Shown here: positions 1-59,708 of the stretch, piece by piece | Position numbering within the stretch: position 1 is the first letter of the stretch | Layout: each line of letters begins with the position of its first letter | Source: Pseudomonas nitroreducens TX1 | GTDB taxonomy: Bacteria; Pseudomonadota; Gammaproteobacteria; Pseudomonadales; Pseudomonadaceae | Length of the DNA: 59,708 nt | Direction of reading: 5' to 3' | NCBI RefSeq assembly: GCF_000313755.1 | Contig: NZ_AMZB01000109.1 | Coordinates: 1-59,708, forward strand | The notes under the pieces: model-generated | Databases searched by the model: none | What the model was told of the DNA's origin: nothing | The model's input: the letters and a program-made list of their open reading frames with translations, nothing else | Program-made: the position numbers and the translations under genes

Positions 1-180
1 GCGCGAGAATCCCGCGCCGGTTCCGGAGGCTTTGCCTGGCCCGGCCCGCTAGTGCGGAGGTACCCCCTGTACCCCTGGGTCATTCAGGACCTGACGCATC
101 CCGAACATCCCGGCCCCCTGGCCGTGCGTACGCCTTCTGGGTACGCGAATCTCTGAACCTGCCTGCCGCCATGAAGGCGA
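1..180. other. non-coding left edge
   Basis: I see no supported gene here. The stretch holds short GC-rich inverted repeats at about 1-17 and 126-147, neither followed by a T-run. It lies downstream of the leftward lysozyme-inhibitor gene and may contain its transcription end. Confidence 0.4.
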
Positions 181-651
181 TCAGTACCAGTTCGGATCGC
201 TCTTGAGCTGGTCGTCGAGGATCCTTTTCACCGAATCGTTCGGCTCGCCCAGCCAGCGGAAGCTGGCGTGCTTGCTCGGCGATTTGTCCGCAGGAAGGTT
301 TTCAGGAACCTTCACATACAGTGCGTAGGCCTTGTCCTTGTCCCAGGTGAAGGCCACATACAGCCTCTGCGCAGCGCAGTTGTGCTGCTCGCACAACTGG
401 CCCACCAGGTATTTGTCGCCCTGCTCGTCCACCGCCTGCATCGGCGTCGCGGTGCCGCTGAGGTTCATGACCCAGTCCGGCAGACGGCTCTCGTCCTTGA
501 CTACCGATTGCCAGGTGTCTCGGTACTGCTCGTCGCTGGCGATCAGCTCGTTGAGGCGGTACTGCGCGTCCTTGTCCGCCTCGGCGGCCAGGGCCTGGGC
601 CCCGGCGCCGAGCAGAAGGGCCGACAGCAGCAGATTGCGGGTAAAGCTCAT
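181..651 (-). CDS. Ivy-family inhibitor of vertebrate C-type lysozyme
   Basis: This 156-residue secreted protein probably protects periplasmic peptidoglycan by blocking host or competitor C-type lysozymes. Residues 1-23 form a signal peptide (basic start, Leu/Ala core, cleavage near Ala-Leu-Ala-Ala). Residues 87-92 read CEQHNC, matching the Cys-X-X-His-X-Cys loop that Ivy proteins insert into the lysozyme active site (CKPHDC in E. coli Ivy). The length is typical of the family. It is the last gene of a leftward group of envelope genes next to algB; P. aeruginosa also has an Ivy-like gene beside algB, as far as I recall. Inhibition itself is inferred from family and motif. Confidence 0.8.
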   Translation of the reverse strand: MSFTRNLLLSALLLGAGAQALAAEADKDAQYRLNELIASDEQYRDTWQSVVKDESRLPDWVMNLSGTATPMQAVDEQGDKYLVGQLCEQHNCAAQRLYVAFTWDKDKAYALYVKVPENLPADKSPSKHASFRWLGEPNDSVKRILDDQLKSDPNWY

Positions 652-692
652 CGCTACGCTCCTTGTTCCACTTTCAGCCGGTTTTCAGGGCA

Positions 693-1016
<324 letters not shown>

Positions 1017-1340
1017 TCAGAACACCCAGCCACTCTGGGTCCGCCCCATCGGCTGAACCTGGTCCTGGGCCTGGGCCTGGGCCTGCGGGGCTTGCAATAC
1101 CTGAGTCTGGTTGTGAGCGGGGGCGGTCTGTGGATAACGCGAAGCTTCGCGATACAGACCGGGCGCGCTGGAGGCCGTCGGGACATAGGCCACCGGTGCG
1201 CTGGCAGCCTTCGCCTGGGATACCTGCATCTGCAGCTGCACCTGGTTGATCAGCAACAGCAGCAGGGCGCCAGCGAAGAAAATCCGGCTCCACACATCGA
1301 TACGCGCGACTGGCACTTGGCTGTTGGTTCCGCTGTTCAT
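1017..1340 (-). CDS. small single-pass membrane protein, unknown function
   Basis: The product has 107 residues. Residues about 18-36 form one strongly hydrophobic segment (Phe-Phe-Ala-Gly then Leu-rich). It is followed by a Gln/Ala/Pro-rich tail that includes an alternating Gln-Ala run near residues 86-95, encoded by a repeated GGCCTG unit at about 1063-1085. The predicted topology is a short cytoplasmic N-terminus and a disordered tail outside. The start at 1340 has AGGAGA eight bases upstream; a longer reading to 1457 lacks a comparable site. I do not recognise a family. It sits between stress/envelope genes and has a sigma-54-like motif about 110 bases upstream. Confidence 0.6.
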   Translation of the reverse strand: MNSGTNSQVPVARIDVWSRIFFAGALLLLLINQVQLQMQVSQAKAASAPVAYVPTASSAPGLYREASRYPQTAPAHNQTQVLQAPQAQAQAQDQVQPMGRTQSGWVF

Positions 1341-1450
1341 CCCGTTTCTCCTGCCCGTCGCCGGCCTGTTTGTCGAACCTGGGACCCGTCCTCCGGTCCT
1401 TTCAGGTTCTTCGCCACCGCGGGTGGTTCGTTGACTGTCTGGCAGTAGGA

Positions 1451-1468
1451 ATTGCACGGCGCATGCCA
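1451..1468 (-). promoter_or_regulatory. possible sigma-54 promoter
   Basis: On the minus strand the sequence TGGCATGCGCCGTGCA keeps the GG-N10-GC spacing of sigma-54 promoters, with two departures from the TGGCACG/TTGC consensus. It would serve the 107-residue membrane protein with a leader of about 100 bases. An AT-rich tract follows on its upstream side at 1470-1515. Confidence 0.4.
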
Positions 1469-1617
1469 GTCTTTTAAATCGATTTTTTCCTTATAAATCA
1501 AATATTTAAATATGGTACTCAAGTCCCTTTGTGCCGCATCCTGCACGATGGGTCCACCAAGGTCGTGCGTTTTGCAATTTCGGCTCCGGGCACCTCCCTG
1601 TGCCTTTGTGAAGCGCA

Positions 1618-2052
1618 TCACTCCAGCGAATGCTTGAGCTGGCTCATTTCGTCGTGGCAGGCCCTCACCTTGGGCAACTCGGCGCGCAGCAGCGCCTGGG
1701 TCTGCGGCGTACCGTTCTGCAGGGCATCCTCGAACGCATGCAGAATCCGATCCTCGGTCTCCTCGAGTTGGGTGACGTAACTCGCAGCCTCGTCACTGGC
1801 CAATGTTGCGCGGGTATCGGCGTAGACCTGGCGCAGCCTGCCCAGCAAGGTGCCGCCGGCGGCAGGGTCTTCGTGGTTGGCCGCCACCTCTCCGGCCAAG
1901 GCGTTGATGACATCGGTCTTGGCCTGCGCCATCGACTGGAATAGCCGCTGCAGGCGGGCATCCTTCACTTCCTGGATCGCATGCTGGTAGAAGCGCTGGC
2001 CATCGCGGGTGATCTCGATGAGTTCATTGAGCTGACTGGTGGTGCGGGTCAT
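1618..2052 (-). CDS. DUF2383 / PA2169-type four-helix-bundle protein
   Basis: The 144-residue, entirely helical, soluble protein resembles the PA2169-like, ferritin-like DUF2383 family. It has no signal peptide. Heptad-like helices are visible (Leu-Asn-Glu-Leu-Ile-Glu near the start, later Leu-Glu-Glu-Thr-Glu-Asp). Only 31 bases separate it from the BON-domain gene upstream, and GGAGAA precedes its ATG, so the two are probably one operon. Family members are linked to general stress and spore-coat-like roles, but no biochemical activity is established that I know of. No di-iron ligand set is obvious. Confidence 0.7.
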   Translation of the reverse strand: MTRTTSQLNELIEITRDGQRFYQHAIQEVKDARLQRLFQSMAQAKTDVINALAGEVAANHEDPAAGGTLLGRLRQVYADTRATLASDEAASYVTQLEETEDRILHAFEDALQNGTPQTQALLRAELPKVRACHDEMSQLKHSLE

Positions 2053-2083
2053 GACAGGTTCTCCTGTAAAGCAAGGGTGGGAG

Positions 2084-2947
2084 TCAGGCGGCCTGGCCGG
2101 CCACCTTCAAGGCGGTGGCGTCCACATCACGCACGCCCCGGGTCTTGCGAGCCGAATCGATCAATTGCTGGCGCTCGTCGGCGCTGGGTACCTGGCCCCT
2201 GAGCGTGACCACGCCGTCGCGGGTCGACACGCCAATGGAAAGCCCGCCCAGCGCATGGGCCGAAAGAATGTCGGCCTTGATCTGGCTGGTGATCCAGGCA
2301 TCGCTGACGGCGGCCTGGGCATCGCCGACGGATTTTTCGAAACGCTGGGTCGAGGTGGCATCAGGGTCGACCTTCAACCGGTTGTCCACCGAGCTGACGC
2401 CCTCGGTCTGCGCCGCCAGGTGTGCAGCCTGCTGGCTGGCCGCGTCGCTGACCACGGTACCATCCAGGGTGACGGCGCCCGCCCGGCTGGTGACCTTGAT
2501 ATCCAGGCCTTCACCGCGCTTCTCCAGCAGCAGCTTGGATTTCACCCGGGCGGCCAACGTGGCGTCGTCCCACTGCTGTACCGCGCCTTCCTGCCTGGAG
2601 GAATCAGCCTTCTGCGCATCGGCCAGGGCAGCGTCGACGCCGAGCTGGTTATCCACAGCGTTGATGCCTTCGACGCTCCCGGCGATCTGCCCGGCCAGCG
2701 CCTTCTGTTCCTCGCTGGCCACCGCGCCGGTGAGCTGCGCTCGTCCACTCTCGACATCCACCTTGATGGTGAAAGGCTTGAGTTCACGGTTGAGATTGAG
2801 GGCCGTCCAGATGGAGCCTTCCTGGCGCGCCTCGGCCAGTTGGGCCGCCAGACCAGCCTCGGCGGCGTGGCTGGCGATCGGTTGCAGGACGAACAAAGCG
2901 GAACTCAGAGCGAGGGCAAGGATCTTGGGATTGGGCGACATGGACAT
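2084..2947 (-). CDS. periplasmic protein with three BON domains (OsmY-like)
   Basis: This exported protein has 287 residues. Residues 1-29 are a signal peptide ending Ser-His-Ala-Ala. Three BON modules follow at about 45-105, 127-195 and 217-283, each ending in the typical Gly-Val-x-x-Val-Asp-Asn or Asp-Val-Asp sequence. BON domains bind phospholipid or attach proteins to the envelope; E. coli OsmY has two and is induced by osmotic and stationary-phase stress. The start at 2947 is preferred because GGAG lies six bases upstream; starts at 2941 and 2974 are possible. A strong sigma-54 promoter match lies 38 bases upstream, and the gene is divergent from algB. Confidence 0.8.
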   Translation of the reverse strand: MSMSPNPKILALALSSALFVLQPIASHAAEAGLAAQLAEARQEGSIWTALNLNRELKPFTIKVDVESGRAQLTGAVASEEQKALAGQIAGSVEGINAVDNQLGVDAALADAQKADSSRQEGAVQQWDDATLAARVKSKLLLEKRGEGLDIKVTSRAGAVTLDGTVVSDAASQQAAHLAAQTEGVSSVDNRLKVDPDATSTQRFEKSVGDAQAAVSDAWITSQIKADILSAHALGGLSIGVSTRDGVVTLRGQVPSADERQQLIDSARKTRGVRDVDATALKVAGQAA

Positions 2948-2984
2948 GGCGGTCTCCGTCAAACGATGGTGCAAGATTGGATCC

Positions 2985-2999
2985 GCAAGCCGCGTGCCA
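2985..2999 (-). promoter_or_regulatory. sigma-54 (RpoN) promoter
   Basis: The minus strand reads TGGCACGCGGCTTGC, a full match to the TGGCACG-N4-TTGC consensus with the required GG-N10-GC spacing. It ends 38 bases before the BON-protein start, which leaves room for a short leader. This points to control of the BON-DUF2383 pair by RpoN and an NtrC-type activator. AlgB, encoded 180 bases away, is one candidate. Confidence 0.65.
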
Positions 3000-3007
3000 G
3001 TGCCTTT

Positions 3008-3055
3008 TGTGGATAAAATTCCTGTAATTCAATGTGTTGGATGACCTGTGCATAA
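3008..3055. promoter_or_regulatory. two DnaA-box-like 9-mers upstream of algB
   Basis: TGTGGATAA at 3008-3016 is a perfect DnaA box on the minus strand. TGTGCATAA at 3047-3055 fits the relaxed TTATNCACA form. They lie in the algB/BON divergent region. Whether DnaA acts here is unknown. Confidence 0.45.
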
Positions 3056-3098
3056 CCTGAACCTGTGCACCCTGCCCGAGGGCACAGAAAGATTCTTG

Positions 3099-3125
3099 CA
3101 ACTTGCACGAAAAACCCTGGACTAA
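3099..3125 (+). promoter_or_regulatory. possible AlgU (sigma-E type) promoter of algB
   Basis: CAACTT at 3099-3104 and ACTAA at 3121-3125 are separated by 16 bases. They resemble the AlgU consensus GAACTT-N16/17-TCTGA with one mismatch in each half. Transcription of algB from an AlgU promoter is known in P. aeruginosa; the match here is only suggestive. Confidence 0.3.
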
Positions 3126-3176
3126 GAAAAATCGCACCCTTTACAACAACGAATCACACAACGAGGAAATCGCTGA

Positions 3177-4523
3177 ATGGACGCAACGCCTGAACAGCAA
3201 GGCCGCATCCTGCTGGTCGATGACGAGTCCGCCATCCTGCGCTCGTTCCGCTATTGCCTGGAGGACGAGGGCTACAGCGTCGCCACCGCCAGTAGCGCGC
3301 AGCAGGCAGAGAACCTGCTGCAGCGCCAGGTCTTCGACCTGTGCTTCCTGGACCTGCGCCTGGGCGACGACAACGGCCTGGACGTGCTGGCGCAGATGCG
3401 CGTGCAGGCACCCTGGATGCGCGTGGTGATAGTCACCGCGCATTCCGCCGTGGACACCGCGGTTGACGCTATGCAGGCCGGCGCCGCCGACTATCTGGTA
3501 AAACCCTGCAGTCCCGACCAGTTGCGCCTGGCCGCCGCCAAACAACTCGAGGTGCGCCAGCTCACCGCGCGCATCGAGGCGCTCGAAGGAGAAATGCGCA
3601 AGCAGGGTGATGTGCTGGAATCCCACAGCCCGGCCATGGCCGCCGTGCTGGAAACAGCCCGCCAGGTGGCGGCCACCGACGCCAACATCCTCATCCTGGG
3701 CGAATCGGGCTCCGGCAAGGGCGAGCTCGCACGGGCCATCCATGGCTGGAGCAAGCGCGCAAAAAAATCCTGCGTGACCATCAACTGCCCTTCGCTATCC
3801 GCCGAACTGATGGAGAGCGAGCTGTTCGGCCACAGCCGCGGTGCGTTCACCGGCGCGACGGAGAACACCCTCGGGCGCATCAGCCAAGCAGACGGCGGGA
3901 CGTTATTCCTCGATGAAATCGGCGATTTTCCCATCACGTTGCAACCAAAGTTGCTGCGCTTTATCCAGGACAAGGAATACGAGCGCATCGGCGACCCGGT
4001 GACCCGCAACGCGGATGTGCGAATCCTCGCGGCCACCAATCGCGATCTGGCCGGGATGGTCGCCCAGGGGACGTTCCGTGAGGACCTGCTCTACCGCCTG
4101 AACGTGATCGTGCTCAACCTGCCTCCGCTGCGCGAGCGCGCAGAGGACATCATCGGCCTGGCCGAACGCTTCCTCGCCCGTTTCGTGAAGGACTATGGAC
4201 GCCCGGCCCGAGGATTTACCGATGAGGCGCGTGCCCTGCTGCGTCGCTACAACTGGCCGGGCAACGTGCGCGAACTGCGAAACGTGATCGAACGTGCAAG
4301 CATCATCTGCAACCATGAGCTTATCGGCGTGGAACAACTGGCGATTGGCGAACAGACGACCAGCTCAGCTCCGCGCATTGGCGAAGCCATGAGCCTGGAG
4401 GAGCTGGAAAAAGCCCACATCGCTGCGGTGATGGCCTCCAGCGCCACCCTTGACCAGGCGGCCAAGACCCTGGGGATCGACGCCTCCACGCTGTATCGCA
4501 AGCGCAAGCAGTACAGCCTGTGA
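3177..4523 (+). CDS. algB: AlgB, NtrC-family response regulator
   Basis: AlgB is a DNA-binding regulator of alginate production and related group behaviours, partner of the sensor KinB. The 448 residues show a receiver domain (about 10-125) with acidic residues D15-D16 and phospho-acceptor D59; an AAA+ domain with Walker A GESGSGKG at 175-182, the sigma-54 contact motif GAFTGA at 222-227 and a Walker B region at 240-250 (FLDEIGD); WPGNVRE at 360-366; and a C-terminal helix-turn-helix near 424-443. All key residues are present, so it looks fully competent as an RpoN activator. GAGGA precedes the ATG. Its stop overlaps the kinB start by four bases. Confidence 0.96.
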   Translation: MDATPEQQGRILLVDDESAILRSFRYCLEDEGYSVATASSAQQAENLLQRQVFDLCFLDLRLGDDNGLDVLAQMRVQAPWMRVVIVTAHSAVDTAVDAMQAGAADYLVKPCSPDQLRLAAAKQLEVRQLTARIEALEGEMRKQGDVLESHSPAMAAVLETARQVAATDANILILGESGSGKGELARAIHGWSKRAKKSCVTINCPSLSAELMESELFGHSRGAFTGATENTLGRISQADGGTLFLDEIGDFPITLQPKLLRFIQDKEYERIGDPVTRNADVRILAATNRDLAGMVAQGTFREDLLYRLNVIVLNLPPLRERAEDIIGLAERFLARFVKDYGRPARGFTDEARALLRRYNWPGNVRELRNVIERASIICNHELIGVEQLAIGEQTTSSAPRIGEAMSLEELEKAHIAAVMASSATLDQAAKTLGIDASTLYRKRKQYSL

Positions 4524-6313
4524 AACTGCCGATTCCGATGACGCTGCGGACCCGGCTCTTCGTGAGCATCTCGGCGCTCATCACGGTAGCGTTGCTGGGC
4601 CTGCTGCTCGGGCTGTTCAGCGTGATGCTGACCGCCCGCGAACAGGCTCAGCTGATCCAGCGCAACTTCGCTGCCATTGAGGTCAGCCAGCACTTGCGCC
4701 AGGCGCTGGGCGACGAACTGGTCCAGGTCCTCAGCGCGCGCCCGAGCCCGGAACATCTGGAAGCGGCACGCCTGCATTTCGCACAGGCCCTGGAACGCGG
4801 CCGACTGTTGGCGCACAACGGCCGCCAGCGGCTGGCCATGAGCGAGATCGCCGACGCGCACCGGCTGTTCGTCGAGGCCACCGAAACCCCCGGTCCCGGC
4901 CGCCCGGAGCTGCTGGCGGACAGCGACCTGAGCCGCACCCTCGACGACTTGCGCAGCCGCCTGCAGGCCCTGCATCAAGACGCTATCGACAGGATCAGCG
5001 AGGACGATCGCGCTTCCCGTGACCGGGTCCTGCTGGTCACCGGCCTGCTCAGCTTGATCGGCATCGCCATCCTGGTGGTCGGCTTCATCACCGCGCACAG
5101 CATCGCACGCCGCTTCGGCGCCCCCATCGAGACGCTGGCCAAGGCTGCCGACAAGATTGGCCAGGGCGACTTTGACGTCACCCTGCCGGTGTCCGGCGTC
5201 GCCGAGATGTCCTCCCTGAGCCGCCGCTTCGGCCTGATGGCGGAGGCCTTGCGCCTCTATCGCGCCAGCAACACCGAGGCGCTGGGTTCGGGTCGCAAGC
5301 GCCTGCTGGCGGTGCTAGACAGCATCGACGACGGCCTGGTGATCCTCGATCGCCACGGCCGCATCGAGCACGCCAACCCCGTCGCCACGCGCCAACTGTT
5401 CGCGCAAAGCGACCCGCAGGGCCAGGAACTGGGCGCGCTGTTGCAGAATCCGGCGCTGACCCAGGCGGTACAGCGGGTCCTGAGCGGCAACCTGCTGGAG
5501 GAAACGCCCCAGGACCTGGTCGTGGACGTCAGCGGCGAAAGCCGGCTGCTGACCTGGGGCATGTCGCCGGTCAGCCATGACGATGGGCGCAATATAGGCG
5601 CGGTGATGGTGGTGCGCGACGTCACCGAGCAACGCGCTTTCGAACGCGTACGTAACGATTTCGTCCTTCGCGCCTCCCATGAGCTGCGCACCCCCATGAC
5701 CGGCATGCACATGGCCTTCGGGCTGCTCGCCGAGCGCCTGAAGTTCCCCGAGGAATCACGCGAGCGCGACCTGGTGCGTACGGTCGATGAGGAGATGCAC
5801 CGCCTGGTGCGGTTGATCAACGATCTGTTGAATTTCTCGCGCTACCAGAGCGGCACCCAGAAGCTGGAACTGCAGCTGTGCGACGTCGGCGGACTGTTGA
5901 CCCAGGCGCACCATCGCTTTGTCGGTCAAGCCACGGACAAGCATATCGAGCTGGGCCTGGAGATCGCCGAGGGTCTGCCGCCGATCAATATCGACCGCAC
6001 GCAGATCGAACGAGTACTGGACAACCTGATCGGCAACGCCCTGCGTCATACGCCTGAAGGCGGCACCATCCGTCTTCAGGCGCGCTGCCAGGAAGAGCGC
6101 GTGGCGATCGCCGTAGAGGACAGCGGCGACGGTATCCCGCTCAGCCAGCAGGGACGCATCTTCGAACCCTTCGTGCAGGTAGGCCGCAAGAAAGGCGGGG
6201 TCGGACTTGGCCTGGCGCTATGTCGGGAAATCGTGCAACTGCACGGCGGACGCATCGCGCTGCGTTCGCAACAAGGCAAGGGCTCGCGCTTCTACCTGTT
6301 GCTGCCGGTCTAG
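4520..6313 (+). CDS. kinB: KinB, membrane histidine kinase/phosphatase
   Basis: KinB is the inner-membrane sensor that controls AlgB phosphorylation. The start is the GTG inside the algB stop (GTGA), giving translational coupling. The 597 residues hold one membrane helix at about 12-36, a periplasmic helical sensor region to about 165, a second helix at 169-192, HAMP at about 193-245, PAS at about 260-370, a dimerisation domain with the phospho-acceptor H387 (RASHELRTP), and an ATPase domain with the N box at 501-509, DSGDGI at 534-539 and GGVGLGLA at 559-566. All catalytic motifs are intact. The ligand is not evident from sequence. Confidence 0.95.
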   Translation: MKLPIPMTLRTRLFVSISALITVALLGLLLGLFSVMLTAREQAQLIQRNFAAIEVSQHLRQALGDELVQVLSARPSPEHLEAARLHFAQALERGRLLAHNGRQRLAMSEIADAHRLFVEATETPGPGRPELLADSDLSRTLDDLRSRLQALHQDAIDRISEDDRASRDRVLLVTGLLSLIGIAILVVGFITAHSIARRFGAPIETLAKAADKIGQGDFDVTLPVSGVAEMSSLSRRFGLMAEALRLYRASNTEALGSGRKRLLAVLDSIDDGLVILDRHGRIEHANPVATRQLFAQSDPQGQELGALLQNPALTQAVQRVLSGNLLEETPQDLVVDVSGESRLLTWGMSPVSHDDGRNIGAVMVVRDVTEQRAFERVRNDFVLRASHELRTPMTGMHMAFGLLAERLKFPEESRERDLVRTVDEEMHRLVRLINDLLNFSRYQSGTQKLELQLCDVGGLLTQAHHRFVGQATDKHIELGLEIAEGLPPINIDRTQIERVLDNLIGNALRHTPEGGTIRLQARCQEERVAIAVEDSGDGIPLSQQGRIFEPFVQVGRKKGGVGLGLALCREIVQLHGGRIALRSQQGKGSRFYLLLPV

Positions 6314-7092
6314 GAAGTCGGTACAGCCAACAGCAGTGCGGCGGTTTCGAGGTCCGGCTCGCCATCGAAACGCTCCGGGCGGAAGCGCATCTGGAACGCC
6401 GCGATTACGTTGCGGGTTTCCGCGTCCATCACCCCATTGAGCGGCACCGCATAACCGTGGCGCGCCAGCTGCTGCTGGAACCAGCCCGGAGCCGGCAACT
6501 GGCCGTTCAACTCGGTCAGGCGACGCGCCAGCTCACCCGGTTTCGGCCAGGGGATCAGGCCGGCTTCGGCGAGCTTCTTCCAGGGAAACAGCGGGCCTGG
6601 ATCGACCTTGCGCTGCGGGGCGATATCGCTGTGGCCGAGGATGTGTTCCGGGGTGATGCCCTGGCGCCGGGTGATGTCCTTGAGCAGGGCGATGAGCGCA
6701 TCGATCTGCGCATCCGGATAGGGATACCAGATCTTCCCGCTGGGGGTATCGCGATAGCCGGGGTTCACCAGCTCAATGCCGATGGAAGTGGAGTTGAGCC
6801 AGGTGCGCCCCTGCCATTCGCTGGCGCCGGCGTGCCAGGCGCGGCGGTTCTCGTCCACCAACTGGTAGATGGTCGCCGGGTCATCACCGATCAGGTAGTG
6901 CGCACTCACCTCGCCATGGGTCAGCAGCGCCAGAGAGCGCGGCAGATCGGCCGACGTGTAGTGGACGATAACGTACTGAATGCGGCTGTCCTGGTTCCTC
7001 GACACGTGTTCGCGATCGATCTGCAGACCCTTGTCGGCGCAGCCGGCGAGCAAGGTGGCGAGGAAGGCGAAGGTCAGGGCACGCAACATCAT
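6310..7092 (-). CDS. ampDh2: AmpDh2, lipoprotein N-acetylmuramoyl-L-alanine amidase
   Basis: This amidase cleaves the bond between N-acetylmuramic acid and the stem peptide, in peptidoglycan recycling and turnover. The 260 residues start with a lipoprotein signal (lipobox Leu-Ala-Gly-Cys, Cys18), so it should be membrane-anchored on the periplasmic side. The Amidase_2 domain spans about 38-170 with zinc ligands H44, H154 and D164 (Val-Asp-Pro-Gly). A peptidoglycan-binding helical domain occupies about 190-255. It is convergent with kinB and the stop codons overlap by three bases. P. aeruginosa carries ampDh2 in the same place beside kinB. Confidence 0.9.
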   Translation of the reverse strand: MMLRALTFAFLATLLAGCADKGLQIDREHVSRNQDSRIQYVIVHYTSADLPRSLALLTHGEVSAHYLIGDDPATIYQLVDENRRAWHAGASEWQGRTWLNSTSIGIELVNPGYRDTPSGKIWYPYPDAQIDALIALLKDITRRQGITPEHILGHSDIAPQRKVDPGPLFPWKKLAEAGLIPWPKPGELARRLTELNGQLPAPGWFQQQLARHGYAVPLNGVMDAETRNVIAAFQMRFRPERFDGEPDLETAALLLAVPTS

Positions 7093-7104
7093 GGCGGTCT
7101 CGAA

Positions 7105-7722
7105 TCAGGCAGCGATGTGCAGGAAGCTGCGCACGTTCTGCAGGAGCATGTTCACGCTGAGCATGATCAGCAGCATGCCGGCCAGACGTTCCACGGCCAT
7201 CAGCCCTCGCGGACCGAGGAAGCGCTGGAGGAAGGCCGCCTGCATGAGGATGAAGGCGGTGGCCGCCCAGGCGAGGATCACCGCCAGGTACAGCTCCCAC
7301 AACGGACCAGTGTAGGTGCTGCGCAAGGTGATCAGCATCGCCAGCGCGGAGGGCCCGGCCACTGCGGGAGTGGCCAGCGGCACGAACAGCGGCTCATTGT
7401 CCGGCATGTCGCCCAGCACTCCCTGGGGCGTGGGGAAGATCAGGCGCATGGCAACCACGAACAGGATGATGCCGCCGGCGATGCCGGTGGCTTCCTTGGA
7501 CAGCCCAAGCCCGGTGAGGATGTGCTCGCCCAGGGTGAGGAACAGCAGCAGTAGACCGAGGGCGAACAGCAGCTCGCGCAGCGCCACTTTCAGACGGCGT
7601 TCGGCGGGAACGGACTTGAGAGCCGCGAGAAATACCGCAATGTTGCCGAACGGGTCGGTGATCAGAAAGATCAGGATGGCGACGCCAAGCATGTCCGGGA
7701 AGACTCCAGCAAAACCAGCCAT
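7105..7722 (-). CDS. MarC family (YhgN-type) inner-membrane protein
   Basis: The 205-residue polytopic protein has six hydrophobic helices and the family signature Leu-Ile-Thr-Asp-Pro-Phe-Gly-Asn near residues 20-27. MarC proteins are annotated as possible small neutral amino-acid transporters; MarC was once thought to affect multiple-antibiotic resistance, but this was not upheld. It ends 12 bases upstream of ampDh2 and is probably co-transcribed with it. The gene on its other side (glmU) is not the neighbour I expect from P. aeruginosa. Confidence 0.85.
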   Translation of the reverse strand: MAGFAGVFPDMLGVAILIFLITDPFGNIAVFLAALKSVPAERRLKVALRELLFALGLLLLFLTLGEHILTGLGLSKEATGIAGGIILFVVAMRLIFPTPQGVLGDMPDNEPLFVPLATPAVAGPSALAMLITLRSTYTGPLWELYLAVILAWAATAFILMQAAFLQRFLGPRGLMAVERLAGMLLIMLSVNMLLQNVRSFLHIAA

Positions 7723-7782
7723 TCCGCGGTTGGCGGGATGGCCTGTGTATAACGATAGGGGGATCGCCCTGTGGCCGGGTTC

Positions 7783-7791
7783 TTATCCACA
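7783..7791 (+). promoter_or_regulatory. perfect DnaA box between marC and glmU
   Basis: TTATCCACA is present in the 86-base gap at the putative rearrangement junction, upstream of the MarC gene and downstream of glmU. Confidence 0.5.
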
Positions 7792-7808
7792 GGGGAGCGG
7801 CAGCTGCA

Positions 7809-9176
7809 TCAGGGTTTCTTGATTTTTTCCGGACGCTTCCAGCCTTCGATCACCCGCTGCTTGGCGCGACCAACACCGAGGGTGCCGGCCGGAACCTCGG
7901 CGGTGATGGTCGAGCCCGCGCCAGTCGTGGCTCCGGTGCCGATATCCACAGGCGCCACCAGCGAATTGTTGGAGCCGATGAAGACATCTTCACCAATGGT
8001 GGTGCGCCACTTGTTCGCGCCATCGTAATTGCAGGTGATGGTGCCGGCGCCGATGTTGGTGCGTGCACCCACTTCACTGTCGCCCAGGTAGGTCAGGTGG
8101 CCGACCTTCACGCCGTCCTGCAGATGGGCGTTTTTGAGTTCGACGAAGTTACCCACATGCACCTTGCGCTCCAGCACGCTACCCGGACGCAGGCGAGCGA
8201 AGGGGCCGACATCGCTGTCCGGGCCGACGTGGGCGCCTTCCAGGTGCGAGTTGGCCTTGATGATGGCGCCGCGACGCAGGGTGGAGTCCTTGATGAAGCA
8301 GTTCGGGCCGATCTGCACGTCGTCCTCGATCTCCACCTGGCCTTCGAGGATCACGTTGATGTCGATGCTGACGTCGCGTCCGACGCTGACTTCACCGCGC
8401 ACATCGAAGCGCGCCGGATCGATCAAGGTCACGCCCTGGGCCATCAGGCGACGGGCCACTCGCTGCTGGAAGAAGCGCTCCAGCTCGGAGAGCTGCAGGC
8501 GATCATTGGCGCCCTGGGTCTCCATCGCCACCTGGGGTTGTGCAGTGGCCACGCGCAGACCGTCGCCGACCGCCATGGCAATGACGTCGGTGAGGTAGTA
8601 CTCCCCCTGGGCGTTGGAGTTGGAAAGTCGCGACAGCCAACCCAGCAGGCGCTCGCGGGGCGCGGCGAGAATACCGGTGTTGCCTTCCTGAATAGCGCGT
8701 TGCTCGGGGGTAGCGTCCTTCTGCTCGACGATGGCCCTAACCTCGCCGCTGGCATCCCGGATAATGCGGCCGTAGCCGGTCGGATCCTCCAGCTTGACGG
8801 TGAGCAGCGCCAGCTGTTGCGGCGTGGCCTGAGCCATCAGGCGCTCCAGGGTCGGCTGCTCGATCAGCGGGACGTCCCCATACAGGATCAGCACGTTGTC
8901 GGCGCTCAGGAACGGAGCCGCCTGCGCCACGGCGTGGCCGGTGCCCAGCTGCTGTTCCTGGATCACGAAATTCAGGTCATCCGCCTGCAGGCGCTCGCGC
9001 ACCAGGTCGGCACCATGACCAATCACCACATGGATACGCGACGGACTGAGGCCGCGGGCGGTGTCGATCACGTGGGCAAGCATCGGTTTGCCAGCAACCG
9101 GGTGCAGAACTTTCGGCAAGGCAGAACGCATGCGGGTGCCCTGGCCAGCAGCAAGAATGACGATTTCGAGGGACAT
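7809..9176 (-). CDS. glmU: GlmU, bifunctional UDP-GlcNAc pyrophosphorylase / GlcN-1-P acetyltransferase
   Basis: GlmU makes UDP-N-acetylglucosamine, the precursor of peptidoglycan and lipopolysaccharide: it acetylates glucosamine-1-phosphate and then transfers UMP. The 455 residues show the nucleotidyltransferase signature LAAGQGTRM near the start with the substrate Lys (Leu-Pro-Lys-Val), and a C-terminal left-handed beta-helix of hexapeptide repeats from about residue 250 on, including the acetyl-CoA-site Asn-Ile-Gly-Ala-Gly-Thr stretch. Length is as usual. It follows the atp operon, as in other pseudomonads, but glmR/glmS are not found downstream; a MarC gene is there instead. Confidence 0.96.
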
Positions 9177-9228
9177 GAGTGAGGGACCGTCCTGGTGAGC
9201 GGGAAAAGACCAAGTGTATAAAAAGAAA

Positions 9229-9250
9229 AAGGGTAGCCAAGGCTACCCTT
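9229..9250 (-). terminator. intrinsic terminator of the atp operon
   Basis: A 10-bp perfect stem (AAGGGTAGCC / GGCTACCCTT) with a two-base loop is followed on the minus strand by a T-rich tract (TTTCTTTTTATAC). It sits just after atpC and before glmU. Confidence 0.9.
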
Positions 9251-9287
9251 TTCCCATTTGTCGCTGAAGTCCGAAGGACCTCGCGGC

Positions 9288-9713
9288 TCAGCCGCCGTAC
9301 TTCTTGCGAACCTGCTGGACCGTGCGCAGTTGCGCTGCGGCTTCGGCCAGGCGGGCTGCGGCGGAGCTGTAGTCGAACTCTGCACCTTTACCTTGCAGAG
9401 CCTTCTCAGCTTCCTTCAGTGCGGTCTGGGCAGCCGCTTCGTCGAGGTCGCCTGCACGAATCACGGTGTCGGCGAGAACCTTGACCATGTTCGGCTGTAC
9501 TTCGAGGAAGCCGCCGGAGATGTAGTACACCTCCTGCTCGCCACCCTGCTTCACCAGGCGGATCGGACCCGGCTTGAGCTCAGTGATCAGCGGCGCGTGG
9601 CCCGGAGCGATACCCAGATCGCCCAGGGAGCCGTGCGCTACGACCAGCTCGACCAGACCGGAGAAGATCTCCGCTTCGGCGCTGACGATGTCGCAGTGGA
9701 CAGTAATAGCCAT
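9288..9713 (-). CDS. atpC: ATP synthase epsilon subunit
   Basis: The epsilon subunit belongs to the F1 central stalk; it couples rotation to the c-ring and can inhibit ATP hydrolysis. The 141 residues comprise an N-terminal beta-sandwich (about 1-85, including [12 protein letters not shown], typical of the family) and two C-terminal helices rich in Ala/Lys/Glu. It is the last gene of the atp operon, 40 bases after atpD, with an intrinsic terminator behind it. Confidence 0.96.
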
Positions 9714-9753
9714 ACCCTTGCCTCACGTAAGCGCCCGTTGCCGGGCGCACGGA

Positions 9754-11160
<1,407 letters not shown>

Positions 11161-12021
11161 TTACACCGCGGCAGCGCCGCCGACGATTTCCGAGATTTCC
11201 TGGGTGATCGCCGCCTGACGTGCCTTGTTGTAGATCAGTTGCAGACCACTGATCAGATCACCGGCGTTGTCGGTAGCGTTCTTCATTGCAATCATCCGGG
11301 CCGCCTGCTCACAGGCGTTGTTCTCAACCACGGCCTGGTACACCTGGGATTCCACGTAGCGCACCAGCAGACCGTCGAGGAGGGCCTTGGCGTCGGGTTC
11401 GTAGAGGTAGTCCCAGTGGTGCTTCAGCTCGGCATTGTCCTCGGCCACCAGCGGAATCAGCTGTTCCACGGTCGGCTTCTGGGTCATGGTGTTGACGAAC
11501 TTGTTGGAAACCACGTACAGGCGATCGATACGACCTTCCAGGTAGGCATCCAGCATGACCTTGACGCTGCCGATCAGATCGTTGATCGACGGCTCTTCGC
11601 CCAGGTGGCTGATAGCTGCAACCACGTTGCCGCCATAGCTCTTGAAGAAGGATGCACCCTTGGAGCCGATCACGCAGAGGTCGATCTCCGCGCCACGATC
11701 GCGCTGCCCGCTCATGTCCTTGACGAGCGCCTTGAACAGGTTGATGTTCAGGCCGCCAGCCAGGCCACGGTCGGAGCTCACCACGATGTAGCCGACGCGC
11801 TTGACTTCACGCTCGACCATGAACGGGTGACGGTATTCCGGGTTGGCGTTGGCCAGATGGCCGATCACCTGGCGAATGCGCTCCGCGTAGGGACGGCCGG
11901 CCGCCATGCGCATTTGTGCCTTGCGCATCTTGCTCACCGCCACCTTTTCCATGGCATTGGTGATTTTTTGCGTGCTTTTGATGCTCGCAATCTTGCTGCG
12001 AATCTCTTTTGCGCCTGCCAT
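11161..12021 (-). CDS. atpG: ATP synthase gamma subunit
   Basis: Gamma is the rotating shaft of F1. The 286 residues have the paired N-terminal helix (Ala-Gly-Ala-Lys-Glu-Ile-Arg-x-Lys-Ile) and the highly conserved C-terminal helix (Asn-Ala-Thr-Asp-Asn-Ala, then [11 protein letters not shown]). Length and position between atpA and atpD are standard. Confidence 0.97.
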
Positions 12022-12073
12022 TTCACACCTATCGGTTTAGCAGGCGGGGGCCATTAACGACCCCCGCTGCGGC

Positions 12074-13618
<1,545 letters not shown>

Positions 13619-13636
13619 GCCGCTGCCCCTTCAAAC

Positions 13637-14173
13637 TCAAGATTTCAACGCTTCGGCCAGTTTCGCGATTTTGCCGCGCACCGAGCCATCGATTACCAAG
13701 TCACCGGCGCGAATAACCACGCCGCCGATCAGGCTCGCGTCTTCCGACGCATGTAGTCGCACTTCGCGACTGAGCCGGGCGCTGAGAGCCTTGGCGAGTT
13801 TGTCCTGCTGTTCCTGGTCCAGGGCGAAGGCACTGGTGACCTCGACCTCGACCAGCTTTTCCTGCTCGGCCTTGAGTTGCTCGAACATCACGAAGATGGT
13901 CGGCAGCAGGTCGAGCCGCTTGTTTTCAGCCACAGTCCGGACGAAGTTCTGGGCCGGAGCATTGAGCTTGTCGCCACACACGTCGATCAGCGCGTCAGCC
14001 TTGGCTGCCGCGGTCAGCTGGGGCTCCTTGAGCAGCTGGCGCACGGTGTCGTCCCGCGACACTGCAGCCAGCACACCCAGCGCAGCGGACCAGTCGGCCA
14101 GTTGCTGATGAGCCTGGGCGTACTCGAAAGCCGCCTTCGCGTATGGACGAGCCAATGTGGTCAGTTCTGCCAT
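13637..14173 (-). CDS. atpH: ATP synthase delta subunit
   Basis: Delta joins the top of F1 to the b-subunit stator. The 178 residues begin with the usual [12 protein letters not shown] motif and have a helical N-terminal domain. The C-terminal domain carries the OSCP/delta signature [11 protein letters not shown]. It is placed in the standard order between atpF and atpA. Confidence 0.97.
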
Positions 14174-14185
14174 ATCGCCCTCTGC

Positions 14186-14656
14186 TTAGATCTCGGCGGC
14201 CAGTTGATCAACCAGCTGCTTTTGCGCGTTGGCATCGATCGAAGCACCCAGGATCTTCTCGGCGCCGGAGACAGCCAGGGCACCCACTTGGGCACGCAGG
14301 GCGTCCTTGACGCTGTTGAGTTCCTGTTCGATCTGGGCCTTGGCCTGGGCGATCATGCGATCACCTTCGGCACGAGCCTGATCACGGGCTTCGTCAACGA
14401 TCTGGTTAGCGCTCTTCTTCGCCTGCTCGATGATTTCGGCTGCCTGAGCCTTGGCTTCGCGCAGTTGCTGACCCGCTTTCTCGTGGGCCAGTTCCAGGTC
14501 ACGAGCCGCGCGGTTGGCAGCGTCCAGGCCGTCGGCGATCTTCTTCTGACGCTCGTGCAGAGCCGCGATGACCGGAGGCCATACGAACTTCATGCAGAAC
14601 AGGACGAAGATGGCGAACGCGATGGCCTGGCCGATCAGAGTTGCATTAATGTTCAC
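14186..14656 (-). CDS. atpF: ATP synthase b subunit
   Basis: The b subunit is the peripheral stalk, anchoring F1 to Fo. The 156 residues have one N-terminal membrane helix (about 5-26, with Met-Lys-Phe-Val-Trp-Pro-Pro after it) followed by a long charged coiled-coil rich in Ala, Glu, Lys and Gln. The length is the same as other gamma-proteobacterial b subunits. Confidence 0.97.
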
Positions 14657-14708
14657 GCCAATACCTCGCTCGTTCGTTGTTCAGTCACAGATTTCCGCGC
14701 TGCGGAAA

Positions 14709-15011
<303 letters not shown>

Positions 15012-15038
15012 TTAAGGTGGTGAAGCTCTTCTTACGCC

Positions 15039-15061
15039 CACTCCCGCAGGGGAGTGGGCGC
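15039..15061 (-). other. hairpin between atpB and atpE
   Basis: A perfect 9-bp inverted repeat with a five-base loop lies in the 109-base gap between atpB and atpE. There is no adjacent U-run, so it is unlikely to be a full terminator; a processing or stability element that helps raise c-subunit yield is possible. Confidence 0.5.
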
Positions 15062-15075
15062 ATAGAATCTTGGGA

Positions 15076-16369
<1,294 letters not shown>

Positions 16370-16447
16370 CTCGAGCTCACAGTCCTCTGGTGTCGGCTTC
16401 ACAAATCAACAACTTGGCATACTTTGTGCCGACAAAATTGCGCGCAG

Positions 16448-16476
16448 AGTATAGGGGGCGCCGCATACCCATTCAA
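16448..16476 (-). promoter_or_regulatory. sigma-70 promoter of the atp operon
   Basis: On the minus strand TTGAAT (16471-16476) and TATACT (16448-16453) are spaced by exactly 17 bases, about 80 bases ahead of atpI. Both hexamers are close to consensus. Confidence 0.75.
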
Positions 16477-16521
16477 CCGTCAGGTAGTGATTTCCGACGA
16501 CCCCTACATGCTACGTTCGTA

Positions 16522-17394
16522 TCAGCGTATGTGGGCGAGGACGCCCTGGAGCTCATCGAGGGAGTTGTAGCGGATTACCAACTGGCCCTTGCCCTTCTGC
16601 CCATGGCGAATCTGCACCGGAGCGCCCAGGCGCTCGGCCAGGCGCTGTTCCAGGCGACTGATGTCCGGGTCGGTCCTGACCGCTTTGACAGGATCCTCGG
16701 GGGCATTGAGCCACTGGCGCACCAGTGCTTCAGTCTGACGCACCGTGAAGCCCCGTGCGACAACATGTCGCGCACCTTCGACCTGCCGATTCTCGGGCAA
16801 TCCGAGCAGCGCACGGGCATGACCCATTTCCAGGTCGCCATGCGAAAGCAGCGTCTTGATCTCGTCCGGCAGGGCGATCAGGCGCAGCAGGTTGGCCACG
16901 GTCACCCGGGATTTGCCCACGGCGTCGGCGACCTGTTGCTGGGTCAGCTGGAATTCCTGCTGCAGACGCTGCAGCGCGGCGGCTTCCTCGATGGGGTTGA
17001 GGTCCTCGCGCTGGATGTTCTCGATCAGCGCCATGGCGATGGCGGCTTCGTCCGGCACTTCGCGGACCATGGCCGGAATCTTGTCCAGGCCGGCCTGCTG
17101 GCTCGCGCGCCAGCGGCGCTCGCCGGCAATGATCTCGTAGCGGCCCTTGTCGATCGGGCGTACCACGATCGGCTGCATCACGCCCTGGGCCTTGATGGAC
17201 TGGGCGAGCTCTTCCAGGGCCTGCGGGTCCATGTCGCGGCGGGGCTGGTACTTGCCGCGCTGGATCAGGTCCAGCGGCAGGTGTTGCAGCTCCCTGCTGT
17301 CCACCTGAACGGCTTCTTCCTGCAGCGTAGCGGCGCTGGAGCCACTGAGCAGGGCGTCCAGCCCGCGTCCGAGACCTCGTTTCTTGGCGGCCAT
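16522..17394 (-). CDS. parB: ParB chromosome-partition protein
   Basis: ParB binds parS, clamps and slides on DNA as a CTP switch, and forms the partition complex at the origin. The 290 residues show the N-terminal ParA-contact peptide (Lys-Lys-Arg-Gly-Leu-Gly-Arg-Gly-Leu-Asp-Ala-Leu), the CTP-binding box GERRWRA at 91-97, a helix-turn-helix near 140-165 (Leu-Thr-Gln-Gln-Gln-Val-Ala-Asp-Ala-Val-Gly-Lys-Ser-Arg), and a C-terminal dimer domain. Its parS targets are present 12 kb away in recF. Confidence 0.97.
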   Translation of the reverse strand: MAAKKRGLGRGLDALLSGSSAATLQEEAVQVDSRELQHLPLDLIQRGKYQPRRDMDPQALEELAQSIKAQGVMQPIVVRPIDKGRYEIIAGERRWRASQQAGLDKIPAMVREVPDEAAIAMALIENIQREDLNPIEEAAALQRLQQEFQLTQQQVADAVGKSRVTVANLLRLIALPDEIKTLLSHGDLEMGHARALLGLPENRQVEGARHVVARGFTVRQTEALVRQWLNAPEDPVKAVRTDPDISRLEQRLAERLGAPVQIRHGQKGKGQLVIRYNSLDELQGVLAHIR

Positions 17395-17411
17395 GCGGGT
17401 TCCTTAATCTC

Positions 17412-18200
17412 TTAGGCGGGGGCGGTGGTACGGGCGGCGCGCTGACGGCGCGCCAGCTCGCCGGCCAGCGCCAGGTAGGCGAGGGCACCGCGCGATTGCT
17501 TGTCGTAGACCAGCGCCGGCATGCCGAAGCTGGGCGCCTCGGCCAGTCGCACGTTGCGCGGGATCACGGTGGTGTAGAGCTTGTCGCCGAAGTGTTCCTG
17601 CAGCTGCGCGCTGACGTCGTTGGTCAGGCTGATGCGTGGGTCGTACATGGTGCGCAGCAGGCCTTCGATCTTCAGCGCCGGGTTCAGCCTCTCGGCAATG
17701 CGCTGGATGCTGTTCATCAGGTCGGTCAAACCTTCCAGTGCGTAGTACTCGCACTGCATCGGGATGATCACGCCGTCCGAAGCGGACAGGGCGTTGACCG
17801 TCAGCATCGACAGCGACGGCGGGCAGTCGATCAGGATGAAGTCATAGTTCTCGCGGATCGGCGCCAGCGCGTGGCGCAGGCGGTGCTCCTTCATGTCCAT
17901 CTCCAGCAGCACCACTTCCGCCGCGGTGAGGTCGCGGTTGGCGGGCAACAGCTGGTAGCCGCCGTGCTCGGAGAACTGCATGGCCTGGGCCAGGTCGCAT
18001 TCACCGGTGAGTACGTCGTAGATGGAATGGTCCAGGGACAACTTATCCACACCGCTGCCGGTGGTGGCGTTGCCCTGTGGATCAAGGTCGATCAGCAGCA
18101 CGCGGCGCTTGGTGGCGACCAGCGATGCCGCGAGGTTGATACAGGTCGTGGTCTTGCCGACGCCGCCCTTCTGGTTGGCGATCGCGAATACCTTAGCCAT
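17412..18200 (-). CDS. parA: ParA (Soj) chromosome-partition ATPase
   Basis: ParA is the ATPase that binds nucleoid DNA and moves ParB-parS complexes apart. The 262-residue form starts at the ATG at 18200, giving Met-Ala-Lys-Val-Phe-Ala-Ile-Ala-Asn-Gln directly before the deviant Walker A KGGVGKTT at 11-18. An upstream ATG at 18212 would add four residues only. It lies 17 bases upstream of parB. A perfect DnaA box falls inside the gene at 18043-18051. Confidence 0.96.
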   Translation of the reverse strand: MAKVFAIANQKGGVGKTTTCINLAASLVATKRRVLLIDLDPQGNATTGSGVDKLSLDHSIYDVLTGECDLAQAMQFSEHGGYQLLPANRDLTAAEVVLLEMDMKEHRLRHALAPIRENYDFILIDCPPSLSMLTVNALSASDGVIIPMQCEYYALEGLTDLMNSIQRIAERLNPALKIEGLLRTMYDPRISLTNDVSAQLQEHFGDKLYTTVIPRNVRLAEAPSFGMPALVYDKQSRGALAYLALAGELARRQRAARTTAPA

Positions 18201-18218
18201 GGTTTTCCCCACTCCCCG

Positions 18219-18868
18219 TCATGCAGTGCGGCGCAGTATCAGCAGATGGCGCTGGCCTTGGCAACCCGGCACCGCCAGAGCGCGTTCGGCTTCGACGCGG
18301 AAATCTTCCGGAAGTGCCGCGAGCTCGTCGCTGGGGTGTACGCCTTTCATGGCCAGCCAGTTGGTCTGGGTGTCGCCCAGGTGGCGTGTCCAATTCGTGA
18401 AGTCTTCGAGGCTGCTGAAGGCCCGGGAGACGATGCCGTTGAACGCTTGCTCCGGCTGGAACGCCTCCACCCGACTGTGGATAACCTGAAGGTTGTCGAG
18501 CTTGAGTTCCAGCTTCACCTGGGTGAGGAAGCGGGTCTTCTTGCCGTTGCTGTCCAGCAGAGTCAGCGATTTGCCGGGAAACAGGATGGCCAGTGGAACA
18601 CCGGGCATTCCGCCGCCGCTACCCACGTCCAGCCAGCGCTCGCCGCCAGCGGCTTCGAACTGCGGGACGATGCTCAGGCTGTCGAGCAGGTGGCGCGAGA
18701 CCATTTCATCCACATCGCGCACGGCGGTGAGGTTGTAGGCCTTGTTCCACTTGGCAAGCAGGGCCAGGTAGTCCAGCAGTCGCCGCTGGGCGGCATCGTC
18801 GATATCCAGGCCGAGTGTCTGGATGCCACGCCGGAGTTCTTCGGCGTGACGCGCAGTAACCAGGGACA

Positions 18869-18869
<1 letters not shown>
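18219..18869 (-). CDS. rsmG: RsmG, 16S rRNA m7G527 methyltransferase
   Basis: RsmG methylates N7 of G527 in 16S rRNA, and its loss gives low-level streptomycin resistance in other bacteria. The 216 residues contain the S-adenosylmethionine site [10 protein letters not shown] near 79-88. The start codon overlaps the mnmG stop by one base (TGATG), so the two are translationally coupled. A perfect DnaA box lies inside at 18476-18484. Confidence 0.96.
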
Positions 18870-20761
<1,892 letters not shown>

Positions 20762-21309
20762 CACGCACCTCGTGCCTGTTGATCAAGGAGAAAGAAGAGA
20801 GCCGGACAGTATAGGGGTTAAGGGCTTTCGATTGAAGGCACCTGAACAAAAAATAGCCAGTGGGCGTGGTGGGCCTCTATAGAAAATAAAAAGAGAGGAA
20901 TTTTTTAAATCTTTTTAGAGCTTGTGTTTATGTATGGTGAAGCCGTTTTCTGTGGATAAGCAGTCGTAGGCCTTACCCAGTCTGGATTTCAGCGCCTAAC
21001 AACCCTGTGTCGATGCTGTACGGTGCCGGGGGATCTCCCGTGTCCAGCTTGTGGATGAAGTGCCAACTTATCAACAGGGAGAATTATCCACTGTCTGGTG
21101 CAGGGTTTGTTAAGGTGGCTGTACGTAACTTTTCCACAGAGTTCACGGATGCCTGTGAAAACAGCTTCTGCTTCGCTAAAGCTCCCGAAAGACGGGGGTT
21201 CTGGACAAAAAATGGTTGTGGATAGCTGCACCTGGGGAGGTTTTTCCGGGCAGCAGAAAGCGCGGTGACGGCATGAAACCGTCCCCGGTAGGAAAAGCGC
21301 AGTTGTGGA
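20762..21309. other. mnmG-mnmE intergenic region, origin-like
   Basis: This 548-base stretch has no supported gene. It contains one perfect DnaA box (20951-20959, minus) and one-mismatch boxes at 21050-21058, 21068-21076, 21084-21092, 21130-21138, 21217-21225 and 21304-21312, plus a strongly AT-rich tract at about 20877-20935. That is as many box-like sites as the dnaA-proximal origin. Pseudomonads have been reported to carry a second autonomously replicating segment near oriC; this is a candidate, but it could also titrate DnaA or regulate mnmG. Confidence 0.55.
20808..20836 (-). promoter_or_regulatory. possible sigma-70 promoter of mnmG
   Basis: TATACT on the minus strand (20808-20813) has a weak -35 hexamer TTCAAT (20831-20836) 17 bases upstream. 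It lies 47 bases ahead of the chosen mnmG start. Confidence 0.5.
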
Positions 21310-22677
21310 TTACTTGCCGATGCAGAAGCTGGAGAAGATGCGTCCCAGCAGGTCGTCCGGCGTGAAGGCCCCGGTGATCTCGCCCAGGGCTTGCTGCGCC
21401 TGACGCAGGTCTTCGGCCAGCAGTTCGCCGGCGCCGCTCAGAGTGAGCTGTGCGCGGCCGTGCTCGAGGCTGTCTCCGGCCTGGCGCAGGGCCTCGAGGT
21501 GCCGGCGGCGGGCGCTGAAGCTGCTCTCCGCCGTCTGTTCGAAGCCCATGCAGGCCTTCAGGTGCTCTCTCAGCAGCTCCAAGCCATTGCCCGAGCGGGC
21601 GGACAGGGTGATGGTGGCGTGGCCATCCGCGCTCTCCTCAAGTCCTATGCTCTCTGTGGATAAATCCGCCTTGTTACGGATCAGGGTCACATGTGCCGGG
21701 TCCGGACGGCTGTCGAGGAACTCCGGCCACAGGGCAAAGGGATCGCTGGCTTCCGGTGCGGTGGAGTCCACTACCAGGAGAACCCGGTCGGCCTCGTTGA
21801 TGGCCTTGAGCGCGCGTTCCACGCCGATCTTTTCCACATGGTCATCGGTACTGCGCAGGCCGGCGGTATCGATGATATGCAGCGGCATTCCGTCGATGTG
21901 GATATGTTCGCGCAGCACATCGCGGGTGGTGCCGGCGATGTCGGTGACGATGGCTGCTTCACGCCCCGCCAGGGCATTCAGCAGGCTGGATTTGCCGGCG
22001 TTGGGGCGACCGGCGATGACCACGGTCATGCCGTCGCGCAGCAGCGCACCCTGGCCTGCCTCGCGCAATACCGATGCCAGTTCGGCGCGCACCGCATCCA
22101 GTTGCGAAAGAACGTGGCCGTCGGCGAGGAAGTCGATTTCTTCCTCGGGGAAGTCGATCGCGGCCTCGACGTACATGCGTAGTCCGATCAACTGGTCGGT
22201 CAGGCTGTGCACCCGTTTGGAGAACTCGCCCTGCAGCGAACGCACGGCGTTGCGTGCGGCCTGGGCGGAGCTGGCTTCGATCAGATCGGCGATGGCCTCG
22301 GCCTGGGCGAGGTCAAGCTTGTCGTTTAGGAAGGCGCGCTCGCTGAACTCGCCGGGGCGGGCCTGGCGCGCGCCCAGCTCCAGGCAGCGCTGCAGCAGCA
22401 TGTCCATCACCACCGGGCCGCCATGGCCCTGCAGCTCGAGGACGTCTTCGCCGGTGAAGGAGTTCGGGCCGGGAAAGTACAGCAGCAGGCCTTCGTCGAT
22501 GACGTCGCCGTCATCGGCGTGGAATGGCCCGTAGTGGGCATAGCGAGGTTGAGGCTCCCGGCCGCTCAGCGTAATGGCCATGGCGCGCGCACGGGGACCT
22601 GAGACGCGGACAATGCCCACCCCACCACGGCCCTGGGCGGTGGCGACGGCGGCGATGGTTTCACGGGCTGCATTCAT
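21310..22677 (-). CDS. mnmE: MnmE, tRNA modification GTPase
   Basis: MnmE partners MnmG in making the 5-carboxymethylaminomethyl group on U34. The 455 residues comprise an N-terminal tetrahydrofolate-binding domain, a helical domain, a G domain with P-loop Gly-Arg-Pro-Asn-Ala-Gly-Lys-Ser-Ser and Asp-Thr-Ala-Gly-Leu-Arg, and the catalytic C-terminal Cys-Ile-Gly-Lys. The ATG at 22677 gives the family start ([10 protein letters not shown]); longer readings add unrelated residues. A perfect DnaA box lies inside at 21655-21663. Confidence 0.96.
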
Positions 22678-22721
22678 GTCGGCGGTCTCGCGGTGGTTGG
22701 CGTGGCTTGCGGGTAAGCAAG

Positions 22722-22730
22722 TTATCCACA
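22722..22730 (+). promoter_or_regulatory. perfect DnaA box between mnmE and yidC
   Basis: TTATCCACA lies in the 105-base gap between these genes, beside the yidC terminator. Confidence 0.5.
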
Positions 22731-22734
22731 TAGC

Positions 22735-22757
22735 AAAACGCCCCACGAGGGGGCGTC
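22735..22757 (-). terminator. intrinsic terminator after yidC
   Basis: A 7-bp GC-rich stem (ACGCCCC / GGGGCGT) with a five-base loop is followed on the minus strand by a short T-run. It separates the rpmH-rnpA-yidD-yidC transcript from mnmE. Confidence 0.75.
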
Positions 22758-22782
22758 TTGTCGATCGTGTCGGGCTGCGATG

Positions 22783-24531
22783 TCAGGCGGAAGCCTTCTT
22801 CGCGGCACCTTCGATCCGACGGGTAATGTACCACTGCTGTGCGATCGACAGGCAGTTGTTCACCACCCAGTACAGGACCAGACCGGCCGGGAACCACAGG
22901 AAGAAGAAGGTGAAGATGATCGGCATCAGCTTCATCACCTTGGCCTGCATGGGGTCCGGTGGCGTCGGGTTGAGCATCTGCTGGACCAGCATGGTGGCGC
23001 CCATGATGATCGGCAGGATGAAGAACGGATCCTTCACCGACAGATCGACGATCCAGCCCAGCCACGGGGCCTGGCGCATTTCGACGCTTTCCAGGAGTAC
23101 CCAGTACAGCGAGAGGAAGACCGGCATCTGCACCAGGATCGGCAGGCAGCCGCCCAGCGGATTGATCTTTTCCTTCTTGTACAGCTCCATCATCGCCTGG
23201 GACATCTTCTGGCGATCGTCGCCATGCTGTTCCTTGAGTGCCTGCAGTTTCGGCGACACGGCGCGCATGCGGGCCATGGAGCGGTAGCTGGCGGCGGACA
23301 GCGGGAAGAAGGCCAGTTTGATGACGATGGTCAGGAAGATGATCGACCAGCCCCAGTTACCGACGAGGTTGTGGATATGTTGCAGCAGCCAGAAGATCGG
23401 CTGGGCAATGAACCACAGCGGGCCGTAGTCCACGGTCAGTTCCAGGCCCGGGGACAGTTCCTTCAGGTACGCCTGCAGTTTCGGGCCGGCATACAGGGTC
23501 ATGCTGGTTTCGCCCTTGGCACCCGGCGCTACGCTCAGGTTGGGACCGGTGTAGCCGACGATGTAGTTGCCCTGGGCATCCTTGCGGGTCATCACGCTGT
23601 GGGTATCGCCCTTGGCGGGAACCCAGGCGGTGACGAAGTAATGCTGGAGCCAGGCTACCCAACCACCCTGGACGGTTTCCTTGAACTGCTCCTTGTCCAT
23701 GTCCTTCATGGACACTTTTACGTAGGGCTTTTCAGGGGTCCAGACCGCGGCGCCGAGGTAGGTCGAAACGCCGGTAGCGGTGGTGGAGGACGGGTCGACA
23801 CTGGCGTCACGCTTGAGCTGGGCGAACAACGACGCGTTCCACGGTTTGTCGCTCTGGTTGTCGATCAGGTAGGTCACGCCGACCTGATAGGCATTGGGGT
23901 TGATGCACTCGAGCTTCTTCTGGGCCTTTTCCTTCTCGGTGCAGTCGTTTTTCAGGCCGCGGTGGAAGGTGAAGCGCTTGATGTAGCTGACGCCATCCTG
24001 TGCATAAGTCAGGTCGACGACCATCTGGTCCTGGCCGTCGGCCAGTTCGTAGACCGGCTTGGCCGAGGCGTACAGCGGGCGACCGCTGGCGGCGGCGTCC
24101 GGGCCGTTGGCGCCGGTCAGGCCGCTCTGGGCCAGGTAGGTACGCTGGTTGTCACGCTCGAACAGCGGGAACGGTACATCAGGGCGGTCCTGGCGCAGCG
24201 GGTACTGGGTCAGGCCGAGCTTGATCACGTCGCCGCCGCGCGGGTCGATGGTCAGGTCCAGGACATCGGTCTTCACGCGGATCAGCTGTTCGCTGGCTGC
24301 GACCGGTTTCTGCTCGTTGGGCAGGCTGGCCTGGGCGTTCTGCGTGGTCGGTACGTCGGCGTTGGCTGCAGTGCCGGCAGGCACGGAAGTGTCCGGCAGG
24401 CCCTCAGTCTGATTGAAGGTCGCGGTCTGCGCCGGCAGTTCGGGCTGGCCGTAGTCCTTGTTCCACTGGAGTACCAGCGCATAGGACACGATTGCCAGGG
24501 CGACGAATAGGATTGAACGTTTGATGTCCAT
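22783..24531 (-). CDS. yidC: YidC membrane protein insertase
   Basis: YidC inserts and folds inner-membrane proteins, alone or with SecYEG; ATP synthase subunits a and c are classic substrates. The 582 residues have an N-terminal membrane anchor (about 6-24), a large periplasmic beta-sandwich to about residue 350, and the conserved five-helix core with Leu-Gly-Gly-Cys-Leu-Pro-Ile-Leu-Val-Gln-Met-Pro. The C-terminus is basic. It begins two bases after the yidD stop. Confidence 0.97.
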   Translation of the reverse strand: MDIKRSILFVALAIVSYALVLQWNKDYGQPELPAQTATFNQTEGLPDTSVPAGTAANADVPTTQNAQASLPNEQKPVAASEQLIRVKTDVLDLTIDPRGGDVIKLGLTQYPLRQDRPDVPFPLFERDNQRTYLAQSGLTGANGPDAAASGRPLYASAKPVYELADGQDQMVVDLTYAQDGVSYIKRFTFHRGLKNDCTEKEKAQKKLECINPNAYQVGVTYLIDNQSDKPWNASLFAQLKRDASVDPSSTTATGVSTYLGAAVWTPEKPYVKVSMKDMDKEQFKETVQGGWVAWLQHYFVTAWVPAKGDTHSVMTRKDAQGNYIVGYTGPNLSVAPGAKGETSMTLYAGPKLQAYLKELSPGLELTVDYGPLWFIAQPIFWLLQHIHNLVGNWGWSIIFLTIVIKLAFFPLSAASYRSMARMRAVSPKLQALKEQHGDDRQKMSQAMMELYKKEKINPLGGCLPILVQMPVFLSLYWVLLESVEMRQAPWLGWIVDLSVKDPFFILPIIMGATMLVQQMLNPTPPDPMQAKVMKLMPIIFTFFFLWFPAGLVLYWVVNNCLSIAQQWYITRRIEGAAKKASA

Positions 24532-24533
24532 GG

Positions 24534-24782
24534 TTACTCGGCCGTCGAGGAAGGGGCGGGCTTGGAAGGATCTGGCGGTACCGGATCGTAGCCACCGGGA
24601 TGCCAGGGGTGGCAGCGGCCTAGGCGACGAGCGGCCAGCCAGCCACCACGCAGGAAGCCATGGGTTTCGATGGCTTCCTGCGCGTAGCAGGAACAGCTGG
24701 GGTAGAAACGACAGTGCCTGCCCATCATGGGACTGATGGCGTAGCGATAAAACTGGATCAGCAACAGCGCCAGTCTACGCAT
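24534..24782 (-). CDS. yidD: YidD, membrane protein insertion efficiency factor
   Basis: YidD is a small membrane-associated protein that aids YidC. The 82 residues include the family core Arg-Phe-Tyr-Pro-Ser-Cys-Ser-x-Tyr-Ala and Gly-Gly-Trp-Leu-Ala-Ala-Arg-Arg-Leu with Cys-His-Pro-Trp-His-Pro-Gly-Gly. The ATG at 24782 overlaps the 3' end of rnpA by eight bases, as is usual for this operon; a longer reading to 24887 would overlap rnpA deeply and is not supported. Confidence 0.93.
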
Positions 24783-25182
24783 GGGAACTGTCGGCCACTC
24801 CCGGAGATTCTGTCGAAGGTTCCGGGCTGGGCCGATTGCGCAACAGGCGTTTCCAGAGCTTGCCGAACTGCTGATGCAATTCTTCATTCTCCAGATCGCC
24901 GAGGCCTTTGCGCGCGATCACCACGATATCCAGGCCAGCCAGCTTCTGCTGGTTGTGGCGGAAGGATTCACGGAGAAGACGTTTGAGGCGGTTGCGCTCG
25001 ACGGCGAGCTTGACGTTCTTCTTGCCGATCACCAGGCCCAGGCGGGGGTGATCGAGACCGTTTTCGCGCGCCAGCAGCAGGATGTGCTTGCCGGGAACCT
25101 TGGAGGTGGGGGAGTCGAAGACTGCTGTGAATTGCCGGGCTGTCAGAAGACGTTTATCCCGGCTGAAATCTCGACTCACCAC
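24775..25182 (-). CDS. rnpA: RNase P protein component
   Basis: RnpA binds the catalytic RNase P RNA to mature tRNA 5' ends. The 135 residues contain the RNA-binding RNR signature ([13 protein letters not shown]) near 63-75 and an extended acidic/Ser-rich C-terminus. It sits between rpmH and yidD. Confidence 0.96.
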
Positions 25183-25196
25183 CTGGGTCAGACAAA

Positions 25197-25331
25197 TCAG
25201 ACGGTCAGACGCTTACGGCCCTTGGCGCGACGACGCGACAGAACCTGACGACCGTTCTTGGTGGCCATACGAGCGCGGAAGCCATGCACGCGAGCGCGCT
25301 TGAGAGTGCTGGGTTGGAAAGTACGTTTCAT
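25197..25331 (-). CDS. rpmH: 50S ribosomal protein L34
   Basis: The 44-residue highly basic protein (Met-Lys-Arg-Thr-Phe-Gln-Pro-Ser at the start, Lys-Arg-Leu-Thr-Val at the end) is standard L34. It is the first gene of the leftward rpmH-rnpA-yidD-yidC operon and borders oriC. A near-consensus promoter lies 61-89 bases upstream. Confidence 0.97.
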
Positions 25332-25391
25332 GATTCGGTACCTGGGTTTGACGACATGAGGTCGCAGTGACCCCGTTTAAAGAGACCGGCG

Positions 25392-25420
25392 ATTCTAGTG
25401 AAATCAGGCGGTCAGGTCAA
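25392..25420 (-). promoter_or_regulatory. sigma-70 promoter of rpmH
   Basis: The minus strand shows TTGACC (25415-25420), a 17-base spacer and TAGAAT (25392-25397), a strong match. Confidence 0.8.
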
Positions 25421-25779
25421 TTTCCAACCAGACCCGGATACAAAATCTATAGAAAGGAAGGAAATTTCTCTTTAAGAGATTGAAGCAATGATTATGTTTA
25501 GGTCGGCGGACACCTGTGCATAACTCGGTTTGGGCCTTTGAACAGGAGGCCCGGAGCAAATGATAACCCTGTCGGAAAGGGGTGCGGTGCTTGTGTGGAG
25601 ACGGTTGGAAAGCTGGGTATGGAATGCGTTTTTTTCCACAGGGATTTTTTCCACAGGAGCATCACCAGGGTATTCCCCTGCCCCATCAAGCTGTTATCCA
25701 CAAGGTTCCTGACGCTATTACCCGACCGCCGGTAAAATCATTAACACCTTGATTTTGCTTGCATCCCGGCGCGCTTAAC

Positions 25780-25810
25780 TGTGGATAAGTTGGTCCGGTG
25801 GGGATACAAT
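25780..25810 (+). promoter_or_regulatory. dnaA promoter overlapped by a DnaA box
   Basis: TACAAT at 25805-25810 is a likely -10. The -35 position, 17 bases upstream, falls inside the perfect DnaA box at 25780-25788. Bound DnaA would therefore block RNA polymerase, consistent with the autorepression known for dnaA in other bacteria. Confidence 0.55.
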
Positions 25811-25851
25811 AGCCGCCTGTTTCGCTTTGCGACTTCTTTTGGGGGATATCC

Positions 25852-27381
25852 GTGTCCGTAGAACTTTGGCAGCAGTGCGTTGAGCTTCTGCGCGATGAGC
25901 TGCCGTCCCAGCAATTCAACACCTGGATCCGGCCTCTGCAGGTCGAGACCGAGGGTGAGGAGTTGCGCGTCTACGCACCCAACCGCTTTGTACTCGACTG
26001 GGTCAACGAGAAGTACATGGGGCGCCTGCTCGAATTGCTGGGCGAGCGTGGCAATGGCCAGATTCCAGCGATTTCGTTGCTGATTGGCAGCCGACGTAGC
26101 CGCACGCCGCGCCCTGCCCTGGTGCCGACGCCGCAAATCAACGTACCTCCGGTCGCGCAGCCCGTCACGGCCCCTGCTCCTGCTGCTCCCGCGCCGGTTA
26201 TGCTGTCGGTTGCCGAGCCTCAGCCGATTCAGGTCGCGCCGGTTCAGGCCATTGCTGATCTGGACGAGTCCAGCCCCGGCATAGATCCGTTGGCCGCGGC
26301 CATGCCGGCGGCTGCCGTGCGTACCGAACGCAATGTCCAGGTAGAAGGTGCTCTCAAGCACACCAGCTATCTCAACCGCACCTTCACCTTCGAGAACTTC
26401 GTCGAGGGTAAATCCAACCAGCTGGCCCGCGCAGCGGCCTGGCAGGTGGCGGACAACCTCAAGCACGGTTACAACCCGCTCTTCCTTTATGGGGGTGTCG
26501 GCCTGGGCAAGACACACCTGATGCATGCTGTGGGCAACCATCTGCTGAAGAAAAACCCCAATGCCAAGGTTGTGTACCTGCATTCGGAGCGTTTCGTCGC
26601 CGACATGGTGAAAGCGCTGCAACTCAACGCCATCAACGAATTCAAACGTTTCTACCGCTCTGTCGATGCGCTGTTGATCGACGACATCCAGTTCTTTGCG
26701 CGCAAGGAGCGTTCCCAGGAAGAGTTCTTCCACACCTTCAACGCCCTTCTCGAAGGCGGCCAGCAGGTCATCCTGACCAGCGACCGCTACCCGAAGGAAA
26801 TCGAAGGCCTGGAAGAGCGCCTGAAATCGCGCTTCGGCTGGGGTTTGACTGTGGCGGTGGAGCCGCCGGAGCTGGAAACCCGCGTGGCGATCCTGATGAA
26901 GAAGGCCGAACAGGCGAAGGTCGAGCTGCCGCACGACGCCGCGTTCTTCATCGCCCAGCGCATCCGCTCCAACGTGCGTGAACTGGAAGGCGCGCTCAAG
27001 CGGGTGATCGCCCACTCCCATTTCATGGGTCGGCCCATCACCATCGAACTGATCCGCGAGTCGCTGAAGGACCTGCTGGCCCTGCAGGACAAACTGGTCA
27101 GCATCGACAATATCCAGCGCACCGTCGCCGAGTACTACAAGATCAAGATCGCCGACCTGCTGTCCAAGCGCCGCTCGCGCTCGGTGGCCCGTCCGCGCCA
27201 GGTTGCCATGGCACTCTCCAAGGAACTGACCAACCACAGCCTGCCGGAAATCGGCGTGGCCTTCGGCGGTCGGGATCACACCACGGTGCTGCACGCCTGT
27301 CGTAAGATCGCTCAACTCAAGGAATCCGACGCGGATATCCGCGAGGACTACAAGAACCTGCTGCGTACTCTGACCACCTGA
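25852..27381 (+). CDS. dnaA: DnaA, replication initiator
   Basis: DnaA binds the origin boxes and opens oriC. It starts with GTG. The 509 residues show domain I (1-80), a Pro/Ala-rich variable linker (80-165), the AAA+ domain with Walker A GGVGLGKT at 214-221 and Asp-Asp-Ile-Gln-Phe-Phe as Walker B, and the C-terminal DNA-binding signature [11 protein letters not shown]. Length is usual for the genus. It is first in dnaA-dnaN-recF-gyrB. Confidence 0.98.
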
Positions 27382-27410
27382 CGCAGCCTCACGAGGCAAG
27401 GGACTAGACC

Positions 27411-28517
27411 ATGCATTTCACCATTCAACGCGAAGCTCTGTTGAAACCCCTGCAGCTGGTCGCTGGCGTCGTCGAGCGCCGCCAGACGCTGCCGGTTCTT
27501 TCCAACGTCCTGCTGGTCGTGGAAGGCCAGCAACTGTCGCTGACCGGTACCGACCTTGAAGTCGAGCTCGTAGGTCGCGTCACTCTTGAAGATGCTGCCG
27601 AGCCGGGCGAAATCACCGTACCGGCACGCAAGCTGATGGATATCTGCAAGAGCCTGCCCAGCGATGCCGTGATCGACATCCGTGTCGACGAACAGAAGCT
27701 GCTGGTGAAGGCAGGACGCAGCCGCTTCACCCTGTCCACCCTGCCGGCCAACGACTTCCCCACCGTGGAAGAAGGCCCGGGCTCGCTGACCTTCAGCCTG
27801 GTGCAGAGTAAGCTGCGTCGTCTGATTGATCGCACCAGCTTCGCCATGGCGCAGCAGGACGTTCGCTACTACCTGAACGGCATGCTGCTGGAAGTCGGCG
27901 GCGGTACTCTTCGCGCTGTCGCTACCGACGGTCACCGCCTGGCCATGTGCTCGCTGAGCAACGGCGTGCCGGAAGCGCAGGATCGCCACCAGGTGATCGT
28001 GCCGCGCAAAGGCATCCTGGAACTGGCTCGCCTGCTCACCGAACAGGACGGCGAAGTTTCCATCGTTCTCGGCCAGCACCACATCCGTGCGACCACCGGC
28101 GAGTTCACCTTCACCTCCAAGCTGGTGGACGGCAAGTTCCCGGATTACGAGCGCGTACTGCCCAAGGGCGGAGACAAGCTGGTGCTGGGCGATCGCCAGG
28201 TGCTGCGCGAAGCGTTCAGCCGTACTGCGATCCTGTCCAACGAAAAGTACCGCGGTATTCGCTTGCAGCTCTCCAATGGCCTCCTGAAAATCCAGGCCAA
28301 CAACCCGGAGCAGGAAGAGGCGGAAGAAGAAGTACAAGTCGACTACAACGGCGGTAGCCTGGAAATCGGCTTCAACGTCAGTTATCTGCTGGATGTGCTG
28401 GGTGTCATGGGTACCGAGCAGGTGCGCATGATCCTTTCCGACTCCAACAGCAGTGCGCTGCTGCAGGAAGCGGACAACGACGATTCTGCCTACGTCGTCA
28501 TGCCGATGCGCCTCTGA
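27411..28517 (+). CDS. dnaN: DNA polymerase III beta sliding clamp
   Basis: DnaN forms the ring that tethers polymerase III and many repair proteins to DNA. The 368 residues follow the three-repeat clamp fold, starting Met-His-Phe-Thr-Ile-Gln-Arg-Glu and ending in the conserved Val-Val-Met-Pro-Met-Arg-Leu. It lies 29 bases after dnaA and nine before recF. Confidence 0.98.
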   Translation: MHFTIQREALLKPLQLVAGVVERRQTLPVLSNVLLVVEGQQLSLTGTDLEVELVGRVTLEDAAEPGEITVPARKLMDICKSLPSDAVIDIRVDEQKLLVKAGRSRFTLSTLPANDFPTVEEGPGSLTFSLVQSKLRRLIDRTSFAMAQQDVRYYLNGMLLEVGGGTLRAVATDGHRLAMCSLSNGVPEAQDRHQVIVPRKGILELARLLTEQDGEVSIVLGQHHIRATTGEFTFTSKLVDGKFPDYERVLPKGGDKLVLGDRQVLREAFSRTAILSNEKYRGIRLQLSNGLLKIQANNPEQEEAEEEVQVDYNGGSLEIGFNVSYLLDVLGVMGTEQVRMILSDSNSSALLQEADNDDSAYVVMPMRL

Positions 28518-28526
28518 CGCGTATCG

Positions 28527-32050
<3,524 letters not shown>

Positions 32051-32071
32051 TGCTGTTCAGATAGAGCCAGG

Positions 32072-32110
32072 CAAAAAGAAAGGGCCCTTCGGGGCCCTTT
32101 TCTTTTTGCC
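32072..32110. terminator. bidirectional intrinsic terminator gyrB / acyltransferase
   Basis: A long hairpin (GAAAGGGCC / GGGCCCTTTTC arms with a TTCG-type loop) is flanked by A-runs on the left and T-runs on the right. It can end transcription from both gyrB and the leftward genes that converge on it. Confidence 0.9.
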
Positions 32111-32121
32111 TGAAGCACGTA

Positions 32122-32895
32122 TCAGGAGGCTTCGGCCACCGCCTGAGGCGCCGAGTCTGCGGACAGCTCGCCCATATCGCGCAGTGTCTGGATGACCCAG
32201 TTCTCGGCGCGCTGGTTCAGCTCGGTGATGGCGCGTGCGCCCTCCCCTTCAGCGTACATCGCCGGGCCGATCACCACCTGGATGGTGCCGGGGTGTTTCG
32301 CCCAGCCGTTCTTCGGCCAGCAGTGCCCGGCGTTGTGGGCGATTGGCAGTACCGGCAGGTTGGCGTTGACCGCGAGGGAGGCGCCGCCGCGGGAGAACTT
32401 GCCGATCTGGCCGGTAGGAACGCGGGTTCCTTCCGGGAAGATCAGGACCCAGGCGCCCTTCTTGAGGCACTCATCGCCCTGCTTGGCGATCTGCTTGAGG
32501 GCAACCTTGGGTTGTTCACGGTTGATGGCGATGGGCTTGAGCAGCGCCATGGCCCAGCCGAAAAAAGGCACGAACAGCAGCTCGCGTTTGAGCACCAGAG
32601 CCAGCGGCTCGAAGTAGCCGGTGAGGAAGAAGGTCTCCCAGGTGCTCTGGTGTTTGGCGAGGATCACGCAGGGCTGGTCGGGGATGTTCTCCACGCCCTT
32701 GAGTTCGTAGCGCACGCCGACCACCCAGCTGGCGAGCCAGACGGCGAACTTGCACCAGGCCTGGGCAATGAAACGGTAGCGCGCGCGGTACGGCAGGAAG
32801 GGCGCAATGAGCAGACTGAGGGTGCCCCAGACGAAGGCGCTGGACGACAGCAGCAGGTAGAAGAGAACGGTTCTGATGGCCTGCACTATCGACAT
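32122..32895 (-). CDS. 1-acyl-sn-glycerol-3-phosphate acyltransferase (PlsC family)
   Basis: This membrane-bound acyltransferase makes phosphatidic acid from lysophosphatidic acid. The 257 residues have an N-terminal hydrophobic pair (about 8-40), the catalytic motif Lys-His-Gln-Ser-Thr-Trp-Glu (His-X4-Glu in place of the usual His-X4-Asp), and the substrate motif Phe-Pro-Glu-Gly-Thr-Arg. It follows gyrB on the opposite strand, as PA0005 does in P. aeruginosa. The Glu variant is, as far as I recall, common in this subfamily. Confidence 0.88.
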   Translation of the reverse strand: MSIVQAIRTVLFYLLLSSSAFVWGTLSLLIAPFLPYRARYRFIAQAWCKFAVWLASWVVGVRYELKGVENIPDQPCVILAKHQSTWETFFLTGYFEPLALVLKRELLFVPFFGWAMALLKPIAINREQPKVALKQIAKQGDECLKKGAWVLIFPEGTRVPTGQIGKFSRGGASLAVNANLPVLPIAHNAGHCWPKNGWAKHPGTIQVVIGPAMYAEGEGARAITELNQRAENWVIQTLRDMGELSADSAPQAVAEAS

Positions 32896-32908
32896 GGGAG
32901 ATGGGTCC

Positions 32909-33439
32909 TCAGGAAAGAAGTTGGTCGGCTACGGCCGCCAGATCGTCGAATACCAGCGTGCCTTCGGGCAACGGCTTGGTCAGGGTTCGCTCGCCTTTGC
33001 CGGTCTTTACCAACACTGGCTGACAATCGACGGCCAGCGCGGCGTCCAGGTCACCCCGGCTGTCACCCACGAACCAGGTACCGCGTAATGCCACGCCGTA
33101 GTGCTGGGCAATCTGCAGCAGCATACCGGGTTTCGGCTTGCGGCAGTCACAGCCCTCGTCGGGACCATGGGGGCAATAGACGACAACGCCGAGTTCGCCG
33201 CCCTGCTCCGCCACCAGTTCGCGCAGGCGCTGGTGCATGCTGTCGAGAATCGCCAGGTCGTAATAGCCGCGGGCGATGCCGGACTGGTTGGTGGCTACGG
33301 CCACGGTCCAGCCGGCCCGGCTCAGGCGGGCAATGGCGGTGATCGCGCCGGGAATCGGAATCCACTCGTCGAGGGATTTGATGTAGGCGTCGGAGTCCTG
33401 GTTGATGACACCGTCGCGGTCGAGGATCAGTAGCTTCAT
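32909..33439 (-). CDS. gmhB: GmhB, D-glycero-beta-D-manno-heptose-1,7-bisphosphate 7-phosphatase
   Basis: GmhB is a HAD-family phosphatase in the ADP-heptose pathway for lipopolysaccharide core. From the ATG at 33439 the product has 176 residues with the catalytic Asp-Arg-Asp-Gly-Val motif at 7-11, Thr-Asn-Gln-Ser, and the zinc loop Cys-Pro-His-...-Cys-Asp-Cys-Arg-Lys-Pro. A longer form from 33463 adds eight residues and is less likely. It lies 13 bases upstream of the acyltransferase. Confidence 0.9.
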   Translation of the reverse strand: MKLLILDRDGVINQDSDAYIKSLDEWIPIPGAITAIARLSRAGWTVAVATNQSGIARGYYDLAILDSMHQRLRELVAEQGGELGVVVYCPHGPDEGCDCRKPKPGMLLQIAQHYGVALRGTWFVGDSRGDLDAALAVDCQPVLVKTGKGERTLTKPLPEGTLVFDDLAAVADQLLS

Positions 33440-33474
33440 GCTGGGAAAGTTCACAGGCTTCAAAGTCGGAAATG

Positions 33475-33524
33475 AAAAAGCCGGGAGTCCGCCACGGCGA
33501 ACCGTTGCGAACTCCCGGCTTTCA
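33475..33524 (-). terminator. intrinsic terminator after glyS
   Basis: Arms AAAGCCGGGAGT (33477-33488) and ACTCCCGGCTTT (33511-33522) form a perfect 12-bp stem. On the minus strand the second arm runs into a T-run, just after glyS and before gmhB. Confidence 0.88.
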
Positions 33525-33532
33525 GGCGGGCA

Positions 33533-35587
33533 TCAGCCCAGCAGCGAGATGTCGGCGACGCCGAGGAACAGCCCGCGCAGCTTGGACAGCAGCGCGTAAC
33601 GGTTGGCCTTCACGGCGTTGTCGTCTGCGTTGACCAGCACTTCTTCGAAGAAGGCATCGACCGGCGCGCGCAGGGCCGCCAGACGGGCCAGGGCTGCGCG
33701 ATAGTCGCGAGCCGCGGCCAACGGAGCCACTTCGTCTTCGGCAGCCGCCACGGCGCTGCCAAGGGCCTTCTCGGCGGTCTCGGCGAACAGACTGGCGTTG
33801 ACGGCGGCAGGGACCTCGCCTTCGGCCTTGGCCAGAATGTTCGATACGCGCTTGTTGGCGGCGGCCAAGGCCTCGGCTTCCACCAGCTGGCGGAAGGCCT
33901 GCACGGCCTGCACGCGCTGGTCGAAGTCCAGCGGCGCGGTCGGCTTGAGGGCACGCACGGCCTGGTACACCGCAACGTCCACGCCTTCGTCTTCGTAACG
34001 GGCACGCAGACGGTCGAAGACGAAGTCCTGCACCTGCTCGGACAGACCTTCTGCCTTCACCTTCTCGCCGTACTGGGCCACGGCCACGCCGATGGCGTCG
34101 GCGAGGTCCAGGTCCAGCTGCTTCTCGATGAGGATGCGCAGCACGCCCAAGGCGGCACGGCGCAGGGCGTACGGGTCCTTGCTACCGGTGGGCAGCATGC
34201 CGATACCGAATATGCCGACCAGGGTGTCGAGCTTGTCGGCCACGGCCACGGCGGAACCGGTCAGGGTGGTCGGCAGCTCGGCGCCCGCACCGCGAGGCAT
34301 GTACTGCTCGTTCAGTGCCAGGGCGACGTCCTTGGCTTCGCCACCGGCGGTGGCGTAGTAGTAACCGGCGATGCCCTGCATCTCCGGGAACTCGCCGACC
34401 ATTTCGGTGGCCAGGTCGCACTTGGAGAGGATGCCGGCGCGCGCCGCGTGGGTCGCGTCACCGCCAATGCGCTCGGCGATGTAGGCAGCCAGCCTGGAAA
34501 CGCGCTCGGCCTTCTCGTACACGGTGCCCAGCTGGGCCTGGAACACGACGTTCTTCAGGCGGGCGTTGAAGGCTTCCAGCGGCTGCTTCTGGTCCTGCTT
34601 GAAGAAGAACTCGGCGTCGGTCAGGCGCGGACGCACGACCTTCTCGTTACCGGAGACGATGTGCTCCGGTGCCTTGCTCTCGATGTTGGCCACGGTGATG
34701 AAGCGCGGCAGCAGCTTGCCGTTGGCGTCCAGCAGGCAGAAGTACTTCTGGTTGTCCTGCATGGTGGTGATCAGGGCTTCCTGCGGCACGGCGAGGAAGC
34801 GTTCCTCGAAGGAGCACACCAGCGGGACCGGCCACTCGACCAGCGCGGTCACTTCGTCCAGCAGGTCGGCCGGGACGATGGCGCTGCCCTTCTGCTCGGC
34901 CGCCAGTTCGGCGACACGCTTGGCGATGATCTCGCGGCGCTCGGCGAAGTCGGCCAGCACGTGGGCGCTGCGCAGGTCTTCCAGGTAGTTGGCCGGAGCG
35001 CTGATGCGCACGTTAGCCGGATTGTGGAAGCGATGGCCGCGGGATTCGCGACCGGCTTTCTTGGTGAGGATCTCGCAGTCGACGACGTCATCGCCGAACA
35101 GCATCACCAGCCACTGGGTCGGACGCACGAACTCTTCGCGGCGAGCGGCCCAGCGCATGCGCTTGGGAATCGGCAGCTCGTTCAGCGAGGTTTCGACGAT
35201 GCCCGGCAGCAGGCTCACGGCTGGCTGGCCGGGGATGCTCTGGCTGAACTTGAGCTTCGGGCCGCTCTTGTCGATCTGCTCCAAGTCCACGCCGCACTTC
35301 TTGGCGAAGCCCAGGGCGGCCTGGGTCGGGTTGCCGCTGGCGTCGAAGGCAGCCTGCAGCGGCGGGCCGTCGAGGTTCACGGTACGGTCGGGCTGCTGCA
35401 CGGCAAGCTGGTCGATCTGCACGGCCAGGCGGCGCGGCGCGGCGTAGCAGCGCGCGGCGGCGTAAGTCAGGCCGGCGGCCTTGAGACCCTTCTCGATGCC
35501 GGCCAGGAAGGCTTCACCGAGGCTTTTCAGCGCCTTGGGTGGCAGCTCTTCGGTGCCCAGTTCGACGAGGAAATCCTTCGCGCTCAT
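33533..35587 (-). CDS. glyS: glycyl-tRNA synthetase beta subunit
   Basis: GlyS is the large subunit of the tetrameric (alpha2-beta2) glycyl-tRNA synthetase and contributes tRNA binding. The 684 residues match the family over their full length ([12 protein letters not shown] near the start; a DALR-like anticodon region at the end). Its start overlaps the glyQ stop by one base, giving coupled synthesis of the two chains. Confidence 0.97.
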
Positions 35588-36534
35588 TATTCGGCCTCCT
35601 TCAGCTTGGCCAGTACTTCGTCACGCAGTTCGGGTGTGGCCATCGGGAAGCCGAGGCGGGCGCGGGCCTGCAGGTAACTCTGCGCCACGGCGCGGGCCAG
35701 GGTGCGCACGCGCAGGATGTAGCGCTGACGCTCGGTCACCGAGATGGCGCGGCGGGCGTCCAGCAGGTTGAAGGTGTGCGAGGCCTTGAGGACCATCTCG
35801 TAGGTCGGCAGCGGCAGCTGCAGCTCGATCAGGCGGTTGGCTTCGCTTTCGTAGAAGTCGAACAGCTCGAACAGCTTCTCGACGTTGGCGTGTTCGAAGT
35901 TGTAGGTCGACTGTTCCACTTCGTTCTGGTGGAACACGTCGCCATAGGTGACCTTGCCGAACGGACCGTCGGCCCACACCAGGTCATACACCGAGTCGAC
36001 GCCCTGGATGTACATGGCCAGGCGTTCCAGGCCATAGGTGATCTCACCGGTGACCGGGTAGCACTCGATGCCGCCGACCTGCTGGAAGTAGGTGAACTGG
36101 GTGACTTCCATGCCGTTCAGCCAGATTTCCCAGCCCAGGCCCCAGGCGCCGAGGGTCGGCGATTCCCAGTTGTCCTCGACGAAACGGATGTCGTGGACCA
36201 GCGGGTCGATGCCGATGGCCTGCAGCGAGCCCAGGTACAGCTCCTGGAAGTTCTCCGGGTTGGGCTTCAGGACCACCTGGAACTGGTAGTAGTGCTGCAG
36301 GCGGTTGGGGTTCTCGCCGTAGCGGCCGTCGGTAGGGCGGCGGCTGGGTTGTACGTACGCCGCGTTCCAGGTTTCCGGGCCCACGGCGCGGAGGAAGGTG
36401 GCGGTGTGGAAGGTGCCGGCGCCCACTTCCATGTCATAGGGCTGCAGCACCACGCAGCCCTGATCGGCCCAGTATTTTTGCAGGGCGAGGATCAGGTCCT
36501 GGAAGGTGGGCACGGCGGGCGTAGTCTGGCTCAC
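35587..36534 (-). CDS. glyQ: glycyl-tRNA synthetase alpha subunit
   Basis: GlyQ holds the class II catalytic core for glycine activation. The GTG at 36534 is preferred: AGGTGA lies five bases upstream and the product is 315 residues, the usual length. Another GTG at 36543 would add three residues. Conserved sequences include Gly-Cys-Val-Val-Leu-Gln-Pro-Tyr-Asp and Gly-Leu-Glu-Arg-Leu-Ala-Met-Tyr. It is divergent from tag. Confidence 0.95.
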
Positions 36535-36664
36535 GAATTTCACCTGTGCTGGATATGCGACTAAAACCCGGCAGTATACCGCAAGACGCTTGCCGCTTGG
36601 GCTTTACAGCGTTTTTTGCGCGACCGTTTACACCCTGGCAACGCACGAAAATTCGGCCCTATGA

Positions 36665-36680
36665 CTGTATTTTTGTACAG
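36665..36680. promoter_or_regulatory. LexA (SOS) box upstream of tag
   Basis: CTGTATTTTTGTACAG fits the gamma-proteobacterial LexA consensus CTGT-N8-ACAG with arms CTGTA/TACAG. It ends 46 bases before the tag ATG, and a possible -10 (TATAGT, 36690-36695) follows ten bases later, so a bound repressor would cover the -35 region of a tag promoter. Confidence 0.65.
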
Positions 36681-36726
36681 TCCTGCGTCTATAGTCAGGG
36701 CCTTCCCGTTTTCTAGGACGACCGCC

Positions 36727-37281
36727 ATGCCCCGCTGCTCCTGGTGTAACCACGACCCGCTGTACATCGCCTACCATGATGCCGAATGGGGAGTCCCGCA
36801 GCGGGACGCCCGCGCGCTGTTCGAGATGATCATCCTTGAGGGCGCCCAGGCCGGCCTGTCGTGGATCACCGTTCTGAAGAAGCGCGAGCGCTATCGCGAG
36901 GTGCTGTTCGGCTTCGATCCGGAGCGCCTGGCCCGCATGACCGATGAGGAAATCGAGGAGCGTATGCAGGACCCGGGCATCATCCGCAACCTTGCCAAGC
37001 TCAAGGCGGCGCGACAGAACGCCCAGGCCTGGCTGAAGCTCGAGGACCCGGTGGCCTTCCTCTGGTCCTTCGTCGGCGGCCAGCCCAAGGTCAACCACTT
37101 CAACGGGCACGGCGACGTGCCGGCGGTGACACCCGAGGCCGAGGCGATGAGCAAGGCCCTGCGCAAGGCCGGGTTCAATTTCGTTGGCCCGACCATCTGC
37201 TACGCCTTCATGCAGGCCACTGGCATGGTGATGGACCATACCGTCGATTGCGACCGCTACACCCAGTTGACCCGCGCCTAA
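36727..37281 (+). CDS. tag: DNA-3-methyladenine glycosylase I
   Basis: Tag removes 3-methyladenine from alkylated DNA. The 184 residues carry the zinc-snap ligands of the family: Cys4 and His17 at the N-terminus, His171 and Cys175 at the C-terminus. The Trp-Gly-Val-Pro and Leu-Ser-Trp-Ile-Thr-Val-Leu motifs are also present. The ATG at 36727 is chosen because it gives Met-Pro-Arg-Cys. The stop overlaps the end of the convergent exosortase gene by three bases. A LexA-like box upstream suggests SOS control. Confidence 0.95.
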   Translation: MPRCSWCNHDPLYIAYHDAEWGVPQRDARALFEMIILEGAQAGLSWITVLKKRERYREVLFGFDPERLARMTDEEIEERMQDPGIIRNLAKLKAARQNAQAWLKLEDPVAFLWSFVGGQPKVNHFNGHGDVPAVTPEAEAMSKALRKAGFNFVGPTICYAFMQATGMVMDHTVDCDRYTQLTRA

Positions 37282-38618
37282 GGCAGCGGGCTGGCCAGCG
37301 TGACGGCCTGCCATGGGCCGGTGGAGCGGCCGGACAGCGCAGACCAGTACCAGGCCGAGGTATCGGAGAAGGATTGGCCCGCAGCGTCCTCGATGTAATC
37401 GCAGACCTGCAGGCGTCCGCCGTTGCGCGAGGCCAAGAAGCAGCGCTGCAAACCTGTCGCCCCTACCCGCTCGCGCAGTTGCGTCTGCTCGATGCGATAG
37501 CCCAGTGCGCGGAAGCAATCCTCCGCCGGGTGCAGCTTGCGCGTTGGCCGCAGCACCTGGCGCAGGACGATGCTGCGCTGGCCATCGGTGAAGCGGCCAA
37601 GCTGGCCGGGAAAGTCTTCGGCGAAGCGCTGTTCCACCGGCGAAAGCGCCAGCGGCCGCAAGGCGCGACCTTCGAACTGCAGCGGCCATTCCTGGGCGAG
37701 CCGACTGGCCTCCGACGCGAGGGTAGCCGGCGCCACGAAAGGCCATAGCGCCGCCAGCAACAAGGCACCAAGCAGGCTGCCGGTGAAGCGCGCCGAAGCA
37801 CCAGGCAGCGCAGCTTCGACCGAAGCTGGCAGCGCAAAGGCGCGCCGCCCGACCACCCGGAAAATCATCCCGCAGACTCCGACGAACACCAGCAACCCGA
37901 CTGCCTCGTGGGCCCAGCCGGGGAATCCGCTCGCGCCGCTCTCGCCCCACACCAGCAACGTGTTGCGCAGGATATTGCCGCACAGCACCAGGAGTCCCAC
38001 CAGCGGCAGGCGGCGCAGCAGCAGACGGTCCGGCAGGCGCTGCCAGGCCGCCAGCGTACAGGCGATGAAGTAGCCGACCCAGGCCATCTGGATGCCCGAG
38101 CAGGGCGCATCGACCATCACCCATTGGCCGTCCACCAGCAGCGCACTGCCCTGCCGTTCCACCGACCCGTCGCCCAGGCGCAACAGCCAGGCGCTGACCT
38201 CGGCGGTGATGACTCGCAGCGGATAACCGACGAAGAACTGCAGCGAAGACAGTAGCGGCAGCGACAGCACGCCCAGCCCCAGCCACGCCAGCCAGGGTTG
38301 ACCGGGGATGCGCAGGCTGAGGATCACCAGCAGCAGGGCGAGCACCGAGATCAGTCCGCGCAGCAGCGGTGGAAGGAACGCCTGGCAGTGCGCCCCGGCT
38401 ATCAGCAGCACTGTGGCGACCGCCAGCCAGCGCAGACGCGGTGGCGCGCGCAGGCTGGAGCGGTCGCGCCAAAGCAGCAGTCCGAGCGCCGCCAGCGCAA
38501 CGATTCCCAGCGGATCATCCGAGCCATCGCCCAGGCGCCGCGCCGCCCAGAGCCAGCTCGGCCAGGCCGCCAGCGCGGCGAACAGCAGCCAGCTCCACCC
38601 GGGCAGGCGGCGGTTCAT
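37278..38618 (-). CDS. exosortase with C-terminal EpsI-like domain
   Basis: Exosortases are multi-pass membrane proteases/transpeptidases that cut PEP-CTERM tails from exported proteins. The 446 residues contain about eight membrane helices in the first 260 and the predicted catalytic set: Cys173 in Ala-Pro-Cys-Ser-Gly, Arg218 in Gly-Asn-Ile-Leu-Arg-Asn, and His237 in Gly-Trp-Ala-His-Glu. After another helix (about 279-298), residues 300-446 form a soluble domain with Leu-His-Pro-Ala-Glu-Asp-Cys-Phe, like the EpsI/DUF3485 proteins often encoded beside exosortases. The ATG at 38618 overlaps the stop of the upstream PEP-CTERM gene (ATGA) and follows GGAGGAAG, so the pair is coupled. Subtype not assigned. 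Confidence 0.88.
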   Translation of the reverse strand: MNRRLPGWSWLLFAALAAWPSWLWAARRLGDGSDDPLGIVALAALGLLLWRDRSSLRAPPRLRWLAVATVLLIAGAHCQAFLPPLLRGLISVLALLLVILSLRIPGQPWLAWLGLGVLSLPLLSSLQFFVGYPLRVITAEVSAWLLRLGDGSVERQGSALLVDGQWVMVDAPCSGIQMAWVGYFIACTLAAWQRLPDRLLLRRLPLVGLLVLCGNILRNTLLVWGESGASGFPGWAHEAVGLLVFVGVCGMIFRVVGRRAFALPASVEAALPGASARFTGSLLGALLLAALWPFVAPATLASEASRLAQEWPLQFEGRALRPLALSPVEQRFAEDFPGQLGRFTDGQRSIVLRQVLRPTRKLHPAEDCFRALGYRIEQTQLRERVGATGLQRCFLASRNGGRLQVCDYIEDAAGQSFSDTSAWYWSALSGRSTGPWQAVTLASPLP

Positions 38619-40606
38619 GCGGTCTTCCTCCGCCACCACCAGCCGCCCAGGGCAGCAAGCACCAACATGCCCCATACGCCCGGCTCCGGCGTACCGGGCA
38701 CTGTGCTGCCGATGGCGTTGTTGCTCACGCCCTGGGGCAACGGCAGCGGTTGATCGACTGTCTGGCTCGCCTGGGGATCAGGATCGCGCACCTGCTGGTC
38801 GACGGCGATGAACGAGGTGTAGGGCGTGAGCAGCTGGTAGGTGAGGCCGAGGTCGAGGATCTGCGAGCTGAACTCGAAACCACCGTCCAGCGCTTCCTGA
38901 TCCATCAGGCTGGCGAGGCGTTGGCGTGCCCACAGGTGAGCGAGCGCACCGCTGTTGTCGGTGAGGTTGCCGGCGCTGATCGGCAGCCGTACCTGGAACG
39001 GCCCGTCGGCGGCGTGGGCATCCAGGCGCAGTTCACCGCGTGGCTCGCCCTTCCACTTGCCGAACAGCACCAGTGGGCGGTTGGCGAACAGATCGGGCAG
39101 CTGCAGCGGTTCCACGTCGTAGACGTCGAGGCCGTCGAAGCGCGTCTGGATGCCCTTGAGCAGCGGGCTGTCGATCATCCGGCGGAAACGCTGGGCCGCC
39201 TTGCTCGCCTGCACATCATCGGTCACCACGAAGGGCTCGCCCTGCCCTGCCCGCGCCAGGCCTTCGATCAGGCTGCGGTTCACCGCGCTGCCGATGCCGA
39301 ACGCAAACAGATTGGCCTTGCTCAGGTTCTCGCGCACCAGCTTGTAGGCGCTGCTCTCGATGGTGACATAGCCGTCGGTGACCACCACGAAACTGCGCGA
39401 ACGTTCCGGGTCCGTCGGCATTGCCAGCGCTTCGCGCAGGGCCGGCATCAGCTCGGTGCCACCGGAGCCGACCTGGCTGTCCAGCAGGTCGATGGCAAGC
39501 CGGATGTTCTCGGGCGTGGCGGCCAGCGAACGGTCGGCCAGCTTGCGATTGTCGCCGGCGAACAGCAGCAGGTTGAAGGTATCGCTGGGACGCAGCCGGC
39601 CGATCAGGTCACGCAGCAGGGTCCTGGTGGTGTCCAGGGGGAAGCCGTTCATGGAGCCGGAGACATCGACCATGAAGACGTAGTCGCGCGGGACGATGAG
39701 TCGGGCATCCGGTGCGCGCGGGGGCGCGACCATGGCGAGGAAGAAATTCTCCTGCGCGCCGCGCGCGAGCAGCAGGCCGCTTTGAACGACCTCTCCACCG
39801 AGCTGGTAGTCGAGGATGAAATCGCGGTTGCCGGCGGTGTCGTCGTCGGCCGCTACGCGAGCGGTGGCGCGCTGGCCATCTCGCTGGATAGCCAGGGGAT
39901 GGGAGGGCGAGGCGATCTCGCCGATCTGCACCGGCGCCAGCAGTTCGACCTGCAGGGCGAATTTCGTGGCCGATGGCTGCCCTGCCGGCAGGTACGGCGA
40001 CTCGATCCACCGCTGCTGGCCGCTGCCGGACTCATGGCGACCGTTGTAGCGCGGCCCGACCACCGTTGGGAAGACGAACTGGAATTTCCCGTCGGTGGGC
40101 ACCAGCAGCTCGCTGTAGCGCAGCTCCACCTGCACCACGTCACCGGGGAGGATGTTGGCGACCTTCATCTGGAACACGTTCTCGCGCTCCTGCTCCAGTA
40201 GCGCGGCGGTCTTGCCGTCCTGCTTGGCCTGCTGGTACTCGGCCTTGGCCCTCTGCTTCTCGCGGATCTGCGCCTGGATCACGCGCTCGCCCAGGTGCAC
40301 GGTCATGCCGTGGACGGCGGCGCGGGTCGAGGCAGGGAACACGTAGCGCGCCTCCAGCGCCGTCTTGCCCTGGTTGCGGTACTCCTGGGTCACCGTGACT
40401 TCGGCGATGTTGCCCAGCACACGGGCATCCACGCGGGTTGCCTTGAGCGGCAGCGGATCGACCGCCGGGTCGGCGTTCTCGACGAAGAAATAGGGGCTGG
40501 AGCCGCTGTCATTCAAGGTGCGGTCGTCAGCGGCCAGCGCCGCCAGGCTGGCGCTCATCGCCAGCAGCAGCCAGCACAGCCGTGCAAGGAAGGTTGGGGT
40601 ACGCAT
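38615..40606 (-). CDS. VIT/VWA-domain exported protein with PEP-CTERM sorting signal
   Basis: The product has 663 residues. Residues 1-26 are a signal peptide. A VIT domain lies at about 50-175, and a von Willebrand A domain at about 305-480 with the metal-binding Asp-Val-Ser-Gly-Ser at 314-318 and Thr-Asp-Gly at 410-412. The C-terminus has Pro640-Glu641-Pro642, a hydrophobic helix (about 644-657) and a basic Arg-Arg-Lys end: a PEP-CTERM exosortase signal. The overall plan resembles inter-alpha-trypsin inhibitor heavy chain-like proteins and the 'marine proteobacterial sortase target' family. The start at 40606 has GGAG upstream. It is probably the dedicated substrate of the overlapping exosortase gene; function beyond surface display or adhesion is unknown. 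Confidence 0.88.
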   Translation of the reverse strand: MRTPTFLARLCWLLLAMSASLAALAADDRTLNDSGSSPYFFVENADPAVDPLPLKATRVDARVLGNIAEVTVTQEYRNQGKTALEARYVFPASTRAAVHGMTVHLGERVIQAQIREKQRAKAEYQQAKQDGKTAALLEQERENVFQMKVANILPGDVVQVELRYSELLVPTDGKFQFVFPTVVGPRYNGRHESGSGQQRWIESPYLPAGQPSATKFALQVELLAPVQIGEIASPSHPLAIQRDGQRATARVAADDDTAGNRDFILDYQLGGEVVQSGLLLARGAQENFFLAMVAPPRAPDARLIVPRDYVFMVDVSGSMNGFPLDTTRTLLRDLIGRLRPSDTFNLLLFAGDNRKLADRSLAATPENIRLAIDLLDSQVGSGGTELMPALREALAMPTDPERSRSFVVVTDGYVTIESSAYKLVRENLSKANLFAFGIGSAVNRSLIEGLARAGQGEPFVVTDDVQASKAAQRFRRMIDSPLLKGIQTRFDGLDVYDVEPLQLPDLFANRPLVLFGKWKGEPRGELRLDAHAADGPFQVRLPISAGNLTDNSGALAHLWARQRLASLMDQEALDGGFEFSSQILDLGLTYQLLTPYTSFIAVDQQVRDPDPQASQTVDQPLPLPQGVSNNAIGSTVPGTPEPGVWGMLVLAALGGWWWRRKTA

Positions 40607-40763
40607 CGCGGGCCTCCGGGCCAGTGGATCGAATGGCCGCAGGTTGCGCGCGCGCCGTGGGCGCAATGTGCTCGCAGGGTGGAGATTGTGTGGAGCCTCG
40701 ATGGCGCCCGAAATGCCGGCGCGAGCGGCTACAATGGCCGCCATCTGCTTGAAGGAGTTTTCC

Positions 40764-41651
40764 GTGGAGAAATTCAAGGGCGCACTGGTGGTGGGCTTCC
40801 TGCGGTTGTTCGCCATGCTGCCGTGGCGCGCGGTGGGCGCATTGGGCGCCGGTATCGGCTGGCTGATGTGGAAGCTGCCCAACCGGTCCCGCGAGATCGT
40901 GCGGATCAACCTGTCGCACTGCTTCCCCGAGCTGTCCGAGGCGGAGCTGGAGAAACTGGTGGGCCAGAGCCTGATGGACATCGGCCGCACGCTGACCGAA
41001 AGCGCCTGTGCCTGGATGTGGTCGCCGCAGAAGTCGCTGCAGTACATCCGCGAAGTGGAAGGCATGGAGGTGCTGGAAGACGCGCTGGCCTCCGGCGACG
41101 GCCTGGTCGGCATCACCAGCCACCTGGGCAACTGGGAAGTGCTCAACCACTTCTACTGCTCCTATGCCAAGCCGATCATTTTCTACCGCCCGCCCAAGCT
41201 CAAGGCGGTGGATGAATTGCTGAAGAAGCAACGCGTGCAGTTGGGCAACCGTGTCGCGCCCTCGACGCCCGAAGGCATCAAGAGCGTGATCAAGGAAGTG
41301 AAGAACGGCGGCTGCGTCGGCATTCCCTGCGACCCGGAGCCGGACCTGGGCTCGGGGCTGTTCGTGCCCTACCTGGGCACCACGGCGCTGACCAGCAAGT
41401 TCGTGCCCTCGCTGCTGTCGCGCGGCAAGGCCCGGGGTGTGTTCTTCCATGCCGTGCGCCTGCCCGATGGCAGCGGCTACAAGGTGATCCTCGAAGCCGC
41501 GCCGGCGGACATGTACGACAAGGACATGGAAGTATCGGTCGCCGCACTCAGCCGCGAGCTGGCCAAGTACGTGCGCGCCTACCCCAGTCAGTACATGTGG
41601 ACCATGAAGCGCTTCAAGAAGCGGCCTGAGGGCGAGGCTCGCTGGTACTGA
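40764..41651 (+). CDS. htrB: HtrB/LpxL-type lipid A secondary acyltransferase
   Basis: This inner-membrane enzyme adds a secondary laurate-type chain to lipid A. The start is a GTG at 40764, with AAGGAG seven bases upstream, giving 295 residues. One N-terminal hydrophobic segment precedes the catalytic His-X4-Glu in Ser-His-Leu-Gly-Asn-Trp-Glu. It matches PA0011 (htrB) of P. aeruginosa in size and position, but it is separated here from tag by the exosortase pair. A -10-like TACAAT lies at 40730-40735. Confidence 0.92.
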   Translation: MEKFKGALVVGFLRLFAMLPWRAVGALGAGIGWLMWKLPNRSREIVRINLSHCFPELSEAELEKLVGQSLMDIGRTLTESACAWMWSPQKSLQYIREVEGMEVLEDALASGDGLVGITSHLGNWEVLNHFYCSYAKPIIFYRPPKLKAVDELLKKQRVQLGNRVAPSTPEGIKSVIKEVKNGGCVGIPCDPEPDLGSGLFVPYLGTTALTSKFVPSLLSRGKARGVFFHAVRLPDGSGYKVILEAAPADMYDKDMEVSVAALSRELAKYVRAYPSQYMWTMKRFKKRPEGEARWY

Positions 41652-41741
41652 ATCCATCCGTGACGGTGTTGCCGGCGGCTCCCGAAACAGCTTTGTTTCC
41701 ATACATCAGCGTCGTCTGCTCATAATCCAGGAATAACTCCC

Positions 41742-43055
41742 ATGCTCGGCCTGCCGACCACCGCCACCGCGCCGTTCTGTCCCTCGGAAGTCAAAGGCAG
41801 CATCCGGGTCGCGGCCAGCGCGCCCTTGTGGAAGCGCATCCTGCAGTTCGCCGGCCCCGGCCTGCTGGTCTCCATCGGCTACATGGACCCGGGCAACTGG
41901 GCCACCGCCATCGAAGCCGGCTCGGGCTTCGGCTACCAGTTGCTGTTCGTGGTGTTGCTGTCCAGCCTCGCGGGTATGGTCCTGCAGTGCCTGGCGATGC
42001 GCCTGGGCATCGTCACCGGCCAGGACCTGGCGCAGCTCTCGCGCAGCCGCTACAGCCTGGGCGGTGCGCGCCTGCAATGGCTGCTGGCGGAACTCTCGAT
42101 CGTCGCCACGGATCTCGCCGAAGTGCTCGGCTGCGCCCTCGCCTTCCACCTGTTGCTGGGCGTCGACCTGGTCACCGGCGTGATCCTCACCGCCTTCGAC
42201 ACGCTCATCGTGCTTGGCTTGAAGGGCCAGCGCTTCCGCCACCTGGAAGCGATCATGCTCGGCCTGATCGTCACCATCAGCGGCTGCTACCTGGTCGAGC
42301 TGATCCTCATCAAGCCCTACTGGCCCGACGTTGCCGCCGGCTTCCTGCCCAGCTGGGATGCGGTCACCCAGCGCGAGCCGCTGTACCTGGCGATCGGCAT
42401 CCTCGGTGCCACGGTGATGCCGCACAACCTCTACCTGCACTCCTCCATCGTGCAGACACGGCAGGTCAGCGGCAGTAACGGCAAGGCCGCGGCGATCCGC
42501 CTGACGCGCATCGACACCGTGGTCTCGCTGAGCCTCGCGCTGCTGATCAACGCCGCCATCCTGATCCTCGCCGCCGCGGCCTTCCATGAGACCGGCCATA
42601 CCGGCGTCACTGAAATTCAGGACGCCTACCGCCTGCTCGAACCGCTGGTGGGCACTGGCCTGGCGGCGATCCTGTTTGGTGTTGCGTTGCTCGCCTCCGG
42701 GCAGAGTTCCACCTTCACCGGTACCATCGCCGGGCAGGTGATCATGGAAGGCTTCCTGCAGATGAAGATTCCCTGCTGGCAACGCCGCCTGATCACCCGT
42801 GCGCTGGCGTTGATCCCGGCGCTGATTGGCGTGGTGATGCTGGGCGACAAGGCAATCGGCAAGCTGCTGGTGCTCAGCCAGGTGGTGCTCAGCCTGCAAC
42901 TGCCCTTCGCGCTGTGGCCGCTGATCCGCTTCACCAGCGATCGCGCGTTGATGGGCGAGTTCGTCAACAGCCTGTTCACCCGCGTACTGGCCTGGACCTT
43001 GTTCTGCGTCATCGGCGCCGCCAATCTCTGGCTGCTCGCGCAACTGCTGGCTTGA
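41742..43055 (+). CDS. mntH: Nramp-family divalent metal transporter (MntH-like)
   Basis: MntH-type proteins import Mn2+ (and Fe2+) with protons. The 437 residues have about eleven membrane helices. The metal-site motifs are present: Asp-Pro-Gly-Asn at 49-52 in helix 1 and Met-Pro-His-Asn-Leu-Tyr-Leu-His-Ser in helix 6. AGGAATAACTCCC provides a ribosome site ahead of the ATG. It is absent from this place in P. aeruginosa, where htrB is next to the PilZ gene, so it may be an insertion. No MntR or Fur box was recognised upstream. Confidence 0.88.
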   Translation: MLGLPTTATAPFCPSEVKGSIRVAASAPLWKRILQFAGPGLLVSIGYMDPGNWATAIEAGSGFGYQLLFVVLLSSLAGMVLQCLAMRLGIVTGQDLAQLSRSRYSLGGARLQWLLAELSIVATDLAEVLGCALAFHLLLGVDLVTGVILTAFDTLIVLGLKGQRFRHLEAIMLGLIVTISGCYLVELILIKPYWPDVAAGFLPSWDAVTQREPLYLAIGILGATVMPHNLYLHSSIVQTRQVSGSNGKAAAIRLTRIDTVVSLSLALLINAAILILAAAAFHETGHTGVTEIQDAYRLLEPLVGTGLAAILFGVALLASGQSSTFTGTIAGQVIMEGFLQMKIPCWQRRLITRALALIPALIGVVMLGDKAIGKLLVLSQVVLSLQLPFALWPLIRFTSDRALMGEFVNSLFTRVLAWTLFCVIGAANLWLLAQLLA

Positions 43056-43112
43056 CCTGACCGATGGGTTTGAGGCCCATTAGTGCGCTGACATTCAGGA
43101 CGGATGCCATTC

Positions 43113-43379
43113 ATGTCGAACCAAAGGCAATACCCGCGTACCCCGATGAAATGCCGGATCAAGGTCAGCCATTCCAGCTTCGGCGATGTGTTCGGCCATA
43201 CCCGTGATCTGTCCGATGGCGGTGTCTACGTGCGCCACGAAGTGCTCGCCGCGCTGCCCGCCGGTACCCGGGTTACCGGTCAGGTGCAGGACATGCCCTT
43301 CGATGCGCCGATCCTGGAGATGGAAGTCATGCGCACCGACGCCGAGGGCGCGGGATTCCGTTTCGTCGGCAACGCCTGA
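43113..43379 (+). CDS. PilZ-domain c-di-GMP-binding protein
   Basis: The 88-residue single-domain protein carries both PilZ ligand motifs: Arg-X3-Arg (Arg-Gln-Tyr-Pro-Arg near residue 5) and Asp-X-Ser-X2-Gly (Asp-Leu-Ser-Asp-Gly-Gly). It should bind cyclic di-GMP and act on a partner by contact. The ATG at 43113 is preferred over 43104 because AGGACGG then lies nine bases upstream. It corresponds to PA0012 in position. Confidence 0.88.
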   Translation: MSNQRQYPRTPMKCRIKVSHSSFGDVFGHTRDLSDGGVYVRHEVLAALPAGTRVTGQVQDMPFDAPILEMEVMRTDAEGAGFRFVGNA

Positions 43380-43467
43380 GAAACCTTCCCGGAATCGGCT
43401 CTTCGTAGGGCCGAGGGGCGCCCGGCCCTTGCTAGCGAACAGACCCGGCTGCGAGGTTGAGGTTTCC

Positions 43468-43536
43468 GTAGGAGCGGAGCTTCTCCGCGAAATCCTTCCG
43501 CATTTACCGTTTTTCGCGGAGAAGCTCCGCTCCTAC
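43468..43536. repeat. REPIN 1 (paired REP palindrome)
   Basis: Two perfect 25-bp inverted arms (43468-43492 and 43512-43536) enclose a 19-base spacer. The outer ends are GTAGGAGC/GCTCCTAC and the inner palindrome is GGAGAAGCTCC-like, as in Pseudomonas REP doublets. It lies between the PilZ gene and ehuA and may help end both transcripts. Confidence 0.9.
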
Positions 43537-43568
43537 AAGAGCAGATGGCTTCCTCCCGATGTGCAGGC

Positions 43569-44426
43569 TTAATTAGCCTCGTTCACCGCACTCAGGAAGG
43601 CCCTTGTCCGCTCGTGCTTCGGGTTGCCGAAGAACTGCTGCGGGCTGCCCTGCTCGAGGATGTTGCCCTGGTGGAAGAAGCACACACGGTCGGCGAATTC
43701 ACGTGCGAAGCCCATCTGGTGGGTGACCATGAGCATGGTCAGGTTGTGTTCGGCGCCCAGCTTGCGCACGACGTTGAGCACTTCGCCGCACAGCTCCGGG
43801 TCCAGCGCCGAGGTCACCTCGTCGAACAGCATCACCTTGGGGCGCATCGCCAGTGCGCGGGCGATGGCCACGCGCTGTTGCTGACCGCCGGATAGCTGCG
43901 AGGGATAGTGGTCCAGCTTGCTGCCCAGGCCAACCATTTCCAGCAGTTCCACCGCGCGCTCGCGGGCTTCATTACGGTGCATGCCGAGCACCTGCACCGG
44001 CGCCTCCATCACATTGCGCAGCGCGCTCATGTGCGGGAACAGGTTGAAGCACTGGAACACCATGCCGATCTTGCTGCGTACCTTGCGCACATGGCTTTCC
44101 GGCGCACGCACCAGCGAATCGTTGCGCTTGAGATGGGTCAGCGGTTCGCCATCGACTTCGATCAGGCCGCTGTCGATGGTCTCCAGGGTCATCAGCGCGC
44201 GGAGCAGGGTGGACTTGCCCGAGCCGCTGGGGCCGATGATGGCGACCTTCTCGTTGGCGCCCACTTCCAGATTGAGGTCCTTGAGCACGCTGAAACTGCC
44301 GTAGCTCTTGCACACGTTGCGGAAGCTGACCATGGGTTGCACGGTCTGGGCGCGCGCTGCGGGCGCATCCTGGGTGGCCACACGAGGGGCCATCGGCCCG
44401 GCAGCTTGCAGGGAGTGAACGGTCAT
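43569..44426 (-). CDS. ehuA: ectoine/hydroxyectoine ABC transporter ATPase (EhuA)
   Basis: EhuA powers import of ectoines through EhuCD. The 285 residues carry Walker A GPSGSGKST at 65-73, the signature Leu-Ser-Gly-Gly-Gln at 178-182 and Walker B Val-Met-Leu-Phe-Asp-Glu at 198-203, with the switch His in Thr-His-Gln. The start at 44426 is chosen for its GGAGG; an ATG at 44453 that overlaps the ehuD stop would add nine residues. The assignment to ectoine rests on the neighbouring catabolic genes; by sequence alone it is a polar-amino-acid-type ATPase. Confidence 0.85.
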   Translation of the reverse strand: MTVHSLQAAGPMAPRVATQDAPAARAQTVQPMVSFRNVCKSYGSFSVLKDLNLEVGANEKVAIIGPSGSGKSTLLRALMTLETIDSGLIEVDGEPLTHLKRNDSLVRAPESHVRKVRSKIGMVFQCFNLFPHMSALRNVMEAPVQVLGMHRNEARERAVELLEMVGLGSKLDHYPSQLSGGQQQRVAIARALAMRPKVMLFDEVTSALDPELCGEVLNVVRKLGAEHNLTMLMVTHQMGFAREFADRVCFFHQGNILEQGSPQQFFGNPKHERTRAFLSAVNEAN

Positions 44427-44449
44427 CGGTTTTCCTCCGGAAGAATCAG

Positions 44450-45109
44450 TCATGGCAGCGCCGTGCGTTTTTCCACCTGGCGCACGACGCTGGCCAGGCT
44501 GATGGAGATGAGCAGGAAGAACACCCCGACCAGGGTGATCGGTTCCAGGTAGCGGAAGCTGTCGGAACCGATGTTCTTCGCCTGCTGCATGATTTCCACC
44601 ACCGTGATCGCCGAGAGCACCGGGGTGTCCTTGAACATGGCGATCAGGTAGTTGCCCAGTGCTGGCAGCACCGGGCGGATGGCCTGGGGCAGGATCACCT
44701 CGCGGTAGGCCTTGAAGGGCGAGAAGTTCAGTGCAGTGACCGCCTCCCACTGGCCGCGCGGCACCGCCTCCAGGCCGGCGCGGTAGACCTCGGCGGTGTA
44801 GCAGGCGTAGTGCAGGGCGATACCCAGGGTGCCGGCCACCAGCGCGGTCATGCTCAGCCCGTAGAGCGGTAGCACGTAGAACAGGAAGTACACCTGGATC
44901 AGCAGCGGCGTGCTGCGGATGAATTCGATCAGCCAGGCCGCCGGCCAAGACAGCCACGCGTGCCGGCTGCGCCGGGCGATGGCGAAGAGCAGGCCGAGCA
45001 CCACGGCCAGGGCGAAGCCCACCAGGGTAATGGCAATGGTGCGCAGCGAGGCGTGCAGCAGTTGCGGCAGGATCTGCCAGGCGAAATCCCAATCGAAGAG
45101 TTTCATCAC
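44450..45109 (-). CDS. ehuD: ectoine ABC transporter permease (EhuD)
   Basis: This 219-residue inner-membrane permease of the His/Glu/Gln/Arg (HisMQ) family has about five helices and the ATPase-contact loop Glu-Ala-x-x-Ala-Leu-x-x-Ser-Pro-x-x-Ala-Tyr-Arg-x-Val-Ile-Leu-Pro-Gln. Its start overlaps the ehuC stop by four bases (ATGA). It pairs with EhuC to form the channel. Confidence 0.86.
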   Translation of the reverse strand: MMKLFDWDFAWQILPQLLHASLRTIAITLVGFALAVVLGLLFAIARRSRHAWLSWPAAWLIEFIRSTPLLIQVYFLFYVLPLYGLSMTALVAGTLGIALHYACYTAEVYRAGLEAVPRGQWEAVTALNFSPFKAYREVILPQAIRPVLPALGNYLIAMFKDTPVLSAITVVEIMQQAKNIGSDSFRYLEPITLVGVFFLLISISLASVVRQVEKRTALP

Positions 45110-45762
45110 AGGCCTCCGTGGATGCGGCCGTGCCCCAGCCAGCGCTCCAGGCGCCGCATGAGGAAGACGATGACCTGGGCCATCACGAAATACAGCACCA
45201 GGGTGAGGGCGAAGATCTTCATGGTCTCGAAGGTCGCCTGGTCCAGCTGGCGCGCGCGGAAGGTCAGGTCCGACAGGGTGATCAGCGACACCAGCGAGGT
45301 GTTCTTCAGCAACTCGATCAGCAGGTTGGTGCCCGGTGGAATCGCGCAGAGCAGCGCCTGCGGCAGGATGATCCGGCGGAAGCGCGTCAGCGGCATCATG
45401 TTCAGCGCCAGCGCCGCTTCATACTGCCCCTTGGGCACCGAGCCTATGGCGCCGCGCATCACCTCGGCGCCATAGGCGCCGATGTGCAGGCCCAGGCCGA
45501 TGATCGCCACGCTGTAGGCGCTCATCTGAAGATTGAAAGGGGGCAGCGGCAGCACGAAGTACAGCCAGAACAACTGCACCAGTAGCGAGGTGCCGCGGAA
45601 CAGCTCGATGTAGGCGATGGATACCCAGCGCACCGCCGGCCACGGCGAGAGGCGTCCGAGCGCGGCGATGATGGCGGCTGCAACCGCCAGCAGGGAGCCG
45701 AAGACGGTCACCTGGACGGTGATCCAGGCGCCCTCCAGCAGCAGAGGAAGTAATTCACCCAT
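45106..45762 (-). CDS. ehuC: ectoine ABC transporter permease (EhuC)
   Basis: This 218-residue permease of the same HisMQ family has about five membrane helices and the conserved loop Glu-Ala-Ala-Leu-Ala-Leu-Asn-Met-Met-Pro with Ile-Ile-Leu-Pro-Gln. It lies 77 bases downstream of ehuB and is coupled to ehuD. Confidence 0.86.
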   Translation of the reverse strand: MGELLPLLLEGAWITVQVTVFGSLLAVAAAIIAALGRLSPWPAVRWVSIAYIELFRGTSLLVQLFWLYFVLPLPPFNLQMSAYSVAIIGLGLHIGAYGAEVMRGAIGSVPKGQYEAALALNMMPLTRFRRIILPQALLCAIPPGTNLLIELLKNTSLVSLITLSDLTFRARQLDQATFETMKIFALTLVLYFVMAQVIVFLMRRLERWLGHGRIHGGL

Positions 45763-45839
45763 GGTGCGTATCCCGTAACGACGGATTCCACGGAACGGCC
45801 GACCGAGCGCGGCCTAGGGCAGGCGCGCGCCCGTGACGG

Positions 45840-46694
45840 TCACTGTTTGCAAAGCTCGGCAGCGGTCTTGTCGGTGACGTTGGACGTGTCGAAGCCGAAC
45901 GGTTTCACTGTTGCCAGGTGCTCGGCGCCGCCCAGCCAGCCCTTGAGCTGCTGGTTCACCGCGTCGCGCAGGTCCTTGTCTTCGGGACGGAAGGCCAGGG
46001 CGCCATAACCGATGTGCGAAGGGTCGTCCTTGAAGTCGGTGACGGCTTCCACCGAATCGCCGCCCTTCGCCGCGAGGCCCTTCATGGTCAGCGCAGTGCC
46101 GACGCTGGCGTCGGCGCGGCCGGCGCGCACGGCCTGCAGCTGCGCGGTGGTGTCGGGCACCTGGACGATCTGCTCTTCCGCCACGCCTTCGGCGCGGGCG
46201 TAGCCCATCTCGGCGGTGCCGGACATGATCGCCAGCTTGACCTCCGGGTTGTTCTTCACGTCGGCGTAGCTGTGCAGGTTCTTCGGGTTGCCCTTCTTCA
46301 CCAGCAAGCTGTCGGGAATCTGATAGTGCGGATCGGTGAAGATCACCTGCTGGCAGCGCGGCGGGGTGATGTACATGCCGGCGGCGATCACATCGAAGCG
46401 CCCGGCGCGCAGACCAGGGATCAGCGCGCCCCATTCGGTGAGCACCGGCTCGATCTTCTTCACACCCATTTTCGTGAAGATCTGCGTGGCGATTTCCGGG
46501 GATTCACCGGTGACCTTGCCGGAGGTTTCGGTAAAAGCGAATGGCGCTTCGTTGGCGTAGCCAATGCGCACGGTGCCGGTGCTCTTGATGCGCTCGAGGG
46601 AGGTCTCGGCGTAACTGCCGGCACTGGCCAGCGCGCAGGCGGCGAGGGTGCAGGCAAGGCTCAGGCGGCGCAGGAAAACAGGGGCGGTACTCAT
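45840..46694 (-). CDS. ehuB: ectoine/hydroxyectoine periplasmic binding protein (EhuB)
   Basis: EhuB captures ectoines in the periplasm. From the ATG at 46694 (AGGAGAT seven bases upstream) it has 284 residues with a signal peptide to about residue 29 (ending Ser-Tyr-Ala-Glu). The mature part is a bacterial solute-binding family 3 fold with Arg-Ile-Gly-Tyr-Ala-Asn-Glu-Ala-Pro-Phe-Ala-Phe, which holds aromatic residues likely to line the cation cage. It heads the leftward ehuBCDA operon, divergent from enuR. Confidence 0.87.
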   Translation of the reverse strand: MSTAPVFLRRLSLACTLAACALASAGSYAETSLERIKSTGTVRIGYANEAPFAFTETSGKVTGESPEIATQIFTKMGVKKIEPVLTEWGALIPGLRAGRFDVIAAGMYITPPRCQQVIFTDPHYQIPDSLLVKKGNPKNLHSYADVKNNPEVKLAIMSGTAEMGYARAEGVAEEQIVQVPDTTAQLQAVRAGRADASVGTALTMKGLAAKGGDSVEAVTDFKDDPSHIGYGALAFRPEDKDLRDAVNQQLKGWLGGAEHLATVKPFGFDTSNVTDKTAAELCKQ

Positions 46695-47079
46695 CTTCGG
46701 ATCTCCTGATCTTCGCTTGCCGAACGCGGTGGGCGTGCGGCGATGGATGGCAGGTAGCAATGTCGTACGACTGTTGTTCTTGTAGGTCGGGCCCCGGTGG
46801 AGCCTTCCGAAGTTCTCTCGCCGGCGGGAAACACCAGCTGGACGCCAGACTAAGTCGGCGGGCCTTGCGGCTGTTCCTGATCGACAACCCCGCGGCGGGA
46901 AAAAGCCACCGTCGCGATGAACGCAGCCGAAGGTTTTTTCTGCGCGGGCCTGACAATGCGGTTCGGTGTCCTGCACCCGAGGATACAAAAGGGGTCGAAG
47001 TGCCGACATTGCACTAGGACAATTGCCGCCGGTGTGCGGGTCCGTCACTCTGGACGCCTGACCAGACGGAGCGCTGAAG
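46695..47079. promoter_or_regulatory. divergent ehuB/enuR control region
   Basis: The 385 bases hold no gene. They must contain the outward promoters of ehuBCDA and of enuR. A TACAAA-type -10 is possible at about 46984-46989 for enuR. I could not identify a convincing repeated EnuR operator by eye. Confidence 0.5.
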
Positions 47080-48474
47080 ATGGAAGCCTGGCGTCGCGCC
47101 CTGGCCGACCTGCGGGCCGGCGAATCCAAGTACAAGACCCTCGTGCAGGCCATTGCCGGAGACATCGAGCAGGGCCGCCTGAGCGACGGCCAGCGCCTGC
47201 CGCCGCAGCGCCACGTGGCCGATGGCCTGGCGATCAGCGTGCAGACCGTGACCAACGCCTACAAGGAACTGGAACGCCAGGGCCTGGTGCGTTGCGAGGT
47301 CGGTCGCGGCAGCTTCGTTTCGCGGCGGATGACCGAGGGCATGGCCCACTACATGGTCGACCACCCCGAGCGTGCGCTGGTGGACTTTTCCATTGCCAGC
47401 ATCGTCCACAGCCGCGAGCACGACCGCCTGTGGCAGGACAGTTGCCGCGAGTTGGCGCAGGAGACCGACCAGCCGTGGATGCGCGCCTGCCGCCCGGTGG
47501 CCGGCTTCGACGCGCACCGCGACGCCGGCGTGAAATGGCTGGCGCAGCTGGGCCTCAAGCGCGAGCGTGACGATGTGCTGATCACCAATGGCGCGGCCCA
47601 CGGCATCTTCCTTGCTCTGGCCTCTCTCGCCGGGCCGGACGACGTGGTGCTCTGCGAACAGCTCACCGACCACGGCGTGATCGGCAATTCCCAGGTGCTC
47701 GGCTTCACCCTCAAGGGCGTTGAAATCGACAAGGAAGGCATCGACCCGGAGCACTTCGAGGACCTCTGCGCCAACGAGCGCATCACCGCGCTGGTGTGCA
47801 CGCCCAACCTGAACAATCCCACTTCCTGCCTGATGCCCGACACGCGCCGCCGCGAAATCGCCGCCATCGCCCAGCGTTACGGCGTGCATGTGATCGAGGA
47901 CGACGTCTACGGCCCGCTGCTCGGCGAGCGCCGCCCACCTCCGCTCAGCCATTACCTGCCGGACCTGTCGTTCTACTGCACCAGCTTCACCAAGAGCGTG
48001 CTCACCGGCCTGCGCATCGGTTACCTGGCCATGCCGCGCCGCCTGGCGCTGCGTACCGAAAGCATCCTGCGGGTGAACAGCTGGATGGCCACGCCGTTGC
48101 TGGCGGAGGTGGCGTGCCGCTGGATCCACAACGGCAACGCCCAGGCGCTGATCGGTTTGCAGCGTCGCGTGCTGGAAAAGCGCCAGAACCTGGTGCGCGA
48201 GTTTCTGGGCGAGCACCTGCGCGGCTGCGATCCGCATTCCTTGAGCGCCTGGATCGGCATCCCCGAGCACTGGGAGCTGGACAGCCTGGTGCGCGAGCTG
48301 CGCCACCGGCACATCGCCGTGACGCCGCCCGATCCCTTCATGGTGCGCGGCACGCCAAGACCGCGTGCGATACGCCTGTGCATGGGCGCGGAGTGCAGCG
48401 ACGAGCGCATGGTCGCCGCGCTGGAGGACATGCGAGAGCTGTTCGGGCAGTACCCGAAGATCCACGATTTCTGA
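47080..48474 (+). CDS. enuR: EnuR, MocR/GabR-type regulator of ectoine use
   Basis: EnuR represses ectoine genes until it binds catabolic intermediates on its pyridoxal phosphate. The 464 residues have a GntR winged helix-turn-helix at about 15-80 (Leu-Pro-Pro-Gln-Arg...Val-Gln-Thr-Val-Thr-Asn-Ala-Tyr) and a fold-type-I aminotransferase domain from about 100. Lys305 in Thr-Ser-Phe-Thr-Lys-Ser is the expected PLP-binding lysine, and Asp-Asp-Val-Tyr precedes it. The domain is intact. Location between ehu and eut/doe genes supports the name. Confidence 0.88.
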   Translation: MEAWRRALADLRAGESKYKTLVQAIAGDIEQGRLSDGQRLPPQRHVADGLAISVQTVTNAYKELERQGLVRCEVGRGSFVSRRMTEGMAHYMVDHPERALVDFSIASIVHSREHDRLWQDSCRELAQETDQPWMRACRPVAGFDAHRDAGVKWLAQLGLKRERDDVLITNGAAHGIFLALASLAGPDDVVLCEQLTDHGVIGNSQVLGFTLKGVEIDKEGIDPEHFEDLCANERITALVCTPNLNNPTSCLMPDTRRREIAAIAQRYGVHVIEDDVYGPLLGERRPPPLSHYLPDLSFYCTSFTKSVLTGLRIGYLAMPRRLALRTESILRVNSWMATPLLAEVACRWIHNGNAQALIGLQRRVLEKRQNLVREFLGEHLRGCDPHSLSAWIGIPEHWELDSLVRELRHRHIAVTPPDPFMVRGTPRPRAIRLCMGAECSDERMVAALEDMRELFGQYPKIHDF

Positions 48475-48517
48475 GCCCCTTGCCGGGCTCGCGTTTATCG
48501 TCGTAGGGCGCATCCCT

Positions 48518-48583
48518 GTAGGAGCGAACCTTCCGCGAATCTTACCGCGCATGCCGACCTTCGCGGAGAAGCTCCGCTCTTAC
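48518..48583. repeat. REPIN 2 (diverged REP pair)
   Basis: Inverted arms at 48518-48539 and 48560-48583 start and end with GTAGGAGC and GCTCTTAC and share the inner CCGCGAA/TTCGCGG. The right arm resembles that of REPIN 1 closely while the left arm has diverged. Confidence 0.8.
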
Positions 48584-48606
48584 CTGAAGTATCGCGCAGG
48601 GGCATG

Positions 48607-48723
48607 CCCTCTCCCCCGCCCTCTCCCTGAAGGGAGAGGAAGTCAAAGCGTGCCGGCTGACACTGTGGTTTCAACCTGCACCATACGGTCCCCTCTCCCT
48701 TCAGGGAGAGGTTAGGGAGAGGG
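48607..48723 (+). repeat. 117-bp palindromic element, copy A
   Basis: Each end is a small hairpin (CTCTCCCTGAAGGGAGAG on the left, CCTCTCCCTTCAGGGAGAGG on the right), and the two ends are also inverted repeats of each other (CCCTCTCCC... / ...GGGAGAGGG). The centre contains TGCCGGCTGAC and CGGTCCCCTCTCCC, shared with copy B at 50849-50965, which lies in the opposite orientation. Confidence 0.85.
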
Positions 48724-48859
48724 AATCTCAGGCACGAATTTTCAGAGAAAGACGGTTGCTCCTACGCAAAACACCTCTGATCAATACATCGTCCTAGTAC
48801 ATTCATCGCGACAATTCCCCGCCCCTACACTCGGCCCAACTGCATACCCGGAGGCCGAG

Positions 48860-49834
48860 ATGGAGCCGATTCCCCTCGTCGAGCTGTACCGCGCCCGCCA
48901 GCGCATCCAGGGCCTGGTGCGGCAGACACCACTGGAGCACTCGGCCAGCCTGTCGCGCCTGCTCGGTGCGCCGGTGTACCTCAAGCTCGAATCGCAACAG
49001 ATCACCGGCAGCTTCAAGCTGAGGGGCGCGAGCAACGCGATTGCCCAGCTCAGTGATGAGCAGAAGACCCAGGGCGTGGTCGCCGCCTCCACCGGCAACC
49101 ATGGCCGGGCGCTGGCCCATGCCGCCCGTATGCTCGGCGTGCCGGCGACCATCTGCCTGTCGCAGTTGGTGCCGGCGAACAAGGTCCAGGGGATCCGCGA
49201 ACTCGGCGCCGAAGTACGCATCGTCGGCAATAGCCAGGACGATGCCCAGGCAGAAGCCGAACGCATCGCCCGCGACCACGGTGCAGTACTGCTGCCGCCC
49301 TTCGACCACCCGCAGATCATCGCCGGCCAGGGCACCCTCGGCCTGGAAATCCTCGAACAGCTGCCGGACGTGCGCCAGGTGCTGATACCGCTGTCCGGCG
49401 GCGGCCTGTTCGGCGGCGTGGCCCTGGCGCTCAAGCACGTCGACCCGAGCATCCGCCTGCACGGCATCAGCATGCGCCGTGGCGCCGCCATGGCCGCCAG
49501 CCTTGCCGCCGGCCATCCGGTGGACGTCGAAGAACTGCCGACCCTGGCCGACTCCCTTGGCGGTGGCATCGGCCTTGCCAACCGCCACACCTTCGCCTTG
49601 GCCCGCGACTACTGCGACCAGCTGCACCTGCTCGACGAAGACTCCATTGCCGCCGGTATCCGTCACGCCTACCGCGAGGAACGGCAGGTGGTGGAGGGCG
49701 CCGCCGCGGTCGGCATCGCCGCGCTGCTGGACGGCCTGATCGCCCCGGTCGGCCCGGTGGTGGTGATCGTCAGCGGCCGCAACATCGCCATCGAACAACA
49801 CCAGCAACTCCTCGAGGAAACCGCCCATGGCTGA
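48860..49834 (+). CDS. eutB: EutB, hydroxyectoine-utilization dehydratase
   Basis: EutB is a PLP enzyme of the threonine dehydratase/serine racemase type, thought to act in converting the hydroxyectoine branch to the ectoine pathway. The 324 residues have the PLP lysine in Gly-Ser-Phe-Lys-Leu-Arg-Gly (Lys53), Ser/Thr-Gly-Asn-His-Gly for cofactor phosphate binding, and Ser-Gly-Gly-Gly-Leu near the middle. There is no ACT domain, unlike biosynthetic IlvA. Its stop overlaps eutC by eight bases. Substrate is inferred from context. Confidence 0.84.
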   Translation: MEPIPLVELYRARQRIQGLVRQTPLEHSASLSRLLGAPVYLKLESQQITGSFKLRGASNAIAQLSDEQKTQGVVAASTGNHGRALAHAARMLGVPATICLSQLVPANKVQGIRELGAEVRIVGNSQDDAQAEAERIARDHGAVLLPPFDHPQIIAGQGTLGLEILEQLPDVRQVLIPLSGGGLFGGVALALKHVDPSIRLHGISMRRGAAMAASLAAGHPVDVEELPTLADSLGGGIGLANRHTFALARDYCDQLHLLDEDSIAAGIRHAYREERQVVEGAAAVGIAALLDGLIAPVGPVVVIVSGRNIAIEQHQQLLEETAHG

Positions 49835-50819
49835 CGTCACCCTGCTCAGCGAAGCCGATCTGCGCGCCTGCGTGGCGATAGACCGGGAGAGCCTCGACGC
49901 GGTCGAACAGGCCTTCCGCCTGCTCGCCACCGCGCCGGTGGCGATGCCGCCGATCCTTCGCCTGGACGTGCCTGAGCACAACGGCGAAGTGGACGTGAAG
50001 ACCGCCTACCTGCCCGGCCTGCCGCGCTTCGCCATCAAGGTCAGCCCCGGCTTCTTCGACAACCCCAAGCTCGGCCTGCCCAGTCTCAACGGCATGATGA
50101 TGCTGCTCTCCTCGAAAACCGGCCTGCTCGATGCGCTGCTGCTGGACAACGGTTACCTCACCGCCGTGCGCACCGCCTGTGCCGGCGCGGTGGCGGCCAA
50201 ATGGCTGTCCCGCGAGGATTCGCGCCAGGTCGCGCTGATCGGCGCTGGCGAACAGGCGCGGCTGCAGCTCAAGGCACTGTGCCTGGTGCGGCCCATCGAG
50301 GCGGCCAGCGTCTGGGCGCGGGACGTCGACAAAGCACGGCATTGCGCGCAGGAGCTGAGCACCAGCCTGGGCATTGCCGTCAGCGCCTGCACCAGCATCG
50401 ACGAAGCGCTGGAGGGCGCCGACATCGCCATCACCACAACACCCAGCCGCGAGCCGCTGATCCGCAGACATCACCTGCGCCCCGGTCTGCATATCACTGC
50501 CATGGGCTCGGACGCCGAGCACAAGAACGAGATCGCCGCCGAAGCCCTGGCAGTGGTGGACAACTACGTTGCCGACCGCCTCAGCCAGACCCGCGTGTTG
50601 GGCGAATTGCACCATGCGCTGGAGGCCGGTGCCGTCGGCGGGGACGCCGACTTCGCCGAGCTCGGCCAGGTCATCGCTGGGCTGCGCCAGGGCCGCGAAC
50701 GCGCCGAGGACATCACCCTCTGCGACCTTACCGGCACCGGCGCGCAGGACACCGCCATCGCCGGCCTGGCCTTCCAGCGAGCGCAGCGGATGGGCAAGGG
50801 ATTTCGTTTCAGCAGCTGA
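49827..50819 (+). CDS. eutC: EutC, ectoine-utilization protein (ornithine cyclodeaminase family)
   Basis: The 330 residues belong to the ornithine cyclodeaminase/mu-crystallin family, with the NAD-binding Leu-Ile-Gly-Ala-Gly-Glu-Gln-Ala near 130-140 and Gly-Ser-Asp-Ala-Glu-His-Lys-Asn-Glu-Ile near 225. In ectoine clusters it travels with eutB and is believed to complete the hydroxyectoine side pathway; the exact reaction is not settled. Overlap with eutB implies coupling. Confidence 0.84.
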   Translation: MADVTLLSEADLRACVAIDRESLDAVEQAFRLLATAPVAMPPILRLDVPEHNGEVDVKTAYLPGLPRFAIKVSPGFFDNPKLGLPSLNGMMMLLSSKTGLLDALLLDNGYLTAVRTACAGAVAAKWLSREDSRQVALIGAGEQARLQLKALCLVRPIEAASVWARDVDKARHCAQELSTSLGIAVSACTSIDEALEGADIAITTTPSREPLIRRHHLRPGLHITAMGSDAEHKNEIAAEALAVVDNYVADRLSQTRVLGELHHALEAGAVGGDADFAELGQVIAGLRQGRERAEDITLCDLTGTGAQDTAIAGLAFQRAQRMGKGFRFSS

Positions 50820-51027
50820 AAAAATCGTCCCGCTTCGCGGGAACAGCGCCCTCACCCTAACCCTCTCCCGCACGCGGGAGAGGGGACCGATCGGCACAGG
50901 ATGAAGCCTTGGCGTCAGCCGGCAGACACTGCCCTCTCCCTCTGGGAGAGGGTTGGGGTGAGGGGATCCAAAAGTCTCTGGCTGTCCCGAAGGCGCCCGA
51001 CAATAATTTCCCCAAGAGGATTTCCGC
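50820..51027. other. eutC-doeA gap
   Basis: This gap holds a short hairpin (CCCGCTTCGCGGG, 50829-50841) and copy B of the 117-bp element, then about 60 bases with the doeA ribosome site (AAGAGGA, nine to ten bases before the ATG). There is no gene. Confidence 0.8.
50849..50965 (-). repeat. 117-bp palindromic element, copy B
   Basis: This copy is exactly as long as copy A and inverted relative to it. Its end hairpins are CCTCTCCCGCACGCGGGAGAGG and CCCTCTCCCTCTGGGAGAGGG-like sequences, and the outermost bases CCCTCACCC/GGGGTGAGGGG are inverted repeats. The two copies bracket eutB-eutC. Confidence 0.85.
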
Positions 51028-52218
51028 ATGTCCGAAATCGTCGTCAACCTCCCTTTCAGCCGGGAGGAATATGCCCAGCGGATCGCCAAGGTCCGCGCCA
51101 GCATGCAACAGCGCGGCATCGAGCTGCTGCTGGTCACCGACCCGTCGAACATGGCCTGGCTCACCGGCTACGATGGCTGGTCCTTCTACGTGCATCAGTG
51201 CGTGCTGCTGGCGCTGGACGGCGAGCCGCTCTGGTTCGGCCGCGGCCAGGACGCCAACGGCGCGCGGCGCACGGTGTTCATGCAGGCGGACAACATCGTC
51301 GGCTACCCCGACCACTACGTGCAGTCCACCGAGCGCCACCCGATGGACTACCTGTCCCGCGAGGTCATCGCCGCGCGCGGCTGGGCGAACCGGGCCATCG
51401 GCGTTGAGATGGACAACTACTACTTCAGCGCCGCCGCCTTCCGCTCGTTGCAGGCGAACCTGCCGAACGCGACATTCGTCGACGCCACCGCGCTGGTGAA
51501 CTGGCAGCGCGCGGTGAAATCGCCGCGCGAGATCGAGTACATGCGCGTCGCCGCGCGTATCGTCGAAAGGATGCATGCGCACATCGTCGAGTGCATCGAA
51601 CCGGGCATGCGCAAGAACGAGCTGGTGGCGGATATCTACAGTGCCGGCATCCTCGGCGTCGACGGCCACGGCGGCGACTACCCGGCCATCGTCCCTTTGC
51701 TGCCCACCGGCGCCGATGCCAGCGCCCCGCACCTGACCTGGGACGACACGCCGTTCGAGCGTGGCGCCGGCACCTTCTTCGAGATTGCCGGCTGCTACAA
51801 GCGCTACCACTGTCCGCTGTCGCGTACGGTGTTCCTCGGCAAGCCCCCGCAGCACTTCCTCGACGCGGAGAAGGCCGTGGTCGAAGGCATCGCCGCCGGG
51901 CTGGATGCGGCCAAACCCGGCAACACCACCGGCGACATCGCCCGCGCCTTCTTCGGCGTGCTGGAGAAATTCGGCATCCACAAGGACAGCCGCTGCGGCT
52001 ACCCCATCGGCATCAGCTACCCGCCGGACTGGGGCGAGCGCACCATGAGCCTGCGCCCGAGCGACACCAGCGTGCTCGAAGCGGGAATGACCTTCCACTT
52101 CATGCCCGGCCTCTGGATGGACGACTGGGGCCTGGAGATCACCGAAAGCATCCTCATCACCGAGCGCGGCGTGGAGACCTTCTGCGACTACCCGCGCCAG
52201 CTGTTCGTGAAGGAGTGA
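51028..52218 (+). CDS. doeA: DoeA (EutD), ectoine hydrolase
   Basis: DoeA opens the ectoine ring, giving mainly N-alpha-acetyl-L-2,4-diaminobutyrate. The 396 residues have the two-domain creatinase/prolidase (M24) fold: an N-terminal creatinase-like domain to about 160 (Asp-Pro-Ser-Asn-Met-Ala-Trp-Leu-Thr-Gly-Tyr-Asp) and a pita-bread domain after it (Arg-Thr-Val-Phe-Leu-Gly, Met-Thr-Phe-His). The usual M24 metal ligands are not all evident, in line with the metal-free DoeA group. It lies four bases before doeB. Confidence 0.9.
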   Translation: MSEIVVNLPFSREEYAQRIAKVRASMQQRGIELLLVTDPSNMAWLTGYDGWSFYVHQCVLLALDGEPLWFGRGQDANGARRTVFMQADNIVGYPDHYVQSTERHPMDYLSREVIAARGWANRAIGVEMDNYYFSAAAFRSLQANLPNATFVDATALVNWQRAVKSPREIEYMRVAARIVERMHAHIVECIEPGMRKNELVADIYSAGILGVDGHGGDYPAIVPLLPTGADASAPHLTWDDTPFERGAGTFFEIAGCYKRYHCPLSRTVFLGKPPQHFLDAEKAVVEGIAAGLDAAKPGNTTGDIARAFFGVLEKFGIHKDSRCGYPIGISYPPDWGERTMSLRPSDTSVLEAGMTFHFMPGLWMDDWGLEITESILITERGVETFCDYPRQLFVKE

Positions 52219-52222
52219 GGCA

Positions 52223-53227
52223 ATGACACAGCCTTTGCGCGAAAACCCCATCTGCGCCAGCGTCGATTTCCAGCGTGACGGCGTGCAGCACGGCCACCTC
52301 AAGCTGCCCTACTCGCGGGACGATTCGGCCTGGGGCGCGGTGATGATCCCGGTGTGCGTGGTGAAGAACGGCAACGGCCCCACAGCGCTGCTCACCGGCG
52401 GCAACCACGGCGACGAGTACGAAGGCCCGGTGGCGCTCAGCCGCCTGGCCCAGGAGCTGCGCCCCGAGGACGTGCGCGGCCGGGTGATCATCGTGCCGTT
52501 CATGAACACCCCGGCGTTCCTCGCCGGCAAGCGCACCTCGCCGATTGACGCCGGCAACCTCAACCGCAGCTTCCCCGGCCGCCCGGACGGCACGGTGACG
52601 CAGAAGATCGCCGACTACTTCCAGCGCACCCTGCTGCCGCTGGCGGACGTGGTGCTGGATATCCATTCTGGCGGCCGGACGCTGGATTTCCTGCCCTTCG
52701 CGGCGTGCCATGTGCTGCCGGACAAGGCCCAGCAGGAAGCCAGCGAGGCGCTGATGCGGGCCTTTGCCGCGCCCTATTCCATGCGCATGCTGGAGCTGGA
52801 TGCGGTGGGCATGTACGACACGGCGGCCGAGGAGCAGGGCAAGCTGTTCGTCACCACCGAACTGGGCGGCGGTGGCAGCAGCAGCGCGCGCAGCGTGGCC
52901 ATCGCCCGGCGCGGCGTGCGCAACGTACTGGTGCAGGCCGGTATCCTGCGCGGTGAAATCGAGCCGGCGAAGTCGGTGATGCTCGACATGCCCGATGGCG
53001 ACTGCTTCGTCGCCAGCCAGCATGGCGGTCTGCTGGAAATGTGCCGCGACCTGGGCGAGCGAGTGGAGCGCGGCGACGTACTGGCTCGGGTGCACGAGGT
53101 GCTGCGCACTGGCGCAGCGCCGGTGGAATACCGCGCCAAACGCAGCGGCATCCTCGCCGCACGGCATTTCCCCGGCCTGGTGCAGAGCGGCGACACCCTC
53201 GCCGTGGTCGCCGAGGTACTGGACTGA
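52223..53227 (+). CDS. doeB: DoeB (EutE), N-alpha-acetyl-diaminobutyrate deacetylase
   Basis: DoeB removes the acetyl group to release L-2,4-diaminobutyrate. The 334 residues belong to the succinylglutamate desuccinylase/aspartoacylase zinc family: ligands His62 and Glu65 in Gly-Gly-Asn-His-Gly-Asp-Glu and His148 in Asp-Ile-His-Ser-Gly-Gly, with substrate Arg and Asn in Asn-Leu-Asn-Arg. Its position just after doeA supports the specific role. Confidence 0.9.
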   Translation: MTQPLRENPICASVDFQRDGVQHGHLKLPYSRDDSAWGAVMIPVCVVKNGNGPTALLTGGNHGDEYEGPVALSRLAQELRPEDVRGRVIIVPFMNTPAFLAGKRTSPIDAGNLNRSFPGRPDGTVTQKIADYFQRTLLPLADVVLDIHSGGRTLDFLPFAACHVLPDKAQQEASEALMRAFAAPYSMRMLELDAVGMYDTAAEEQGKLFVTTELGGGGSSSARSVAIARRGVRNVLVQAGILRGEIEPAKSVMLDMPDGDCFVASQHGGLLEMCRDLGERVERGDVLARVHEVLRTGAAPVEYRAKRSGILAARHFPGLVQSGDTLAVVAEVLD

Positions 53228-53240
53228 ACGGGAGCCCGTC

Positions 53241-53729
53241 ATGATCAAGCTCGACCGCTATGACCTGAAGATCCTGCGCATCCTCGCCGGCGATGGGCGC
53301 ATCACCAAGTCGAGCCTGGCCGAGGCGATCAACCTCTCGGTCAGCCCGGCCTGGGAGCGCGTGCGCAAGCTGGAGGAGGCCGGGCTGATCAAGGGCTACC
53401 GCGCGCAGATCGATTGGTCGGCGCTGTTCAAACAGCAGCAGGTGCTGGTGGAAATCACCCTGGCGCGGCACACCGCGCAGGACATGAAGCGCTTCGAGCA
53501 GCGCCTGCAACAGGCGCCGGAAGTAGGCTTCTGCTACGCCACCGGCGGCGGGGTGGACTACATCGCAATGATCCAGGCGCGCGACATCGACCACTACCAG
53601 CGCTTCATCGACCAGTTGTTGCTGGATGACGTAGGGATCGAGCGGTATTTCACCTACATCGTCACCAAAGTGATCAAGACGCAAGAGGCGGCAATTCCGG
53701 CAGAAGCGCTGGAGCCGGGTTCTGCGTAG
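53241..53729 (+). CDS. AsnC/Lrp-family regulator (DoeX-like)
   Basis: The 162-residue protein has an N-terminal helix-turn-helix (Leu-Asp-Arg-Tyr-Asp-Leu-Lys-Ile-Leu-Arg-Ile-Leu-Ala; recognition region Leu-Ser-Val-Ser-Pro-Ala-Trp-Glu-Arg-Val) and a C-terminal RAM/Lrp effector domain. In other ectoine degraders a member of this family called DoeX or AsnC is encoded in the cluster and binds its promoters. It lies 13 bases after doeB and is followed by REPIN 3. Confidence 0.85.
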   Translation: MIKLDRYDLKILRILAGDGRITKSSLAEAINLSVSPAWERVRKLEEAGLIKGYRAQIDWSALFKQQQVLVEITLARHTAQDMKRFEQRLQQAPEVGFCYATGGGVDYIAMIQARDIDHYQRFIDQLLLDDVGIERYFTYIVTKVIKTQEAAIPAEALEPGSA

Positions 53730-53792
53730 GGCGAATAACCTGGAACAGGTTATCCGCCGTTATCTATCCGGCGGAAACTCATGCGGCTCTTT

Positions 53793-53870
53793 GTAGGAGC
53801 GAGTTTGTTCGCGAACAGATTTCCCGGTGGCGTCGGTGCCGCGCGGGTTCGCGAGCAAGCTCGCTCCTAC
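53793..53870. repeat. REPIN 3 (paired REP palindrome)
   Basis: Arms at 53793-53816 and 53847-53870 run from GTAGGAGCGAG to CTCGCTCCTAC with TTCGCGAAC/GTTCGCGA inner parts and a 30-base spacer. The inner sequence differs from REPINs 1 and 2, so it is another sub-type. Confidence 0.85.
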
Positions 53871-53913
53871 ATAAACGCTCGTCGGCGGTTGAACAAATTT
53901 TGCGCAATAAAAC

Positions 53914-53942
53914 CTGACTTCTGGGTCCGGATCGTATACACT
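53914..53942 (+). promoter_or_regulatory. possible sigma-70 promoter of yhhQ
   Basis: CTGACT (53914-53919) and TACACT (53937-53942) are 17 bases apart. Transcription would start near 53950, just ahead of the riboswitch-like leader. Confidence 0.5.
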
Positions 53943-53966
53943 GCGCGCCGCTCGGCAGGGTGCCGG

Positions 53967-54000
53967 GCATGGGTTCCCTCACCCCATCGACGAAAAAGGC
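53967..54000 (+). promoter_or_regulatory. preQ1-I riboswitch (candidate)
   Basis: The leader has a short stem ATGGG (53969-53973) / CCCAT (53983-53987) closing the loop TTCCCTCAC, followed by CGACG and AAAAAGG (53993-53999). This reproduces the preQ1-I layout: P1, a loop beginning GGTTC, a CACCC segment, and an A-rich tail whose last bases (GG) can pair with loop C residues as the pseudoknot. The tail AAGG is also the ribosome site of yhhQ, eight bases before its ATG, so ligand binding would block translation. The downstream gene carries the matching ligand class. Confidence 0.6.
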
Positions 54001-54007
54001 CCTGAGC

Positions 54008-54658
54008 ATGTCGGCATCCCTTCCGGCGGCACGGCGCGGCGCACTCGCCGGTCTGGTCGCGTTCCACATCCTGATCATCATCGCCAGCAACTACCTGGTG
54101 CAGCTGCCAATGACCCTCTTTGGCTGGCACACCACCTGGGGCGCGTTCAGCTTCCCGTTCATCTTCCTGGCCACCGACCTCACCGTCCGCCTGCTCGGCA
54201 AGCGCCCGGCGCGGCTGGTCATCGCGCGGGTGATGATCCCCGCGCTGCTGGCCTCCTACGTGATCTCGGTGATCTTCCAGGAAGGTGCCTTCAGAGGCTT
54301 CGCCTCCCTCGGCGAATTCAACACCTTCGTCGCGCGGATCTCCCTGGCCAGCTTCCTCGCCTATGTGTTCGGCCAGATCCTCGACATCCAGGTCTTCGAC
54401 CGCCTGCGGCGCATGCGCCAGTGGTGGATCGCCCCGGTGGTTTCGACCCTGTTCGGCAACCTGCTGGACACCTTCACCTTCTTCTCCATCGCCTTCTGGC
54501 ACAGCGACAACGCCTTCATGGCCGAGCACTGGGTGGAGATCGCCTGGGTCGACTACGGGGTGAAGCTGGCAGTCATGTTGATGCTCTTCGTACCGCTCTA
54601 CGGCATGCTCCTCAGCGCCATCACCCGCAATATGCGGCGCCAACCCGCCGTCGTCTGA
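54008..54658 (+). CDS. yhhQ: YhhQ, queuosine precursor (preQ0/preQ1) transporter
   Basis: YhhQ (COG1738) imports 7-deazaguanine precursors used for queuosine in tRNA. From the ATG at 54008 the product has 216 residues and about six membrane helices, with the family motifs Phe-Leu-Ala-Thr-Asp-Leu and Phe-Gly-Asn-Leu-Leu-Asp-Thr-Phe-Thr-Phe-Phe. Upstream in-frame ATGs (from 53960) would run through the riboswitch-like leader and are rejected. It is unrelated to ectoine use although it lies between doeB/asnC and doeC. Confidence 0.88.
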   Translation: MSASLPAARRGALAGLVAFHILIIIASNYLVQLPMTLFGWHTTWGAFSFPFIFLATDLTVRLLGKRPARLVIARVMIPALLASYVISVIFQEGAFRGFASLGEFNTFVARISLASFLAYVFGQILDIQVFDRLRRMRQWWIAPVVSTLFGNLLDTFTFFSIAFWHSDNAFMAEHWVEIAWVDYGVKLAVMLMLFVPLYGMLLSAITRNMRRQPAVV

Positions 54659-54791
54659 CGCCACCGGAAAAAACCAACAGCGGCGGCACAACTGCGAAAA
54701 GATTTGCCGCCGCCATCCCCCGCTTAGGAAAAAACCGCGCGCTCCTGGCCCCTAGCATGGTCTCCATGCCAACCGACCGGGAGCTGCCGCC

Positions 54792-56249
54792 ATGCCCTTT
54801 GCCCATCCCCTGCTGTTCAAGTCGCTCTGCTATGTGAATGGCCACTGGCTGCACAGTGCGAGCGGCACCAGCATCGCCGTCGACAACCCCGCCACCCGTG
54901 AAGCCATCGGCCACGTGCCGCTGCTCGACCGCGAGCAGATCGTGAGTGCCATCGACGCCGCCGCTGCTGCCTTCCCTGCCTGGCGCGCGCGCAGCCTGGA
55001 TGACCGGGGCGCGCTGTTGCGCCGCTGGGCCGAGCTGATTCGCCAGCACCGCGAGGACCTGGCGCAGATTCTCAGCCTGGAGCAGGGCAAGCCGCTGGCC
55101 GAGGCCCTCGGCGAGATCGACTATGCCGCCAGCTTCATTCCCTGGTTCGCCGAGGAGGCGCGGCGGCTGAACGGCCGCAACATCCCCAGCCACATCCCCG
55201 GCGCGCACCTGGGTACGGTGGTCGAGCCGGTCGGCGTCGCCGCCCTGCTGACACCGTGGAACTTCCCTTCGGCGATGATCACCCGCAAGGCCGCCGCCGC
55301 GTTGGCCGCCGGCTGCACCGTGGTGGTCAAGCCGGCCCACGAAACGCCCTACTCCGCCTTCGCCCTGGCGCAACTGGCCGAAGAAGCCGGCTTCCCTGCC
55401 GGTGTCTTCAACGTCGTGCTTGGCGAGCCGCAGATGGCCATGGAAACCCTGGTCGGCGATAGCCGCGTGCGTGCCGTGAGCTTCACCGGCTCGACCCGCG
55501 TGGGGAAACTTGTACTGCAAGCGGCCGCCCAGGACGTGAAGAAAGTCGCCCTGGAACTGGGCGGCAACGCGCCCTTCATCGTGCTGCCCGATGCCGATCT
55601 GGAACAGGCGGTGAAGTTCGCCATCGATGCCAAGTTCCAGACCTCCGGGCAGGACTGCTGCGCGGCCAACCGCATCCTGGTCGCCCGCGAACTCTACGAA
55701 CCCTTCCTTCAGCGCTTTGCCCGCGCCGTGCGTGAACTGCGCGTCGGCCCGGCCAGCGACTCGCGCAGCCAGATCGGCCCGCTGATGCACCAGGGCGCCT
55801 TCGACGTCACCTGCGAGCGTGTGCAGGACGCCATCGCCCAGGGCGCGCGCCTGCTCGCCGGCGGCGAACCCCATGCGCTCGGCGGCTGGTTCCACCAACC
55901 GACGGTGCTGGCCGACGTCACCCCGCAGATGCGCATCTGGCGCGAGGAAAACTTCGCACCGATTGCCGGCGTCAGCGCGTACGACGACCTCGACGAAGCC
56001 GTCCGGCAGGCCAACGACACCGAGTACGGCCTGGCCGCCTACCTGTGTGGGCAACGCCTGGATCACCTCTGGCCGCTGATGCGGCGCCTGGAATTCGCCA
56101 TGGTGGCGGTCAACGGCGCCAAGTTCACCGGCCACCCCATTCCCTTTGGCGGCATGAAGGCCTCGGGCCTGGGCCGCGAGGGCGGCAGCGAGGGCTTCGA
56201 ACCCTTCGTCGAAACCAAGTACTTCGCCTTGCACCACGGCACCATCTGA
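54792..56249 (+). CDS. doeC: DoeC, aldehyde dehydrogenase of ectoine catabolism
   Basis: DoeC oxidises L-aspartate-beta-semialdehyde to aspartate. The 485 residues are a succinate-semialdehyde-dehydrogenase-type enzyme with general base Glu255 (Leu-Glu-Leu-Gly-Gly) and catalytic Cys289 in Gly-Gln-Asp-Cys. The NAD-binding Thr-Pro-Trp-Asn-Phe-Pro lies at 154-159. GGGAG precedes the ATG, and only 16 bases separate it from doeD. By sequence alone succinate-semialdehyde oxidation cannot be excluded. Confidence 0.86.
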   Translation: MPFAHPLLFKSLCYVNGHWLHSASGTSIAVDNPATREAIGHVPLLDREQIVSAIDAAAAAFPAWRARSLDDRGALLRRWAELIRQHREDLAQILSLEQGKPLAEALGEIDYAASFIPWFAEEARRLNGRNIPSHIPGAHLGTVVEPVGVAALLTPWNFPSAMITRKAAAALAAGCTVVVKPAHETPYSAFALAQLAEEAGFPAGVFNVVLGEPQMAMETLVGDSRVRAVSFTGSTRVGKLVLQAAAQDVKKVALELGGNAPFIVLPDADLEQAVKFAIDAKFQTSGQDCCAANRILVARELYEPFLQRFARAVRELRVGPASDSRSQIGPLMHQGAFDVTCERVQDAIAQGARLLAGGEPHALGGWFHQPTVLADVTPQMRIWREENFAPIAGVSAYDDLDEAVRQANDTEYGLAAYLCGQRLDHLWPLMRRLEFAMVAVNGAKFTGHPIPFGGMKASGLGREGGSEGFEPFVETKYFALHHGTI

Positions 56250-56265
56250 CCGGGAGACCACCGCC

Positions 56266-57645
56266 ATGACTGAATACGCCAAGCTCTTCGAAGACGACCG
56301 CGCGCACTTCATGCACCCCTCGACCCACGCCCACGATCACGCCAGCGGCGCGCTGCCGGGGCGAATCATCACCGGTGCTTCCGGCGTGCGCATCCGTGAC
56401 CACCAGGGCCGCGAGCTGCTGGACGCCTTCGCCGGCCTCTACTGCGTGAACATCGGCTACGGCCGCACCGAAGTGGCCGATGCCATCCATGCACAGGCCA
56501 CGCAGCTGGCCTACTACCACACCTACGTGGGCCACTCCTCCGAGGCGATCATCGAACTGTCCGCGCGGATCATCCGCGACTGGGCGCCGGCGGGCATGAA
56601 GAAGGTCTACTACGGCCTCTCCGGCTCCGATGCCAACGAAACCCAGGTCAAGCTGGTGCGCTACTACAACAACGTGCTGGGCCGGCCGCAGAAGAAAAAG
56701 ATCATCTCCCGCCAACGCGGATACCACGGCTCGGGCATCGTCACCGGCAGCCTCACGGGGCTCGCGAGCTTCCACCAGCACTTCGACCTGCCGGTGGAAG
56801 GCGTCAAGCACACCCTCTGCCCGCACTTCTACAAGGCCCCGGCCGGCATGGACGAAGCGAGCTTCGTGCGCCACTGCGCCCAGGAGCTGGAAAACCTGAT
56901 CCTCGCCGAAGGCCCGGACACCGTGGCCGCCTTCATCGGCGAACCGGTGATGGGCACCGGCGGTATCATCGTCCCGCCCAAGGGCTACTGGGAGGCGATC
57001 CAGGCGGTGCTGGCGAAGTACGACGTGCTGCTGATTGCGGACGAGGTGGTCTGCGCCTTTGGTCGCGTGGGCGACAAGATGGGCAGCCAGCGTTACGGCA
57101 TGCGCCCGGACCTGATCACCACCGCCAAGGGCCTGACCAGCGCCTACGCGCCGCTGTCGGCGGTGATCGTCGGCGAGAAGGTGTGGGACGTGATCGACAG
57201 CGCCTCCAGCCGCGAAGGCGCCATGGGCCACGGCTGGACCTACTCCGGCCACCCGATCTGTGCGGCGGCGGCACTGGCCAACCTGAACATCCTCGAACGG
57301 GAAAACATCACCGCCAATGCGGCGGAAGTTGGCGGCTACCTCAATCAGCAGCTGCGCCAGACCTTCGAGGGGCATCCGTTGGTGGGCGAGGTGCGCGGCG
57401 ACGGCATGCTGGCGGCGCTGGAGTTCATGGCTGACCGCGAGGCGCGCACGCCATTCGACCCGGCGCTGAAGGTCGGCCCGAAGGTTTCGGCGGCCTGCCT
57501 GGAGCGCGGCATGATCGCTCGCGCCATGCCCCACGGCGACATCCTCGGCTTCGCCCCGCCGCTGGTGCTCACTCGCGCCGAGGCGGACGAGATCGTCGGC
57601 ATCGCCAGGGCGGCGGTGGATGCGGTGGCGGACGACGTGCTGTAG
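56266..57645 (+). CDS. doeD: DoeD, diaminobutyrate aminotransferase
   Basis: DoeD transaminates L-2,4-diaminobutyrate to aspartate-beta-semialdehyde, supplying DoeC. The 459-residue class-III aminotransferase has the PLP lysine Lys288 (Thr-Ala-Lys-Gly-Leu), the cofactor Asp in Ile-Ala-Asp-Glu-Val-Val at 257-262, and Gly-Ser-Asp-Ala-Asn-Glu near 120-125 for the phosphate. The length fits omega-aminotransferases. GGGAG lies upstream of the ATG. Confidence 0.86.
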   Translation: MTEYAKLFEDDRAHFMHPSTHAHDHASGALPGRIITGASGVRIRDHQGRELLDAFAGLYCVNIGYGRTEVADAIHAQATQLAYYHTYVGHSSEAIIELSARIIRDWAPAGMKKVYYGLSGSDANETQVKLVRYYNNVLGRPQKKKIISRQRGYHGSGIVTGSLTGLASFHQHFDLPVEGVKHTLCPHFYKAPAGMDEASFVRHCAQELENLILAEGPDTVAAFIGEPVMGTGGIIVPPKGYWEAIQAVLAKYDVLLIADEVVCAFGRVGDKMGSQRYGMRPDLITTAKGLTSAYAPLSAVIVGEKVWDVIDSASSREGAMGHGWTYSGHPICAAAALANLNILERENITANAAEVGGYLNQQLRQTFEGHPLVGEVRGDGMLAALEFMADREARTPFDPALKVGPKVSAACLERGMIARAMPHGDILGFAPPLVLTRAEADEIVGIARAAVDAVADDVL

Positions 57646-57654
57646 CGGCTCTTC

Positions 57655-57735
57655 GTAGGAGCGGATTCATCCGCGATGTGCCACCGGCCAGCTTGGAGCG
57701 GCCGGCAAGCGATCGCGGACGGAGTCCGCTCCTAC
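57655..57735. repeat. REPIN 4 (paired REP palindrome)
   Basis: Arms at 57655-57677 and 57712-57735 run from GTAGGAGCGGA to GTCCGCTCCTAC, with inner CCGCGAT/ATCGCGG and a spacer of about 34 bases. It marks the right end of the ectoine island. Confidence 0.85.
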
Positions 57736-57774
57736 GTAACCTTCAAGGTCGGTAAGTGGCGATAAACAGGGCGC

Positions 57775-58092
57775 TTACGAGCCCTTTGCCTTGTCCAGCT
57801 TACGCAGGAAGACCGTCATTTCCTTTTCCGCCTGCTTGTCGCCGTGTGCCTGCGCGGCGGCCAGTCCGTCGGTCCAGGCGGCGCGCGCGCCGTCCAGGTC
57901 GCCCTGGGCCTGCAGCGCCTTGCCCAGCAGCTTCCAGGCGGCAGAGTACTTGGGGTCCTGTTCCACGCAGCGGCGCAGGTGCTCGGCCGCCTTCACGGCA
58001 TCGTCGGCGTCCAGGTAGCCCTTGCCCAGGCCGAAGCGCAGCAGCGGGTTGTCCACGCCCTTGGCGAGCATTTTTTCCAGCGAATCGATCAT
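57775..58092 (-). CDS. TPR-repeat protein
   Basis: The 105-residue soluble protein is made of tetratricopeptide-type helix pairs: Ala-Glu-His-Leu-Arg-Arg-Cys-Val-Glu-Gln-Asp-Pro-Lys-Tyr-Ser-Ala-Ala-Trp is a clear TPR unit, with another on either side. Such proteins mediate protein contacts; no enzyme function is implied. It corresponds in place to PA0015 of P. aeruginosa, so the core order resumes here. Confidence 0.85.
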   Translation of the reverse strand: MIDSLEKMLAKGVDNPLLRFGLGKGYLDADDAVKAAEHLRRCVEQDPKYSAAWKLLGKALQAQGDLDGARAAWTDGLAAAQAHGDKQAEKEMTVFLRKLDKAKGS

Positions 58093-58139
58093 GGCGAGCC
58101 TCCGTCAGCAGGTCGCCATTCTGCCCCAGGATCAGTGCC

Positions 58140-59591
58140 TCATGCGCGCCAGAAGGCGGGCGTCAGCAGGATCAGCAGGGAGAATACCTCCAGCCGCCCC
58201 AGCACCATCGCCAGGCTCAGCACCAGCTTGGCGCTGCCCGGCAGGTTGCCGTAGTGTGCCGCTGCGTCGCCCAGCGCGGGGCCCAGGTTGTTCAGGCACG
58301 AGGCCAGCGTGGAGAACGCCGTGAGTTGGTCCACGCCCAACGCCAGCAGCACCAGCATCAGGCTGACGAAGGTCAGCAGGTAGATCGAGAAGAACGCCCA
58401 CACCGATTCCACCACACGGTCGGGCACGGTGCGCCGCCCGAGTTTCACCAGGAAAACTCCGTTGGGATGCAGCAGGCGCAGGAATTCGCGCATGCCCTGG
58501 CGGTACACCAGCAACATGCGCATCACCTTCATGCCGCCGCCGGTGGAGCCGGCGCAGGCGCCAATGAAGGTGCTGTACAGCAGCAGATAGGGCAACAGGG
58601 TCGGCCAACTGCTGAAGTCGGCGAGACCGAAGCCGGTGGTGGTCGCCACCGAGATCACCATGAACGCGGCATAGCGGATCGCCTGCAGCGGCGAGTCATA
58701 GTGGTGCTTGAGGATCAGTGTCGTCGCGGTGATCAGGAACAGCACCAGCAGGATGCCCAGGTAGGCCCGGCACTCGGTGTCCTTCAGGTAGTGATGCAGG
58801 CTGCGCTGGCGCCAGGCAAGAAAATGCAGGCTGAAGTTGATCCCGGAGATCACCAGGAAGGTCATGCAGATCAGCTCGATCAACGGGCTGTCGAAGTAGC
58901 CGATGCTCGCGTCATGGGTGGAAAAGCCACCGATGGCGATGGTGGAGAAACTGTGGCCGACCGCGTCGAACAGGCTCATGCCGGCCGTCCAGTAGGCCAG
59001 CGCGCAGGCCAGGGTCAGGCCGCAGTAGAGGAACCACAGGGTCTTGGCGGTATCGGCGATACGCGGCGAGAGCTTGTGCTCCTTCAGCGGGCCGGGCATT
59101 TCCGCACGGTACAGCTGCATGCCGCCGATGCCCAGCATCGGCATCACTGCCACCGCCAGCACCACGATGCCCATGCCGCCGAGCCATTGCAGCTGCTGGC
59201 GGTAGTAGAGGATCGCGTGGGGCAGCGTATCGAGCCCGGTGAGCACGGTGGCACCCGTGGTGGACAGGCCGGAGAAGGATTCGAACAGCGAGTCGACCAC
59301 GCCCATGTGCGGCGCGTCCGACAGGGCGAAGGGCAAGGCGCCGAACGAGCCCAGCACGATCCAGAACAGCGCCGTCACCAGGTAGCCGTCGCGGATGCGC
59401 AAGTCCTGCTTGTGCTGGCGGCACGGCCACCAGATGGCGAAGCCGGTCAGCAGCGTGACCAGGAACGAAGAGGCGAAGGGGTGCCAGGAATGCTCGGCGT
59501 AGTGAAGGTCCACGAGCAGCGGCGGCAGGTGCGTGGCGCTGAACAGCATCAGCAGCACGCCGAGGATTCGACCGATGGAGGAGTAGCGCAT
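58140..59591 (-). CDS. trkH: TrkH-family potassium uptake channel subunit
   Basis: TrkH/TrkG proteins form the K+-conducting membrane subunit of the Trk system, gated by TrkA. From the ATG at 59591 it has 483 residues with about ten membrane helices and four selectivity-filter loops, of which Thr-Thr-Gly-Ala (Leu-Ser-Thr-Thr-Gly-Ala-Thr) and Thr-Gly-Phe-Gly are clear. A longer reading to 59633 adds 14 Cys/Ser-rich residues and is not favoured. The ribosome site at the chosen start is weak. Confidence 0.9.
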   Translation of the reverse strand: MRYSSIGRILGVLLMLFSATHLPPLLVDLHYAEHSWHPFASSFLVTLLTGFAIWWPCRQHKQDLRIRDGYLVTALFWIVLGSFGALPFALSDAPHMGVVDSLFESFSGLSTTGATVLTGLDTLPHAILYYRQQLQWLGGMGIVVLAVAVMPMLGIGGMQLYRAEMPGPLKEHKLSPRIADTAKTLWFLYCGLTLACALAYWTAGMSLFDAVGHSFSTIAIGGFSTHDASIGYFDSPLIELICMTFLVISGINFSLHFLAWRQRSLHHYLKDTECRAYLGILLVLFLITATTLILKHHYDSPLQAIRYAAFMVISVATTTGFGLADFSSWPTLLPYLLLYSTFIGACAGSTGGGMKVMRMLLVYRQGMREFLRLLHPNGVFLVKLGRRTVPDRVVESVWAFFSIYLLTFVSLMLVLLALGVDQLTAFSTLASCLNNLGPALGDAAAHYGNLPGSAKLVLSLAMVLGRLEVFSLLILLTPAFWRA

Positions 59592-59688
59592 GACCGAGGC
59601 TGGCAAGCTGGAACAGGCCGCGCAGCGTGACAAGGGAAGCGGGTTGGCGCAGTAGGACCTGTCTGAAACCGACTCGGATTGATCTGGC

Positions 59689-59708
59689 GGGCCGCCCTAT
59701 GGCGGCCC
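59689..59708. other. GC-rich perfect hairpin at window end
   Basis: An 8-bp stem (GGGCCGCC / GGCGGCCC) with loop CTAT reaches the last base. No T-run follows on the minus side; the plus side is cut off. It may be a terminator of the next gene. Confidence 0.5.

Follow-up and report, generated by a model that had tools for sequence, protein, structure and literature searches.

An exosortase Q gene and the overlapping gene of a PEP-CTERM VIT/VWA protein as a probable dedicated sorting pair in Pseudomonas nitroreducens TX1

The window analyzed here, a stretch of 59,708 nucleotides from P. nitroreducens TX1, encodes on its minus strand a VIT/VWA protein with a PEP-CTERM tail and, directly behind it, exosortase Q (XrtQ). 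We consider it likely, with a probability of roughly 80%, that the two are a dedicated sorting pair in which XrtQ cuts the VIT/VWA protein near Pro-Glu-Pro and passes it to an acceptor. What the data show directly are the order of the genes, their family membership, co-occurrence, co-divergence, and purifying selection, together with uniqueness as far as the models used can detect it. The pairing is real and strict; the kind of system was previously known.

The first gene of the pair (38615 to 40606, minus strand), recognized as an open reading frame with family matches, encodes the target protein of 663 amino acids. A signal peptide is predicted at residues 1 to 25 (40532 to 40606, minus strand), read as ending in LAALA before ADD, and the predicted structure has a helix over residues 4 to 31. 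Residues 54 to 164 form a VIT domain (40115 to 40447, minus strand; Pfam PF08487, E = 3.7e-36) and residues 310 to 463 a VWA domain (39218 to 39679, minus strand; PF13768/PF00092). D314, S316, S318, T384, and D411, which fit the motif of the VWA metal site, are invariant in 29 aligned sequences. The sorting tail, composed of TPEP, a hydrophobic helix, and RRK (38624 to 38692, minus strand, with PEP itself at 38681 to 38689), reads VPGTPEP-GVWGMLVLAALGGWWW-RRKTA. It scores 17 bits with TIGR02595 (PEP_CTERM; cut-off, 16) and 17.9 bits with the Pfam PEP-CTERM model PF07589, under the cut-off of 20.7. P-E-P is invariant across 18 aligned tails. A MYXO-CTERM identity (TIGR03901) was rejected at 16.1 bits, under the cut-off of 20.

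The target stop and the enzyme start overlap in an ATGA (38615 to 38618, minus strand). The second gene (37278 to 38618, minus strand; 446 amino acids) matches PF09721 and the XrtQ model NF012182 of NCBIfam, the latter with 369.8 bits (cut-off, 270). The one Variovorax XrtQ member examined scores 397.3 bits with NF012182, and the window enzyme belongs to the same family; an XrtN identity was rejected (60.3 bits, under the cut-off of 200). Cys173, the expected nucleophile (codon at 38100 to 38102), Arg218 (37965 to 37967), and His237 (37908 to 37910; all minus strand) are invariant in 29 aligned sequences, the window included, and are taken to be the catalytic residues, as in the exosortase family. 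Judged by PF09721 and these conserved Cys, Arg, and His residues, XrtQ is a member of the exosortase/archaeosortase superfamily. The structural model (mean pLDDT, 86) predicts a helical, multi-pass membrane protein with a soluble C-terminal domain at residues ~310 to 444 (37287 to 37691, minus strand). A search of the PDB gave no structure match at E ≤ 0.001 and no sequence match at E ≤ 0.1. The C-terminal domain is fused to the enzyme in the window and is a separate overlapping open reading frame in Variovorax and others; by sequence match it resembles the C-terminal part of XrtT. EpsI (TIGR02914) was rejected both for the window domain (no match at E ≤ 0.1) and for the separate Variovorax frame (no match at E ≤ 1e-5). 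The sequence-only reading had described a VIT/VWA protein with a signal peptide and a PEP tail encoded directly before an exosortase, and the coordinates, the Pfam and TIGR02595 matches, and the ATGA overlap bear this out.

Within the reach of the models, the genome holds one sorting enzyme and a single target. XrtQ is the only exosortase found in it, and a genome search with TIGR02595 at E ≤ 10 returned the target as the best match plus six weaker ones, of which one attains the cut-off (16.4 bits with its neighbors). Such weak matches are expected, since 12 of 14 control genomes also give them; from their frames and appearance we take the six to be a CcmH-like protein, a permease end, and other internal stretches or noise. 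With the tail model, which scored at most 150 candidates per genome, each of the 23 XrtQ genomes yielded a single strong match, always where the target gene ends (E = 2.7e-25 to 8.1e-16); the best of all remaining matches across these genomes had an E value of 0.005, and the best remaining one in the genome studied here 0.136. A wider substrate range of XrtQ, with additional tails that escape the models, seems very unlikely to us. In its favor, short tails are easily overlooked, and there are weak TIGR02595 and A2 matches, including the TIGR02595 match at the cut-off; against this, ~12 to 13 orders of magnitude separate the weakest target tail from the next match, and none of the 25 genus genomes compared has the enzyme without the target or the target without the enzyme. 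The proposal of one enzyme for one substrate thus survived the genome-wide check, which found no second PEP-CTERM protein and one exosortase. Sorting systems of the "dedicated" kind are defined in PMC3237569.

Across Pseudomonas, 11 of 25 genomes contain XrtQ, and precisely these also contain a full-length target homolog. In every carrier the pair lies between two genes that we presume to be tag and an lpxL-type acyltransferase gene, with xrtQ adjoining tag (11/11), and in all 14 non-carriers tag adjoins lpxL without the pair. In the window, tag (36616 to 37281, plus strand, with TTG as its start and a later ATG at 36661) is the left edge of the insertion site, and the acyltransferase gene (40764 to 41651, plus strand, by genus comparison), divergent from the pair, is the right edge. 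Three gains or losses of the pair are required on the genus tree, two of them forced by the starred branches, so the pair is dispensable. Compared with six carriers, dN/dS is 0.11 to 0.24 for the target and 0.17 to 0.21 for xrtQ, indicating purifying selection on both; the value for neighboring lpxL is 0.01 to 0.04, and the pair thus evolves faster. In G359, one of the carriers, the target is spread over two reading frames.

The placement "near the origin" holds, with dnaA, dnaN, recF, and gyrB, assigned from N-terminal sequences, at ~26 to 32 kb. No polysaccharide genes, which would mark an EpsH-type exosortase of an exopolysaccharide locus, were recognized beside the pair when the starts of the open reading frames in the window were read, and a defense role of the pair was rejected (no PADLOC match). 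CreB regulation in the window was likewise rejected: with a CreB-box consensus, 26 matches with two or fewer mismatches were counted versus 31.8 expected. One match with two mismatches precedes the target gene in the intergenic gap (40679 to 40694, minus strand) and is taken as chance. CreC was present in all 37 genomes searched, whether or not they carry the pair, and does not adjoin the pair where places were compared; it therefore does not discriminate.

The sequence-only reading had assigned the system to this Pseudomonas lineage, which proved too narrow, as the pair is found in many other proteobacteria. From 173 XrtQ relatives, we kept 80 XrtQ-like loci; in 78 of these, the gene directly upstream encodes a VIT protein whose tail is PEP or PEP-like. 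The upstream gene is a target homolog on the same strand in 75 loci, each with P-E-P or P-Q-P within its last 60 residues. Three further loci (L097, L112, and L115) were considered as exceptions to the pairing and rejected, as their upstream proteins also bear a VIT domain; the L115 tail, PVPEADTW, is PEP-like only. The remaining two (L085 and L111) start at a contig edge. The most distant XrtQ-like enzymes examined, those of L097, L115, and L101, score under the XrtQ cut-off (163.9, 135.3, and 214.3 bits, respectively). An enzyme-frame start codon lies between 4 nt before and 40 nt after the target stop in 63 of the 75 loci, and none lies near the stop in the other 12. Enzyme and target distances correlate (r = 0.94 for 75 loci and 0.80 for 40 dereplicated ones, in part through shared ancestry), and 0 of 1000 permutations gave a correlation as high. 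Our literature search found neither the strict XrtQ-VIT/VWA pairing nor creBC and transglycosylase genes beside the pair outside Pseudomonas; the publications naming "XrtQ" or "exosortase Q" were unrelated, judged by title.

XrtQ very probably trims and anchors its target. The signal peptide would direct export of the VIT/VWA protein, and the C-terminal PEP helix would keep it in the inner membrane; on the periplasmic side, Cys173, with Arg218 and His237, would then cleave the chain at Pro-Glu-Pro or close by, and XrtQ would transfer the new C terminus to a membrane or envelope acceptor. Such a transfer would leave an adhesin-like protein anchored in or outside the envelope, which is our proposal. 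The shared transcript and the cleavage, like the acceptor, the final location, and the adhesive role, are what we infer. An unlikely alternative is that XrtQ merely releases the target by hydrolyzing its tail, producing a free periplasmic or secreted protein without transfer to an acceptor. A VWA protein that has a metal site could indeed act as a soluble binder, and no acceptor-synthesis genes were recognized by reading beside the pair; yet sortases and archaeosortases transfer their substrates instead of hydrolyzing them, which by analogy argues for transfer, and relatives of the VIT/VWA cargo are tied to sortase.

The proposed homology of the target to cargo of class GN sortases, served by an unrelated enzyme, is upheld: the target matches TIGR03788 with 421.7 bits over residues 57 to 660, and sortase PF04203 is found in 0 of 23 XrtQ genomes, the genome studied here included (control matches in 3 of 14 known genomes). 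That TIGR03788 score is under the cut-off of 551.65, and, with PF04203 not found in the genome, we rejected the target as a marine proteobacterial sortase target. Among 398 Pseudomonadaceae genomes, 15 carry the GN-sortase type and 23 the XrtQ type, with no overlap. This coexistence in one family would fit a recent change of enzyme within the Pseudomonadaceae, in which a GN-sortase target acquired a PEP tail and XrtQ. We regard this scenario as highly improbable: on a cargo tree of 92 cores, GN-sortase proteins form a clade separate from the XrtQ type, and the XrtQ, sortase, and GlyGly types need one change each (support of 84, 100, and 100, with the GlyGly type being a label from tails). The XrtQ branch covers beta- and gammaproteobacteria, and the split is thus old. 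For this tree, 205 classed cargo cores were reduced to 92 rows, window included, and five automatic labels (L225, L226, L227, L248, and L251) were altered by eye; the tree software flagged L239, L255, and a node joining tail-less rows as long branches and 24 rows as uneven in composition.

Exosortases often have many substrates, which makes the reaction hard to study; Nostoc punctiforme has 35 PEP-CTERM proteins for its single exosortase, according to PMC12188702. With a single substrate encoded by an overlapping gene, and with close relatives whose corresponding site lacks the pair, this Pseudomonas offers nearly the simplest material for studying what an exosortase cuts and attaches. The use of another enzyme for the same cargo had been put forward as new; in this it was preceded by PMC3237569 (2011), which describes VIT/VWA homologs that end in LPXTG, in GlyGly-CTERM, or, in Verrucomicrobium spinosum, in PEP-CTERM, and by the NCBIfam entries for XrtQ and XrtN/TIGR04477, so that the main novelty was already known. 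The literature matches for XrtN, VPEID-CTERM, TIGR04477, MSEP-CTERM, and TIGR03788 were only unrelated ones by title.

Several known systems share parts of this arrangement. The V. spinosum PEP-CTERM protein and the rhombosortase GlyGly-CTERM proteins of PMC3237569 carry the same type of cargo with other sorting signals; V. spinosum has 65 PEP-CTERM proteins (Table 1 of PMC1569441), and its exosortase is therefore not dedicated. The XrtN system (TIGR04476 with TIGR04477) differs, as the window enzyme and target both fail its models, the target giving no match to TIGR04477 at E ≤ 0.1. NCBIfam names connect two VIT-domain proteins, that of the XrtN system (TIGR04477) and the MSEP-CTERM protein (TIGR04286), with sorting of the exosortase type. 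For XrtQ-like loci of Armatimonadota and cyanobacteria, TIGR04477 is the model that the targets approach most closely, with every score under its cut-off. The class GN sortase TIGR03784 with its target TIGR03788 has in common with the window a homologous VIT/VWA cargo, a C-terminal helix, a basic end, and an adjacent enzyme; it differs in its LPXTG-like tail and in an enzyme of sortase fold (PF04203) rather than an exosortase. At one GN-sortase locus compared (L132), a CreB-type regulator adjoins. The model of the target matches human inter-alpha-inhibitor heavy chain 1 (PDB 6FPY and 6FPZ) over most of its length at ~20% identity, with single-VWA structures matching at nearly equal Z (24.2) over ~177 residues; heavy chain 1 is an animal plasma protein attached by enzymes other than XrtQ. 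If class GN sortase and these heavy chains are a guide, the cargo should be transferred covalently by its C terminus. Quite a long shot, in our estimate, is the broader idea that VIT/VWA proteins are bacterial counterparts of the heavy chains in function as well as in fold, cut at the C terminus and moved covalently onto a glycan or lipid of the envelope. In this view, every bacterial branch would use a different, unrelated transferase (XrtQ, class GN sortase, and probably rhombosortase), and the XrtQ branch would answer cell-wall stress, a role suggested by the gene order creB-creC-VIT/VWA-xrtQ-transglycosylase in several non-Pseudomonas loci.

The source genome (6.69 Mb, with the window as its contig 109) carries on the minus strand a gene for a 663-aa target (38615 to 40606) and, overlapping its end through a shared ATGA, the gene for a 446-aa membrane enzyme (37278 to 38618). 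Profile searches assign VIT and VWA domains and a PEP-CTERM tail to the target, and a signal peptide was recognized by reading. The enzyme is exosortase Q (XrtQ) according to NCBIfam (369.8 bits versus a cut-off of 270), and its Cys173, Arg218, and His237 are unchanged across 29 aligned sequences. Judged by XrtQ, the closest named relatives, among the best 80 of 173, are Pseudomonas nicosulfuronedens and P. nitroreducens. Flanking the pair are tag on one side and an lpxL-type gene on the other. Elsewhere in the window (43569 to 57645), the N-terminal sequences of encoded proteins resemble an amino acid ABC transporter and then ectoine degradation genes.

The sequence-only reading had proposed that this exosortase is dedicated to one substrate. 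A search with PF09721 (exosortase) detected one exosortase in the source genome and no second. TIGR02595 (the PEP-CTERM model), which also gives matches in 12 of 14 control genomes, returned the target as the top match together with six weaker ones, one of which reached the cut-off when scored together with its neighbours (16.4 bits). Read in frame and judged by recognition, these are a CcmH-like protein (this being the match that reached the cut-off), the end of a permease, and other internal stretches or noise. A second tail profile, A2, was built from 18 tails and run on the 23 XrtQ genomes, with up to 150 candidates scored per genome. Exactly one strong match per genome was obtained in all 23, located where the target gene ends (E values of 2.7e-25 to 8.1e-16); the best runner-up had an E value of 0.005 across all 23 genomes and 0.136 in the source genome. 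In one genome (G359), the A2 match sits in a second reading frame; the target there (C1:1692138-1693968, L044) is split over two frames, reflecting either decay or a sequencing error. No sortase (PF04203) was found in any of the 23 genomes.

With each species represented by a single genome (84,980 species according to the tool description), a search reaching outside Pseudomonas yielded 173 XrtQ relatives. The best 80, which were kept, include Pseudomonas, many Variovorax and other Comamonadaceae, Azoarcus, Rhodocyclaceae, Moraxellaceae, Methylococcaceae, Armatimonadota, and Cyanobacteriota. At 75 of these 80 loci a target homologue lies upstream of the enzyme on the same strand, within ~370 nt, and each of the 75 homologues has P-E-P or P-Q-P within its last 60 residues. 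Two further loci (L085 and L111) start at a contig edge. In the remaining three (L097, L112, and L115) the upstream protein also contains a VIT domain and is nearest to XrtN-type targets, below that cut-off; two have a PEP tail and that of L115 is PEP-like. Among the best 80 of 173, therefore, a VIT protein is encoded upstream at all 78 loci where an upstream gene is in view. An enzyme start codon lies −4 to +40 nt from the target stop at 63 of the 75 loci; at the other 12 none falls in this range. Enzyme and target distances correlate (r of 0.94 for 75 loci and 0.80 for 40 dereplicated ones, with none of 1000 permutations as high), a correlation that partly reflects shared ancestry. The XrtQ C-terminal domain is fused in Pseudomonas and forms a separate overlapping open reading frame (ORF) in Variovorax and relatives; such a split was seen at L090, L126, L235, and L236.

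XrtQ was present in 23 of 398 Pseudomonadaceae genomes, spread over three genus groups, with the target directly upstream in all 23. Within the genus, XrtQ and a full-length target occur in the same 11 of 25 genomes; of the 14 others, nine give a weak VWA match alone to the target query and five none. All 11 carriers share the order glyQ-tag-xrtQ-target followed by lpxL, and all 14 non-carriers have glyQ-tag-lpxL without the pair. At this empty site the tag-lpxL gap is ~40 to 290 nt in 13 of the 14 and ~700 nt in L293. On the lpxL gene tree, presence of the pair requires three changes, of which the starred branches force two; non-carrier G008 falls within the carrier clade and carrier G024 outside it, so loss or transfer of the pair has occurred. 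In other Pseudomonas, a prfB-like neighbour (named by reading) is common to eight of eight representatives, in place of the tag-lpxL site, so the two genes have relocated together at least once. With a dN/dS of 0.11 to 0.24, the pair is under purifying selection. The original observation is upheld in a stronger form than claimed, as a strict, movable, one-enzyme one-substrate pair.

Neighbouring genes were counted, with local score thresholds, at 94 XrtQ-type loci, comprising 75 named loci, 15 whose flanks are short, and 4 more; some genomes are represented twice. CreB-like and creC-like ORFs occur together at 11 of the 94 and a creC-like ORF at 17, ~3 kb distant in four of these. Outside Pseudomonas, creB-creC-like genes lie upstream of the VIT/VWA gene at L058, L066, L077, L078, L087, L106, L116, L126, and others. 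A transglycosylase-like ORF follows xrtQ at 49 of the 94 loci, none of them Pseudomonas, and both examples tested (L078:7343-8665 and L116:7117-8544) have a C-terminal PF00912 domain. The family check placed CreB above cut-off at L078, L087, and L132 and CreC at L087 and L116; it gave no support for CreBC in three further stretches: L116 read in the wrong frame, a BarA-like piece of L231, and a 63-aa CreC-like fragment of L132. A CreB-like ORF is also found at 14 of the 15 loci of the Pseudomonadaceae genus group whose cargo adjoins a sortase ORF, and CreB downstream of the GN sortase at L132 scores 336.8 bits versus a cut-off of 273. Since neither creBC nor the transglycosylase gene adjoins the pair at Pseudomonas loci, and since all 37 genomes searched have CreC at another place, whether or not they carry the pair, a tie to cell wall stress is a lead rather than a finding.

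The same type of cargo also occurs with other sorting enzymes. TIGR03788, the target family of class GN sortase, scored above cut-off in 15 of 398 Pseudomonadaceae genomes, all from one genus group without XrtQ, and in 40 of 321 and 36 of 398 genomes in the class and phylum samples. The 15 cargoes end in a YPQTS-type motif with an adjoining sortase ORF; the one sortase tested, that of L132, is a class GN sortase. Sorted by tail and neighbour, 205 cargo loci (some genomes counted twice) comprised 94 XrtQ, 86 sortase, and 25 others. One could suppose that cargoes have recently switched enzymes. On a tree of 92 cargo cores without tails (built by a fast method that raised warnings about long branches and sequence composition), the XrtQ (35 rows, support 84), sortase (32 rows, support 100), and GlyGly (10 rows, support 100) types each form one branch requiring a single change, which argues against a recent switch and places each type on its own old branch. 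Tail-less rows take four changes. The rows nearest outside the XrtQ clade, L229 and L252, lack a PEP tail; the VIT/VWA protein of L229 is close to XrtQ targets and ends in an AgmX/PglI C-terminal domain, with no XrtQ seen adjoining. At L225 and L227 the VIT/VWA protein carries a GGGTPEP tail, again with no XrtQ seen adjoining, and each of these two genomes encodes another VIT/VWA protein that lacks a tail (L228 and L230).

The pairing of XrtQ with a VIT/VWA protein was not found in the literature searched, which included few subscription papers and had the 2012 exosortase survey outside its scope. The supposed novelty of one cargo served by a different sorting enzyme does not stand: three kinds of sorting tail on VIT/VWA-type proteins were published in 2011 (PMC3237569). 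The pair belongs to the known dedicated sorting systems, and XrtQ is an already named family. Deletion of xrtF in Flavobacterium johnsoniae, whose substrates are given as unknown, reduced surface colonisation and biofilm (PMC10936215), and Nostoc punctiforme without its only exosortase had one PEP-CTERM protein ~92-fold lower in the exoproteome (PMC12188702). By analogy, both results would agree with a role of the pair in the envelope or at the cell surface.
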